Shown here piece after piece: positions 1-64,000 of a stretch of 64,000 bases of DNA. Source of the stretch: Hysterangium stoloniferum (lineage: Eukaryota; Basidiomycota; Agaricomycetes; Hysterangiales; Hysterangiaceae). The notes beneath the pieces were generated by a model. It worked only from the letters and a program-made list of their open reading frames with translations, did not search any database and had not been told where the DNA came from. Made by a program: the position numbers and the translations under genes. The stretch lies in assembly GCA_015178975.1 (NCBI GenBank), contig WHVD01000106.1, positions 62,001 to 126,000 on the forward strand, in the 5' to 3' direction. The stretch's first letter is position 1. Every line of letters begins with the position of its first letter.

Positions 1-429
1 TCTGTGGAATCATGTCAAAAAGAAGCTGGGGGAGTATGAACAGCCTGCAAATAGTGTTCATGAACTGTGGGAGAGGGTGCAGAAGGTGTGGGAAGAGATT
101 CCAAAGGAGGAGTGTCAGACACTTATTGAGAGTATGCCTAGAAGACTTGCAGCAGTGATTAGAGCAAAGAGGGGCCATACTAAATACTAATTTCTTGTAA
201 TAATAGTCTCAAAATAGTGTGCAACAAAACCCTTACAATGAGCTATTGGTTTGTGTGTGATGTGGACTTACCAAATAAGGACATGGTCCCTTGTGGCTGT
301 GCATTTCTGGAAGGTATGATGTTGAAGTATATTACATAATATTCCCAGCAATTTACAGAATTTATTTCTGGAGGAATAGCCATGTCTTTCAAAAAGTGCA
401 AAATATTGTAAGGGTTTTGTTGCCTACTG
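1..429 (+). mobile_element. Tc1/mariner-type element, right end only
   Basis: The left part lies outside the window. What remains is the end of the transposase gene followed by a terminal repeat that ends in CTACTG and is followed by TA (430-431), the expected Tc1 target dinucleotide. The terminal repeat carries its tip motif twice in inverted orientation: CAACAAAACCCTTACAAT at 222-239 and its reverse complement at 404-421. The Tc1 copies at 24649 and 54766 have the same design. Confidence 0.8.
2..190 (+). CDS. Tc1-type transposase, C-terminal fragment
   Basis: An open frame enters from the left edge and stops at TAA (188-190), giving 62 residues. It begins LWNHVKKKLG, the stretch that follows the catalytic Glu of DD34E transposases, and ends ESMPRRLAAV...RGHTKY, the usual tail of fungal Tc1 proteins. 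The two other Tc1 copies in the window end in nearly the same way (ESMPRRV...GGYTKY), which supports the reading. In an intact element the enzyme would cut and paste the element at TA sites. No break is seen in the part present, but whether the rest is intact cannot be judged. Confidence 0.75.
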   Translation: MWNHVKKKLGEYEQPANSVHELWERVQKVWEEIPKEECQTLIESMPRRLAAVIRAKRGHTKY

Positions 430-431
430 TA

Positions 432-1200
432 TGTATGTAACAATGGGTAAAGTTTTCACCATTCATCCACTCATAAAACCATAATATGAGACTAGAATGT
501 TGTTAATAGTCTGTGTTTATCCATTTGACAAAACAAAGCCTGAATGCACTCAGAAGAAATTTCCTCCATGAAATGTATTATGAAGGATAAAATTAGAGCA
601 ACTTCAAGAATGGTATGGCTTACACACACACAGGTTGGAGGATCCCTAATAACAGAGTGTGAGGACGATGAGGACAAATGGAAGGAGAGTAATAGATTAG
701 AAACTTACAAAGGCTCGCAATCTCTGAAAAGGATTCTTTTTGTAAAGATTTGGCCAATATGTAAGTGGAAGAAAGAGTTCATCGTTCTCAACGATACTCT
801 TGCAACTATAGAGACGATCGGTTAGGCTGGGCAGCAGAGGTGGATTTGCCATTTCGGCAATTTGAGACAGAAGGGCAATGGCAAATTCTAACCGAAACTT
901 TTTCATGCCCGACTAGATGCCCTTGAGGATGCAAGCGATAATATTGTTCTCCAACATGTCCACTTGTCCTCAAGAGATGTAGGTCTGCTGGTTGTACAAC
1001 AAATATTCTTGGTTGACGATTGGTTAGGAGACTGTGAGGAAGAAGATGGCTGGGTATGAGGAGGGAGCTGTGATCGATTCGACATGATAGTGGTGGGCAG
1101 GAAGGTCACGTGACCCCCACCAATAGACCCCACCAACAACCCACCATCATTCACTGCCTTGCCTCCCTGTTGTTAGATTGAGTAATGCTAGCAGTGCTTT
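432..1200. other. No recognisable gene
   Basis: Short open frames occur on both strands but none resembles a known family or combines into a plausible spliced gene. No repeat shared with the rest of the window was noticed. Confidence 0.4.
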
Positions 1201-1205
1201 CCCAG

Positions 1206-1276
1206 GGTCAGGTGGTGTAATGGTTAACACCCCTGCTATATATACAGAGGCCCTGGGTTCAATCCCCAGTCTGGCC
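1206..1276 (+). ncRNA. tRNA-like sequence (tRNA-Glu-like), SINE head or decayed tRNA
   Basis: The segment folds as a near-tRNA. A 7-bp acceptor stem (GGTCAGG with TCTGGCC, two wobble pairs) is followed by a perfect 4-bp D stem (GTGT/ACAC around AATGGTTA) and a perfect 5-bp T stem (CTGGG/CCCAG). The A box (TGGTGTAATGG) and B box (GGTTCAATCCC) match the Pol III internal promoter, and a TTTT terminator follows at 1282-1285. The D arm is like tRNA-Glu. The anticodon arm is the weak part: a mismatched stem around an AT-repeat loop, so it is unlikely to act in translation. A tRNA-derived SINE head is the best reading; a dead tRNA gene is possible. Confidence 0.5.
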
Positions 1277-1509
1277 ATTCATTTTCTACACTTTTAACAC
1301 CTGTCCAGCACCAAAGTTGAATGCATCTTCACATACTATGCCCCACCATATTCCTGCTGCCCTTCATAGGGAATCCATCTCATGAAAGGTATCCCTGGAG
1401 CTTTCTCCACCCCTGAAGAATGCACCACTTTCCTCAGGACACTCAGGTCTACCATCCACGAGGCCAACCTATTATTATTATTATTATTCACAAGTAGATC
1501 TGAGTAGAC

Positions 1510-2607
1510 CCGTCCTCCCTCATCATTTACACTGATGGCTCCTGCCACAAAGGACATGGCAACTCATGCTGTACTGGTGCTGGCTACTCCATCCACCACC
1601 TTGGTGCCCCCATCCGAAAGGATCAAATCAGCCTGGGCAAATGGGCAGGCATCTACAATGCTGAGATGCTTGCCCTAGCAAGCGCCTGTGCTGCCTTGCC
1701 TGTCATCACCCCTGACCTTCCTGAAATCAAGCACTTCCTATTTTTCTCCGACAACCAAGCCACTCTGAAGTCCATTGATGACCTCTCAGACCACCCTTCC
1801 CAGGATGCTTCCATTATATTCTGGAAACACATTGACACATTACAATCTGACCCTTCCTGCCACATCTCCCTCTCCTGGATCCCTGGGCACCACAGCTTCC
1901 ATGGCAACAAGGAGTCCAATGCCCTTGCAAAAGAGGCAGTCAACTTCCACCCTCCCCTCCTCCATTCCACCACCTCTTGGGCCCTGGAGCATGCGAAAGT
2001 TCACACTCTGAAGTGCTGGTGCAAGGATTGGCTCCACCTCCCCCACACCAACCTTACTGCCATGGCCCTCCACAAACCCCCTGCCTTGCAACTATTGAAG
2101 TTCCACAAGGAATATGGAGGGCTCTGCCATATCCATACTCACATTGTCCAGGCCATCATTGCTTCTTTGGTGAATACTACCACTGATTTCTCCCTGACCT
2201 ACCCTTGTCATGCCCCTGCGGCACAGTGGTCATTCAGTCCTGCCTCCACATCTTGACTGAGTGCCCTCTATATGAGGAACACCACCACCTCCTAATCAAT
2301 ACCTCTCAAGATCTGTCTCCCTCCACCATCCTTAGAATCTATAAAGGGCTCACTGCTCTAGGTAAATTTATTGACACCTCAAATGCCTTTGGCAAGATGT
2401 AGCCCCCCTCAGTTCTTCTCTTTTCCTTTTCTCTCTTTTCTCCTTTGCCCTCTTACCCTCCCCACACTCTAAAATTGACCTGCATACCCACACCCACTTG
2501 CCCTAGTACCTATATACTTATCTACCTACCATTAGGGTACATGCTCCCAACCACTATGTATCTATGTTATGCGATTCAGTATACAAATGTATTAAAAAAA
2601 AAAAAAA
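1510..2607 (+). pseudogene. LINE (non-LTR retrotransposon) 3' end: RNase H, cysteine motif, poly(A)
   Basis: From about 1516 a frame reads IYTDGSCHKGHG, the first catalytic Asp region of RNase H. It continues with NAEMLALASA (the Glu region), FFSDNQATLKSI (an Asp region) and LSWIPGHHSFHGNKESNALAKEA, whose elements match the end of LINE-type RNase H domains of the Tad/I groups. The frame runs to 2256. A shift to the frame at 2205-2402 then gives CPCG...HILTECPLYEEH, the Cys/His-type end of such ORF2 proteins, so at least one frameshift is present. A poly(A) run at 2593-2607 marks the 3' end. Reverse transcriptase and endonuclease regions are missing, so this is a 5'-truncated dead copy. A short stub of the same 3' end lies on the opposite strand near 61291-61412. 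Confidence 0.8.
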
Positions 2608-2963
2608 GGAAGGTCATGTGATATGACAGAGATCCAAATTCTCATGCTTCTGCACTTAGACAAGGCTGTGACCCATGGGGGATGAGTCTCCACCATGCTA
2701 CCACCCCATACCTTTACTCAGTTCCTTCATGACCTGGTGGATCAATAATAATGTCTTTAAACACTACATTAGCAGTTTGTATTACCTTCTGTGACCACTT
2801 CTGTACATTCCAGTTTCCCATTTATTCATTCAGAAACTTATTTTAAAGTGATTAAATTTTACATTATTCAGAATTATATACATTATACATTATATACATT
2901 TATAAATTCACTGAACCTCAAAACACAGGTCAGTCTCCTTTTGGAACCTTGCTGAATACTTAC
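2608..2963 (-). repeat. Partial duplicate of the Helitron helicase end
   Basis: Around 2739-2790 the sequence (GGATCAATAATAATGTC...AAACACTACATTAGCAG) closely parallels 2968-3004, which encodes the last residues of the Helitron helicase next door. A second copy of the 3' coding end therefore lies just downstream of the first. The remainder is AT-rich with nothing recognisable. Confidence 0.5.
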
Positions 2964-4230
2964 TCATGGATTAATAATAACATCCTTAAACACTACATTT
3001 GCAGTCATATCAGTGTCATGGAGTAGGATTTTCACTCTTCCCCAATTTGTCCCTCTTGAAACACCAACAGAAAGCTGTCCATGTGAGAATACAGGACTAC
3101 ACAGATCCAATCCAACTAATTTCAAAGATTGACCCTGTGACTTATTGATAGTCATAGACAATACTAGCCTGACTGGAAACTGCTGACGATGCAGCTCAAA
3201 TGGCACTTGTTTTGTAGTTGGAATAATTGTTATTTGAGGGATGAATGCCAGCTCTCCTGCTGAAGGTCCTGTAATGATCTTTACTTGAAGTACTCTGTGA
3301 GTCATTTGTATTAACCCCAGTCTTGTTCCATTACAGAGTCCTTGTCCTGGATCCAAGTTTTGAAGCAGCATCAATGGCACTCCAGGTTTCAAATGCAATT
3401 TACTTGGTGACAATCCTCCAAAGTTGATTGAGTTTAAGTACTCAGGAGGATATGTCTCATTGGCTCCATCTTTGCCACTGTCTGCACTGTGGTAGGTTTG
3501 CCCAATCCCTGGAAATTTTTCAAGGAGCATGTCATTGATTTGATCTACATCTGAATTTCAAGGACAGAGAATGGCCCACTCCAAGAAAAACTCATTGGTA
3601 AGAACCTCAGGATCATGTATGTTTGGATAAATAGTTGAAACTAAATTATCCACTGTTGGTCCACATAGCATGTGTTCAGGACTTGAAATATATGATTGAG
3701 AGGCATGTTCTTTCCATGTCCAATATCCAAAAGCCATTGAGAAAAAACAGCACTCTCTTGATCAGTAGGATCTACCACATATTCTCAGTCAAAAAAACAG
3801 AATCTTGACATTGTGCCAAAGGTGAGACCCTGAGATACATGCACCAATAATATCTTCTTTTGAACCTTTAGGAATGACAGGCAATGTCTGTTGAAAGTCA
3901 CCATCCCAAGCTACTGTAATGCCTTCAAAAGGAATATCCTTGTTAAGGATAGCTCTAAGGCTCTGATCTACTGCCTCACAAGCAAAGCAATTTTGCATTG
4001 GAACCTTATCCCAAATAATAAGGCTGACCTCTTTCATTAGATTGGCCATATCCGACCCTTTCTTCATTGTACAGATGGATTTCTCATCAACTTCAAGGGG
4101 AATTTGAAACATGCTATGAGATGTCTGCCCACCACTCAGAATAAGTGAAGCAATGCCAGAGGAGGGAACAAAGAATACAATGAGTCCTTTGCCTCTACAG
4201 GTGCCAAAGTATTAGTCCACAAGCCTTTCT
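2964..4230 (-). pseudogene. Helitron RepHel, PIF1-like helicase part, broken
   Basis: Read on the minus strand, the upstream part gives VPSSGIASLILSGGQTSHS followed by FQIPL (motif Ia region of Helitron helicases). Next come LIIWDKVPMQNCFACEAVDQ (Walker B region, with DK where DE is expected) and DGDFQQTLPVIPKG (motif III). After a gap with broken frames, 3530-2964 encodes the C-terminal half, with NGTRL, a TINKSQGQSL motif and VSRGTNW. Such helicases unwind DNA during rolling-circle transposition. The Walker A motif, the Rep (HUH) domain and the element termini were not found, and the frame is interrupted, so this is a relic. A separate Rep-side relic lies at 44077-45041; I cannot tell whether both came from one family. 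Confidence 0.8.
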
Positions 4231-5247
4231 TCATCTTCTGAACCAATTTCAGATTATCAGCAAGTGAAAAATGACATGCCATGATTGTCTATTTCTCCAT
4301 TGTCACCCTTATTGCCATTGCTGTTTCCCCATTGTTGACATCTCCTCTATGCTCCCATGTCAAGTCTATCTCCATCTCAGAATCTGACTTGTCTATAATC
4401 TCAATTGGGGTTCAATAGGTTTCTGGGGAAGGTGCATTGCCTCAGACTTGAAAGAATGAAAGGGTCTGCAAATCTGGGGAATCACTTTCCCTCATCTTCT
4501 TGGTCCAGTCTTGATCCTTCTTCCTATGATGTTTCCTATGATGTTGCTGGGTTCTGAGTTTCTGTTTAGTCCCTTTTGTCTTGCATTGGCCTCATTTGTT
4601 TGAATCCTTGTTAAAAGAGCTTCACAATGTAAACAATTTGTTGAGCTACTCTGTGGTTTTTGCAAGCTATTTTTCAAGCCCTGTGTGATCATGAATCTCA
4701 ATGTCAAGATCCTCTGACAGCAGAGAGTGCAAGGATTCTTTGGAAGCTTCAGGGCTATGTGATGGGAGTGGTTCCTTGTCATTGGAGAGAACTTTCTGTT
4801 TCTGAGGAATAGATGTCAGCATAACCATTGACCATCTGTCAAACTGAAAATGTTGTCAGCATGCTCCCTGAGGTTGGCAGTCGACCATGCCCCCTTCATT
4901 GCAGGCATCAGAATGTGTCAAACAGCACAAGGGAGGGGGTGGGACAGGTGCTTCCATTAGCCAATGGAATTCATGGGAAACAACTGGCATAATTGGAATA
5001 TACTTTTTATGGAGGGTTACATGAGTGCAAAATCTTGGTGAACAAAGTTTCGAACATAGTGTCAGCACATTGCAAATCATGTTTAGTCGACTTTGGCAAA
5101 AAAAAAGGACTTGTGGTATACTACATGAGAAATACTACATCTTTAGAGAAAGTGTGACCAAGGTCTTGTATAATATGCTTCAATAGATGTATTCTAGGTT
5201 AAAAAATCATTGAATCTGGGATGTGGAGGAGGCCTTGGAAGGAGGGG
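4231..5247. other. No certain gene; possible upstream Helitron remnant
   Basis: On the minus strand 4782-4492 and 5080-4856 are open for 96 and 74 codons, but neither shows a motif I recognise. Position next to the helicase relic suggests degraded Helitron sequence; this is inference only. Confidence 0.3.
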
Positions 5248-5256
5248 GAATTGTCA

Positions 5257-7049
5257 GGTGAGCCTAAATACCCACTCTGATGTGGGAATATTACATTAGG
5301 CGACAGCACCCACATGCTTTGTAACACATATTCGCGTCGTTTGCGTCGCATTTGGTTGGTCACACCATTAAATAAAATTAATTTTCACCAGATGACTCAG
5401 ATATCCACATAATTATGATAGTGGAAGCAGTGAAGCTAGCTATCAAGTGACTCCTCACTGAAGAAGTATACTCTGAAAACCCTTATTGTTTTCAATTGCC
5501 AGGTGACACTTGGAAGGAATGGTTGAAAATACAATTTCAAATGACCAATTGGTGTCTTAAAAAACATTATGTTCCCAGTATGTGCCTGCTAGAATTAACA
5601 AACTGTTGGAATTTGTGGTTCAGAACATTATGTACCCACATGTATCCATAATAGTCCCTATCCATGGCTTTGGTTCTGTCCACCATGTGGTCAATCTGAG
5701 TCTGAGTTTGAGTATGAGTGGTGGTCTATTTGTCCACTAGGGTCACTATTCTGTGCCCCGATCCCCCTTCCCTTCTTTCATTCTAATACAAATCACATCT
5801 AATATGAATATATTCAGAAAAAGACACTACACGGCCAAGTAGATATTTGTGGAAAAACACTTGTGAGTGTGACCATGCTGGTTCATACCAATGTCAGACT
5901 ATCAAGGATACAAGTCCTAGCAAACAACGCCAACGTAGTGCAAGTATCAAATATCTTTATTAATATAATCAAACTTTGATAATTGACATGATGGGAGACG
6001 ATGCAGTAGAGACAGAATAGCTACCTGCAAGCAGGCTGTGGCATAGCTCATTCAGGTTCTCGGATTTGACCCGTAGAGTCCAGTGAAAGGGAGTGGTTAG
6101 ATTAGGAGGCAGTGGGAATATGACATTTGGAATATGAATGGAAATAGGCCAGGAGTTGCAAGGAAGTCACCAACAATGGTGGGTGGTGAGATGATACTGA
6201 GCATATGATAATTTGCAAGGGGAGTGAGACAGTTGGTTGTGCAGGCATACAGAACAGTTACAACTCACCTTCGCAATGCTAAATGGATCCAGCATAATCC
6301 ACGAAACAGGCAACTCTTCATGCGCCCTCCATGCATTCGTCATACGCCACCCTTTGCTTCTCTCATCACCAGAATTGACGCTATACGCTGCAATCACACC
6401 GCTTCTCGATCCAGTCCACAACTTATCCAGCACACCCTCCAACGCCAACACATCTGAATTCGAAATCTTAACAATCCCAACATAAACGGGTACAACTTTT
6501 CCGAAGTCGAAAGTATCTGTGCCCTCTGTCCAGACCGAAACGAAACCACCTTCATGTCCGAGATAGACGCGGTTGGGGTGCGAAGGCAGTACAGCACCAC
6601 TTGTCACTGCTCCTAAGGACTCTGATGGCGTAAGTATCTTCGAGCTGCAATTCGCTGCGAGAATAGGACACATTCGAAATCTGGCTGAGATGTCAGAAAT
6701 GATAGCCTAGAATACACCAAAAACAACACTTACAACAGTGTACTTGGGATCGTAAGTGTCCACTTTGACATTGTCATATTGCAGAGCATCACGGAGTACA
6801 GTAAGGCCAATCTTCAGTGCATTTTGTGCTGTACTTGCAAGGGAATGGGTGGCAAAGTATATTCCTGTATCCCCAGGTCATATTTTTCCTCGTCGCAGAA
6901 GATCTGAGTCGTCTGGTGAAAATTAATTTAATTTGATGGTGTGACCAAACAAACGCGACACGAACGACGCGAATATGTGTTACAAAGCATGGGGGTGCTG
7001 TCGCCTAATGTAATATTCCCACGTCAGAGTGGGTATTTAGGCTCACCCA
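5257..7049. mobile_element. TIR element with captured host gene fragment (Pack-MULE-like)
   Basis: Two inverted terminal repeats of roughly 150 bp face each other at 5257-5403 and 6898-7049. Both carry GGTGAGCCTAAATACCCACT at the tip and share the stretch with AATATTACATTAGGCGACAG. The element is flanked by a perfect 9-bp direct repeat, GAATTGTCA, at 5248-5256 and 7050-7058; 8-10 bp is typical of MULE-type transposition. The right end has two extra bases (CA) outside the symmetric tip. Inside there is no transposase, only a host-type gene fragment on the minus strand, so the element is non-autonomous. Its termini do not resemble any other sequence noticed in the window. Confidence 0.75.
6230..6860 (-). 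pseudogene. Captured fragment of a beta-propeller gene, inositol-phosphatase-like
   Basis: The clearest frame (6673 to about 6270, minus) contains HPNRVYLGHEGGFVSVW, then VVPVYVGIVKISNSDVLALEG, LDKLWTGSRSGVIAAYSV and NAWRAHEELPVSWIMLDPFS. The repeated pattern of small residues before a W and a following GRsG turn is that of a WD40/propeller. It reminds me of the propeller N-terminal to the catalytic domain in fungal inositol-polyphosphate 5-phosphatases. A frame upstream (about 6860-6735) ending DTYDPKYTV could be an earlier exon, and GTGAGT after FSIAK could be a splice donor. No phosphatase catalytic motif is present. The fragment lies wholly inside the TIR element, so it is read as captured host sequence. 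Family assignment is tentative. Confidence 0.5.
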
Positions 7050-7199
7050 GAATTGTCATGATAAATCATGTGATCTTAGAGGGATGTGGATGACGGCTAC
7101 CTTATAATATTCACTTTTTTAAGACATATAACACAATATAAAGCATTTCATAGTATTTGACATTTTTTAGAGTCTCTGTCATCCACAAGTAAAGTTGTT

Positions 7200-7258
7200 T
7201 CAGTGTCGCGGCAGTTGCCTTCCTAATTAGGAAGTGCCGCGACACTTGCGCGGCACTT
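7200..7258. repeat. TGCCGCGAC palindrome, left copy
   Basis: The sequence AGTGTCGCGGCAG is followed by the palindrome CTTCCTAATTAGGAAG and then TGCCGCGACACT. The same words recur many times at 11816-12093 on the other side of the arrestin inverted repeat, so it is one copy of a short foldback repeat family. Confidence 0.6.
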
Positions 7259-7676
7259 TTCATTATCTCGCTGAGCCTTTGGAATTGGAAAGCGGCTGAA
7301 AACGTTCATATTAATATTTCCACACCCTTTGGCGACGACGATCCGGTGACCAAGCTATCTCTCCCTTCCCTCTCAGCACCTTGCGTGTAGAGCTATGACA
7401 ACCGCCTATTAAAGATACATTCACCGTAATCCACAGTCAGTCAAATATGCATATATTGCCAGGGGTTGCTTTCTTCATTCATGGGATCCCAAGAAAGTAT
7501 TCACAATTATAGCCCACCCTTTCCATTTGCGGCTATTGGGGCCTGGCCCTGTGTAAGACGATGCGTGTATATATTATATATTTCTTCCACATGTGATAAT
7601 TACACTATGGAGCTGGAAAGACCCTGGTATAGAATTAAGCAACTAAAGGGACGCAAACAACCCGGACAGATATATC

Positions 7677-9295
7677 TCAAGCCTTTTCATTATGATCGTC
7701 CTCTTCATCCCCATCCTTGTCATCAAAATATTCCGGCGGGAAGTCCTCACCCATCATTTCATGCATAGAAAAATTCCCAGCGTCGTCTCCACGTATTATT
7801 CCACTACTAATATCCAGGTCGCTCGAAACGAGCTTAGAGTCGTTTCCGATGCCTTTGATCGGTATTTCAGCGATGAGGGCGTACTATTGCGAGGCTCGAA
7901 GTGAGATTCGCGTTTCAAGACCAAATAGAATCACATCAACGTACTTTCACCTGAAGCTGCCGATTCATAAAATTCGGCGCCTCCCTAAATGTCCAAAGTC
8001 CACGCCACATGTATCCCTTTTGCCAAAACACCTCCCCACCACCACTGGCACTTTTCAGGCTCCAATCACTCTCCTGCAACGTCAGCCCGTGCAAAAAATT
8101 ATCGGTAGGCTGTTTATCAAACGTTCTCGTATGGTGCTGTACCCCATGTCTCGCACACACGCGGACGTTCCGCCGTAAGTACAGGGATGCCTTATCGAGT
8201 TTGGGTTCTGGTATATCCTTGGGAGGCGAGCTCCTGGCCAGCTCGGTTGTGTTTCCCGGATTTGACCGAATGGTGAGACACAGGAAAAATGGGATTTTTG
8301 TTAGTCTTGGGAAGCTTGGGACGTCGGGGAGCCAGAGTATCGTGAGTGCTTGGGCGGGAGGCATGAAGCTGAAGATCCCGTGACGAATCTTGCTGGTTGA
8401 TGTATAGACTTGCCAGAGATTTCCCAATGTATCGAGAGATTCGTAGGAGATGGATTCAGGGATCGGCGGGAGGAGAGGAGGGGCTGAGGAGGGAGGAAGG
8501 AATATGAATGGCTGGAAGGCCCTGCGCAGAGCAGGTTGGTGGCTTTGTTTACTGCGAATTTGAAGAAGGATCTTACCGTTCTTTGAATTTGAAGGAGCCC
8601 TTTCGTTCCACGCACGCTTTAACATGGTACTTCACATATCCGATTGGTGTCTACACGATTCATACTCAGCAATGCATTAAAGGGGATCTCTTTTGACTCT
8701 CAAACTTACTCCACACCATCCCGAACGCCCCCCTGCCTCAAACGAAGGCGGTAAAGGTGCATTAGGATCGTTTCCTCTGGTATCATTGCCCACTTCTGGG
8801 ATGGCAATGCTGAAAGGAAGATCAGCAGGTGGGAAGCTAGTATCGCCTGAGGCTCGACTCCAAAGCGTTTGGTCTCGGTGGAACAAATTGATGGTCTCGC
8901 GACGGTAATCATGTGAGCTACAGGAGTTCATATTTGCCGTTAGAAGTTGCAAGGGTGAAAGACGATGCATGGTAACGTACTTTCCCCCGTAATATCGATA
9001 GACTAGTGATGAAGAGTAGTCAGCGATAACGTTGTTTCCCATGAATTGTATACACACAAATAGATCGAACGGTGCAAACCAAAGAGACCTGTATCTGTTC
9101 AATTGACTCAAGATCTTTAGTCCCTAGGCGAACAATCCCAGTGACAGTAGAACCAGTGGTGTAAATCTGTCTTGGAGTTGGTAGTTCGACTGCAAGTTTG
9201 CGTTGAGCCACGAACGATGATGGAGCTGGCACGGATGATGGTAATGTTTCTTTCTCTGTTGAAGAGTCAGGACGTTGTTTCAGGTCGATGTTCAT
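7677..9295 (-). CDS. Arrestin-like protein, intact six-exon gene
   Basis: The gene reads leftward from ATG at 9295. Exons are 9295-9058, 9002-8981, 8917-8710, 8650-8577, 8521-7945 and 7883-7677, with the stop TGA at 7679-7677. The five introns (55, 63, 59, 55 and 61 nt) all begin GT and end AG, and the joined sequence is 1326 nt with no internal stop (441 residues). The N-terminal part (VELPTPRQIYTTGSTVTGIV, then IQVSLVCTVRS) has the strand pattern of the arrestin N-domain. The middle contains FHRDQTLW, PFSIAIPEV and TPIGYVKYHVKACVERKG. The C-terminal sandwich ends LQVKYALIAEIPIKG and is followed by an acidic tail (EYFDDKDGDEED). Proteins of this fold act as adaptors for transporter ubiquitination and endocytosis; which cargo is served cannot be told. 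The divergent neighbour is a dead copy. The only intact host-type gene in the window. Confidence 0.8.
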
Positions 9296-10024
9296 GGTTG
9301 GTACTACTGGAGATGCCTGGTTGCTCAGAGTACTTGTGGTATAAGTATCTTGAAAACTTGACTACAGATGGATCCTTTTCATTCAGATTACTGCACCTAC
9401 AAGCCGTTTGCCCCTATTGGCTTTGACAGCTGACTGCGGCTGCGCTTTACTTGCGATTGCTATGAGATAGGTTTGGAAATTAATTAAGCTTTCCGTTTGC
9501 CGATTGCTGTATATGCACTGCTTGGCTTCATAAGCCCTTGTGCCTAGCGAGAATCGCAAATACCGAGGTTGTAAGTTGCATCTGATGGTAACGATCGATG
9601 GTATACTGGCCTCGGTGGGGTACAATGGCATCCGTCGTACTCCGCTTTAACTTTAGAACATTGACGCCGTGGGACGAAACCAATTGTAATTACTTGGCTT
9701 TTGAATTCTTGCACGGTGCAATCACGAGGGACAAGTCAAATCCCCCCCTGAGCTTTTAATTCCATTCTAAACTGTCTATTAATTTAAGTAAAATTTAGGA
9801 TAAAATTTATTCTTAAAGTTTATCTCCTTGTGAGCAGTAGTAGACCAAAAAGGGTGAGTGCACTCCTGGGAAGATTGAGCCAACTACTGGCGGCGTCTTG
9901 GCTAGAGAGCCGATGACCACATTTGACATAGCTGAAGCGAACGGCATAGCCCTATATATTTGATCGACCTGGAGGCTCAAGATACTTGTAGCATAAACGA
10001 TTAGAAATTCCAGTAGTACCAACC
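9296..10024. promoter_or_regulatory. Spacer between the divergent arrestin-like copies
   Basis: This 729-bp stretch separates the two start codons. Its outermost 50-65 bp on each side are inverted copies (TCAAGATACTT and CCAGTAGTACCAACCATG), so the duplication included some 5' flank. The central part (about 9361-9975) is unique and shows no coding frame. It must hold the promoter of the intact copy; no TATA box or other site could be assigned with confidence. Confidence 0.4.
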
Positions 10025-11473
10025 ATGATCATCGACCTCAAACAACATCCTGCCTCTTCAAAGGAGAAGGGAAAATTACCATTATCTGCCAGTGCCAGCT
10101 CCATCATCGTCCGTGGCTCAACAAAAACTTGCAGTCGAACTACCAACTCCGAGACAGATTTACACCACTGGTTCGACTGTCACTGGGATCGTTCGCCTAT
10201 GGACTAAAGATCTTGAGTCAATTGAACAGATACAGGTCTCTTTGGTTTGCACCGTTCGATCTATTTGTGTGTATACAATTCATGGGAAACAACGTTATCG
10301 CTGACTACTCTTCATCACCAGACCATCGATATCACATGACTACCGCCGCGAAACCAACAAATTGTTCCACCGAGACCAAACGCTTTGGAGTCGAGCGCCA
10401 GGCGATACTAGCTCCCCATCTGCTAATTTTTCTTTTAGCATTGTCATCCGAGAAGTAGGAAACGATGCCAGAGGAAACGATCCTAATGCACCTTTACCGT
10501 CTTCGTTTGATGCAGGGGGGCGTACGGGATGGGCAATGGTGTTAACACCTAAAGCAAGTTTGGGATCCAAATTAAATGCCTTTTAATATCGTGTAGACAC
10601 CAATCGGATTTGTCAAATACCATATTAAAGCGTCAGTGGAACGAAAGGGCTCTTTCAGATTCAAAGAACGGTAAGATCCTTCCTTAAACTCGCAGTGAAC
10701 AAGGCCACCAACCTGTTCTGCGCAGGGCTTTGCAGCCATTCATATTCCTTCTTCCCTCCTCAGCCCCTCCTCTCCTCCCGCCGATCCCTGAATCCATCTC
10801 CTACGAATCTCTTGGTGCATTGGGAAATCTCTGGAAAGTCTATACATCATCCAGCAATATTCGTCATGGGATCTTCAGCTCCACGGCTCCCGCCCAAGCA
10901 CTCACGACACTCTGGCTCCCCGATGTTCCAAGCTTCCCAAGGTTAACAAAAATCACAATTTTCCTATGTCTCACCATTCGGTCAAATCCGGGAAACAAAT
11001 CCGAATTGGCCAAGGGCACGCCTCCCAAGGACATACCAGAACCCAAACTCGATAAAGCATCTTTGCACTTACGACGGATCATCCAGGCGTGTGCGAGACG
11101 CGGGGTACAGTACCATACGAGACCGTTTAATAAACAGCCTACCGATAATTTCTGCATGGGCTGAACGCTGCAGGAGAGCGATTGGAGCCTGAAAAACGCC
11201 CGTGGTGGCGAGGAGGTGTTTTGGGAAAAAGGGGATCTGTGGCGTGGGCTTTGGACGTTTAAGGAGGCGCCGAATTTTGCGAATCGGCAGCTTCGGGTGA
11301 CTGTACGTTGATGTGCTTCTTTGGGCTTGGAACGCGAGTCTCACTTCGAGCCTCGCGATAGTACACCCTCGTCGCTGAAATACCGATCAAAGGTATCGGA
11401 AACGACGCTAAGCTCGTTTCGAGAAGCCTGGTTATCAGTAGTGGAATCATTTACGAAGATAACGCTGAGACGG
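10025..11473 (+). pseudogene. Arrestin-like pseudogene, diverged inverted copy
   Basis: This copy follows the intact gene exon by exon, but is broken. A net 4-nt insertion near 10090 shifts the first exon. The second exon and its following intron are gone: the sequence jumps from the first-intron acceptor region straight to CACATGACTACCG near 10334. Extra bases sit in the third intron, and compensating 1-nt changes occur near 11150 and 11162. The splice sites of the fourth intron are kept. Similarity ends at about 11473 in the last exon, where the sequence passes into GCCGCGCAGGGTGTCGCG and foldback repeats, so the C-terminal acidic tail is missing. Read as a dead duplicate. Confidence 0.8.
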
Positions 11474-11751
11474 GCTATAGGGGCTATAGGAAAGTGCCGC
11501 GCAGGGTGTCGCGCTGCCGCGCTAGTGCACATGTTTTTTTTTTTCAAAACAAGTAGATACTTGTTCAAATTTGTGTCGGAAATTCACAAAAATAAAATTA
11601 TATTTGATATTAGAGCATCAAAACATGATAAATATCATATCTAGTGTACAATTTCCTGGTGAAATATATCTTGGGCACTATTTAATTGGCACATCCTTAA
11701 TTTTAGTCCTTCCTTGAGCAATATTGAGTCTCAAATAAACCTATTAGAGTC

Positions 11752-12093
11752 CAAAAATAACAAAAAATAACTTTTAAATGACATGGGTTCTAGGTTTACA
11801 CGAAAAACCTGTATGTCGCGGCAGTTCCTTCCTAATTGGGTAATTTTGCGCAGTTGTCGCACTTCCTAATTAGGAAGGAACTGCCGCGACAACTGCACAA
11901 AATTACCTAATTAGGAAGGAACTGCCGCGCGGTTGTCGCGGCACTTCCTAATTAGGAAGGAACTGCCGCGACATACAGGTTTTTCGTGTAAACCTAGAAC
12001 CCATGTCATTTAAAAGTTATTTTTTGTTATTTTTGGAACTGCCGCGACAACTGCACAAAATTACCTAATTAGGAAGGAACTGCCACGACACTG
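11752..12093. repeat. Nested foldback repeat built on TGCCGCGAC
   Basis: Two perfect arms of about 78 bp, 11753-11830 and 11958-12036, form an inverted repeat. It runs from CCAAAAATAACAAAAAATAA through CACGAAAAACCTGTATGTCG to GGCAGTTCC. Between the arms lie several more inverted copies of CTTCCTAATTAGGAAG and GAACTGCCGCGACAACTG. A further copy follows at 12040-12093. The whole could fold into a branched hairpin. No open frame. Confidence 0.8.
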
Positions 12094-12206
12094 AAAGAAC
12101 TTTACTTGTGGATCACAGAGGCTCTAGAAAATGTCAAATACTTTATGTCAAATGCTCTATATTGTGCTATATGCTCTTTAAATGAAAATTATGTACAGAA
12201 AACACA

Positions 12207-12223
12207 TTAGGGGTTAGGGTTAG
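12207..12223 (+). repeat. Interstitial telomeric repeat, split by copia insertion
   Basis: The left flank of the copia element reads TTAGGGGTTAGGGTTAG and the right flank, after the duplicated GTTAG, continues GGT (17323-17325). Without the insertion the site was TTAGGGGTTAGGGTTAGGGT, about three units of the fungal telomere repeat. Confidence 0.7.
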
Positions 12224-12593
12224 TATAACAAGTATAATATCTCAGTCGACGCGCAGCGTGTATCGACTATGTCGTACGAAGTACCTATAACAAGTATAAT
12301 ATCTATCACGGAAATAATAATGAGTTAACACTGTTGGCAGTAGAATAGAGATGGGGGTAACGTACCTCAGTCGACGCGCAGCGTGTATCGACTGAGGTAT
12401 AAGGTAATAACGTCGATGGTTCTTATACGAAGTTTAAGGGTGGAAATTGAGGGGTGAACAATATCGGAGAAATGTAACGAGTGATCGAGAAATGGCTGCG
12501 AGAGACAATCAGTGCCTTGTAGCCCTGTGGTATATTGTAATGGTCTTTGTTGCTCTTGTGATCGTGAGCATGCGATAGCCCCTTACTACAACA
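12224..12593 (-). repeat. Copia A 3' LTR
   Basis: Direct copy of 16948-17317. It contains two copies of a stem-loop formed by CAGTCGA and TCGACTG around CGCGCAGCGTGTA; the copy at 12365-12395 has a 9-bp stem. Also two copies of TATAACAAGTATAATATC. Confidence 0.9.
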
Positions 12594-15582
12594 CTCCCCC
12601 TGGCTGAGCAGGCTCGCACAAACGAAGTAAGACGCCAACCGGGCGAGTGGCTTGGTAAATACATCGGCGAGATTATCGGCAGATGCGACGTGGCGCACTT
12701 CGATGTCGCCATCCTTAACTTTATCGCGGATATAGTGGTAACGAATATCGATGTGCTTCACCTTTGCATTGTGCTTGAAATTCTTCGTGAGGGATATGGC
12801 ACCGGCGTTATCGTTCCAAATGAGTGCTGGTCGAGGTTGTGGGTATCCTACCTCTTCCATCGCTGAATACATCCACAGTATTTGTTTCATTCCCCTTGTT
12901 AATGCCATGTATTCAGCTTCCGTAGTCGAGAGGGCGACTGTGGGTTGATACTGTGTTCCCCATGCCGTCGGTCCACCCGCCTGGATAAAAACGTGTCCAG
13001 AGCATGAACGGCGGGTGTCTAAGTCCCCCCCATAGTCTGCATCCACGTATCCCACTGGTTTGAGAGATTTAAAGTCCCCCCCATAAGTAATCCCGTAGTT
13101 GAGTGTCCCCTTGATATAACGTAAGACATGGGTTAACGCGTTCCAATGTGCTTGTCCCGGATTTGATGAGAATTTCGAGAGTGTTGAAACTGCATGAGAC
13201 AAATCCGGCCGAGTTGCGATTTGGGCATACATGATAGACCCAAGCAATTCGCGGTAGGGTTTATCAGCCATAAAAATACGGTCCTCCTTTGTGGTCGGCA
13301 CCATGTCGTGTGAAAGGGTGATGCCTGGCGTCAGAGGAGTGCTTCTAGGATTGCAATCCGACATCCCGAACCTGTGAAGGATGCATTCGAGATACGCATG
13401 TTGTGATATGCATATTGTCCCAGCTGTTCTATCTCTGTCGATCCTGATTCCAAGGACCAAATTAGCATCACCCAAATCCTTTGTTTTGTACGTCCATCCC
13501 AACTCTTCCTTTGCCCGATCCGCTTCCTCTTTTGATGAGGATATGCCTGTTGTATCGTCTGTGTAGGTACTCGTTATTGTGATGTTCCCATCAGCATGTC
13601 TTGACCGAACAGCCAGATCTGCTCTAGACCTATAATACCCTAGCTCCCCCATTTCCTTGTCCAATGCTTCAGCCCAGTTGTAAGCTCCGTCCATAGTTCC
13701 GTATAGTGTCTTGTTAAGTTGCCCTATTTTCCCATTAACTGCTGCCCCATCCGGTAATTCAATATAAGTAATCGCTTGTGGGTGTGAGTTCAGGTAAGCC
13801 GCCACGTAGTCGATCTGCCATGCCTCCATGTCCAATGCTGCCGCGATGGCGAGGTTCATACGTAGTGACTCATACCTTACCACAGAGGCATATGTTTCAA
13901 AGAAATCAACTCCAGGGATCTGCGTAAAACCCTTTGCGACCAGACGTGCCTTTCGTGCGACGAGATTGCCATCCCCGTTATATTTATTGGCAAAGGTCCA
14001 GTGGGTTTTGATTAGTCAAGCGTCAGCTGGGGGATCTATAACATCCCAAACATTGCGTTCTTTCATTACGGCCAGCTCCTTTGCGATTGGATCAGCCCAG
14101 ATATCAGGGCGCGTCATAGCCTCGGTGTAGGAGGTAGGTAGCCAGTAGTTTTGTGGGTCTGGTAACTCATCCATGGGTGTATTAGTATGGAAGGCAGTGA
14201 CTATGTTAGCACCTGCCGGTATGTCCTCATCAGTTGCCCAAACAGCTCCCTCCTTTCTTGCATCCTCAGTCATTTGCTCCAACGCCTGTGAGTCTAACAC
14301 TGCTTGAGTGGCCGTGCGTACACGCATAGACCGACGTGGTAAGACAGCATCTGAAGATGTGGATGGGACGGTCGTGGTCGTATCCCCATTGGGATTCCAT
14401 TCGTCGTCTTCATTTGTCGAATAAGTGGATGTTTTATGACCTAAGCCTTCCTCAAAGATAACGTCCCTAGAACGGAGAATTTGTCGTGTAGTAGGATCAT
14501 AGAGTCGATAGGCGTCTCGTCCAAAGTATCCGATAAGTACGCACTTTGTGGACCGCGGCTCTAGTTTGCTCAGGCCGCTACCTGCATTAATGGGTATCTT
14601 TGCGTACGTGCTACATCCAATTGGACGAAGGTGGGAGACATTTGGCTTACTTTTATGCCACGATTCGAAAGGCGTGCTTGATGGATTTCGGGTTGTAGTT
14701 ACGAGGTTATGCAGATAGATTACTGTTGATGCTAATTCGCACCACATAGAGGAAGGTAGTGCTGTCTCGTGGAGCATAATGCGCACACGCTCGATAATTG
14801 TGCGGTGTGCTCGCTCGACCACCCCGTTTGATGGTGAGGAATATGCAGTTGTGGTTTCGTGAATTATGCCATGTGCCGCTAAATAATCCTTCCACAGTGT
14901 GTTGCAAAATTCCGTGCCTTCATCTGTGCGTATGCATCGAACCTTATGCACTGTTTGCCATTCTAATAGGGCGATATGCTGTTTCAGTGCCTGTATGGTT
15001 GTTTCTGCTTGTTTATCAGCTAAGAAATATCCCTCGATATAACCAGAACAACCATCGACGGTTGTCATCATATATGACTTTCCCCCGACTGATCTAGTAC
15101 GTGACGGTCCCCATAAATCAATGTAAATTTGTTCACCGATTTCTGATTCACGATTGTCGTTTGTATGAAAGGGGCGCCGAGTATGTTTCCCCATAATACA
15201 GTCCTCGCACATGCCGGGTGATGACGTGTGGGTTGTGATATCCAGTCCATTCACAACCGTATTTTGCTGCATCTGTTTGATCGTATGAATGTTGATGTGA
15301 CCGAGACGGCGATGCCAGGTATCTATATCAACTGGTTTTACGTGAGAACGAGTCGCACAAACAACTACGTCATCTCGGATTGCAATTGCTTGTTGTGATT
15401 CCACAGAGATCAGGTCATTGCTGGTATAAGCTGCCATATCCATGGGATAGATATCCACCTTGTACATGGTCCCTATTCCCTTGCCGCGCATGAAGGGCTT
15501 GTTGTCCTTGTCGACGAAGGTCACTCTGCCTCCCCTGAAAATCGAATGGCAACTGGCTTTATCAAGGCGACCTATGGACAGC
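12594..15582 (-). pseudogene. Copia A pol: integrase, reverse transcriptase, RNase H
   Basis: The frame at 15524-14016 holds the integrase. Its zinc-binding part has HRRLGHINIHT and CEDCIMGKH; the catalytic core has YIDLWGP, RTDEGTEF and SNGVVERAHR. A TGA at 14016-14018 (PPADA-stop-LIKTHW) interrupts the same frame, which then runs on through VARKARLVAKGF and 13883-12423. That part includes the reverse transcriptase core STYTDDTTG (YTDD rather than the usual YVDD) and RNase H with GYVDADYGGD, LSTTEAEYMA and IRYHYIRDK, ending ADVFTKPLAR. Upstream, the protease joins through a frameshift near 15580: a CACAAC where CACACAAC would keep HNLLSIGRL in frame. One nonsense codon and one 2-nt deletion therefore separate it from an open pol. 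Confidence 0.85.
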
Positions 15583-16743
15583 AGGTTGTGATAAGTCGGG
15601 GGTGTGTAAAGTGTTCGCCAGACTAATATGAATTGTTCTGCCCTCGAAGATTACCTTTTTATCGACGGTTCCCACTCCATGGATTCTGAAAGTGCTGTCT
15701 GCTACTGCGGTTATCCCTCGCCTGCTGCCATCAAAGGACCTATAGGATGTGAAATCAGCGATGTTCACGAAACAGTGGTCACTGGCTGCTGAATCGGCAT
15801 ATGTGAGAATACGGGTCTGGATAGGTTCATCTGTTCCGGTCATAAGGGCGTAGAAATTGTTCCCAGATGTATTTGTTACTGGTCCCGTGGGTACGACGGC
15901 TATGTTCGCAGTGGGTGTTTGCTGCTCTACCTTTGTGGTTTGACTTGTAGTGTTTCCCTTTTTTCTCCACCAGTCCGGGAACTGACCCTCCATTCCTCCT
16001 CCAGGCTTAAAACACCTGTCGATAGTGTGTCCAGTTCTTCGGCACACTGGATTCGAGCAGGTAAGCGAACTTCGTGCGGCCTTTTGCTGGGTTGTGACTA
16101 AAACCTGGCTGGTCTGTGTGGCTGTTTTCCTATGGTGTGCTATTGTTGCATCATGCATTTTAAGCCTGGCAATAACGTCCGCCGATGTCTTTTGTTCATA
16201 AAGAGTGCTGACGCATACAGACCAATCCCCAGGCATTGACCCTAATAGGATAGTACGGAATTCGGAATCGTCGATCCTGCTTCCCTGCCCGATTGCTCTC
16301 TCCCATGTCTCCCGAATCGCGGCAAAATGAGATGTTATGTCGGCGCCATCTATGTGTCTAATAGATCGCAGTGTGTTTTCAGCATTAAGGCGACCAATGT
16401 CGGAAACAGCATCGTATGTTGTGGTGAGTGCGGCCCAAGCTTCTGCTGTGGTTTGTGATGATTTTATTCCAAAGCCAAGAGGGTTTGTGACATTGAGAGA
16501 GATCATACTTTTCGCGTAGGCATCACGTTGTGCCCATTCATCTGTGGTGGGTGTCATAGACCCCCAATAATTTGTCACGGTCTGCGTGGTCGAAGCTTGG
16601 GGTTTTGTAATATCTCTGCGAAGATAACCATGCACTCCACGGGCATTTGCTGCGGATAAAATCGTCTCTTTCCATGAGTACCATCGGCTTCCATCAAAAT
16701 GGTCATCAGATGGGAGCTGGAAAAGTGCCGGTTGTGTAGACAT
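15562..16743 (-). pseudogene. Copia A gag and protease start
   Basis: A 393-residue frame starts MSTQPALFQLPSDDHFDG, followed by WYSWKETILSA, the opening of copia gag (UBN2-like) proteins. It has a zinc knuckle CSNPVCRRTGHTIDRC at about residues 230-245 and the protease active site as YADSAASDH at about residue 315. The frame then ends early after LHTPDLS because of the 2-nt loss described for pol. Gag forms the particle and the protease cuts the polyprotein. The initiating ATG is the first in frame downstream of the 5' LTR and leader. Confidence 0.85.
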
Positions 16744-16934
16744 ATTCAGGGTTCAGGTGCAACTAGTATAATTTCGAGTCAGAGTTTCAGTGCGACACAG
16801 CAATTTGATATAACTGTATATGTCGGCTTTCGGTTCAGGATTTCGGTTCAGCGTTTCAGTGCGACACAGCGGTTCAATATAACTGTATATGTCGGCTTTC
16901 AATTTGGTTTCGATTTGGTTCAGCAACGTGGGTC

Positions 16935-16947
16935 GGGGCCCATAACC
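16935..16947 (-). promoter_or_regulatory. Copia A primer-binding site
   Basis: Directly inside the 5' LTR the coding strand reads GGTTATGGGCCCC. It matches the anticodon region of initiator tRNA-Met (GGGGCYCAUAACC) rather than its 3' end. Drosophila copia uses this site with a half-tRNA primer. The second copia element here has the same site at 45525. Confidence 0.75.
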
Positions 16948-17317
16948 TATAACAAGTATAATATCTTAGTCGACGCGCAGCGTGTATCGACTATGTCGTA
17001 CGAAGTACCTATAACAAGTATAATATCTATCACAGAAATAATAATGAGTTAACACTGTTGGCAGTAGAATAGAGACGGGGGTAACGTACCTCAGTCGACG
17101 CGCAGCGTGTATCGACTGAGGTATAAGGTAATAACATCGATGGTTCTTATATGCAGTTTAAGGGTGGAAATTGAGGGGTGAAAAATATCGGAGAAATGTA
17201 ACGAGTGATCGAGAAATGGCTGCGAGAGACAATCAGTGCCTTGTAGCCCTGTGGTATATTGTAATGGTCTTTGTTGCTCTTGTGATCGTGAGCATGCGAT
17301 AGCCCCTTACTACAACA
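16948..17317 (-). repeat. Copia A 5' LTR
   Basis: Same sequence as 12224-12593 apart from a handful of substitutions. Ends TATA at the primer-binding side and TGTTG at the outer side on the coding strand. Confidence 0.9.
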
Positions 17318-17322
17318 GTTAG

Positions 17323-17800
17323 GGTCAAGGATATCATTCCAAGAGCAGGGAACAAAAAATATGGACTCTATTTCTTCTGATGATTGATTACCTACATACA
17401 ATCTCCATTATTGAAGACCAGCAGACCCTGCTGCTTTTGAAGTTTGAAACATTTCATGTTCAAGTAATCCAATGGCTTCTTTGTCAACATCTATGGTGGT
17501 GCCAGAGATTGGTAGTACCTAGCTATACTGTATATACTACAAGTGCTTTAGTAGGTCTTGAAATAGTTGTGTATGTTTAGGAAGATCCTCAAAAGGTAGA
17601 CTATCAGGGAATAATTGGATGTAGGACTGTTTCAGGATATTGTTAAGATCTAAGCAAAGGGGGCAAAGGAGGCTCTATGTCAGGGGGCCAAGACTCAAAA
17701 AAATGTCAAATATTATGTCTTAGAAGTTCTATATTATATTGTATGTATGTCTTAAAAAGAAATGAATATTATGTACAGAAAACCTTTTTATTTGCATTAA
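17323..17800 (-). repeat. Partial duplicate of the last exons and 3' flank of the MULE gene
   Basis: 17329-17640 follows 18085-18395 closely, for example CTGCTGCTTTTGAAGT and ATTTCATGTTCAAGTAATCC in both, but with small insertions that break the frame. 17690-17790 (AAAAATGTCAAATATTATGTC to TATGTACAGAAAAC) resembles the 3' boundary of the arrestin inverted repeat near 12130-12206. The downstream end of the MULE gene is thus partly doubled. Confidence 0.7.
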
Positions 17801-17813
17801 AACATTTTATACC

Positions 17814-18773
17814 CTAAGTCTCTTTATAATTCAGCCTGGGTTGTTTTCTGAGTATTCTTTCAGACTGCTTCTCAAATACAGCTTCCTTGCACAGTCCTTC
17901 TCCTTTGCGCTTCTGAGCTGGTTGGGGTTTTGGTCTATTTAGAGGGAAAATGTGGGGCTCTTGAGTGTCTGCTTCACTGCCTTCACTAACTTCTGGCCCA
18001 TGCTACATGAAAGTATGAGCATTAATCTATATCATATTTTGAAATTGATACTAAAATACCTGATATTCAGTCTCCTCTGGTTCAGGAATATCACATTCAT
18101 TCCAAGAGTAGGGAATAAATGTATATGGACTCCATTTATTCTGATGATTACCTGCATCCAATCCCCATTGTTGAAAGCTGGCAGGCCCTGCTGCTTTTGA
18201 AGTCTCAAACATTTCATGTTCAAGTAATCCAATGGCTTCTTTGTCAACATCTATGGCAGGGAATAGTGGCACCTGGCTATACTGTATATACCATGAGTGC
18301 TTCAATAGGTCTTGAAATAGTTGTGTATGTGTGGGAAGATCCTCAAAAGGTGGGCCATCAGGGGATAATTGGGTATAAGACTGTTTCAGGATAAGAAGAG
18401 TCATCACATGGGCTGCAGGTACTCGCTGGATCCATTTATCCTTGTTCCTTGCACCAGAGTCTAAGTTCATATGCAGCCAATAATGTATCATGGCAATTTG
18501 TATTGAAGAGAGATTTCCAGAAAACAATATGACATGGTTTTTAAGGTAGGTGGATTCAGCCTTCAACTCAGACATAGCCTTCCCAGTGTACAAGTAATCC
18601 AGAGCAGGACATTCTTCTCTTCTAACTTGTTTTGGTGTCTTCACCAGCTTGTTAAGGAATGGAAGGTGAGGTTTCAGAAGAGTATCAAACATTGGAGATG
18701 ATGGATAATGAAGGTAATCCAAGATCTTGTCATCTTCATCTGGTAATGAGCATACCAAATCCCATTTTCCCAA
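17814..18773 (-). pseudogene. MULE gene, C-terminal region
   Basis: 18773-18063 is open and begins GKWDLVCSLPDEDDKILDYL. It is rich in leucine and aromatic residues and has no motif I can name. A GTATTTTAG...ATGTAG intron then removes about 60 nt, joining TEYQ to HGPEVSEGSEAD. The protein ends in a basic tail (QPAQKRKGEG and RILRKQPRL) that could be a nuclear localisation signal. Its link to the upstream modules rests on strand, order and lack of any other gene between, and on partial duplication of the same end at 17329-17640. Confidence 0.55.
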
Positions 18774-19192
18774 CTATAAAAGTCAAACTTAAGTTCTTTT
18801 AATAACTACAAATAACTTTAAATAGCTTAGTCTAATTTGCCATCTGTTCTTCTGGTCTCTCCACAAGGAGTCAATGACATCATGTTCTGGAATCCATGAC
18901 TCTGTTGGAGATAGATTATGATAGTGATTGTGTCGCCACCATTTCACATGCCATCTTTTGGGATCAGAATCATGATCAAGTCAAATTAGCCGCACAGGAT
19001 AATAATACTTCCCATATTGGGCAAGGGCACCCAAACCAGGTCTAAATGTGATTAACATGAATTAAGACAATTGAAAGTGAATTTGACTTGGAAACTTACA
19101 AGAGATGCTTGTGCAAAGGTTGAAGAGCATGGATTTTTAGCTGTTGAGCTCTTGAACTATTTAAAACACATCTGTAAGAGGTTTTCCAAATG
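18774..19192 (-). other. MULE gene, intronic or decayed coding stretch
   Basis: No long frame. On the minus strand short pieces such as PGLGALAQYGKYYYPVRL near 19040-18980 look coding and lie between candidate introns, so the stretch probably holds small exons. Confidence 0.35.
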
Positions 19193-19492
19193 TTAAAACC
19201 ATTTCACATACCGTTCTGATCGAGGTCGCAATGCCAGTTGAATCTGAACCATATCACATTCATCACAAATGAATGGCTTATTTCCAAGGTTACTAGCTCT
19301 TCCTTCACATTGAAAAGCAATATGAGACCAATTATGACATTCATCACAGTGAATATAGTCATGTGTAAACCCCTGAGCTGCTTCCTCATTACCATCACCA
19401 GTGTGTCCACAGCAACATGAGATTGGAAATACTGAAGCACTAGAACGTATCCCAGTAATATCAGGTATTGGAGATAAGGTAGACATAGACAC
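19193..19492 (-). pseudogene. MULE gene, PHD finger
   Basis: The frame contains ISCCCGHTGDGNEEA, then YIHCDECHNWSHIAFQC and FICDEC. The spacing C-x-C, C-x2-C-x4-H-x4-C, C-x2-C, with a W two residues before the H, is that of a PHD finger, a module that usually reads histone H3 tails. A basic linker (HKTKPKRLPKP) precedes it and connects, after a frameshift near 19560, to the upstream peptidase-like part. In the intact ancestor it may have guided the element to particular chromatin; that is inference. Confidence 0.75.
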
Positions 19493-19554
19493 AGGTTTTG
19501 GAAGTCTTTTGGGCTTTGTTTTATGAATGACTACCTGGCCTTCACTATCAGACT

Positions 19555-20274
19555 CTACTCTTTGAAGGTATCTTTGAGGATGCTTCTGTTGGGGATAGGA
19601 TGCCTCATCATCTTCATCAGATTGGATTGATATATGAGATTGATTGCTGTGTTGTCTCTTGAGTGTGGTATGTGCATTTGGGTGATTTTAATTTGCTTTG
19701 GAGGCACATGAAGAATGTCTTGTGATGATATACAAATATAATCTTGAATATCCAGTCTACTGGGATTTGTAAGCCAAAAGCATTTCTCTGATGGAAATAG
19801 AGAAAAGATAGTAGGATTTAGAGTGGCTTGAGGGAGTGTTGTTGGAGAATTATAGTTTACAAGAATATGGTGATTAGCCAAGACTTTGTTTTGGATTTTC
19901 TGAAACTCTTCCTGAGCTTTAATTCCACATTGCAATACATATATAACAGCATTAGTATATGAAGATGTACCTGAAACTGTTTGAATCTTCTCTTCAAGGT
20001 ATCGTGATATAGTACTTTTTTGTATTTTTACTGAGGATCCTGAATGATGTAAACCATCATGCTCATAGATAGCATTGCCATTATGGAACCTTGATGTAAA
20101 GTGTTGAATAGATGGTGAATAGATAGCTTTGCCTACAAGGTTATAGTGGAGACCTTCAAGATGGCTTGAATTCTGAAATAATTTGAGCTTTTTAGGCAGA
20201 CACCATGTCTCTGTCAACCCCTCATAATCTAGGGACAAAATAAGCATGATAGGAATGTGTATCCAGATTTCCAT
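19555..20274 (-). pseudogene. MULE gene, USP-like peptidase, histidine-box half
   Basis: The frame contains HYNLVGKAIYSPSIQHFTSR followed within a few residues by NGNAIYEHDGLHHSG. The pattern H-Y/F-T/x-S/A-R...W/x-Y-x-x-D is that of the His box and following Asp of ubiquitin-specific proteases. After it come about 140 residues without a recognised motif, up to ILKDTFKE. A frameshift near 20300 separates it from the piece carrying the Cys box (20428-21213). Confidence 0.6.
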
Positions 20275-20427
20275 TATAGAGGGTGTACTCTTGCATATCT
20301 GTTCACTTGTACACCTTTTCCAACGAGATTCTATATGATCTGAGCTTGGAAGAACCTGTGAGTATAACTATGATTGCAAATTGCCATTTGCCATCTGGTA
20401 GTGTTTGAGTTGAAGGTAGTGAACTGT

Positions 20428-21213
20428 TCATGTCTTTGGCAGGCTGGTGAGTTGATAATGGGCCTCTTGTTGGGCTTTACAAGAATGGAGTTGGATTATT
20501 TGGGCTTCAAGAAATGGAAGTGTTGCATTATCACAAGAATGGCTATGAAACTCTCCAATAGCCCTCTCAAACCAACCCATAAGAACATCAGGCTCATTAA
20601 TTGTTTTGATAAACCTCTTTTGAAGGAGTTGTTCACATAATTGATCACGTTTGGTAGAAATCAATATATTCTCTTGACTATTGAATATCCCACCAACAGT
20701 AATTAAATGCTCTTCAAAAATATGGTATAAAAATGAGAGTAATAACTGGGTATCCAGTTGTGAAAAATCTTGACGTAATGCTTGCCAATGGTGATCAACT
20801 GCCTGGTATATGAGTTCAAGAGAAGTATCCAACCAACAAGAGTTTTCTTTCCATTGGTATCCTGGAATAAAGACAGATTTCTTTTTCTTGCCTTTGGTAC
20901 CAAGGATAAGTGCCTTAGCAGTATCTGGTGGACGACCATCATTTTGAAATCTTTTAGAAATTGGATTTCGGTGGACTTTAGTTCGTCCTAACCAATGAGC
21001 ATTCTTAGTCCAAGGTTTCATAGTCCCATATGCCACTGGTATCCCTGATTGCTTGGCAATACCCTGCATCTCTAAAAAATTCACAAATGAAAATAATCCT
21101 TCTAGACCTTCCATTAGCCCTAAATTGCGACAAAGCCCACTGTAAAGTCTAAAATGCATGGTTTCTTCAGCATTTGTAGTATCTGGTAGTCGCTCCCAGA
21201 GATCTTCTTTCAT
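20428..21213 (-). pseudogene. MULE gene, USP-like peptidase, cysteine-box half
   Basis: The first 90 residues continue the transposase region (LYSGLCRNLGLMEGL). Then comes GYQWKENSCWLDTSLELIYQ, matching the Cys box of C19 (USP) peptidases, in which N-x-C-W/F-L/x-N/D-x carries the nucleophile. The frame joins the upstream transposase frame through a single TGA (21217-21219) without a shift. Together with the His box downstream this makes a peptidase-like domain of about 300 residues. A Ulp1/C48 peptidase is the main alternative; the Cys box looks more like C19. Deubiquitinase activity is not shown by sequence alone. Confidence 0.6.
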
Positions 21214-21216
21214 GGT

Positions 21217-22092
21217 TCAAAATGGCTTAAAAAGCATTCGGGAAGTTCTGTCCTGCTGCCACCATTGTATCCAGTTTTTAACACCTGGAAAGTCACGTAT
21301 AAGTGCTGCAGCATGTGCTTTAAAGGCCTCTTCATTGATAGCCTCTAACAAACCTAGAGCACGTGATTCAAAAGTGTCCTGTAGCTGGGGCTGTACCACA
21401 CCACTAATCCTTTTGAGACGAGTGATGCCAGTATGAAAATGCTGATAGCATCCTTTCAAAAGTGAATTTGCTGCCTTATTTAATTCCTCATTATTTCGTG
21501 TATTGCCTTCCATAGTTGACCAAAACTGAATAAAAGCCTCCACAGAGCCATTTGCTTGAGCTTGACTGAAATCAACACATGCAAACATTTCATCAGTTAA
21601 TTGGTGTCCCTGCTTCTGACATTGAGAGGCAATACTTTGAAACAGCATTAGAAAGTGTATTTGATAATGATTGGAAGTGGTGCCATTAGCTGCTGAGAAG
21701 AGAACTGGAACCCAACAATAAAGATGTCGAGAATATACAGATGATACTATAAGTACGCAATCACTCATTCTCCAATAACCATGTGCAGCATCAGAGACAA
21801 ATCCATGGACAGCATCAGAGACAAATCCATGGACAGCATCAGAGACAAATCCATGGACAGCATCAGAGACAAATCCATGGACAGCATCAGAGACAAATCC
21901 ATGGACAGCATCAGAGACAAATCCATGGACAGCATCAGAGACAAATCCATGGACAGCATCAGAGACAAATCCATGGACAGCATCAGAGACAAATCCATGG
22001 ACAGCATCAGAGACAAATCCATGGACAGCATCAGAGACAAATCCATGGACAGCATCATACTGAACAACATCTAGCATTATTTGTAGCTCCAT
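21217..22092 (-). pseudogene. MULE gene, DDE transposase domain
   Basis: After an 8-residue tandem array (DAVHGFVS, about 11 times) the frame reads DAAHGYWRMSDCVLIV, SVYSRHLYCWVPVLFSAANG and HYQIHFLMLFQSI. This is the core pattern of MULE transposases: a first catalytic Asp in D-x-x/T-H-G, then a strand naming the partner and an F-S/x-x-x-N segment. Downstream QLTDEMFACVDFSQAQA suits the second Asp region, and WWQQDRTSRMLF the later helices. The frame is in phase with the zinc-finger frame upstream across a TAG and with the next piece across a TGA. Confidence 0.7.
21783..22062. repeat. 24-bp coding minisatellite inside the transposase domain
   Basis: The unit (plus strand) CAGCATCAGAGACAAATCCA plus TGGA is repeated about 11 times with almost no variation. 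It keeps the frame and encodes DAVHGFVS on the minus strand. The last degenerate copy is DAAHGYWR, which appears to be the genuine first-Asp motif of the transposase. The near-identity of the units indicates recent expansion. Confidence 0.9.
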
Positions 22093-22179
22093 CCAAGAAG
22101 TTTGAAGTACAAGGATTGTAGTTGGTCCAACCTCACTATAGCATAGAAAATCAGAATGACGAGATCCAAACTCAGCTAG

Positions 22180-22863
22180 CTATTCTAATCCTGATTCTGC
22201 AGTCCCTCCAATAATATTATTTCCTTTGTGAACAATTTTCTTCTCATACCGAACACGATCAACATTTAATAGAACTGGGGATATCTCTGTGACAGATTTA
22301 CCTGGACCAGAAAATCCAGGAATACCAACAGCTAATTGTAGTGATCCCATTTTTGGATATTGCTGAAATATTTTGTGGAGCTGAGATCTTTCATTGGAAA
22401 GAAGATGGAGTCTATGAGTAGGTCGTTGGTGAAGGTGTGTCCCACCATTGTGATACATAATCCCATTCTTATAATGAATAATTGTGGACAATACATTGCA
22501 TATCACATGTTGTAAATTCCATCCACAGTCACAACTGCAGTTTAATTGTTTTTGAATACCAGTATCTCTAGTCTGAGGCCGAATGATAATATCACAGTCA
22601 GGATTTTTGCAATGTATGATACCCAAACATTTATGTTTTGTATGCTTTCCATGATCTAAAGTTGGAGAATTTATATCATGGTGTTTATCCCCACCTAGCA
22701 CTACAGTTGCCCAGTGAACAGATAACTTGTTGAGGGCTTCATATTCAGAATGTGTAAACTGATGTGACCATTCACCATCAGGCCATCCATCCCAGTCGTG
22801 AACTTTTTTATTCTCCATTGGTCTGATAGATGATTGTGGAGCCTTGAAATGGTTTTTAGACAT
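22180..22863 (-). pseudogene. MULE gene, GCM/WRKY-like zinc finger
   Basis: The frame opens near VHDWDGWPDGEWSHQFTHSE and continues GIIHCKNPDCDIIIRPQTR, CSCDCGWNLQHVIC and YHNGGTHLHQRPTHRLHL. The Cys pairs followed by a final H-x-H after a strand motif match the WRKY-GCM1 group of zinc fingers, known both from transcription factors and from MULE transposases, where they are thought to bind the element ends. The frame stops at TAG and continues in phase to the transposase. A leader frame (23050-22856, ending KLEQLSISQLHV) lies just upstream in another phase, joined by an intron or a frameshift. Confidence 0.65.
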
Positions 22864-23050
22864 GAAGTTGGGAGATGGATAATTGCTCTAATTTTGGTAA
22901 AGGAACTGAGGGAGTAGCAATGGTAATGCTAGGCTTTGATGGCTTGGAAGTAACATCATCAGAAATAGTGTGAGGTGGGGCTTGGGAATTGAATATAGAT
23001 GGAGTGATGTGATTTGGATTTAAAAAATAACCAAAAGGATTTCCTATCAA

Positions 23051-23530
23051 TAATGAATTAATTATTCTGTATTAAATAATTGAGTATAACTTGTACCTTC
23101 CAGGTCATAACCAGGTAACATCCTAGGTGGATAAGGTCCATGATGGTATAGTCTAGCAACTACATATATAATTTAGTAAAACATAGAAATGATTAAAGGA
23201 AACTTGGCATACCTTTTCCAGGGGTAGATATTGTTGGTTCACAGTCTTTGATATTGACAATATCAGGCCTCGAATGAAATCCAAATAACTTGTGAAAATA
23301 ATGGAACAGAAACTATATAAATAGTATATAAGAATTAATTCAAAAGGTATTATAATAATATACCATTAGAGAAATAAGAGAGATAGTTCCCAGATAAGAG
23401 GAATGGCTGAATAAATTTCAAAAAGTCTAATAAGCAGTGTAAGTGATCCAGTAAGCTAAGACTTCCAAAGTATACATTCACAGGGATCCAAAGTGTCCAC
23501 AGATGATGCTTCTTGACTGATATGATATTC
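23051..23530. other. Upstream part of the MULE gene, probably 5' exons and introns
   Basis: AT-rich, no long frame. Small pieces between candidate acceptor and donor sites on the minus strand (for example around 23240-23280) may be exons of the MULE protein N-terminus. Nothing firm. Confidence 0.3.
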
Positions 23531-24267
23531 TGTTAAGAACTGAAAACTGACTAATGTCGGTGGCCGACAGGGACTGATTGGAAGGACTTGGCTTCAGCTT
23601 ATGTGCTGCGCCCTCACAAATATCCGTAGGGTGTCCTTAAATTTCGGACAGGTGAAGACTGATCTGAAAGAGTTCCTTTCGGCGAGATACTGATTGGGAC
23701 CGAGGAACCAGTCAAGTGTCGGGCCAAGGGGTCGGGGTTGGGAGTGGGCGAGTGCACGTGAAGGCGGATGAGGGGATTCTTAGTATGAGATTGTTACAGA
23801 TGTATGAGGGTATTCTGAGTCGATATTCTGATTGCCTAGTAACTACAACTACAGCGGGTTCATATACAAGTAACAGGCATCTAGAAAATACTAATGGGGA
23901 GAAGGGCGGAAAATGGTATTAACAATAAGCTTGACTAGGAACGGGAAGTTTATGATTAGTTTGGAGGCCGATGATAACCGAGGGTGGAATTACGATAAAA
24001 GGAAATAGTTCAAGGACTACAAATATAGATAGACATATGTGAAACATAAGATAGAACGGATCAACATAATAAAAGGAACATATCAAAAGTTTAACCAGAC
24101 AATACGAGTATGTTTGATGTGGGTGTAAACAGAGTTTGATCATGGTGAAAGCATACATCAGCTTCGGGGGCCGATGGTTTCTGATGTGGTGACTTGAATA
24201 GTAACTTGAATCGCTGATAAGTGGCAATAACCTCAGGGACCGATAGGGTTGCGACACGGTCGTAACA
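23531..24267. repeat. Solo LTR of the chromovirus family (copy 1)
   Basis: Begins TGTTAAG and ends TAACA, flanked by a perfect 5-bp duplication TATTC (23526-23530 and 24268-24272). It shares with the LTRs at 45042, 46978 and 62900 the segment GACTTGGCTTCAGCTTAT followed by GCTG and CCCTC. Left by recombination between LTRs of a full element inserted upstream of the MULE gene. Confidence 0.85.
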
Positions 24268-24648
24268 TATTCCACCAGCAGAGAAGGAAAAGAGATGGCT
24301 ATCTAAGAGAATGGATAGTATCTTTCCAAAGCAAGAGATTCCCAAAACTCTTACAGAAGTGTAGAATAACTGGAAAGAAACAATGCTCTATAACACTGGA
24401 TGAATAGAGAAGCTGATCAGAGTGTTACCAAAAGATATAGTATGATTTGGCTCAAGAATTGGAGAGGTTGACGTTGAGGCTCGAAAAAATTTCAAACTCT
24501 GACATTGAATCTCACTGTGGGGGTGCCATGCACTGCTGCGAGGGGTGCCACGAAAAGTGGACAATTGCCGCGAATATACATTTTGGCTTCAAACTAAAAC
24601 ATCGCTATATTTTGAATGGTAATACTCAAAATACCATTTTAAATGATA
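24268..24648. other. Unassigned sequence between solo LTR and Tc1
   Basis: No convincing gene. A short plus frame (CHEKWTIAANIHFGFKL) has no recognised family. Confidence 0.35.
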
Positions 24649-26204
24649 CAGTGAGGGACAAAACCCTTCCAATGATTTTTAGTTGTGCAAAGATTCTTGA
24701 ATAACTCAAGAACCACTGTAGATACAGACCTGAAATTTGGTGGTTGGTTAGGTCTACATGTTATCTATATGCCCTTAAAATATTATGACATAAGCATTAG
24801 TATTTCCCATGCTATAAATAAAATAATAATAAAATCACATTGGAAGGGTTTTGTCCCAGTCACATGATTAACACAAAACCTTATTGATTATCAGCAAATA
24901 AGGTTTTGTTTAATCATGTGACTGTCAAAATTAGATATATATATAGCTGTTCACTTTTTAGTTCAACAACATCCCCACAACTCAACGTTCTACACCATGA
25001 AAGCTCTTACTCCTCCTCAGGTTGCTACATTCTCATTTTGCTCAATAAGGGCAAGTCTACTTCTCAGATCTCTGCAATCACTGGCAGAGATCTGTTTACT
25101 ATATCCAGAATTCACTTTACCCATTGCCCATCACTTGCCAAAGCACCTGGTGGCCATCCATGCAAGCTTTCTCCCTCAGATATTCATTATTCCCTCTAAC
25201 AAATCACTTCTCAGAAGGCAGAACATGCCACTGAGGTGACCAAAATCCTTCAAAATATGACTGGGGAGTCCATTTCAGTGAAGACTGTTCATAGAGCACT
25301 CCAGAAGGCTGGAATGAGGGCTGTGGTGGAGAGAAAAGGCCTGTACTCACTAAGAGGCATAGGAAGGCAAGGATGGACTCTGCTCTGGCACACAAGGACT
25401 GGACTGTGGATGATTGGAAGAGGGCTGTTTAGTTAGATGAGACAAAAATCAATTGTTTGGAGTCAGATGGGAGGAAGTAGGTGTGGAAAAGGGCAGGAGA
25501 GGGGCTCAGTGATAGGGTGGTTGAGGATACAATCAGGTTTGGAGGAGGAAATCTGATGTTGTGAGGCTGTATGTTGTGGAACGGACCAGGATATTCCACC
25601 AAAATTGATGGAAGGATGGATGCTGACCTTTATGTTAGCATAATGGAAGATGAACTTCAAGAAATCATGGAGTATTATGGCAAGAACACAGGGGATGTGG
25701 TCTTTCAGCAAGACAATGACCCCAAACACAAGAGCAAAAAGGCCACCAATTGGGGTAAAGACAATGGATTTGTGGTCATGGTATGGCCACCTCAGTCTGC
25801 TGACCTTAATCCAATTGAACACCTCTGGTATTACCTCAAAAGGGGGCTGGGTGGCACCCAAGAGTATTCATGAGTTGTGGAGAGGGTTCAGACAGAGTGG
25901 GAGAAGATCCCTGATTCTACTTGTCAGAACTTGATAGAGAGTATGCCTAGAAGGGTTGAGGCTGTTTTGAAGGCCAAGGGAGGCTATACCAAGTACTAGA
26001 TTGCTTAATTTGTATTTTTTTTATACCAGGGACAAAACCCTTCCAATGTAATTTTATTAGTGTTTTATTTATAGCGTGGGAAATACTAATGCTTATGTCA
26101 TAATATCTTAAGGGCATATAGATAACATATAGACCTAACCAACCTCCAAATTTCAGGTCTGTATCTACAGTAGTTCTTGAGTTATTCGAGAATCTTTGCA
26201 CTAT
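24649..26204 (+). mobile_element. Tc1/mariner-type element, right tip missing
   Basis: The left end begins CAGTGAGGGACAAAACCCTT after TA. The left terminal repeat (24649-24858) carries its tip motif again inverted at its inner border (ATTGGAAGGGTTTTGTCC). The right repeat (26029-26204) starts with the same inner motif and mirrors the left one up to GAGAATCTTTGCAC. It then stops: the outer 35 bp or so are replaced by an arrestin-gene tail. The ends are therefore unequal and the copy could not move. Confidence 0.8.
24997..25999 (+). pseudogene. Tc1-type transposase, frameshifted
   Basis: Starting near MKALTPPQ the coding trail changes frame several times. Recognisable pieces are EVTKILQNMTGESISVKTV and HRALQKAGMRAVV (paired-like DNA-binding region), then VWSDETKIN-like sequence near 25430 for the first Asp. 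In 25571-25873 come VFQQDNDPKHKS for the second Asp and PPQSADLNPIEHLWY for the catalytic Glu, spaced as in DD34E. It ends ESMPRRVEAV...GGYTKY at 25999. At least three shifts and several stops make it non-functional. Confidence 0.8.
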
Positions 26205-26345
26205 TTTGATGACAATGAAGTGGATGGAGAGGATGATCATGAAGAGAAGAATGAAAAGGGTTGAGATATATCTGTACGAGTTACTTGCTACCCTTTTGTT
26301 GCTTAATTTTATACCACAGTTCCTCCAGGACCATAGTGTAATATC
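26205..26345 (+). pseudogene. Third arrestin-like copy, 3' end only
   Basis: Starting at TATTTTGATGACAATG the plus strand encodes YFDDNEVDGEDDHEEK and a stop. This parallels the acidic tail YFDDKDGDEEDDHNEK of the intact arrestin-like gene. The similarity continues into the 3' flank (GATATATCTGTACGAG, then ACCATAGTGTAAT) as seen downstream of the intact gene at 7676-7600. The upstream part is cut off exactly where the Tc1 right repeat stops. Confidence 0.8.
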
Positions 26346-26608
26346 ACAGGTTCATCAGTAAAATGGTATTGGGCGCTAAATGGCTTGAGAGCCGTCAGGA
26401 ACGCTTACTAGTCTAGACCTCCACCAAGAGAGTCCGGGCGCTTCCAGCACTCTCCCAGAAGTGGTAAATGTGCGTCCAGGCAGCTCCAGCATATTCCATG
26501 AGTGGCACTTATGTCCCAACTCCTCCTGCACACGTGGAAGCAACACATGGGTGCACCTGTAGTACCCACGCACCCATATCTATTTAGGTGCAGAACACTA
26601 GTGCTGCT
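26346..26608. other. No recognisable gene
   Basis: Unique sequence with short meaningless frames only. Confidence 0.35.
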
Positions 26609-26911
26609 CGCCTTATAGTTAGATAGGATAGCCATTGTCTCCCTCTCCTGGAAATAATACTGTTTTATAATTCTGCCTTGAATAATAATAAAAATTTCCC
26701 TCGCGTATTCTTATGTACTCACAAAGCTATTATCAGAAATGACAACTGCCCCCACCTGTACTTTCGGCAACACTCCAGCACTTAGCACTCTGAGTCACGT
26801 TCTGTTCGAGCTCATTGTCGGCAACACTGTCAAAATCACTTCACCAACTCTTCTTTGTCTAACCCTTTCTTTTGTGACAGATAGAATTCTATCCTATCTA
26901 ACTATAAGGCG
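26609..26911. mobile_element. Small TIR element (MITE-like), 303 bp
   Basis: CGCCTTATAGTTAGATAGGA (26609-26628, 22 bp in full to 26630) is repeated as its perfect reverse complement at 26890-26911. No coding capacity. No target duplication could be seen next to the ends, so a non-transposon inverted repeat is possible. Confidence 0.5.
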
Positions 26912-27779
26912 AACATCAAAAAGATCAATGTATTTACAAATAAAAATAAAGATCCTAAAAATATTTAGGAGTACTTAACTGTAAATGAGTAACACTGGAG
27001 GCATCCCAAGATTTTTGGAGTTGGAAAACCTCCAGAAAATCTTGTTATTTGGCCAAATTTTCTAAGTGTTTTGTGAATTGAAAAACTCTTTGAAAATTCT
27101 GAGTTTTAGTAGGTTTTTCTGAGGCCAAAAATTGGATCTGAAAATTCTAAAAATTTGCATCAGGGAATTATGAGGAAATATTGTTGGAAATAGCCTATTC
27201 TTTATGGATTTTCTGAATAAGAAAACTCTTAGAAAACCCTGTATTTTGTTAGGATTTTCCACCTAACAAAATCCTATGAAAACTGTAATAATGTGCCTAG
27301 AGAAATCAATTGAAAACCACATATTTCTACTTAATTTTGCCCCTGAGGGAATTCAGTGAAAACTATGGTTTTCTGCCGGAAAAAAAATCTTGAGCCAAGA
27401 CAAAGTTTTTTTAATGTTTTGTCAAGGGGAAAACCATGATGAAATTTACAATTTAATTATACATAAAATCATTGAATAATTATATATTTCAACAAAATTT
27501 TCCTTGGTCACAAACACTATGGAAATTCAAAAAATCTGTTTGTAAAATCATGAAGAAATTGATGATTTTCCATGAGTTTCTTAGAGGTTTTTTAAGGTGA
27601 GAAACCCTGAACCGATGTTTTGCAATTCAGCACAATTCGCAAATATTCGAAAGGATACAGTGCGATTCAGTGCGATTCGCAAATATTTGAAAAGATACAG
27701 TGTGATTCATTACAATTGGCAAGTGTTTGGGAATATTCAATGTGATTTGCAAGTTTTCAGGAGGCTAGAGTGCAACTCT

Positions 27780-28135
27780 TTTAGACTTTTTGCAACTATT
27801 CTAGACTCTTTGTGATTGTTTGCAACTGTTTGTGACTCTGATAGACTGTTTGTGACTCTTTTGGACTGTTTGCGACTCTTTTGGACTTTTTGCGACTCTT
27901 TTGGACTTTTTGCAACTCTTTTGGACTTTTTGCACTCTTTTGGACTTTTTGCAACTCTTTTGGACTTTTGCAACTCTTTTGGACTCTTTGTGACTCTTAT
28001 AGACTCGTTATGACTGTTATAGACTCTTTGTGACTCATGTAGACTCTTTGCGATGTTTTGTGACTCGTTTAGATTCTTTGCGACTCTTTTAGACTCTTTG
28101 CGACTTTTTTAGACTCTTTGCGACTTATTCTTTGT
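27780..28135. repeat. Simple-sequence array (ACTCTTTTGGACTTTTTGCG type), left arm
   Basis: About 17 tandem units of roughly 20 bp, varying between GACTCTTTTGGACTTTTTGC and GACTCTTTTAGACTCTTTGC. The mirrored array in the right arm (about 40440-40940) is longer, so the two have changed in copy number since duplication. Confidence 0.85.
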
Positions 28136-28914
28136 GACTCTTTGAAAAGTTGCAAAGTTGCAAAGTGTCACATAAAGTCACAAAGTCGCACAAAGTCACA
28201 GTGTCACACAAAGTCGCAAAGTATCGCAAAAAGTCGTGTTGCAAAAAGTCGCAAAAGTCTCACAAATCATAGCACAGTGTCTTCACACAATAATAATCTA
28301 TGTAAAAAGCCTCCAAAATTTCTATTATCCTCTTTTCTCTATGATCACAAACAATGATACACTATACACACAGCACATGGACAAAGGGAGGAAAAAAACG
28401 CATCACTATCAATTATATAGATAATGTATGTTAAGAAGAAGCCACAGCAAACCTGATATACAGTAGGAGGTACACATCACATGTGAATTTGAAGCTGGGG
28501 GATGATGGCATGGAACAAGAAAGTGGGGCTTGGGGCAGGCAGTATCCAAGATGGCGGCAGTGGCAGGGGGCAGGCTGGGGTGATGGTGGGTAGGTATAGG
28601 TAGTTGAGTATCGATACCAGTATCATCAGGCGCAGGATATAAACGAGACATTGGTTATATTAAGTAGAATATACTTTTTACTTGTATAAATCTTGAAAGC
28701 TGGCGCAGTGCTGGCTGGGGCAGGGTGACAAGGTGGGGAGAGGTGCTGTGGGTGTGATGGTGTGATATAATATGCTGAGCAAGAAAAAGGGAATCCAATT
28801 CCAAGTCTAGCTGGAGAGGATAGCAATAGAAGTGGGGGGATAACCAAAGGGAGCCAGCCAGAGGAGACGATGGCGAAACGTGATCACTCATCCATCCTAT
28901 TCATATCTCCGTTT

Positions 28915-29998
28915 TCATCGTCCGCATACTGCTTTACAGACTGCCATGCTGCACATTTCAGGGGACAGCGCAAGCGTGGTCCCCAGGCCCGATGGGTGCT
29001 GGTACGACTGGCGTGTCGTCGATGTGTGCGGGTGATGCGAGCCAGTATATGATGTGTGGTGCGAGTCGCACGCCTCCCCGTGAGAAATTGAGAAATGGCC
29101 CAGCCCCACCTCCGCGCCAGATCTGCCCCCTGCCGTACCGCTCGAGCTGGTCATGGTGGTGCTCGGTGAGCCCCCAGGGCCCTGCAGGAAAAACGGTGCC
29201 GTCAACGTCCCAAGCCCCAGCGTGCCACCCCCACCCCCTCCGCCACTGCCACCCCTACTCGCGTTCCCCGCACCACTGCCACTCCCGCTCCCGCTGAGGC
29301 TGCCGTATCCGCTCCCGCTGAGGCTGCCGTATCCGCTCCCGCCGTTCCCCACGGCGCCGCTACCAAGCCCAGGCGGGAAGCCCTCAAAGTCCGTGCTTGA
29401 GCCGGTCTCTTCGGACCAGTTCTGTGTGTGGTACGGGGGTGCACGCCACCGTGCACAATCGGGTGCAGCGGCGCGAGGTGCAGTGTGTCATAGGGCCCAT
29501 TGCCGTGTCTGTGTCCATCACCGCCACCGCCGCCGCCGCCATGTGGCCCGTGCCCATGCCCATGTCCCTGTCCATGGTCGTGCGGCCCATACCCATATCC
29601 TTGCGGCCCGTGGGGCCGGTGGCCGCCATGCGTGTCCCCCAGCTTGGGGAAGGCGGGGTGCCATGTCGTGGCTGGGGGGAAGTGGTCATCGGGGTCCGCA
29701 TGGACGGCGGGTCCGTTCAGCGCGGGCATGGCATCGGCGTAGTGGCTGCTGCTGGAGTAGTAGGCCGTGGCGAGCCTGTAGGGGAGGCGGTAGGGTGCAC
29801 CGTCGACGGGGGAGACGCTGCTGTACTCATCAGCGGGGAAGTCGTGCGGCGAGATGGAGGTGTCGTAGGGTGAGGCATCGGTGCGGCGCTTCTTGCAGCT
29901 GTTGTTGGAGCGGGGGTGGTAGATGTATCGGGGTACTTGGAGTTGAAGTTTTCCTTCAACTTTTTTGGCTTGGTTGAGCTGCTTGCGACACTGCACAA
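28915..29998 (-). pseudogene. HMG-box gene fragment, left arm copy
   Basis: Just after a TTTTGCAG-like acceptor the minus strand encodes KPKKLKENFNSKYP. One base is then missing and the next frame gives RYIYHPRSNNSCKKRRTD. Put together this is the third helix and tail of an HMG box, where YP is followed by D/x-Y-x-Y-x-P-R. Downstream the protein is low in complexity: Ser/Tyr-rich, then a His/Gly run (GHGHGHGPHGGGGGG), then after a second shift a Gly/Ser stretch ending SPEMCSMAVCKAVCGR. The first two HMG helices and 5' exons are absent. The right-arm copy shares the missing base, so the gene was dead, or captured in that state, before duplication. Probably a fragment of a STE11-like HMG transcription factor. 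Confidence 0.6.
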
Positions 29999-30505
29999 AG
30001 TCGCAAAGTGTCACACAAAGTCGCAGAGTGTCACAAAAAGTCGCAAAGTGTCACACAAAGTCTCAAAGTGTCACAAAAAGTCGCACAAAGTCGCAAAATG
30101 TCACACAAAGTCACAAAGTGTCACAAAAAGTCGCAAAGTCCCACAAAGTCACAAAATGTCACACAAAGTCGCAAAGTCGCAAAAAGTCACAAAAAGTTCA
30201 AACAGTCACAGAGTCACACAAAGTCTCAAAGTGTCACAAAAAGTCGCACAAAGTTGCAAAGTGTCACACAAAGTTGCAAAGTGTCACACAAAGTCGCAGT
30301 GTCACACAAAGTCGCAAAGTATCACAAAAAGTTGCAAAGTCCCACAAAGTCACAAAATGTCACACAAAGTTGCAAAAAGTTGCAAAAAGTCACAGAGTCG
30401 CAGAGTGTCACACAAAGTCGCAAAGTACAAAAAGTCGCACAGTCCCACAAAATGTCAAAGTCGCAAAGTTGCAAAAAGTTGCAAAAAGTTGCAAACCGTG
30501 CAATA
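29990..30505. repeat. Simple-sequence array (CACAAAGTCGCAAAGTGT type), left arm
   Basis: Irregular tandem units of 9-20 bp based on CACAAAGTCGCAAAGTGT and CACAAAAAGTCGC. It borders the HMG fragment. A shorter mirrored array is at 30955-31235. All three plus-strand frames are open over much of it because the units lack stops; see rejected items. Confidence 0.85.
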
Positions 30506-30954
30506 GTGTCAGTATGACTAAAATCATACCTGCCAGTGGAGTACTCTAGCTCCCCATGTTCATCAGAGTCCATCTCAGAGAGCCAGCTTTCACAGTAGAA
30601 ATTTTTCGCCAGTTTTTTGACTGGGGAACTATCACTTGGCAATACTGGGGTTTTAGTGTCGAGTGCCACACGATCCCTAGCCTGCTGGGATTAGTTTGGC
30701 ACTCAATGTCCAGCTGAGTGTATATAGGACTCTCACGCCTTTTCTCCCTGTATGACAACGTTGTTGCTTCCTCTGTGTGTAGTATTTTGTCATAGTTTCG
30801 GGTTACACAAAACGAGAGCTGTAAATGCATCATGAATGCCTGCCCTCCCAAGTGGCGAGTCTTCCCACGCACACGTGGAGAGCTAACACTCTCCCCCTAC
30901 CCAACCACGCAGCTCTCTTTAATTGTCAGTCTGAGATAGTCAACACTGGAGGTG
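30506..30954. other. Centre of the palindrome
   Basis: Unique sequence between the arms. No gene recognised. It holds a TATA-like TGTATATAGG at 30719-30728 and ends near CACTCTCCCCCTACCC. Being at the symmetry axis it could hold a promoter for the divergent gene copies, but nothing beyond position supports that. Confidence 0.4.
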
Positions 30955-31232
30955 TGCGATATGAATTTTTGCGACTCTTTGTAACACTTTGACACTTTGT
31001 GTGACTCTGTGACTTTTTGAACTCTCTGACTTTTTGTGACTTTTTGCAACTCTGTGACTTTGTGTGACATTTTGTGACTTTGTGGGACTTTGCAACTTTT
31101 TGTGACACTTTGCGACTTTGTGTGACACTTTGTGACTTTGTGCGACTTTTTGTGACACTTTGAGACTTTGTGTGACACTTTGCGACTTTTTGTGACACTG
31201 CAACTTTGTGTGACACTTTGCGACTTTTTGCA

Positions 31233-31990
31233 GTGTCGCAAGCAGCTCAACCAAACCAAAAAAGTTGAAGGAAAACTTCAACTCCAAGTACCCCGATACA
31301 TCTACCGCCCCCACTCCAACAACAGCTGCAAGAAGCGCCGCACCGATGCCTCGCCCTACGACACCTCCATGTCGCCGCACGACTTCCCCGCCGATGAGTA
31401 CGGCAGCATCTCCCCCATCGACGGCACACCCTGCCGCCTCCCCTACGGGCTCGCCACGGCCTACTACTACTCCAGCAGCAGCCACTACGCTGATGCTGTG
31501 CCCGCGCTGAACGGACCCGCCGTCCACACGGACCCCGACGACCACTTCCCCCCAGCCGCGACATGGCACCCCGCCTTCCCCAAGCTGGGGCACATGCATG
31601 GCGGCAACTGGCCCCACGGGCCACAAGGATATGGGTATGGGCCGCACGACCATGGACAGGGACATGGGCATGGGCACGGGCCACATGGCGGCGGCGGCGG
31701 TGGTGATGGACACAGACACGGGAATGGGCCCTACGACACGCTGCACCTCGCGCCGCTGCACCCGATTGTGCACGGTGGCGTGCACCCCTGTACCACGCAC
31801 AGAGCTGGTCCGAAGAGACCGGCTCAAGCGCGGACTTTGGCGGCTTCCCACCTGGGCTTGGTAGCGGCGCCGTGGGGAACGGCGGGAGCGGATATGGCAG
31901 CCTCAGCGGGAGCGGGAGCGGCAGTGATGCGGGGAACGCGAGTAGGGGCGGCAGCGGCGGAGAGGGTGGGGGCAGCACGCTGGGGCTTGG
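31233..31990 (+). pseudogene. HMG-box gene fragment, right arm copy, part before the gypsy insertion
   Basis: Mirror of 29998-29220. It encodes KPKKLKENFNSKYP and, after the same missing base, RYIYRPHSNNSCKKRRTD, followed by the same Ser/Tyr and His/Gly-rich region. The coding trail breaks at 31995 where the gypsy element is inserted and resumes at 39390. A few substitutions distinguish it from the left copy. Confidence 0.6.
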
Positions 31991-31995
31991 GACGC

Positions 31996-33267
31996 TGTGA
32001 TGTATCTAGTATATATTCACGAATTTTCCCTTAATTTTCCAGAATTTATTTCAATTTATTTTATTCTATTTTATTTTATTTATTAATTCAAGAATTAGGC
32101 TATTTTCCTTTTAACTTCGAATACTCAAAGCTTCGAATGACATCATATTATGTAATCGAAGCCTAGAGCGGTCGAAATATAAGTATAATAAAGCCGGGTT
32201 ATCTGATTTCGAGAGACCGGGTTTTTATTATATTATATTAGTACATATATGCGCATTATTATCGCGCGATCACGTGACATCACGTGACGACAACGTCACG
32301 ACGTGTTTACAAATCGTCGCGAGTAGTTTTCGCAGCCGCCGGCCGCGTTTATTTCCGTTTCGGCGCCACAGCTTATTTTGCTTCCACCCTCGGCCATCTC
32401 GGGTTTATTCTCTGACTCGACCGGTTCGGATCTTCGGTTCGGATCTTCGAGTCGGGTGATAGCTATGACATCATAGCGGAATTATAGAAACTTTTAGAAG
32501 CTTCCAATAATTTCCTAATTAGTTATTTAGCTATTATTAAGCAAAAATCTCTACATGTATAAAAGGAGGCCTAAATCACTGAATAAAGAACAACTACTTT
32601 ACTACTATCAACAGCACCAGCTCATAAGCTTATCTAATCATCCTAAGGACAAAAATAGCCTTAGTCTGATTTACTAACTGCAAGCACCTACACTTGCAGC
32701 ATTTTGAACTCTTTCTCAGCAACTCTTGAACTTAGCTAATTCATCTAAGTTCCCTCAGCTTCCCGGAAAACCTTTAGGCTTACTAATCACTTAAGTAAAT
32801 CTAAATTCTCATTACTGAAATCCCTGCCCGTTTAGGTTATTCAAGAGCCCATTTTAACAGCACAGTTAATCGATCTTTAAACAAACGCTTGGATATTCGA
32901 CTCTCGGACAATCTCTCTATTTATAAATTATTTAACAGCTTGTTAAATCTTTATAAATAGTAAACTAAAAGGCTACAAGAAAGCGAAGGCTTACGACAAG
33001 TTTCCGCCAACTTATTGCGCATACATTCAGCTCCCGAACCTTTATTCTCAAAGAGAACTTAACTTTCGTAGAGCACGTCACTACAAGTTCATCTGAATTT
33101 GTCAAGAGACCAAACAAATATTGACTTTAGTTGTTTAAGCTTAATAGCGCAGCTAATTAATCTATCAGTATTTAAATTACTGGACCTTTATTTGTTTATT
33201 TCTTGAATCCCTTGCCGTGTCAACGCTTGTTAATTATTTGAGAGAGTAAATAGCCGGATACCTTACA
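31996..33267 (+). repeat. Gypsy element 5' LTR
   Basis: Contains a TATA box TATAAAAGG at 32558-32566 with AATAAAG soon after (32583), giving a compact promoter and possible poly(A) signal. 1272 bp is long for a fungal gypsy LTR. Confidence 0.92.
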
Positions 33268-33395
33268 AAATTGGTGGACGTTCTGGGAAATCTTGCTTTC
33301 AATCTATCGTTGCAGCAATCTTTCAGTAATTCACTTATATTCTGGATCAAGGCTTTCATCCCGAACAACAAGAAATTAAATCAAGGTTAAATCAA

Positions 33396-36300
33396 GTGAC
33401 TACCAAGTTACAACAGCTTTCCTCGAATCAATACATTACTCCCTATATTCCTATAACACCCATTCCTCCTTCGAATACACCTACTCTACTACCACCTCTT
33501 AGTATTCGATACACCTTCGGTAGGAGCCGCAACAATCCTATCATGTCAAAAACATCAAGTATACAACCCGAACGGGAGAGATCTATTTCTCCTAACAGAC
33601 CCATTACCCCAAAAGCATTCCGCCATCTTAATGTCACCATTCCAGACAGTCCTGTCCTTAGCTTCTCTGGTACACCTCAAAAGCACCAACCGAGAAGTGA
33701 CAGAGCAAGACCAGGTGATCTTACCCATCTCTATCCCAGCACAATCCAATTGAGGAGGTTGTATGAGCCTTCATTTGAGGATAAGGCTAGAAGAGATGTT
33801 ATTCTAAAGATTGGTACTAAATATATTCCAAAAGAAGATAGGCTTCCTTCAATGCCTTTGCCAATTCCTGCAGAAAGGGTGGCAACCCATGCTCTCTATT
33901 TGATGAAGGACTTGTTAGTTGGAGTACCCAGTGAAGAGAATAGGAATTTACCTGCAGATCAGGCAGGCTATTACATTGACCCTGGCTGCTATGAGATACT
34001 GTCTGATATACTCCTTGAACATATTCAGACAGCTTCTCCACTATTAGAAGCCAAGGGCTTACCTATTCCAAATGTTCCTATCTGGGGACCAAATAATGAT
34101 CCTCGTGAAGCTTGGGGCCAGGGTGATTTTGAAGTCATCTCAGTCCTTTACCGTGAGGAAGTGGAGAATACACTTGCCTATCTATATTCACATGATTCTC
34201 TGATGCCTATGGGAACGACTCAAGCACCACAGCCTGTGGCTTCCTCCCCCAGGATCAGATCTGAGGGGATTAGGCAAACACCCTCTCCATTACCAACCAG
34301 TGACCAACCTTTAGAAATCATTCACTCAACTCCGAAGCAGCTCACAAGCGAAATTAGATTTGAATTGCCACCTCCAGAGGCACCTTCAAATCACAAAAGT
34401 CAAGCTGCACAAGGAGATGAAGTTGATTCTAATATTATACAGCATGAAACCAAGCGAAGTGTACCCTTGTTTGAAGAACATGGATTTCAAGATGCTAAAA
34501 AGAAGGCATCTGAAGAACTATTCAGTCCACATTCAAGTATCACTTCACCATACAATGACTTGCCTGCATATATGTCAGAATCTAGGAGACTATCAGAGCT
34601 ACTTCAAGATCCTCAAGAAAGAAGGACTGTGGAGAAGAGGAGTTCATTGCCTCATACTCAAGTAGCTTCGGGAGATCCTCCTTACGAACCTCCTAAAGAG
34701 CCCCCTGACCGAAACAACAGTGGACATCATTTCCCTCATGACCCTGACAGAGATAGACGTACTTCATATCGGAGACCAATCAGGCCAAGTTTCTTTGAAA
34801 ATCGAAATCTCCCTTATGGAGGAGGTCCTCCAGGTGGTGGAGATGATGACCCCTATGATCCAGGTGGTCCTAAAGACTTCAATAATCTGAACCGTGGAAA
34901 AGGCAAGCCACTTGACTTTACAAACTCTAAAGGCATTCAAGAAGCACATTTCGACTTGAAACTGAAACCCGAAATCATTCCTAAGTGGGATGGTGATCCT
35001 GATACATTGTCAAAATGGATTTTCAAGATCAATAACTTGTCGGAACAAAGTAACTACATTTTCAAGCAACTAGGACAACTAGTACCTTTAAGACTTGAGA
35101 AGGATGCAGACTTATGGTTCTGGTCATTGCCCACCGATTATCGTCGTGAAATTACAGCTTCTTGGAGTACTTTGAGACGAGCCATTTGTGTGTATTACAT
35201 GAACCGGTCCTGGCTTGATCGTCAAAAGGGCCGAGCCAACAAAGCAAGCTACCGAGAATCAGGTCATTCAAGCGAATCACCAACGACTTACTTCATACGC
35301 AAATCAGAGCTCTTGAGTATGGTCTATCGATTATCAGACTCTGAAATGATGATGGAAGTAATGAATGGTGCACCTGAATTTTGGTCTACAATTTTGGATA
35401 CACATCGATGTAGAACCTTGCGCGAGTTTGCTACTGCCATCAAACATCATGAACAAGCACTTCAACACTCTCCTTTCGGATCACAGGACTCTTCAATTGA
35501 AAGGCGCCTGAAGCAAGTTGAACAGTCAATTCGCCAATCAAAGGGTCCTTCTTCAAATCGTAATCAATTCCGGTTTGCAAGGTCGAACTTAATAGGTTGG
35601 AGTCCCAATATCGGAAAACCTCAGTTCCCAAGGGATGACTCTATTGTCTCTAAGGGGAATACTCCGGAATCCAAGAAGGCTAGGCCCTGTCGACACTGTG
35701 GCAGTCCAAAGCACTGGGACTATGACTGCAAGTACTCTCGGAAGGGAACGAAAAATGTTAGGGCCAATTTTGCTAGCCAAACTGATGAAGATGTTCAAGC
35801 TCAATCAGAATACGATGAACTGTACTACAATTGTTCCTCAGAGGATGAAGACTCCCATCAGTCAATACAGGAATCCTCAGAGTCAGGGAATTTAATCAAC
35901 CTTGATTCTGACTCCTCCGATTCAAATACTTGTGAAGCTTTCAATGTATGCAGAACTGTTAAACTGGATTCAAGTCCAAACAGCCAGTCTTTAGAACCTC
36001 AGTCTATACAGAGGGGATTAGAGATTGAACACTCATTTCCTAACAACACTCCTATACATCAAAAGGCTTCTGAGCAAAAGCTTCAACGCAAAATGCTTAA
36101 TGGAATTTTCAATGTCAAAAACTATATTATAAAACTGGCCAATTCAACGAAGAAAGAAATCTTTTCCTTACCCAAACTAATGGCCAGGCCTCCTGGATGT
36201 GCATTCCTTGGAGCACAAGCCACTTCGGCCAAAGGATGGCTAGGATGTTATGGCCAGAATCCAACTAAGATCATTGTAGACTCGGGTGCAGACATTTCAT

Positions 36301-37994
36301 TGATATCACACTCTACCTTATCTCGACTTGATAATCCTCCAAAGATCAAGAATGGACAGCGAGTCAATCTGATTCAAGTAACTGGAGCATCAACTATATC
36401 AGGATTCGTTTCATTGCCCGTCTACTTTGACACAGATGAGGGACCAGTGGAGTTAGTCATTGAGGCTTATGTAGTCAAAGGAATGACTACTCCTTTTATC
36501 ATTGGAAATGACTTTGCAGATCAGTATGCAATCTCAGTCATCCGAGGAGAAGAGGGTTCAACTTTGAATTTTGGTTCAAGTGGAAGATCTATCAAAGTCG
36601 AAAACTCTATTGGGCCAATGTTGCAGGATGAAAAGGGTCAAGCATTTCAAGTTAAAGTAACTCCCAAGCTTTCAGACCTGACTGCAAAATTCAAGGCCCA
36701 TCGAAAGAACAAACGAGTCAAGAAGACACTTCAAAACAGAGAAACTGATAATTCTGTGCGATCTGTCATTGGTATTACTATATCTCCAGAGTCAATCAGT
36801 GCAGTTCCTGTGTCACTGACCTTTCCTGAGAAGTCAGACATAGCATATATTGAGAAGATTATCTTATCCAATCGAGGTGATCAAGACTTTTATGCAGCAC
36901 CCGATTCTATCATCACTCGGAAGAATCCACACTTATATGTTTCGAACTTTTCGAGTTTTCCAGTGCATATACATGAAGGTCAAATACTAGGCTATTCACA
37001 TAATCCTGAATCTTGGTTGGATAGTCATGAGCATTTAAGTGAAGAACAACTTAACAACTTAAGTGCTCATGCCTATCTAGTTAAGAGTATTGCCAATCAA
37101 CTCTTGAATCCTAAATACAACTCAATTGACGAACCAAATGTTGAAGGAGAATCAGAAGGTGGGCCCAAAACTGCAGAACCACCCCCTGAAGACATTAGCT
37201 CTGATAAGTTCTTTGAAGAGATCGACATTAGCAAGGACTTATCTCTGGAGCAAAAGAAGCAGTTAAAGTCAACACTCTGGAATAATCGTCTTGCATTTGG
37301 ATTAGATGGAAGACTTGGACATTATCCTGCAAAGGTGGAAATCAATTTACGAGAAGGAGCTAGAGAAATATCAATGCCTCCATTCTTTGCTTCACCCAAG
37401 AGCAGAGGAGTTATAGATGAACAGATGGACAAGTGGATTAAGCTGAAAGTAATCGAACCTTCTCAGAGTCCATGGGGTGCTCCAGCATTCATAACATATC
37501 ATCAGTCCAAGCCTAGAATGGTTATAGACTATCGTCAACTCAATGCACAAGTCATCCCGGATGAATTTCCATTACCACGTCAAGATGATATTCTGCAAGC
37601 ATTATCTGGATCACAATGGCTATCAACTCTGGATGCACTAGCAGGTTTTACACAGTTAGAAATGGCATCTAGAGATAAGGAGAAGACAGCCTTCAGGACA
37701 CATCGAGGTCTTTATCAATTCTTAAGGATGCCATTTGGATTTCGCAATGGACCAGCTGTGTTTCAAAGAGTCATGCAAAATGTTTTGGCACCCTTCTTAT
37801 GGATATTCACCTTGGTTTATATTGATGACATTGTAATCTTTTCAAAGACCTTTGAAGATCATTTAAACCATGTTGAATTGGTGCTTCAAGCAATCATAAC
37901 CTCACGTCGTCTTCCCAATCAACATCTTCCGACTCTAACATTTCTTCCAACTTTTCTCCGCCCAGTAATGTTGCGACGGCTTCTTCTTCAATGA
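33396..37994 (+). CDS. Gypsy Gag-protease-RT polyprotein, truncated after the RT active site
   Basis: 1532 residues from the first ATG downstream of the LTR. Residues 1-450 are proline/serine-rich and without recognised domain. A retrotransposon gag domain follows (about 510-720, with DADLWFWSLPTDYR and SWLDRQKGRA). The zinc knuckle CRHCGSPKHWDYDC lies near residue 765. The protease active site is IIVDSGADISLIS near 960. The reverse transcriptase shows MVIDYRQLNAQVIPDEFPLP, RMPFGFRNGPAVFQRVMQ and the catalytic LVYIDDIVIFSK near 1474. Shortly after, the frame changes character and ends RRLLLQ. In the next frame the same DNA reads SPPSNVATASSSMIDMEEE to a stop, which looks like the true C-terminus of the parent protein. 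A deletion joining the RT palm to that tail therefore explains the missing RNase H and integrase. Confidence 0.88.
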   Translation: MTTKLQQLSSNQYITPYIPITPIPPSNTPTLLPPLSIRYTFGRSRNNPIMSKTSSIQPERERSISPNRPITPKAFRHLNVTIPDSPVLSFSGTPQKHQPRSDRARPGDLTHLYPSTIQLRRLYEPSFEDKARRDVILKIGTKYIPKEDRLPSMPLPIPAERVATHALYLMKDLLVGVPSEENRNLPADQAGYYIDPGCYEILSDILLEHIQTASPLLEAKGLPIPNVPIWGPNNDPREAWGQGDFEVISVLYREEVENTLAYLYSHDSLMPMGTTQAPQPVASSPRIRSEGIRQTPSPLPTSDQPLEIIHSTPKQLTSEIRFELPPPEAPSNHKSQAAQGDEVDSNIIQHETKRSVPLFEEHGFQDAKKKASEELFSPHSSITSPYNDLPAYMSESRRLSELLQDPQERRTVEKRSSLPHTQVASGDPPYEPPKEPPDRNNSGHHFPHDPDRDRRTSYRRPIRPSFFENRNLPYGGGPPGGGDDDPYDPGGPKDFNNLNRGKGKPLDFTNSKGIQEAHFDLKLKPEIIPKWDGDPDTLSKWIFKINNLSEQSNYIFKQLGQLVPLRLEKDADLWFWSLPTDYRREITASWSTLRRAICVYYMNRSWLDRQKGRANKASYRESGHSSESPTTYFIRKSELLSMVYRLSDSEMMMEVMNGAPEFWSTILDTHRCRTLREFATAIKHHEQALQHSPFGSQDSSIERRLKQVEQSIRQSKGPSSNRNQFRFARSNLIGWSPNIGKPQFPRDDSIVSKGNTPESKKARPCRHCGSPKHWDYDCKYSRKGTKNVRANFASQTDEDVQAQSEYDELYYNCSSEDEDSHQSIQESSESGNLINLDSDSSDSNTCEAFNVCRTVKLDSSPNSQSLEPQSIQRGLEIEHSFPNNTPIHQKASEQKLQRKMLNGIFNVKNYIIKLANSTKKEIFSLPKLMARPPGCAFLGAQATSAKGWLGCYGQNPTKIIVDSGADISLISHSTLSRLDNPPKIKNGQRVNLIQVTGASTISGFVSLPVYFDTDEGPVELVIEAYVVKGMTTPFIIGNDFADQYAISVIRGEEGSTLNFGSSGRSIKVENSIGPMLQDEKGQAFQVKVTPKLSDLTAKFKAHRKNKRVKKTLQNRETDNSVRSVIGITISPESISAVPVSLTFPEKSDIAYIEKIILSNRGDQDFYAAPDSIITRKNPHLYVSNFSSFPVHIHEGQILGYSHNPESWLDSHEHLSEEQLNNLSAHAYLVKSIANQLLNPKYNSIDEPNVEGESEGGPKTAEPPPEDISSDKFFEEIDISKDLSLEQKKQLKSTLWNNRLAFGLDGRLGHYPAKVEINLREGAREISMPPFFASPKSRGVIDEQMDKWIKLKVIEPSQSPWGAPAFITYHQSKPRMVIDYRQLNAQVIPDEFPLPRQDDILQALSGSQWLSTLDALAGFTQLEMASRDKEKTAFRTHRGLYQFLRMPFGFRNGPAVFQRVMQNVLAPFLWIFTLVYIDDIVIFSKTFEDHLNHVELVLQAIITSRRLPNQHLPTLTFLPTFLRPVMLRRLLLQ

Positions 37995-38112
37995 TCGACA
38001 TGGAAGAAGAAAAGCCTGACTATGATTACTGAATTATTCGTGTATTTTAGAATAAGTATTAAATTCTCGGAAAGCGATTGAGTATAACTCAGTCAAAAGG
38101 AAGAGGGGATTT

Positions 38113-39384
38113 TGTGATGTATCTAGTATATATTCACGAATTTTCCCTTAATTTTCCAGAATTTATTTCAATTTATTTTATTCTATTTTATTTTATTTAT
38201 TAATTCAAGAATTAGGCTATTTTCCTTTTAACTTCGAATACTCAAAGCTTCGAATGACATCATATTATGTAATCGAAGCCTAGAGCGGTCGAAATATAAG
38301 TATAATAAAGCCGGGTTATCTGATTTCGAGAGACCGGGTTTTTATTATATTATATTAGTACATATATGCGCATTATTATCGCGCGATCACGTGACATCAC
38401 GTGACGACAACGTCACGACGTGTTTACAAATCGTCGCGAGTAGTTTTCGCAGCCGCCGGCCGCGTTTATTTCCGTTTCGGCGCCACGGCTTATTTTGCTT
38501 CCACCCTCGGCCATCTCGGGTTTATTCTCTGACTCGACCGGTTCGGATCTTCGGTTCGGATCTTCGAGTCGGGTGATAGCTATGACATCATAGCGGAATT
38601 ATAGAAACTTTTAGAAGCTTCCAATAATTTCCTAATTAGTTATTTAGCTATTATTAAGCAAAAATCTCTACATGTATAAAAGGAGGCCTAAATCACTGAA
38701 TAAAGAACAACTACTTTACTACTATCAACAGCACCAGCTCATAAGCTTATCTAATCATCCTAAGGACAAAAATAGCCTTAGTCTGATTTACTAACTGCAA
38801 GCACCTACACTTGCAGCATTTTGAACTCTTTCTCAGCAACTCTTGAACTTAGCTAATTCATCTAAGTTCCCTCAGCTTCCCGGAAAACCTTTAGGCTTAC
38901 TAATCACTTAAGTAAATCTAAATTCTCATTACTGAAATCCCTGCCCGTTTAGGTTATTCAAGAGCCCATTTTAACAGCACAGTTAATCGATCTTTAAACA
39001 AACGCTTGGATATTCGACTCTCGGACAATCTCTCTATTTATAAATTATTTAACAGCTTGTTAAATCTTTATAAATAGTAAACTAAAAGGCTACAAGAAAG
39101 CGAAGGCTTACGACAAGTTTCCGCCAACTTATTGCGCATACATTCAGCTCCCGAACCTTTATTCTCAAAGAGAACTTAACTTTCGTAGAGCACGTCACTA
39201 CAAGTTCATCTGAATTTGTCAAGAGACCAAACAAATATTGACTTTAGTTGTTTAAGCTTAATAGCGCAGCTAATTAATCTATCAGTATTTAAATTACTGG
39301 ACCTTTATTTGTTTATTTCTTGAATCCCTTGCCGTGTCAACGCTTGTTAATTATTTGAGAGAGTAAATAGCCGGATACCTTACA
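38113..39384 (+). repeat. Gypsy element 3' LTR
   Basis: Nearly identical to 31996-33267, with the TATA box at 38675-38683. Followed directly by the target duplication GACGC and the rest of the HMG fragment. Confidence 0.92.
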
Positions 39385-39389
39385 GACGC

Positions 39390-39678
39390 TGATGGCGCCG
39401 TTGTTCCCGCAGGGCCCTGGGGGCTTGCCGAGCACCACCATGACCAGCTCGAGCGGTACGGTGGGGGCAGATCTGGCGTGGAGGTGGGGCTGGGCCATTT
39501 CTCAATTTCTCACGGGGAGGCGTGCGACTCGCACCACACATCATATACTGGCTCGCATCACCCGCACACATCGACGACACGCCAGTCGTACCAGCACCCA
39601 TCGGGCCTGGGGACCACGCTTGCGCTGTCCCCTGAAATGTGCAGCATGGCAGTCTGTAAAGCAGTATGCGGACGATGA
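39390..39678 (+). pseudogene. HMG-box gene fragment, right arm copy, part after the gypsy insertion
   Basis: Continues the coding trail broken at 31995: the strand encodes GLGHFSISHGEACDSHHTSY and ends SPEMCSMAVCKAVCGR, as in the left copy. No HMG motif lies in this part. Confidence 0.6.
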
Positions 39679-39689
39679 AAACGGAGATA

Positions 39690-40440
39690 TGAATAGGATG
39701 GATGAGTGATCACGTTTCGCCATCGTCTCCTCTGGCTGGCTCCCTTTGGTTATCCCCCCACTTCTATTGCTATCCTCTCCAGCTAGACTTGGAATTGGAT
39801 TCCCTTTTTCTTGCTCAGCATATTATATCACACCATCACACCCACAGCACCTCTCCCCACCTTGTCACCCTGCCCCAGCCAGCACTGCGCCAGCTTTCAA
39901 GATTTATACAAGTAAAAAGTATATTCTACTTAATATAACCAATGTCTCGTTTATATCCTGCGCCTGATGATACTGGTATCGATACTCAACTACCTATACC
40001 TACCCACCATCACCCCAGCCTGCCCCCTGCCACTGCCGCCATCTTGGATACTGCCTGCCCCAAGCCCCACTTTCTTGTTCCATGCCATCATCCCCCAGCT
40101 TCAAATTCACATGTGATGTGTACCTCCTACTGTATATCAGGTTTGCTGTGGCTTCTTCTTAACATACATTATCTATATAATTGATAGTGATGCGTTTTTT
40201 TCCTCCCTTTGTCCATGTGCTGTGTGTATAGTGTATCATTGTTTGTGATCATAGAGAAAAGAGGATAATAGAAATTTTGGAGGCTTTTACATAGATTATT
40301 ATTGTGTGAAGACACTGTGCTATGATTTGTGACACTTTTGCGACTTTTTGCAACACGACGTTTTGCGATACTTTGCGACTTTGTGTGACACTGTGACTTT
40401 GTGCGACTTTGTGCGACTTTGCAACTTTTCAAAGAGTCAC
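39690..40440. repeat. Right arm, unique stretch mirrored at 28130-28900
   Basis: Near-identical reverse complement of the left-arm stretch. It contains a plus frame MSRLYPAPDDTGIDTQLP of 80 codons and others, present in both arms without recognised family. No firm gene. Confidence 0.6.
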
Positions 40441-40940
40441 AAAGAGTAAGTCGCAAAGAGTCTAAAAGAGTCGCAAAGAATCTAACAGAGTCGCAAAGAA
40501 TCTAACAGAGTCGCAAAGAATCTAAAAGAGTCACAAAGAATCTAAAAGAGTCGCAAAGAATCTAAAAGAGTCGCAAAGAATCTAAAAGAGTCGCAAAGAA
40601 TCTAAAAGAGTCGCAAAGAATCTAAACGAGTCACAAAAAGTCGCAAAGAGTCTACATGAGTCACAAAGAGTCTATAACAGCAAAGAGTCTATAAGAGTCG
40701 TAACGAGTCTATAAGAGTCACAAAGAGTCTAAAAGAGTTGCAAAGAGTCTAAAAGAGTTGCAAAGAGTCCAAAAGAGTCGCAAAAAGTCCAAAAGAGTCA
40801 CAAAAAGTCCAAAAGAGTCACAAAAAGTCCAAAAGAGTTGCAAAAAGTCCAAAAGAGTTGCAAAAAGTCCAAAAGAGTTGCAAACAGTCTATCAGAGTCA
40901 CAAACAATCGCAAACACTCACAAAGAGTCTAGAATAGTTG
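40440..40940. repeat. Simple-sequence array (AAAGAGTCGCAAAGAATCTA type), right arm
   Basis: About 25 units of 20 bp, grading from AAAGAATCTAAAAGAGTCGC to AAAAAGTCCAAAAGAGTTGC. Inverted counterpart of 27780-28135, but longer. Confidence 0.85.
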
Positions 40941-41739
40941 CAAAAAGTCTAAAAGAGTCACATTCTAGCCTCCTGAAAACTTGCAAATCACATTGAATAT
41001 TCCCAAACACTTGCCAATTGTAATGAATCACACTGTATCTTTTCAAACATTTGTAAATCACACTGAATCGCACTGTATCCTTTCGAATATTTGTGAATTG
41101 TGCTGAATTGCAAAACATCGGTTCAGGGTTTCTCACCTTGAAAAACCTCTAAGAAACTCATGGAAAATCATCAATTTCCTCATGATTTCACAAACAGATT
41201 TTTTGAATTTCCATAGTGTTTGTGACCAAGGAAAATTTTGTTGAAATATATAATTATTCAATGATTTTATGTATAATTAAATTGTAAATTTCATCATGGT
41301 TTTCCCCTTGACAAAACATTAAAAAAACTTTGTCTTGGCTCAAGATTTTTTCAGGCAGAAAACCATAGTTTTCACTGAATTCCCTCAGGGGCAAAATTAA
41401 GTAGAAATATGTGGTTTTCAATTGATTTCTCTAGGCACATTATTACAGTTTTCATAGGATTTTGTTAAGTGGAAAAATCCTAACAAAATACAGGGTTTTC
41501 TAAAAGTTTTCTTGTTCAGAAAATCCATAAAGAATAGGCTATTTCCAACAATATTTCCTCATAATTTCCTGATGCAAATTTTTAGAATTTTCAGATCCAA
41601 TTTTTGGCCTCAGAAAAACCTACTAAAACTCAGAATTTTCAAAGAGTTTTTCAATTCACAAAACACTTAGAAAATTTGGCCAAATAACAAGATTTTCTGA
41701 AGGTTTTCCAACTCCAAAAATCTTGGGATGCCTCCAGTG
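40941..41739. repeat. Right arm, AT-rich outer end
   Basis: Reverse complement of 26993-27780 with few differences. Rich in runs such as GGTTTTC and AAAATTTT; no gene seen. Confidence 0.7.
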
Positions 41740-41870
41740 CAAACAACACAAACAAAACAAAAAAACAAGATATACTGAAGGTAGAAAGGGGCAGGCTAAG
41801 CTTGCATGAAGCTTAACTGCAAACACATTCAAACTCTGATTAAAAATTTTTTTGCCTTTCTTTATATTTA

Positions 41871-43310
41871 ATGCCATTCACAGGTCTATCACCTTCTCCA
41901 CCACCACCTCTGCTCCATTTTCTGCCCCCATCTCTGCCTCTGCCCCGGTTTCTGCCTCCATCTCTGCCTCAACCTCCACTTCTGCCTTGGCCTCCACTTC
42001 AGACTCAGCCTCCACATCCACTACCATATCTCATGAGTCGAGTCTCAGCCTCAGTGCTGGGACCGGCCTTATTGCCAATCCTGCCAAAGGTGTCAGGGCA
42101 GACCAACTGCATGCATACACCCCAAACCACAAAAAGGTTTTTCAACCACACAAAATGATACATCCACTTATTCCTTGCAACTCAAGATGCTTTTCCGACT
42201 ATTGAGGTGTCAGAAAATTTTATTGTCAATGCAGTCCAGTTTGCAAATACAGACATGGATGTGGATGTGAAGATATCAACTGATATTCGAAAAATGGTAA
42301 GATTATATTATTTTCATTGTTATTTTAATTTACAGATTGATTACTAGCTGAAGAATGAGATGTCGAAAGTTCGAAACAGATGGAAGGCAGCTGCTATGAA
42401 GGTGGTCCATGATGAGCATGGACTAAATGGTACCCATGAACAGATAAAAGCACGTGTAACATTTATTTTACAGGATTTCCATTATGTATACATCAGGTCA
42501 GACAGCCCAGAGTTGGTAAGCCTGTACCCCATTATCTACCATGGTTTATTTTCAATTTTTGCTAATTAATTTCTTTTCTTTCTTTTTGTTTCTAGGAATA
42601 TCGTTGAGAGCGCCCATTTGAACACACATGCATTGCAAATGTTGTGAAGATGTGTGCCTTCACACATCATCAAAGCATCACACGTCTTAAGGAAACAGCA
42701 CTCAAACCTGTTCCAGCTCAGGTCATTGCCCTCGCAACTATTGTGGTGTGGTATGTTCTAATTCATTTATTGTACTCAGTTGTTTGTTGGGGGAACTGAC
42801 ATTTGTTTTATATCCATAATGCTGTCACACAGTGGAGGGAGACAGGTAAACTGAAAAACATATCATTGGAAGACAAAAATGGCTATTGTGCCAAATACTG
42901 CAAAATCCTTGAACACCTTGATGTCATTCGGACAGGCAGACCAACATATTTTGGTGCCCTTCAAACAAGTTTGTATCAACAGGGAATGTATGCCATAAAT
43001 CGTCAAATGATTCAGTCATTATTTTCTAACAAATTTATCAGGGCTACATTGGGTATCACAATACAGCATGCTGGATCTGACGATGATCATTTCACCATCG
43101 GAGACGATATCACTCCTGACAGTGCCATTTCCCCTTCCATGTCACCCCTTCAAGTTCCCATCACTTGTAGTAAGTGTTTATTGTACCAGGCAGCCACACA
43201 GGATGATGACGACCAATCTGATTCATTGGGAGTCACCCACTAGCAACATGGACTCTGGTGATGACAGCAACAATGGCAGCGTAATTCCAGCTGATGACTT
43301 GGATGCTTAG
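41871..43310 (+). pseudogene. DUF6532-like gene, probably decayed
   Basis: An N-terminal low-complexity stretch (Ser/Thr/Ala or Pro-rich depending on frame) leads to HLFLATQDAFPTIEVSENFI. After a GTAAGA...TTACAG intron (about 42299-42334) comes LKNEMSKVRNRWKAAAMKVV, then VTFILQDFHYVYIRSDSPEL. A second intron (GTAAGC...TTCTAG, about 42515-42595) leads to EYR-stop-ERPFEHTCIANVV and KPVPAQVIALATIVVW, then QWRETGKLKNISLEDKNGYC. This order of segments resembles DUF6532 proteins, an expanded mushroom family of unknown function. One in-frame TGA (42605) and an uncertain third intron suggest the copy is dead. Assignment is by pattern memory only. Confidence 0.5.
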
Positions 43311-44076
43311 TATGTCTATATCTAGATTTCAAACCGGTGAAATTGTACTACTAGTAGTGATAGTTCATTACTGCCAGCAGCATCTAGAATTACTTAAAAT
43401 CAACGTTTTTTAAAAGGTTAAATAATATTAGTTTTCAAAACCATTTGACTGAGATGGTGGGGCAATTAAAAGAAAAAATTATTAATATATTAGCAATATA
43501 CAAGACATGTGGATGACACTGGAAGTCTGTGGATGACATGGGAGGATGTGGATGACACAGGAGGCAGTATCATCCAGCATCATCCGGTGTAATCCAAGAC
43601 ATCCAAGGCATTCTGACATAATCCCAGACACTCCATGACGCTGCCAGAATGGGTGACCTCCTCCCACACCTCCAGTGCTCATGGAGCGTCCAAGACCATC
43701 CAGGTGCCAATACCATGTTACTGATGTTAACGACTCATAATCATAACTGTCTTCTTGACATCCTATAAATAAAGAAAACAGGCACACTTGCGAAATACAT
43801 GCAGATTTGTAGATCAATTATAGATTACGGGAAATGTCTCCTTAATTGGAGGTTGTCATATCTCTACACGCTCATGTCCAAGGGGACTCCCCTCTCAAAC
43901 CGTTGTAAAGAAATCCAACAGTTATCGTGGTCAAATATAACTTCGACGAACTTAAACTCACGGTTGGTTTTCTTTTTCTGGGCCGAGTCCTTACCTTACA
44001 CAGAACAAGTAGACTATTAGCGAATATGTAAATGAAACCAATGTTAATGTTAATGTTAATCTGAACACATTACAAC
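43311..44076. other. No recognisable gene
   Basis: Includes short GTGGATGACA repeats at 43507-43560 and a run of AATGTT at 44038-44058. No coding relic identified. Confidence 0.4.
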
Positions 44077-45041
44077 TCAGATCTGGCTTCCAATACAGAC
44101 TGATTTACGATTTCCTCTTGAATCATTTCTGGCACTTCCATCCATGCCTTCCCTAAGGCCTATTGTATTTTTAGAATTGGCCTCAAAGTATGCCATCAAC
44201 TTGGTTTTGGAACAATGGGCAGTATCCAAAGCCTCTTCTGGACCATCCATACCATCAAAGATAACTGACTGTTGATTCTCTAAATGCACAAGGAGGGCTA
44301 TAACAGCAGGAATTTGAGTATGTATCTCATTTTTCAAAAGTCTTCAAAAGGCTTCATGTGCACTGACATAGTGGGCATCAATATATTGTTGAATTTCATC
44401 CTTGTTCTTTCCAAACTCCATTGTTGTATGATCATGTCCTTTGTATATATACTTATGAATATATTTAATAGAGTGAACATTAAAAGTCCATTGATATGAC
44501 ATTCCAGAATGAGAAGATGGGCAGCACAGTGAGGGACAACATTTCAATTGTCCAGCTCATGACTTCTGACTTTATGTTTTCTGCCATCATTTCTATGGCA
44601 GTACTTTGAATAGCCATCTTCATTAATACTTTTAGATTCATGAAAGGGCTTGGGAAAATGCTTTGTGCATTTTTTATCTTTGATACATTTTTCAACATGT
44701 ATATGAGTCATGAGTTCAGATCCCAACTTGGGTGCTTGTCTTGATCTGGAAACTCTGCAGATACATATCATAGAATCAACTTCTGCAGGAGTCTGAATTT
44801 TTCCCCCCTCTTCAAACTATATGAGCAAATGCATATGAGGCAGTCCATGCTTCTGAAATTCAATGGTATGGACACAGTTAACTGTTTTTGTGAAGCAAGT
44901 GTGCCTTTTTCAATGCAAAAACATGTGATATTATATCTGGGCAATCAACTGCAGTTTGCCCTGGAAGAAGTGCTTCAGTTATTTTCCTCCATTTGGGATT
45001 GGGTGTCATAGTAATAAACATACTTGCATTGCCATACTTGC
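44077..45041 (-). pseudogene. Helitron Rep/helicase-like domain, broken
   Basis: From the right the minus strand gives YGNASMFITMTPNPKW, the start of the Helitron Rep domain (the usual motif is a film of small residues, F-x-T-x-T-x-NP-x-W). Next come KCTKHFPKPFHESKS (C-x-K-x-FPKPF) and SYQWTFNVHSIKYIHKYIYK, where N-V-x-x-I-K-Y-x-x-K-Y-x-Y-K is the tyrosine-containing HUH region's flank. Then come YIDAHYVSAHEAF and LLVHLENQQSVIFD. Several frame changes separate the pieces. The N-terminal side is cut exactly at 45042 by the LTR of the chromovirus. Rep nicks and rejoins DNA in rolling-circle transposition; this copy cannot. Confidence 0.8.
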
Positions 45042-45271
45042 TGTTAAGTGCAGGGCTCACAGGTGGGTCTCTGGGGGAAACCTGCAGAAGTTCCAGGGAA
45101 GGACTTGGCTTCAGCTTATGTGCTGCACCCTCACAAGATCACATTGTCCAACTTCAGAGAGGAGTGGATGGCAAACCCATTGGTTCCGAGCTAAGTTGAT
45201 TTTCTGATCAGATTGTAAGTACAGATAGTAGCTAGACTATATAGACTAGTAGATTATTGTACTACATATTC
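45042..45271 (-). repeat. Chromovirus 3' LTR, outer part
   Basis: Begins TGTTAAGTGC on the plus strand and carries GGACTTGGCTTCAGCTTATG with GCTGCACCCTCAC. Interrupted at TATTC (45267-45271) by copia B. The rest is 51361-51546, ending TCCTAACA. Confidence 0.8.
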
Positions 45272-45524
45272 TGTTAGAGTATGATACTACAGCTCTAACA
45301 TAGTCTATTATGATCTCCATATTTTTCTGATATTTGTAGTATTTTTCCCAGCACTGTAGGTGCAGTATTGAGTGAGTTACCTTAGGTCGGTACCTCCTGT
45401 ATAGGTGCTTAGATAAGCACCTAGTAGTATAGTCCACTGTGGGTGTGGGAAAGTCTCCTTAGTGTTTACTTTCCAATCACACTCACAGGGGTGTTCTGCA
45501 AAGTGTTATTCAACTGTTTCAACA
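45272..45524 (+). repeat. Copia B 5' LTR
   Basis: 253 bp, TGTTAGAGTATGATACTACA at the start and TTCAACTGTTTCAACA at the end. Contains the short palindrome GGTGCTTAGATAAGCACC (45412-45429). Confidence 0.92.
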
Positions 45525-45537
45525 GGTTATGGGCCCC
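45525..45537 (+). promoter_or_regulatory. Copia B primer-binding site
   Basis: GGTTATGGGCCCC directly after the 5' LTR, identical to the site in copia A although the two elements have unrelated LTRs. Complementary to the initiator tRNA-Met anticodon region. Confidence 0.75.
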
Positions 45538-46121
45538 GGTTTCTAAACTGCTACATCCAGTTGCTATCTGTGCAATCCATCACTTCCCACATCTTTATTG
45601 ACAACTTCTATTATCCAAAACACTTTACATTGCGTTTGGATCTTATTTGTGGTCATATCTCTGTGGTTTGGCACTTGTTTTGGTCACTTTCTGCACTCAC
45701 CCCACCCCCCTGCCCTTGCGCGCATTTTCGCTTATTAAGCGCCCGCTTAGCGCCGGTTGCCGTATAAGGAAATATATTTCCACGCCCAAAAGTCAAAAAC
45801 CCGGTCATCCAATTTTCATTTTTAGGTCAACATATTTTTTGTCACTCTTGTGACGCCTTGTGACTCATCTGTCACACTCCCTCCTACCATTTCTGGAACT
45901 TTCCAGTGTTGTCTGCCACATTATTTTATCTTTTATCACAGGGTCTTTTTATATACATTGGATTTGAACTGTTGGCATAGTGCATTTCAGTGAGCCTGTG
46001 TTTTTTACCTTCCTTGCAACATTACGGTAACCCTGTTGAGCAAGGCGGTGTTACAACTGCTTCTCCAATTAATTAGTCCTTCTTGATACACAGTTAAATT
46101 CTTGGTGGATATTGATCTATC

Positions 46122-46697
46122 ATGGCATCCAACAATACTTACAAGCACCATAGTGTTATTTTGGGAGAGTCAAATTATGAGGATTGGAATCATGATCTTA
46201 TTGGTTTATTGCATATGGAGAATTGCCTTTCCATTGTCCTTGGAAAAGAAAAACAGCCCAATGATGTTAAACTACTTACATCCTGGTTGGAACGCTCTAA
46301 CAAAGCAGCTGGTATTATTTGGCGCTCTATTGGATCTATCCAGAGCAGTCATATTGATATTAATGATGCTCCTAATGATATGTGGTTGAAACTTCATCAG
46401 GCACATTCTACTTGCACCTTTTGCAAGCGTCACTGTCATATACAGAATAATTGCCATCTTTACAAATTTGCACAGAAGAAGGCATTAAAACAAGTGGAGC
46501 AGAAGAAGAGGAAGCATAAAAGGAGAAAGGTAGCCAAATACATGCTAGTGTCTCTGATAAAGTCTCAGAAGAGAAACAGCCAGAGTCTGCTGGAAATGCA
46601 AGTACTTGCATTCCTGATTCTTCTGATCCATCTTGTGCTCTCCTTGTTCATGCTAGTTCTGATTGGACAGCTGACACAGGTGCATCTTCCCATATGA
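46122..46697 (+). pseudogene. Copia B gag, shortened
   Basis: Begins MASNNTYKHHSVILGESNYE, followed by DWNHDLIGLLHMENCLSIVL, the start of copia gag. The middle of the usual gag domain is missing: after WLKLHQAHS the frame passes straight into the zinc knuckle CTFCKRHCHIQNNC, so about 100 residues appear deleted. A lysine-rich stretch follows (KKRKHKRRK). From about 46570 the frame drifts into non-coding phase while the parallel frame encodes the protease (see pol). Confidence 0.8.
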
Positions 46698-49600
46698 CAC
46701 CACATCGTCACTGGTTTTCAAGCTATAAACCATTTCAAATTCCTATTCAAGTTGCAAATGGACATATCATTATGTCTGCAGGAATAGGAGCTGTGCGGTT
46801 TAAGCCTAAAGGCAAAGGCAATATAATTTTTGAATTTCAAAGAGTTCTTCATGTTCCCCATCTCACAAGCAATCTACTCTCAGTCTTGTACTTGACAAAG
46901 AAAAAGAACTACCATGTTTCTATCTTTGGTTCTACTATGTCTTTCTATCAGAAGAAGGTTTTGCGTTTCACTGCAACTGTTAAGTTCCCGAACAAAGCTC
47001 CACGGATAGTCCCGCGGAGGTTTCCGGTAACTATTCCGAACACACACTTGCTTCCGGGAAATAGTCCCACGGGGTCCCCGGGCAATAGGTCCCGGGAAAG
47101 TTCCGGGGATTATTAGTACAAGGAACGGTGATATCAGAATAATTACCAGAAAGTCTGGTGATACGACTGAGATGGACTTGGCTTCAGCTTATAGGCTGCG
47201 CCCTCGTACACTCATTCGGGTGTCCATATTTCGAGCTGACAGAATGCATACAGGAAGGTATAGATTCCGGAGTTCCCGTGGGAGTTCCAGGAATCGAGTG
47301 TGCAGACAGACAAGAGGACTAGAGACTGTTCAAGGATCAAACTTGTTCGGGGGAAAACTAGTTCGAGATTGAAACTGGATTCTAAGTACATGAATATAGC
47401 AGACTTATATAGACTGTGAAATGTAATAATACCAAATCTGGTATTAATGAGAGGCAGAACTATTAAACATAAAACGAAACAAGTAAATACTAAACTGGGA
47501 ATAGGGACGGAACGGAATGGGAGCGGAGAACGAATCATGACAGATCATTTAACCATAACTGGAGCGGGGCTCAGTTAGAGGGGTTCCGGAAGTCCGGTCA
47601 GAGTCCGGTGACTTGGTGCACAAGATAGTGTCGGGTATAGACAGGCTTGATGTGCAGGAGGTCCGGTGGAGTCCGGTGGGTTTTCCAATGACTGGTGTGT
47701 GAGATACAGAGACAGATAACAGGAGCAGGGTTCTATGCTCTGTTAGAGGGGTTCCAGGAGTCCGGTCGGAGTCCGGTGACTGGTACATATGACACAGAGT
47801 GTCGGGTGTACATAGAGTGAAGTCCGGAGTCCGGGGAGTCAGAGGACTGGTGTATGAGACATTGAGGGGTAGGTGCAGACAGGTGGGGTGCGTACAGAGA
47901 GTCAGGCATAAACAAGTTGATGTACAGGGTCCCGTGGGAACTCCGGTTGTTACTATACAATATAGAGGGTCGGGAGCATGTAGGATGGGGTCCGGGGGCC
48001 CGGAGGCCGGCGGGGTTTCCGGTTCCTGACAGCAACAGTCAATGAACAGAATCAGGCCTATTTAGATGGAATTACAGTACCTATGACAGATTATGCTGGT
48101 CTTGTTACAACCTGTCCATTAGACTCTACACTTTGGCATTGTCGTTTCAGTCATCTGAATCATGCTGATGTTAAGAAGCTTATGACAGGGGATTTGGTCA
48201 CTGGTATTCAGATTGACTCTCAGATTGCTCCAGATCCTATTTGTGAACCTTGCTTAGCTGGTAAACAGAACAGAGTGGTTAATAAGATGGCGACAACACG
48301 CTACACTAAACCACTTGCACTCATTCATAGTGATGTTCATGGTCCATTACCTACACAAACTCTAGAAGGGTTTCGCTATTGGGTAACCTTCATTGATGAT
48401 GCCTCACGCTATGCTATGACTGCATTACTCAGAAACAAGAGCGATGTATTTGAGGCTTTTAAGCTATACAAGGCTAGTGTTGAAAATAAACTTGGTCAGA
48501 CGATTAAGATTTTTAGGGATGACAAGGGTGGAGAGTATATATCAAAGGAATTTGATGCTTTCCTTGCAAATGCTGGCATTAGTCGGCAGCATACTGTCCA
48601 AAGTGAGCCTCACCAGAATGGTGTGGCTGAGCGCTTTAATAGGACACTGGAAGAAGGGTCCACTTCAATTTTGACTGAATCCCACCTTCCTCCTTCTTTT
48701 TGGGGACGTGCTGTTCTTGCAATTACTTATGTACGCAATCGCTCCCCTACTACTGCTCTTAAGCATTCTGTGCCCTATACTGCTTTCCATGGCAGAAAAC
48801 CAGATGTGTCAAATCTTAGGGTATTTGGATCCACTGCCTATGTACATATGCAGAAGGATCAATGTGTTGGACTTGGCTCTCACACACAAAAGTGTGTCTT
48901 CATTGGATATCCTTCAGATTATAAGGGTTGGTTATTTTACAATCCACTGACTAAAAAGATTATAGTCAGTAATAATGCTGTTTTTGATGAGAGAGTTTTG
49001 CCAGGACTATCTAAGCAGACTACACCATCACCACCACCACTATCTATTCCTAAGGTTTTTCCTGATACCCAACAATTCATTGATATGTTTATTCCTGGCC
49101 CCTCTGGGTCTACTCAGGTGGGAGCTCCACAGGAACCAAATCAGGTGGGAGATGATCAGGGTAATGCTTTGGCTCCTGATTCAGGCTCTAGCTCTGATTC
49201 TGCTTCTGAGCATTCACCAAGTCCTCCCCCTCAACCACGTCGCAATCCACCCAGAAACAGAGTTCCTCCTATGTGTTACCCTGCTAACATCCACAACTAT
49301 AGAGAATCTACTCCTGTAGTTGAGTGCAGTGATGAAGCAGAGGATTCTGTACCAGCTTCTCCTCAACCAGTGGAGTCTGAGGAGGAAGCTCTAGGTGCCA
49401 GTGAAGGAGATCTTTATATCTCTGTAGATGAGGCCTTTGAGTTTGCTTACAAGGCTAGTGCCAATGATAATGCACCTAGAACTCTCAAAGAGGCCTTGAA
49501 AAGTCCTGATGCTGACAAATGGTATGATGCTGCATATGCTGAAATGCAATCTTTGCTTGAAAATGGCACCTTTCGTCTTGCCAAATTACCTGAGGGTCGT

Positions 49601-51027
49601 AAAGCTATTGTCTCTCGTTGGGTATTTGTAATAAAGCGTAAAAAGGATGGCTCAATTGACAAGTTCAAAGCTCGTCTTGTTGCCAAAGGCTATGCACAGC
49701 GACCAGGGTTTGACTTCACTGATACCTTTGCTCCTACTGCCAAATGGACCACCTTACGTGCTGTTCTAGCTTTGGCTGCACTAGAGGATATGGAACTTGA
49801 GAGTATAGATATCTCTTCTGCATTCTTAAATGGTGAACTTGAAGAGGAGGTGTACTTGCAACAACCTGAGGGTTTTCACCAAGGTGCTCATGATGAGTTT
49901 TTACTTCTCTTGAAAGGACTTTATGGTTTACGTCAATCACCACATATCTGGCACAAGAAGTTGAATGCTGTCTTGCTCAGCTTGGGTTTCAAACAGGTAC
50001 TATGTGATCATAGTATTTGGGTCTTCCAAAAGGGTGATGTCAAAGTCATTATACCAGTATTTGTAGATGACATGACTATTGCATCTAAGTCCAAGGAGGC
50101 TATCAAGAAGCTCAAAGATGATCTAAAGAGCCACTTCAAATTGCATGATCTTGGTCCAATTACTTACTTATTGGGTGTTGGCATTGAACGGGACAGGAAG
50201 AAGAGAACCATTACTCTATCACAGCGGCAATACATTTTGGACATGTTACAGCGTTATGGTCTTGCTGATTGCAATCCAATTAGTACACCTATGGTGGCTA
50301 ACTTGAAATTGAGTAAAGACCAGGCTCCAGTGTCCCCTGAGGAGATTGCATATATGAAGGACATTCCATACATCCATGCTGTTGGGTCTCTTATGTATTT
50401 AGCTATTGCCACTCGTCCAGACATTGCTTACACTGTTGGTGTATTGGCTAGATTCAATCACAATCCAGGAAAGGCTCATTGGCTAGCAGTAAAACATCTT
50501 TTCCGCTACCTCAAAGGCACCCTTGACTTGGGTTTGACCTATGGCCCTAGTAATGACAAGGAACTATTTGTGTCCTATTCAGATGCTGATCATGGAGGTG
50601 ATAAATCTACTGGAAAATCTACTGGTGCATATGTGGTTAAATGGGTACTGGAGCCATTAGCTGGCAGAGTAAACTGCAAACTATTGTTACTCTCTCTACT
50701 ACTGAAGCAGAGTATATTGCAGCAGTATCAGCAGGTGCAGAGGTATTATGGTTGTGGAACCTGTTTGAGGAATTGGGATATCCTCAAAAGACTGCATCCA
50801 CATTGTACCTTGACAACCAATCTGCTATGGCAGTTGCCAGAGATCCTGAACACCATGGTCGAATGAAGCATCTTGATTTGAGGACATATTGGTTAAGGCA
50901 GGAAGTTGATAGTGGGAAGATTAAAGTGGTTCATCTACCTACTTCAGAGATGCCTGCAGATTTATTAACCAAACCATTGGCTAAGCCAAAGGTGGAATAT
51001 TTGAGAAAACTATTGGGACTAGCATAG
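46598..51027 (+). pseudogene. Copia B protease, integrase, reverse transcriptase and RNase H
   Basis: The protease has SDWTADTGASSHMTPHRHW near 46661-46717 and continues to FTATV at 46977, where a solo LTR is inserted (to 48031); NEQNQAYLDG then continues in frame. The integrase has HCRFSHLNHADVKKL with CEPCLAGKQ, then IHSDVHGP, FRDDKGGEY and QNGVAERFNR. The reverse transcriptase has SRWVFVIKRKKDGSIDKFKA and the catalytic PVFVDDMTIASKS. RNase H starts YSDADHGGDKSTGK. At about 50640 one base is missing and the frame moves to 50641-51027 (ISWQSKLQTIVTLSTTEAEY, ending PADLLTKPLAKPKVEYL). Apart from the solo LTR, pol is thus close to intact: the shift in RNase H is its main defect. Confidence 0.9.
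46978..48031. repeat. Solo LTR of the chromovirus family (copy 2), inside copia B
   Basis: TGTTAAGTTCCCG to TTCCTGACA, 1054 bp, flanked by a perfect GCAAC duplication (46973-46977, 48032-48036). Removing it and one GCAAC restores the copia frame. It has GGACTTGGCTTCAGCTTATA with GCTGCGCCCTCG and several TCCGGTGACTGGT-like repeats, and is GC-richer than its relatives. Confidence 0.9.
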
Positions 51028-51048
51028 AGCTGTCTCATCAGGTGGGAG

Positions 51049-51355
51049 TGTTAGAGTATGATACTACAGCTCTAACATAGTCTATTATGATCTCCATATT
51101 TTTCTGATATTTGTAGTATTTTTCCCAGCACTGTAGGTGCAGTATTGAGTGAGTTACCTTAGGTCGGTACCTCCTGTATAGGTGCTTAGATAAGCACCTA
51201 GTAGTATAGTCCACTGTGGGTGTGGGAAAGTCTCCTTAGTGTTTACTTTCCAATCACACTCACAGGTATGTCTTTACAGTTGAATATACTGAGTGTTTAC
51301 TTTCCAATCACACTCACAGGGGTGTTCTGCAAAGTGTTATTCAACTGTTTCAACA
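51049..51355 (+). repeat. Copia B 3' LTR
   Basis: As the 5' LTR plus a tandem duplication near 51266-51319 that repeats GTGTTTACTTTCCAATCACA. Followed by the TATTC duplication. Confidence 0.9.
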
Positions 51356-51360
51356 TATTC

Positions 51361-51546
51361 AGAGATACAAAAAGATATAACAGGAATACAATAAGACAAT
51401 AAACCAGATGTCAAACAGGCAAAGATGGATTGGGAACAAGGGGTCCAGAATGTCCAAGTGGAGTCTGGTGGTTAGTTTGTGCAATATAGAGAGTTGAATA
51501 CCTATAGGATGGGTTCTGGGTCCCAGCAGATTTCCCAGTCCTAACA
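51361..51546 (-). repeat. Chromovirus 3' LTR, inner part
   Basis: Continues the LTR broken at 45271 and ends CAGTCCTAACA, followed by GTACCCT as at 63675. It keeps GGATGGGTTCTGGGTCCCAG-type sequence shared with 63600-63650. Confidence 0.75.
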
Positions 51547-51553
51547 GTACCCT

Positions 51554-52141
51554 TGTATGGGCCACCTCAGTAGAGCCTGTGGTACTCACACTAGACTGAC
51601 TAACAGAGGGATATCCAGAGTATATTAGGTAGCTACTAGATACAGGATAAGGACTACTCACCTAACAGAGGGATATCTAGAGAGAAAAGGATAAGGAGGC
51701 ACTGTTAGATTTTCAGGTACGGTGAGCAGTCGGAGTTGTATAGTGACTGGGGTCATTATTACCCACATTCATTACTGCTCTTGTTTTGAGTATATAATCC
51801 TGTAGTTATGCATAAGACCCCCCTATGTGTTTATAACCAACAATATCACTCAGACAGTATTGTGCTCGTCCTCTATAGGTCTGGTCATATTTTTGCTGAA
51901 AATTTAACAGGCACTTCTGCTAGATGTTCCGAAACATGGGGGTGTCTAAAAATAGAATGACAGCTTACCCTCACTGGTCCATAACTATCTACTCTATGTA
52001 TCCTAGAATATTCCTAGAGGATGGAACAGTCCTCTGAAAAATGTGAGAAAAATATAGGAAACAATATAAAATAACCTCTAAGGGTTAGTAAGTATAGACA
52101 TGACAAAAACCAAGAGACAAGACATAGAATGTCCCCTTACA
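51554..52141. repeat. Solo LTR of another retroelement
   Basis: 588 bp from TGTATGGGCC to CCCCTTACA, flanked by ACCCT (51549-51553 and 52142-52146). Removing it restores GTACCCTCCCTTTA as found next to the LTR at 63675. Its sequence is unlike the other LTRs in the window. Confidence 0.85.
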
Positions 52142-52315
52142 ACCCTCCCTTTAAGGCCAAAGTCCCAAAGAGGCCCTAGAACTTGTTAAAGTTCATCGGT
52201 TACATGTATGTGTCAAGATGTCAGGTGATCTGGAAGGTAAGGTTCAAACATGAGGAGCCTATATAAAAATTGAAAATAATAAATTTCTTCTTTCATACCC
52301 ATCAACATCCAGAAA

Positions 52316-53290
52316 TGGGAACAAAACCAATGCCATGCAAACCCACCACCACTGCCAGGACTTCCATGGGGACCATGTACCAGGCTCCATTCACAGCTGC
52401 TCAAATTCTTGATCAGCATGAGGAACAGTGGTGACAATGGGAGGAGGAAGAGAAGAAGGCAAGGGAAGAGGAGGCAGCACTGGATAAGGAGTACCAGGTG
52501 GCATTGGTCACAGGAAGAGGTGGAGGAGCAGAGGAAGGAGGAGGAGGAAGAGGCAGTTGCCAAAAAGGCAGAGACAGAGAAGGAGGCAACCCAGGTCACC
52601 ATGGGGTGCACTAAACCATCCATGGTGGCCACAGGAAAGGTAAGCCAAAATATTTTTATTTATTATTATTCTTTAAGGTCCTCACTAATGACAGTTCTGA
52701 TAGTGCAAAGCAGTGGACATGGAGATGGAGTCTGAGGGAGAGCTGGGGAGTCCTCAAAAGGTAAGTGGGCAGTCCATGGGGAATTCTTCCACTAACTTAT
52801 TATTGACAGAAGGCCTGGAAAAACACTCCAGCCTGGCTGGAGACCAAAAACAATCTGTGGTGTTCTGGTTGTCATGACTGGAATGCGGATTGCTTCTAGA
52901 AGGCTGGTCAGGGCCCAGGCTGCTGGCCTTGTGTGCACTTGAAAGCCAAGTGCTCACTAGTACAGGAAGCCTCAGTGTCTGGTTCCCAGGACATGGGTGG
53001 GCATGTGGAAAGACTGGGGGCCTTGGAGGAGGTTTTGGGGCAGATTGGGGCAGGCATAGTGGCCCAAAATGCATTGTTGCAAGAGGGCAACAATGTGTTG
53101 AAGACTCTGGTAGTAGTTTCCAGGATCTCTGTGGATTATTCTGCAAGTTTCTGAGAGACTACATGGACTATGAGGATTCTGAGGGTTCTGAGGAGGCCAA
53201 AGGGTTGGAGAAGTCTGGGGCCTGAGGAGCTGAAGGGTTTACATGAGAAATTTATAGAGGAAGGAGTACCAGGACCTGTTATAGTCATAG
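52316..53290 (+). pseudogene. Antisense accessory ORF of the chromovirus, Zn2Cys6 and coiled-coil
   Basis: The ORF runs opposite to pol, between pol and the 3' LTR. It opens MGTKPMPCKPTTTARTSMG, then TAAQILDQHEEQ, followed by a strongly Glu/Lys-rich stretch (EEVEEQRKEEEEEAVAKKAE in another frame) that suggests a coiled coil. Two introns look plausible: GTAAGC...TTTAAG (about 52639-52678) and GTAAGT...TGACAG (about 52760-52809). The next exon encodes six cysteines, 52861-52953, spaced C-x2-C-x6-C-x9-C-x2-C-x6-C, the exact pattern of a fungal Zn2Cys6 DNA-binding cluster, ending KAKC. A hydrophobic heptad-like stretch follows (GALEEVLGQIGAGIVAQNAL). Defects are a TGA at 52433, a shift near 52510 and a TAG at 52879. 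A second chromovirus has the same start at 63883. Function is unknown; DNA binding is inferred from the cluster. Confidence 0.65.
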
Positions 53291-53465
53291 ATGACTAATA
53301 GATTTTATTTTTTATTTTATTTATTTTATATGTCTTAGTAAGGTGTGAAAACCAACAGAATTTCCACTTAAGAACAAATCAACAAGTCAAAATCTGTAAA
53401 AGCAAGAGAGACAAGGAAAAAATGAGATGAGTCCAAGATATGTATGGATTCAGTGGATAATGTAG
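53291..53465. other. Junction between antisense ORF and pol end
   Basis: Short AT-rich stretch (TTTATTTTTTATTTTATTTA near 53306) between the convergent ends of the plus-strand ORF and the minus-strand pol. Could hold poly(A) signals for both; AATAAA was not seen. Confidence 0.4.
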
Positions 53466-54440
53466 CTAAAGAGAGGATAATGGGTCAGGTTTGAGTGGGT
53501 ATGCTGTTTGAAAGTCAGTGATAATCTCTGTGGCATTCCCAAGTTCCATGGCCAAAATCCAAGATGTTTCTTCATCTGTGCCCTCATAGCCCACCCACTT
53601 GACCAAGTAAACCAGTTTACATGTGCATCAATGATTATCTATCTTTGAGTCTAAAATTTGTGAGATTTCAAACTTGGGTTCTCTGTCTATAATGACTGGA
53701 TGGGGTGGAGGTTGCATGTGGTCTGGGATAGTGTTAGCAGTGCAGGGTTCTAACATAGAGACATGAAATACTGGGTGTACTGTGCAAATACTGTCCAGGA
53801 GCCAAAAGGACCATGATACAGAGCCAGCTTGTGCTATAATTTTAAATGGACCTAAATACTTTTCAGCAAGTTTTTTAGATGGATGGGTAGTCCAGAAGAA
53901 TCAAGCTTTAACAAAAATATGGTCACCAATCTTAAAGTTAGGTGGCAGAATCTGGTGTTGGTCCACTGAATGTTCATATTGTTCTTGCATGGATGTTATC
54001 ACTTTCTGGAGTTCTTGCTGGAGTTCATCAAGGTCTGTGACAAACTCTTGAGCATGGGTGGAGGCAAGGTTCTGTTCTGGGTGTACAGTGATATTTGGAT
54101 TATAACCTTTATTTGCAAAGAAAGGGGAAACACCAGTAGTGGGAGATGGTGCATTGTTGTATGCAAATTCTGCAAGGGGCAACAGGGATTTTCAATTGTC
54201 CTGTTGATAGTTGCAATATACATATGTGAAGGTATTGTTCCAATGTCTGATTGACAAACTTGGTTTGTCTGTCACTTTCTGGGTGATATCCAGACATAAA
54301 GTGTAACTTCATGTCCAAGGATTTTCTGAATGATCTAAAGAAATGAGATACAAACTTGAAACCTCAGTTGGAAGTTATGTGGGATGGGACTCTGTTCTTA
54401 GAAAATTCATGGATAATGAAAGGTGTAAGACTAGTATCTG
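53466..54440 (-). pseudogene. Chromovirus integrase C-terminal part and chromodomain
   Basis: From the right: IHEFSKNRVPSHIT, LDMKLHFMSGYHPESDRQTK and FVNQTLEQYL form the end of the integrase core, with the catalytic Glu position apparently altered (ESDRQTKFVN where ETDGQTERVN is usual). Then come PLAEFAYNNAPSPTTGVSPF and GDHIFVKA, the GPY/F-type C-terminal module. After it LVKWVGYEGTDEETSWI at 53580-53630 is a chromodomain, which in this group steers integration toward modified histones. The stop is at 53468-53466. Several frame changes occur. Confidence 0.8.
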
Positions 54441-54765
54441 CTGCAGGTGTAGACAGACACTAAAATGAGTGATGGGGAATAAAACCACTACTGTATTGAA
54501 ATCCACATGTACATAATATATACTAGTGGAGAACAATGGGATGTGAGCAACAATGGGATGTGGACTACAATAGGATGTGGACTACAATGGGATGTGGACT
54601 ACAATAGAATGTGGACTACAATGGGATGTGGACTACAATGGGATGTGGACTACAATGGGATGTGGACTACAATGGGACGTGGACAACAATAGAACTAATT
54701 ATTACCAAATCACAGTGTAGGGAGTCTCACTCCCTTACAAAGGTTCTGCTAACTGCATGGACATA
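54441..54765. repeat. 17-bp minisatellite and unassigned insert in the integrase region
   Basis: About nine units of AATGGGATGTGGACTAC (54533-54690) lie in a stretch that interrupts the integrase coding trail between MQLAEP and IHEFSK. The stretch looks inserted, but no clean target duplication was seen. Confidence 0.75.
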
Positions 54766-56395
54766 CAGTGACTCAAAAAACCCTTTGCATGTTTTGTACT
54801 TCAGACTTATATCCCTGATAACTCAAAGAATAAAAATGCAAAAATATCAAGAATATTTTTGAATATGCTCTATCATATCTAGATTATGGAAGTATGGTGC
54901 CATTACATAATCTCCAAATATGGAAATATTACAAATATTTATATACAAGAGACTCATGCGAAAGGTTTTTTTGCCGGCAACTTTGATGACTATAAATGCT
55001 TATAGTCATGTGACCTTGTTGATTGTTTACCTCCAATTAGGTTCATATTAACAAAATCATGTGATGTCACATGACCATGTTGTACTGGAGTATAAATATA
55101 TCACCTTTAGCAACTAGTAATACCCCAATTCCCAAGATGTGCACTTTGTCTCTTGCCAGCCAGAATCATATCCTCTCGCTGCTTGATGCTGGTCATTCAG
55201 CTAGCCACATTGCAGTTTATACTGGTCATAGCATTGGCACAGTCTCAAAGCTTCACTTTAAGCATTGTTCTCATCTCCCTAAGTCCATTGGTGGTCATCT
55301 CCCAAAGCTATCCCCTACCAACATTCACTATGCACAGCATCTCATCAGCTCTGGGAAGGCTGACACTGCTGTTGATGTGACCAAAGCCCTTAGAAATCTC
55401 ACCAACAGTCCATTTCTACCCAAACTGTGCACAATAATCTCAAGATGGTTGGGATGAAGGCTGTGATGAAGAAGAAAAATGCCCTTCTTAGCAAGAAGTA
55501 TAGGAAGGCAAGGATGGACTTTGCTATAGCACATCAGCATTGGATTGGTGAGGACTGGAAGAAGGTGGTGTGGTCTGATGAAACCAAAATCAACAGGTTG
55601 GGGTCAGATGGGAGGAAGTGGGTCTGGAAAAAGACTGGGGAGGGCTTGAGTAACAGGCTGGTTCAGGGGACTCAGAAGTTTGGAGGAGGATCTGTGATGA
55701 TATGGGGGTGTATGCTGTGGGAAGGACCTGGGTAGGCTTGCAAGATAGATATGCAGATGGATGGAGACCTTTATCTCAAGATTATGGAGGAGGACCTTCA
55801 AGCCAGCCTCAACTATTATGGAAAATCTGTGGATGATGTCATCTTCCAGCAAGATAATCACCCCAAGCATACTTGCAAGAAGGCCCAGACTTGATTCAAA
55901 ATAATAATTTCAATGTCCTCCCATGGACAGCATAGTCTCCAGACCTCAACCCCATTGAACACTTGTGGGATCATATCAAGAGGAGGCTGGGGGAGCATCA
56001 GGTTGAACCAAAAGAGATACTGGAGTTGTGGGAAAGGGTGGAGGAGGAGTGGAACAAGATTGATGCAGAGGTGTGTCAGAATTTGATTGAGAGTATGCCT
56101 AGGAGGGTTGCAGCTGTGTTGAAGGCAAAGGGTGGCTATACCAAGTACTGAATATAAGTAGTTTTGTGGGTCAGAGTGGTCAGCAAAAAACCCTTTGCAT
56201 GAGTCTCTTGTATATAAATATTTGTAATATTTCCATATTTGGAGCTTATGTAATGGCACCATACTTCCATAATCTAGATATGATAGAGCATATTCACAAA
56301 TATTCTTGATATTCTTTCACTTTTATTCTTTGAGTTATCAGGGATATACAGTAAGTCTGAAGTACAAAACATGTGAAGGGTTTTTTGAGTCACTG
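54766..56395 (+). mobile_element. Tc1/mariner-type element, complete
   Basis: 1630 bp from CAGTGACTCAAAAAACCC to GGGTTTTTTGAGTCACTG with TA on both sides (54764-54765, 56396-56397). Terminal repeats are about 210 bp (54766-54975, 56185-56395). Each has an inverted copy of the tip motif at its inner border (CATGCGAAAGGTTTTTTTGC near 54956; CAAAAAACCCTTTGCATG near 56183). It is inserted in the integrase region of the chromovirus. Confidence 0.9.
55137..56151 (+). pseudogene. Tc1-type transposase, frameshifted
   Basis: The start is MCTLSLASQNHILSLLDAGH followed by SASHIAVYTGHSIGTVSKLH, a paired-like helix-turn-helix. After a shift near 55430 comes MVGMKAVMKKKNALLSKKYR and the first catalytic Asp in VVWSDETKINRLGSDG. 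55735-55900 gives IFQQDNHPKHTCKKA for the second Asp. A further shift near 55900 leads to LNPIEHLWDHIKRRLG-type sequence with the catalytic Glu (55945-55990) and the end ESMPRRVAAVLKAKGGYTKY at 56151. Two or more shifts and a TAG near 55735 make it inactive. Confidence 0.85.
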
Positions 56396-56397
56396 TA

Positions 56398-57154
56398 ATG
56401 GTATCATATATGGGGATGAAAATACCTTGCTTGGAGAATCTGTCAACAATGACTAGTATTTCAGAAAAGCCTTCAGAGTCTGGTAGGTGTCCAATTAAAT
56501 CCATAGAGATGGAATTCCACAGTATTCTGGTACCAGGAGTTGCTTCAGAAGGCTGGATGGCTTGTGATGCTGTGATTTGGAGCATAAACAAGTGATGCAA
56601 GATTTACAATAGTGCTTAACAATAACAAAACCTTGGAGTCCAGGCCAAGTATGTATATTCTCTGCATAACATTGATAGAGTCTTGTTGAGCCCAAAATGT
56701 CCTGGAAGTGGGTGATTGATCATGTTTGTACGGGAAGATTCTGAGGCAGAGGCTGTTAGAGTCTGGTATATAAATGCAATCATCAACTCTAATAAAACCA
56801 TGCTGGTCTTGGGACCACTGGGGCTGGCTGGGGTCCACAGGGGTATCGGGATGTGCCTTGGTTACCAGGTCTAGTGGAATTACAGATAGAATATCTTGAT
56901 GTAAAAACTCAATATCCATAATGATAATTCCACACATGACTGGATGAATGAGGTAAGTAGCATAGACTGATGTGGTAAGTTGCAAATTCGTGAATATGGG
57001 TTTCAACTTGTGTGGGTTTGCCATGCGATAGTTGTTACTCCCCTCTTTGGGATAAATGTCCCATTGTCTAGTCAAATCATTGGGTTTTCCACCAAGGTGG
57101 CCAGGTCAAAAATGGATGATCATATTAAAGGCAGATAGGTATTCAGAACACCAA
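56398..57154 (-). pseudogene. Chromovirus integrase zinc finger and core, RNase H end
   Basis: From the right the strand resumes after the MITE with WCSEYLSAFNMIIHF and PGHLGGKPNDLTRQWDIYPK (end of RNase H). It then passes YIPDSNSLCLRI and the HHCC zinc finger region (CKSCITCLCSKSQHHKP) to SISMDLIGHLPDSEGFSEIL and VIVDRFSKQGIFIPI, which contain the first two catalytic Asp residues of the integrase core. It is cut by the Tc1 element at 56397. Frame changes occur near 56700 and 56600. Confidence 0.8.
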
Positions 57155-58025
57155 GGAGGATAGTCACACTTCATTGAATATACAAAAATTTATGGAAAAG
57201 TCCTCATATTTTTAAGTGAGACTATTTCCTTTGGCTATGACTATATGTTTTAGGAGTTTATATTTCATTACCCCAAAATTTCATCTTTAAAACCTGTATA
57301 CTCTTTTAAAATATGCACAAATGTCATGGTTAACTGTTACAACCAGAATTCTTGCCAGACTCCAGGCACTAACGTATACACACCTGTGCCCTATATGCAC
57401 CAATTGTCAGTTTACTGGAATTCCCACCAGACTCCGTACGTCAGACTTGTCCATGCTCAACTTCACTACATTGTGTATCAGTCACCGGAATACCTGCCAG
57501 ACTCCATCCCTGTCTATGTTCAACCTCATCCCACGCATCAGTCACCAGACCCCACTCGGAAATCCCATCATCCCTCTAACTGAGCCCTGTTCCTGTTTTA
57601 GTCAAATGACCTTACTACTGGATTTCCTGGAGGTTTCTCCAGAAACCCTGCATGTATGCACCCTTAACATTAACCAAAATTATTTGGGTTATGACTTAAT
57701 TTTTGGGATGAGATGCATTCTCTAGTATCTCTGTGACTTTTAAAATGACCACAAACATTATAGTTAACCAAATTGTTTACTTTAGAAAGTTAACCAGAAC
57801 TATCTGGCCAACCAATCCATGTTGTGGAATTTATCCCCAAAAGGATAATCTATATATATTTGTTTGACTAACTTTTGTCAGATACAAGATAAATATTAAT
57901 ATTTCCTTATTCTCCAGAGTATCACCTGATAGACTGAATTTGATTAAATATTAATTCTACAACCAACAATATAAATATATATACTTAAGTGGACAAATAA
58001 CTTTTAAAGTTTTGGGTTATCCTCC
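57155..58025. mobile_element. MITE copy 1 (GGAGGATA termini), with nested solo LTR
   Basis: Begins GGAGGATAG and ends TTATCCTCC, flanked by a 3-bp duplication CAA (57152-57154, 58026-58028). It interrupts RNase H between HWQA and WCSEYL. Away from the nested LTR (57335-57669) it matches copy 2 at 59666-60285. No coding capacity. TIRs are only 8-9 bp. Confidence 0.8.
57335..57669. repeat. Solo LTR of the chromovirus family (copy 3), inside the MITE
   Basis: TGTTACAACCAG to CCCTTAACA, flanked by TTAAC (57330-57334, 57670-57674). It is in reverse orientation to the other copies: its complement starts TGTTAAGGGTGCATAC and has GGTTTCTGGAGAAACC as at 62923-62938. It is shorter than the others and lacks the GACTTGGCTTC block. 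Confidence 0.85.
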
Positions 58026-59041
58026 CAAGCTTGCCAGTGGGTCAAAGGTTTCATGGTCGAAAGATATTCCAGGTTCTTGTGATATGTAACAATGTCAATT
58101 GGAATTCCCACACCCTCCAAATAGTGTCTCCATGCCTTGAAAGCTTCAAAAATTGTAAGAAGTTCTTGGTCACAGATGTCATAACTGAGCTCCAGTCCAG
58201 TAAAGGTCTGGGAGAGAAAAGCAACCAGGCACATTTCTCCATCAGAGTCCTGGATAGACAAAATGGCTCCCAACACATAATCTGAGGCATCTGTTTCAAT
58301 GATGAGTGGGAGGCCTGGTTTACAATGCAAAAGAATAGGAGCTGAAGAAAAATAATCTTTTATAAGATTAAAAGTGGCACAACACTTATCCTTGAAATTC
58401 CATGGAACATCCTTACAAGTGAGATGAGTAAGGGGGACCATGATTTTGGAATATTCATGGATAAACTGTCAGTAAAAATTGGCAAACCTGAGGAAGGATT
58501 GTATATCTTTAACCTTTCAGGATTCAGGCCAATCTTTGATGACTTGTACTTTGGCTTCATCCATCTGGAGTCTGTCAGGTCCCATGATGAAACCCAAGTA
58601 TTCCATGGAGTCTGTGTGAAAAGTATATTTTTTACCATTTGCAAAACATCCATGTTGCTAGAGTCTTCAGAGAACCTTACAGACTTGTTTGTCATGTGCT
58701 ACAGGATCCTTGGAGTAGATAAGAATGTTCTCCAAATAAACAATGACACATACATCAAGCATGTCAGAGAAGATATCATTGATAAAGTGTTGAAAAACAG
58801 ATGGAGAATTGATTAGCCCAAAAGGCATTATCAACCATTCAAAAGCTCCATAATGGGTCCAAAATATGGTTTTCCACTCATCTTCCTCAGCAATCCAGAC
58901 CAAGTGGTAGGCATGTTTGCAGTCTATCTTAGTATAGATCTGGGCATTCTGTGGAGTGTTGAGTAGATTGGAAATAATCAGGAGTGGATACTTACCTTTC
59001 CATGTGACAGTATTGAGTCCATGGAAGTCAACACATAGTCT
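58026..59041 (-). pseudogene. Chromovirus reverse transcriptase and RNase H
   Basis: From the right: LRLCVDFHGLNTVTWKGKYP (start of the RT core, normally with VDYRxLN), KIDCKHAYHLVWIAEEDEW, FEWLIMPFGLINSPSVFQHF and VIVYLENILIYSKD. The last is the catalytic block with E in place of the first D of YLDDILIYS, so activity would be lost. After a shift near 58700-58440 RNase H follows: LPLIIETDASDYVLGAILSI, FTGLELSYDICDQELLTIFE and AFKAWRHYLEGVGIP. The frame ends at the MITE. Confidence 0.85.
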
Positions 59042-59049
59042 AAGGAGGA

Positions 59050-59660
59050 TATCTGAAAACTATTAAGTATACTTAATCCCAGAAAAGATTTCAGAGTGCA
59101 AAAAAAACCTATACGTTTCACGAAGAATGGGGCACAGATCTGACCCAGTGTCAGAGTGAAAGTACTCCTTCAGGATGGTCGGCATCCATCTGTGCCTCGT
59201 CGATCACAACGAATAGAGGTGCGAATCCCACTGGAAATAAGTCTTTCCTTTTATTCATAAACTGTTTTAGCATGGAATTGATACTTGTGATCATGATATT
59301 AGTGTCAGCGTGCTGAATGGATCAAAGGATTGTCATCACCCTCCTGGGACGAGTGGGGTGGCAAAGCTTGAGCAAGAACCCATCGTCATCAAGCTACCAT
59401 AGCATCTGTGTTAAAAGGAAGGTATTTCACAAGTTGCTTCAGGACAAAGACGTGTGCAAACAACAACATTGCGAAGACGCGGTCTGCAGGTTTAGCGTTT
59501 TTGCTATGCCCATCACTGTCTCCTGTGTTCCAGGTGCTCATAGTTTGCAACATTTTCGTTGCTACATTGAAGTCGCTGGAGCCAGATGCTGGCCCTCCTG
59601 TGTTTTTGCATGAAATATAAAGGCCCCAATTCCAGCAAAAACCGTCAAGTGAAAGGCATG
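59050..59660 (-). pseudogene. P-loop NTPase-like gene fragment (DEAQ type)
   Basis: Minus-strand pieces are VFVLKQLVKYLPFNTDAMVA, then across two stops RWVLAQALPP, then PLFVVIDEAQMDADHPEG, then in the next frame DTGSDLCPILRETYRFF. Hydrophobic-VIDEAQ is a Walker B motif, and the order recalls NTPase proteins that are abundant in mushroom genomes (some linked to Crinkler-like or HS-type proteins). No Walker A was found, and several stops and shifts are present. It abuts the truncated RT of the chromovirus. Confidence 0.5.
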
Positions 59661-59665
59661 TTTTA

Positions 59666-60285
59666 GGAGGATAGTCACAAATCATTGAATACACAAAATT
59701 TTATGAAAAACTCCTCATATTTTTAAGTGAGACTATTTCTCCTGGCTATGACTACATGTTTTAGGGATTTATATTTCATTAACCCAAAATTTCATCTTTA
59801 AGACTTGTACACTCACTTAAAATATGCACAAATGTCATGATTATACAAGATTATCTGGGTTGTTACCTAATCTTTGGGATAAAATACATTCTCTAGTATC
59901 TCCATGACTTTTAAAATGTCCACAAACATTATAGTTAACCAAAATTACTTGGGTTATGACTTAATCTTTGGGATAAGATGGGTTCTCTTGTATATTATGC
60001 AAACTTTCAAATATAGTTCATATAATTTAAATTTATTTGGTTTAGAAAGTTAACCAGAACTATCTGGCCAACCAATCCATGTTGTGGAATTTATCCCCAA
60101 AAGGATAATCTATATATGTTTGTTTGACTAACTTTTGTCAGATACAAGATAAATATTAATATTTTTTTATTCTCCAGAATATTATCTGATAGACTGAATT
60201 TGCTTAAATATTAATTCTACAACAAACAATATAAATATATATACTTTAGCAGACAAATAACTTTTAAAATTTTGGGTTATCCTCC
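59666..60285. mobile_element. MITE copy 2 (GGAGGATA termini)
   Basis: 620 bp from GGAGGATAG to TTATCCTCC, flanked by TTA (59663-59665, 60286-60288). High similarity to copy 1 at both ends (CTCATATTTTTAAGTGAGAC; CTGGCCAACCAATCCATGTT). Internal part has a partial repeat of GGGTTATGACTTAATCTTTG. Confidence 0.8.
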
Positions 60286-60288
60286 TTA

Positions 60289-60407
60289 CTCAAGCCAGAG
60301 ATACCGAATAGATGGCTGGAAAGAACAATATTAGGATTAGCTGTCTTTACAATTGTGCGGATGCCAAGAACACTGTATCATTGATGAACAACCTTTCAAT
60401 CTGCTTG
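60289..60407. other. Short unassigned stretch
   Basis: Flank of a solo LTR insertion; together with 61054-61120 it may be one former sequence. No family recognised. Confidence 0.3.
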
Positions 60408-61048
60408 TGTGAAGGGTATGCATATATGCATGATTGGACAGTGGAATAATATACATATTATAGTACTTTATTATCTAGTTTCTATTCCTTTTCCTTAATT
60501 CTCTATATCTTTCGAGCATACCCGTATTTCTTAGTTCGAAGTCTTGTGTATACCTATGGGCGCTCTTGGCGCCAAAAGACAGACACTTTTTACCCAGCAG
60601 ACACCACCTCATAATGACCCAGATGTTGAATAGCGAGAGGTGTCAAGGGTAACGTCTCAGCTACTTATAAAGGTAGCAACTTCTTGTGTACTAATAATCT
60701 TTGGACTCAAACCGCGAAGGTCAAGTCCCACTCTCAATTCTTTGCACTCATCGACACTCTAGTCGATTCGCGCTGCTATATCTCTACCTCTGATATTCAG
60801 TCTTTCGCTGATTATCTTTCTTACTTCTAGCTACAAGTTGTACCGTAAAGGTCAACTCTTCTTTTCTCCGGTCCTTATCATCACGAGCAACTGTACAGTT
60901 GCTCTTGTGATGTGTAGTGCGTCTCTTTACTAGTACTATCAGTCTAGTAATCTACAGTATTGTACAGGACGGTCAATACTTAATAATAGTAGTTGAATAA
61001 ATACTATTCCTCGTACATTGAGCGGTCAGAATCTATCGACTCTTCACA
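60408..61048. repeat. Solo LTR of a further retroelement
   Basis: 641 bp from TGTGAAGGG to CTCTTCACA, flanked by GCTTG (60403-60407, 61049-61053). It contains a TATA-like ACTTATAAAGG (60661-60671), a hairpin GAGCAACTGTACAGTTGCTC (60885-60904) and AATAAATACT near 61000. Confidence 0.85.
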
Positions 61049-61053
61049 GCTTG

Positions 61054-61290
61054 TTGTCCACATGCCTGCCGAGGTTGTGAAGGAGAAGAATTGGATCAAG
61101 GGGCAGATAAACGCTGAGGTCTGACGATATTCACCACATACCTCAGTGAAATTTATTCACTCACTGAGGTATGTGCACAATCATGTGCTTTCATTCTATT
61201 ACTTATAAACATTTTGTAGATGCATATATAGGTACTTAATATATAATGAAAGTTATTCACTCACTGAGACACATATACTCAATCCAGCAA
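61054..61290. repeat. Unassigned stretch with a strong hairpin
   Basis: CACATACCTCAGTGA and TCACTGAGGTATGTG (61134-61175) form a 15-bp stem with a 12-nt loop. TTCACTCACTGAG recurs at 61256. No gene seen. Confidence 0.5.
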
Positions 61291-61412
61291 AGGAAAAAGA
61301 AAAAAGAAAAAGAGAAGAACTGAGGGGGGCTATGTCTTGCCAAACACATTTGAGGTGTCAATGAATTTTCCTAGAGCAGTGAGCCCTTTATGGGTTCTGA
61401 GGATGGTGGAGG
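61291..61412 (-). repeat. LINE 3'-end stub
   Basis: Reverse complement parallels 2325-2425: TAAAGGGCTCACTGCTCTAG and TGACACCTCAAATG-type sequence ending in the CCCCCCTCAGTTCTTCTC tract. Only about 120 bp remain. Confidence 0.7.
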
Positions 61413-62040
61413 GTTAGCTAGGTGACCATGACAATGCAAGGTCACCAGTGTCCACTGGAGCACCACTGGGCAGACCACCACCTTATCACTCACTGCAATC
61501 AGTTGTCTCCAAAGATCAAACTTTGTCAGCTAAGGTAGAGGGTGGCTAGGGGAAATGGACTGTAACGGTTTCGAGCCGACAAAAGCTTTCATCAGGGGGA
61601 TACCGCTACCCCTACCATTTCACCCTTCCAGAGTTACTGTTTAGGAGTCTACTACTGAGCCTGAGAACCAAAGGGAGTGATAAGATAATGGACTCATGCC
61701 ATCCTACATGTGCAACAAAATCCTGAGAATCTTGAGACCCAATGGTAGGTAGTATACGGTTGGGCAGTACACCTGTCAGGAGAGGGAGGCTTCAACCCGC
61801 AATCTGTGATCACTGAAGCTGACAGGTCATGGAGTGGGCCAGCAGGTTTCCCTGCTGGGTCGACTGTTGATGTCCATGCAGCAAGACAATGGTGGATGGT
61901 TATGTGTCAGTGGTTGCCTCATATAATCTGTGCAGAGTTCGAATGTCTTAAACTCACTGAATCTTCTAATACCCCAACATGACCTCACTTCCTGGCAAGC
62001 TCCCTGCTAGGCTTCAGAATCACCAACTATACAAGGAGCC
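61413..62040. other. No recognisable gene
   Basis: No coding relic or repeat shared with the rest of the window was recognised. Confidence 0.35.
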
Positions 62041-62054
62041 TATTCCATGGTATT

Positions 62055-62899
62055 AGAAATGGAGGCTGCAGCTAAGTCCACCCCACTGGGAAAGGAAGGT
62101 GATGACTCTGAAAGGAAAAAAACAAGTAGTCTTTGATAGAGTTGTAGTGTTGGAAGGACTGTTGGATAGGGCCCACACAACCGTTGCACTGGAGGTGGCA
62201 TCTGCGAATAATATCGAGGATAGGTTCAAGATTGGACAGATGTACTTCAACCATTACATTTGATATTGTAAGCTATGATGTCATGACTCTCCTGCTTCCA
62301 AACTGGCATTTGAAACCCTCGATAGTTAGGAAATATAAAGATCATACTCCAACACCCTCAGAGCACCCTTCCAGGCCATCATTTGATGCTCTGAAGCAGG
62401 TGATACCAGGTGAACTGAAGGAACCACCTAAGGACCAGTCTGTCATGAAGAAGCTTGCGAGTATTACCCCTCCCTTATTATTTCCCCAGCTTATAAACTT
62501 CCTTATTTTGCATTTCTAAGGCCTTGTTACGAGATGGATACCAATGCATGATAACCCATAAATATGACTTCAACAGTGTAAGGGAAAATGAGGAGGTAAA
62601 GAAGCTGATCACCCAATTCCATGAAGGCATTCTAAATACCCAATGTGCACATATTTTCCCATCATCAACAAATGCAAACACCAGTGATAGTGGGGGACAT
62701 GGGGTTGGGGTAAGGTCATACCATCATTTCACAAACACATCTAACTATATATCTACAAATATAGAAAGAGTACACTGCTACAATTTGGACAATAATTGAG
62801 CATATATGTGACCCTCCTTAAGGACCTCAATGATGCAAATATCCACCATCTCAAGAACATTATGACACTGGAGCCTATCTTTCATGATTGGTTTGACAC
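62055..62899 (+). pseudogene. HNH-nuclease-like gene, cut by an LTR
   Basis: Pieces in order are QVVFDRVVVLEGLLDRAHTT, then RKYKDHTPTPSEHPSRPSFD, then LLRDGYQCMITHKYDF. After these come ILNTQCAHIFPSSTNAN and LKNIMTLEPIFHDWFD. C-A-H-I-x-P-x-S/T-x-N with an upstream R-D-x-x-C-x-x-T is the core of fungal HNH_2-type nucleases, in which the His and Asn bind the metal, and the last piece matches the usual N-x-x-L-x-x-x-x-H-x-x-F-D downstream helix. Frames change between pieces, partly by candidate introns (GTAAGCTATG near 62266). The gene is broken off at 62900 by the LTR of the second chromovirus. Confidence 0.6.
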
Positions 62900-63674
62900 T
62901 GTTAAGGTGCATGCCAGGCTTAGTGGAGGGTTTCTGGAGAAACCTGCAGATAATCCAGTAGGACTTGGCTTCAGCTTATAGGCTGTGCCCTCGCAAGATT
63001 GTGGTGTCCAATTTCAGACAGGCAGATGGGAATCCCATGGAGGCCGAGGGGTCAGGTGGTGATGGGTCGGAGGTCGAGCGATAAATAGGTCAGAGCCCAT
63101 GCCAATGAGGTAAATAGTGGTGTGTTTCAAAGAGAGGAATAGAGTGGAAAATATACTGAGATTACTGGGAAGATCTAAGCTGATTTCCTGACTGGATTGT
63201 ATGTACAATGTCTGCCAGACTATATAGACTGTGGAATGTATGTTATACCAAATCCAGTAATAATAAAATCCTAAACAAGTAATCATGAAACAAGATGAGT
63301 AAACACCAAACTAGGTATTAGGAACAGAACAGAACAGAGGCAGAGTCTGAAACATGACAGGTCATTAGACCATAACAGGAATGGGGCTCAGTTAGAGAGC
63401 TGTTGGGTTATCCAGGTGGAGCCCAGTGACTGGTTTGTGGAATGGGGTCAGACATAGACAGGCTTTGATGTGCATGGGTCCCAGTGGGGTCCAGGGACTG
63501 ATGCGTGGGTCCCAGTGGGGTCCAGTGACTGATGTGTGAGACACAGAGGGTCAGGCATAGACAGGCTTGATGTCTGGGTCCCAGTGGGTTATTTGGTTTA
63601 GCTGTAACTTGATATAGCGAGTTGGGTGCATGTAGGATAGGGTCCAGATCCCGGTGGGCTTTCTGGTCCTAACA
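62900..63674 (-). repeat. LTR of a second chromovirus running off the window
   Basis: TGTTAAGGTGCATGCC to TGGTCCTAACA, 775 bp. Contains GGACTTGGCTTCAGCTTATA and several GGGTCCCAGTGGGGTCCAG-type repeats. Followed by GTACCCTCCCTTTATGCCAA, the same inner flank as at 51547 plus 52142. Confidence 0.85.
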
Positions 63675-64000
63675 GTACCCTCCCTTTATGCCAAAGTCCC
63701 AAAGAGGCTCTAGAACATGATAAAGTTTGTTGGCTCCACATATGTGTCAAAGAATCATATCAGTTACACATATGTGTCAAAAGGTCATGTGATCTGGAAG
63801 GTAAGGGTCAAACATGATGAGCCTATATAAAAATTTGAAATAATAAAATTTCTTCTTCTTTTTATTCCCCCATCATCTAAATGGGTCCAAAACCCATGCC
63901 TCACAGACCAACTACAACACCTGGGCCTTCCATGGGTTCTCCTTATTGGGCCCTGCTCACTGCTGCCCAAATTTTGGTGCAGTGGGAGGGGCAATGCCAA
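63675..64000. mobile_element. Second chromovirus, inner end
   Basis: Parallels 52142-52440 closely, including GCCAAAGTCCCAAAGAGGC and GATCTGGAAGGTAAG. The rest of the element lies beyond the window. By analogy its pol would be on the minus strand. Confidence 0.8.
63883..64000 (+). CDS. Antisense accessory ORF of the second chromovirus, N-terminus
   Basis: Encodes MGPKPMPHRPTTTPGPSMGS, then PYWALLTAAQILVQWEGQCQ, open to the window edge. Against the copy at 52316 the shared positions are MG-KPMP, PTTT, SMG and TAAQIL-Q, with no stop at the position of the TGA in that copy. The start codon, position relative to the LTR and orientation are all conserved, which supports a real gene. The zinc cluster would lie beyond the window. 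Confidence 0.65.

Follow-up and report, generated by a model that had tools for sequence, protein, structure and literature searches.

A predicted spliced antisense accessory gene with a six-cysteine cluster in a chromovirus lineage of Hysterangium stoloniferum

Does an LTR retrotransposon of a fungus carry, in antisense to its gag and pol, the gene of a transcription regulator? The question is raised by a locus within 64,000 nucleotides of the Hysterangium stoloniferum contig WHVD01000106.1 (GCA_015178975.1), the whole stretch being referred to here as the window. An ORF with two introns, a Glu/Lys-rich coiled coil and six cysteines had been predicted there between the pol of a chromovirus and its 3' LTR, in antisense to pol. 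We suggest that the ORF is the remnant of an antisense accessory gene with a promoter of its own, which probably encoded a nuclear regulator of the zinc-cluster type.

In the window, the relic of this gene extends over 52315-53298 on the plus strand and has three exons, with the TAA stop at 53296-53298. The antisense gene is where the original prediction placed it, but its ATG is at 52315, one base before the proposed start of 52316. Exon 1 (52315-52639) encodes a charged, Glu/Lys-rich and helix-like product, which supports this side of the prediction. An intron of 64 nt (52640-52703, GTAAGC...TAG) separates it from exon 2 (52704-52760; 57 nt, 19 aa, phase 0), and a second intron of 49 nt (52761-52809, GTAAGT...CTAAC...ACAG) precedes exon 3 (52810-53298), which contains the cysteine cluster, a linker, a helix and an acidic tail. 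The complete pattern C-x2-C-x6-C-x9-C-x2-C-x6-C is found at 52861-52953, exactly as predicted. A relaxed form of this pattern has a single match in the six frames of the window, while 40 simulated windows (first-order Markov) contained no match. The copy is dead: exon 1 has a TGA and a frameshift, the cluster contains a TAG, and another TGA follows later in exon 3. Its CpG observed/expected ratio is 0.018, whereas a young copy has 1.01. It is an old, CpG-stripped and broken relic. The start of another copy is found at 63881-64000 (plus strand), continuing past the window end. It agrees with the predicted recurrence in a second chromovirus, announced at 63883, and has one TGA in exon 1, with an exon-1 start and donor of the same kind as those of the first copy.

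The decayed pol of the host element lies on the minus strand at 53501-59059 (left edge approximate), where fragments of RT, RNase H, integrase and chromodomain were recognized by eye. The antisense gene and these fragments, in a pol that is itself interrupted, are convergent. To the left of the gene, the start of the 3' LTR (51356-51546) and the region of the sense polypurine tract (52142-52153) are also on the minus strand, and a TATA box, assigned to the antisense promoter, is found on the plus strand at 52260-52267. Since comparison with an intact element places the edge of the 3' LTR at 51546, both the TATA box and the ATG are inside the element and outside the LTR.

A 588-bp insert (51554-52141), which begins with TG, ends with CA, has ACCCT on both sides and resembles a solo LTR, lies between the chromovirus LTR and the TATA box, the ATG and the displaced polypurine tract. 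Further left, the LTR is interrupted by a copia element (approximately 45272-51355) with near-identical terminal repeats (218/218 in one alignment), whose coding region is broken by a gypsy-LTR-like sequence at approximately 47490-48060. At 54764-56397, a Tc1/mariner-like transposase ORF, recognized by eye, is inserted in the chromovirus pol between inverted repeats whose length is approximately 210-228 bp (92-96%). LTR-like direct repeats at 57154-58025 and 59665-60285, with 87-94% identity, flank an RT fragment. Elsewhere in the window, we found a further gypsy-type gag-pol at 33330-37994 (stop-to-stop frame of 1554 aa), of a different family by eye, and a tandem repeat at 21745-22074 encoding a repeated SDAVHGFV-type peptide within a longer open frame.

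One protein search of the 111 Mb genome yielded 151 matches to the antisense gene from 1274 first-look candidates, many of them spanning the whole exon without a stop. With a young copy as DNA query, at least 40 places, the query included, were found at 96-100% identity (697 candidates). The young copy L069 sits in a complete element, with LTRs of 821 bp that are identical to each other (821/821) and flanked by a 5-bp TSD (GCTGA). Both gag (438 aa) and pol (1304 aa) have stop-to-stop frames on one strand, and the antisense gene is on the opposite one, with approximately 210 nt between its stop and that of pol. The Gag is above the Pfam cut-offs for Retrotrans_gag (53.4 bits) and Ty3_capsid (33.9), and the end of pol appears chromodomain-like by eye. 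On the basis of the identical LTRs, the TSD, the gag domain and this chromodomain, the host element is a Ty3/gypsy chromovirus. Judging from the sequence, the antisense gene is present in a recently inserted element. In L042, an older copy, fragments of gag, protease, RT and integrase (by eye) are likewise convergent with the gene, and the placement between pol and the 3' LTR is borne out by the window and the intact element. Among the best 40 pol ends, at least 28 have an antisense gene match among the matches listed. Six of the other 12 were inspected and five hold the gene, open in L073 and L074 and damaged in L070, L071 and L075. In the sixth, L072 (C212:642192-642941), the start of exon 1 gives way, within the 750 nt inspected, to other sequence in place of exons 2 and 3, which resembles a helitron by eye.

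The same three-exon structure with two introns, as originally predicted, is found in the other copies. Of 26 copies parsed, exon 2 has 57 nt in 21 and 56 or 58 nt in two, is replaced in one and could not be parsed in two. Intron lengths vary (44-64 nt for intron 1, 38-52 nt for intron 2), and the signals are of fungal type: in most cases, donors are GTAAG, GTAGG or GTGAG, branch sites resemble CTGAC or CTAAC, and acceptors are C/TAG. All three exons are in phase 0 and join in frame. A stop inside intron 2 closes the exon-3 frame upstream in 17 of 19 copies (the exceptions being L060 and L065). An unbroken protein is encoded by six copies (L050, L051, L058, L061, L067 and L068, with L051 near-identical to L050), and in the five measured its length varies from 294 to 309 aa. 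Even copies only about 40% identical in protein have the three exons, the two introns and the TATA promoter in common.

The putative antisense promoter is conserved as well. The approximately 210 nt between LTR and ATG contain the TATA box and copies of ATGTGTCAAA, and can be aligned across families. The alignment covers 18 of 21 copies, the three left out having no TATA match to the pattern, and L030 is devoid of the upstream part of the region.

Selection was evaluated by dN/dS (Nei-Gojobori). In the 10 pairs formed by five young copies, the values range from 0.15 to 0.30 for exon 3 and from 0.18 to 0.44 for exons 1 and 2, and differences are commonest at third positions. Among 19 copies, the exon-3 ratio is below 0.44 in all 158 usable pairs, with a median of 0.24 (171 pairs in all, 13 dropped as saturated or too close). 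In the three pairs that can be compared with gag, the values are 0.29, 0.26 and 0.25 for gag and 0.18, 0.29 and 0.23 for the antisense gene; the other seven of ten comparisons were dropped as meaningless, and two of four stretches (L076 and L077) have no gag at the expected place. In these three pairs, the antisense gene is under purifying selection comparable to that on gag. Its synonymous divergence exceeds that of gag in all three (L058, L061, L069), which suggests exchange of parts, or recombination, between element lineages. A chance ORF is rejected by the spacing simulation, the conservation and the dN/dS values. Coding of the exon 3 stretch by the sense strand was also rejected: no minus frame is open across all 19 copies, although one is open in the three near relatives L050, L051 and L067. 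The plus frame of exon 3 is open in the 19 by choice of the copies.

These 19 copies were taken from the genome match list for the absence of a reported stop and not for their cysteines, and 18 of them keep all six (the exception is L062). The six cysteines are also kept in 24 of 25 copies of alignment A2 (the exception is L047). Copies first chosen by the cysteine pattern were not counted as evidence for it, and alignments A1 and A2 were made of copies chosen for open exon 3 frames. Both frame and cysteines are thus conserved in intact copies, and the alignment and dN/dS comparison left the original prediction unrefuted on this point.

The predicted protein has a recognizable layout. Exon 1 encodes a proline-rich start followed by a Glu/Arg/Ala-rich stretch, helix-like by composition, and the exon 2 product is acidic. 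A basic motif of KKARK type arises at the exon 2/3 junction, where the lysine is followed by KARK in 12 of 21 copies; elsewhere it is KTRK or KTRR, or has W or Q replacing a basic residue, mostly in old copies, several of which have no such motif. In the five young copies, the net charge is +7 to +10 in the cluster segment and -10 to -14 in the tail. AlphaFold2, applied to exon 3 and to the 45-residue cluster, modeled the cluster with low confidence, and the only confident part was a long amphipathic helix at exon 3 residues 67-118 (a block with pLDDT 83-95 from residue 71).

The identity of the cysteine cluster is less clear than its conservation. The spacing defined for PF00172, CX2CX6CX5-12CX2CX6-8C, is satisfied in the 18 of 19 and 24 of 25 copies mentioned above. 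In 12 copies scanned with Pfam, Zn_clus (PF00172) is the recurrent family and ranks top in eight, with chance families ahead of it in L050, L054 and L058. The scores are nevertheless below the 21-bit gathering cut-off in 11 copies (8.9-16.2 bits, E 0.012-2.2), and the remaining one, L061, has no match, whereas a genuine Zn_clus domain used as control (L001) reaches 41.2 bits. The hhalign profile comparison with five real Zn_clus domains from four loci of the same genome gave a probability of 1.9%. Members of the Zn2Cys6 family have basic residues between cysteines 2 and 3 (also seen in A3). Here, this basic loop is absent, an NDRNTE-type loop being found in its place, and a basic loop of HLKAR type occurs in the second module. 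In the best partial matches, module 1 is aligned to profile positions 15-32 (L030, L027, L015, L050, L067, L058 and L060) and module 2 to positions 1-16 (L032, L037, L010 and L054), reversing the order of canonical Zn_clus, and no best stretch spans both modules. Since the architecture of known zinc clusters is approximately two-fold, the swapped order could fold alike. Support for this is thin: natural half-cluster fragments matched Zn_clus in one of eight cases, while both halves of the real control domain were matched. The Zn2Cys6 assignment of the original prediction is therefore not established: the cysteine spacing fits and the family recurs, but the Pfam cut-off was never reached, the profile comparison is poor and AlphaFold2 is not confident in the cluster.

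NCBIfam and Pfam returned nothing above cut-off for exon 1. The PDB sequence search gave 16 weak helix-rich matches (best E 0.023). No homologue was found in a database of 5.8 billion proteins with one copy or with eight aligned copies, both queries being old copies; in the same database, the Gag of the family found four proteins, one of them from H. stoloniferum.

The gene could be a real antisense accessory gene whose cysteine module does not bind DNA but RNA or protein, for example in a particle or by restricting other copies in trans. A constraint equal to that of gag in the three pairs, the failure to reach the Zn_clus cut-off and an exon 1 that is long, charged and helix-like by composition would all suit such a role. 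We consider it rather unlikely, as there is no CCHC family among the Pfam matches of 12 exon-3 copies, whereas knuckles are matched, below threshold, in the Gag of the element itself, and the order of cluster, helix and acidic tail is that of zinc-cluster regulators. It is very improbable that the region acts only as an antisense RNA, in dsRNA formation or silencing control, with the open frame being incidental. Non-coding antisense roles are discussed for other elements in the consulted part of a review (PMC7264820), but here dN/dS is 0.15-0.44 in 20 young comparisons with a third-position excess in ten pairs, exon 2 keeps its 57 nt in most copies and the six cysteines are kept.

A host transcription-factor gene, recently captured by one element and hitch-hiking with it, would account for the introns, which are to be expected if a genomic gene was captured in antisense, and zinc clusters abound in the genome (42 Zn_clus matches). 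However, none of these 42 places coincides with antisense gene copies among the matches listed, and copies that are approximately 60% different in protein share exons and promoter, so any such capture must be ancient. A recent capture is thus improbable. The reading that we favor is still that of a self-promoted antisense gene for a nuclear zinc-cluster regulator.

By position, the gene belongs to the class of antisense accessory genes of LTR elements, from which it is set apart by the introns, the fungal host element and the cysteine cluster. In PMC7264820, no function is assigned to the members of this class. According to the sections consulted of PMC7264820 and PMC11963269, plant gypsy elements such as Grande (gene23), RIRE2 and Retand contain antisense accessory ORFs (aORF-3R), the Grande gene having its own promoter and a nuclear product. 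These ORFs share with the gene described here the orientation opposite to gag-pol, the place between pol and 3' LTR and the presence in most copies; the latter gene, unlike them, sits in a fungal chromovirus and has two introns and a six-cysteine cluster. The antisense ORFs of Retand (TRP28) have predicted DNA binding, as summarized in PMC11963269. Neither TRP28 nor SMC families are among the Pfam matches in the scans of exon 3 and exon 1 copies. In fungi, an antisense additional gene, brtn, is described for Boty of Botrytis (Zhao 2011, cited in PMC7264820 and PMC8365987), a gypsy element with a chromodomain in its pol (PMC4227169, in the part consulted). By these brief descriptions, brtn is likewise an antisense gene of a fungal chromodomain gypsy element, and they mention no zinc cluster, unlike the six-cysteine cluster found here. 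The original statement that no antisense ORF with a DNA-binding cluster is known was too strong in view of these accounts of TRP28 and brtn. Among the titles and abstract openings searched, mostly outside subscription journals, no zinc cluster encoded in antisense in an LTR element was found.

Outside retrotransposons, a counterpart could be HBZ of HTLV-1, a bZIP protein encoded by a spliced transcript. Both genes are antisense near the 3' LTR, although HBZ comes from a human retrovirus and has its promoter in the LTR. It is presented as a nuclear regulatory gene product in the relevant lines of PMC11963269, and its antisense promoter is placed inside the 3' LTR in those of PMC7264820. Pfam gave no family of bZIP type for six copies of exon 3 at E up to 1, nor for three copies of exon 1 at E up to 0.1. 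With fungal Zn2Cys6 factors (PF00172), the protein has in common the cysteine spacing, the following helix and the acidic tail, and differs from them in its sub-cut-off scores and in the swapped order of the CX2CX6C modules in the best partial matches.

As a possible target, the LTR of a young element contains five CGG-N3-CCG sites, against 0.45 expected, a number reached by none of 500 shuffles; this is one of 48 tests of spacing and orientation, and in three of these no shuffle attained the observed number. A related LTR, identical at 750 of 817 aligned bases, retains one of the five sites without change, and the differences at the remaining ones are mostly of CpG type. These sites as target of the regulator are a lead and not a result.

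Put together, we propose that, in a chromovirus lineage of this fungus, the interval from pol to the 3' LTR contains an accessory gene of opposite orientation, whose own TATA promoter would adjoin the polypurine tract. From this promoter, RNA polymerase II would make an mRNA that is then spliced, and the introns would survive reverse transcription since the genomic RNA, being of opposite sense, contains them as their reverse complement. The protein may enter the nucleus through the KKARK-type motif formed across the exon 2/3 junction, dimerize through the helix after the cluster, and bind DNA through a positively charged cluster with two zincs. It would regulate the element, most likely at the LTR or at its own promoter, as HBZ does for HTLV-1. 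More tentatively, and we would sooner doubt this than assume it, the product could be an element-encoded, spliced antisense factor with swapped CX2CX6C modules, a counterpart of HBZ acting on CGG-rich LTR repeats and perhaps on nearby host genes. Given the high copy number, LTRs at many places in the host genome could be targets of such a protein. With introns, clear selection, recent mobility and a regulator-like build brought together in a fungal antisense accessory gene, it is now directly testable whether retrotransposons encode their own transcription factors.
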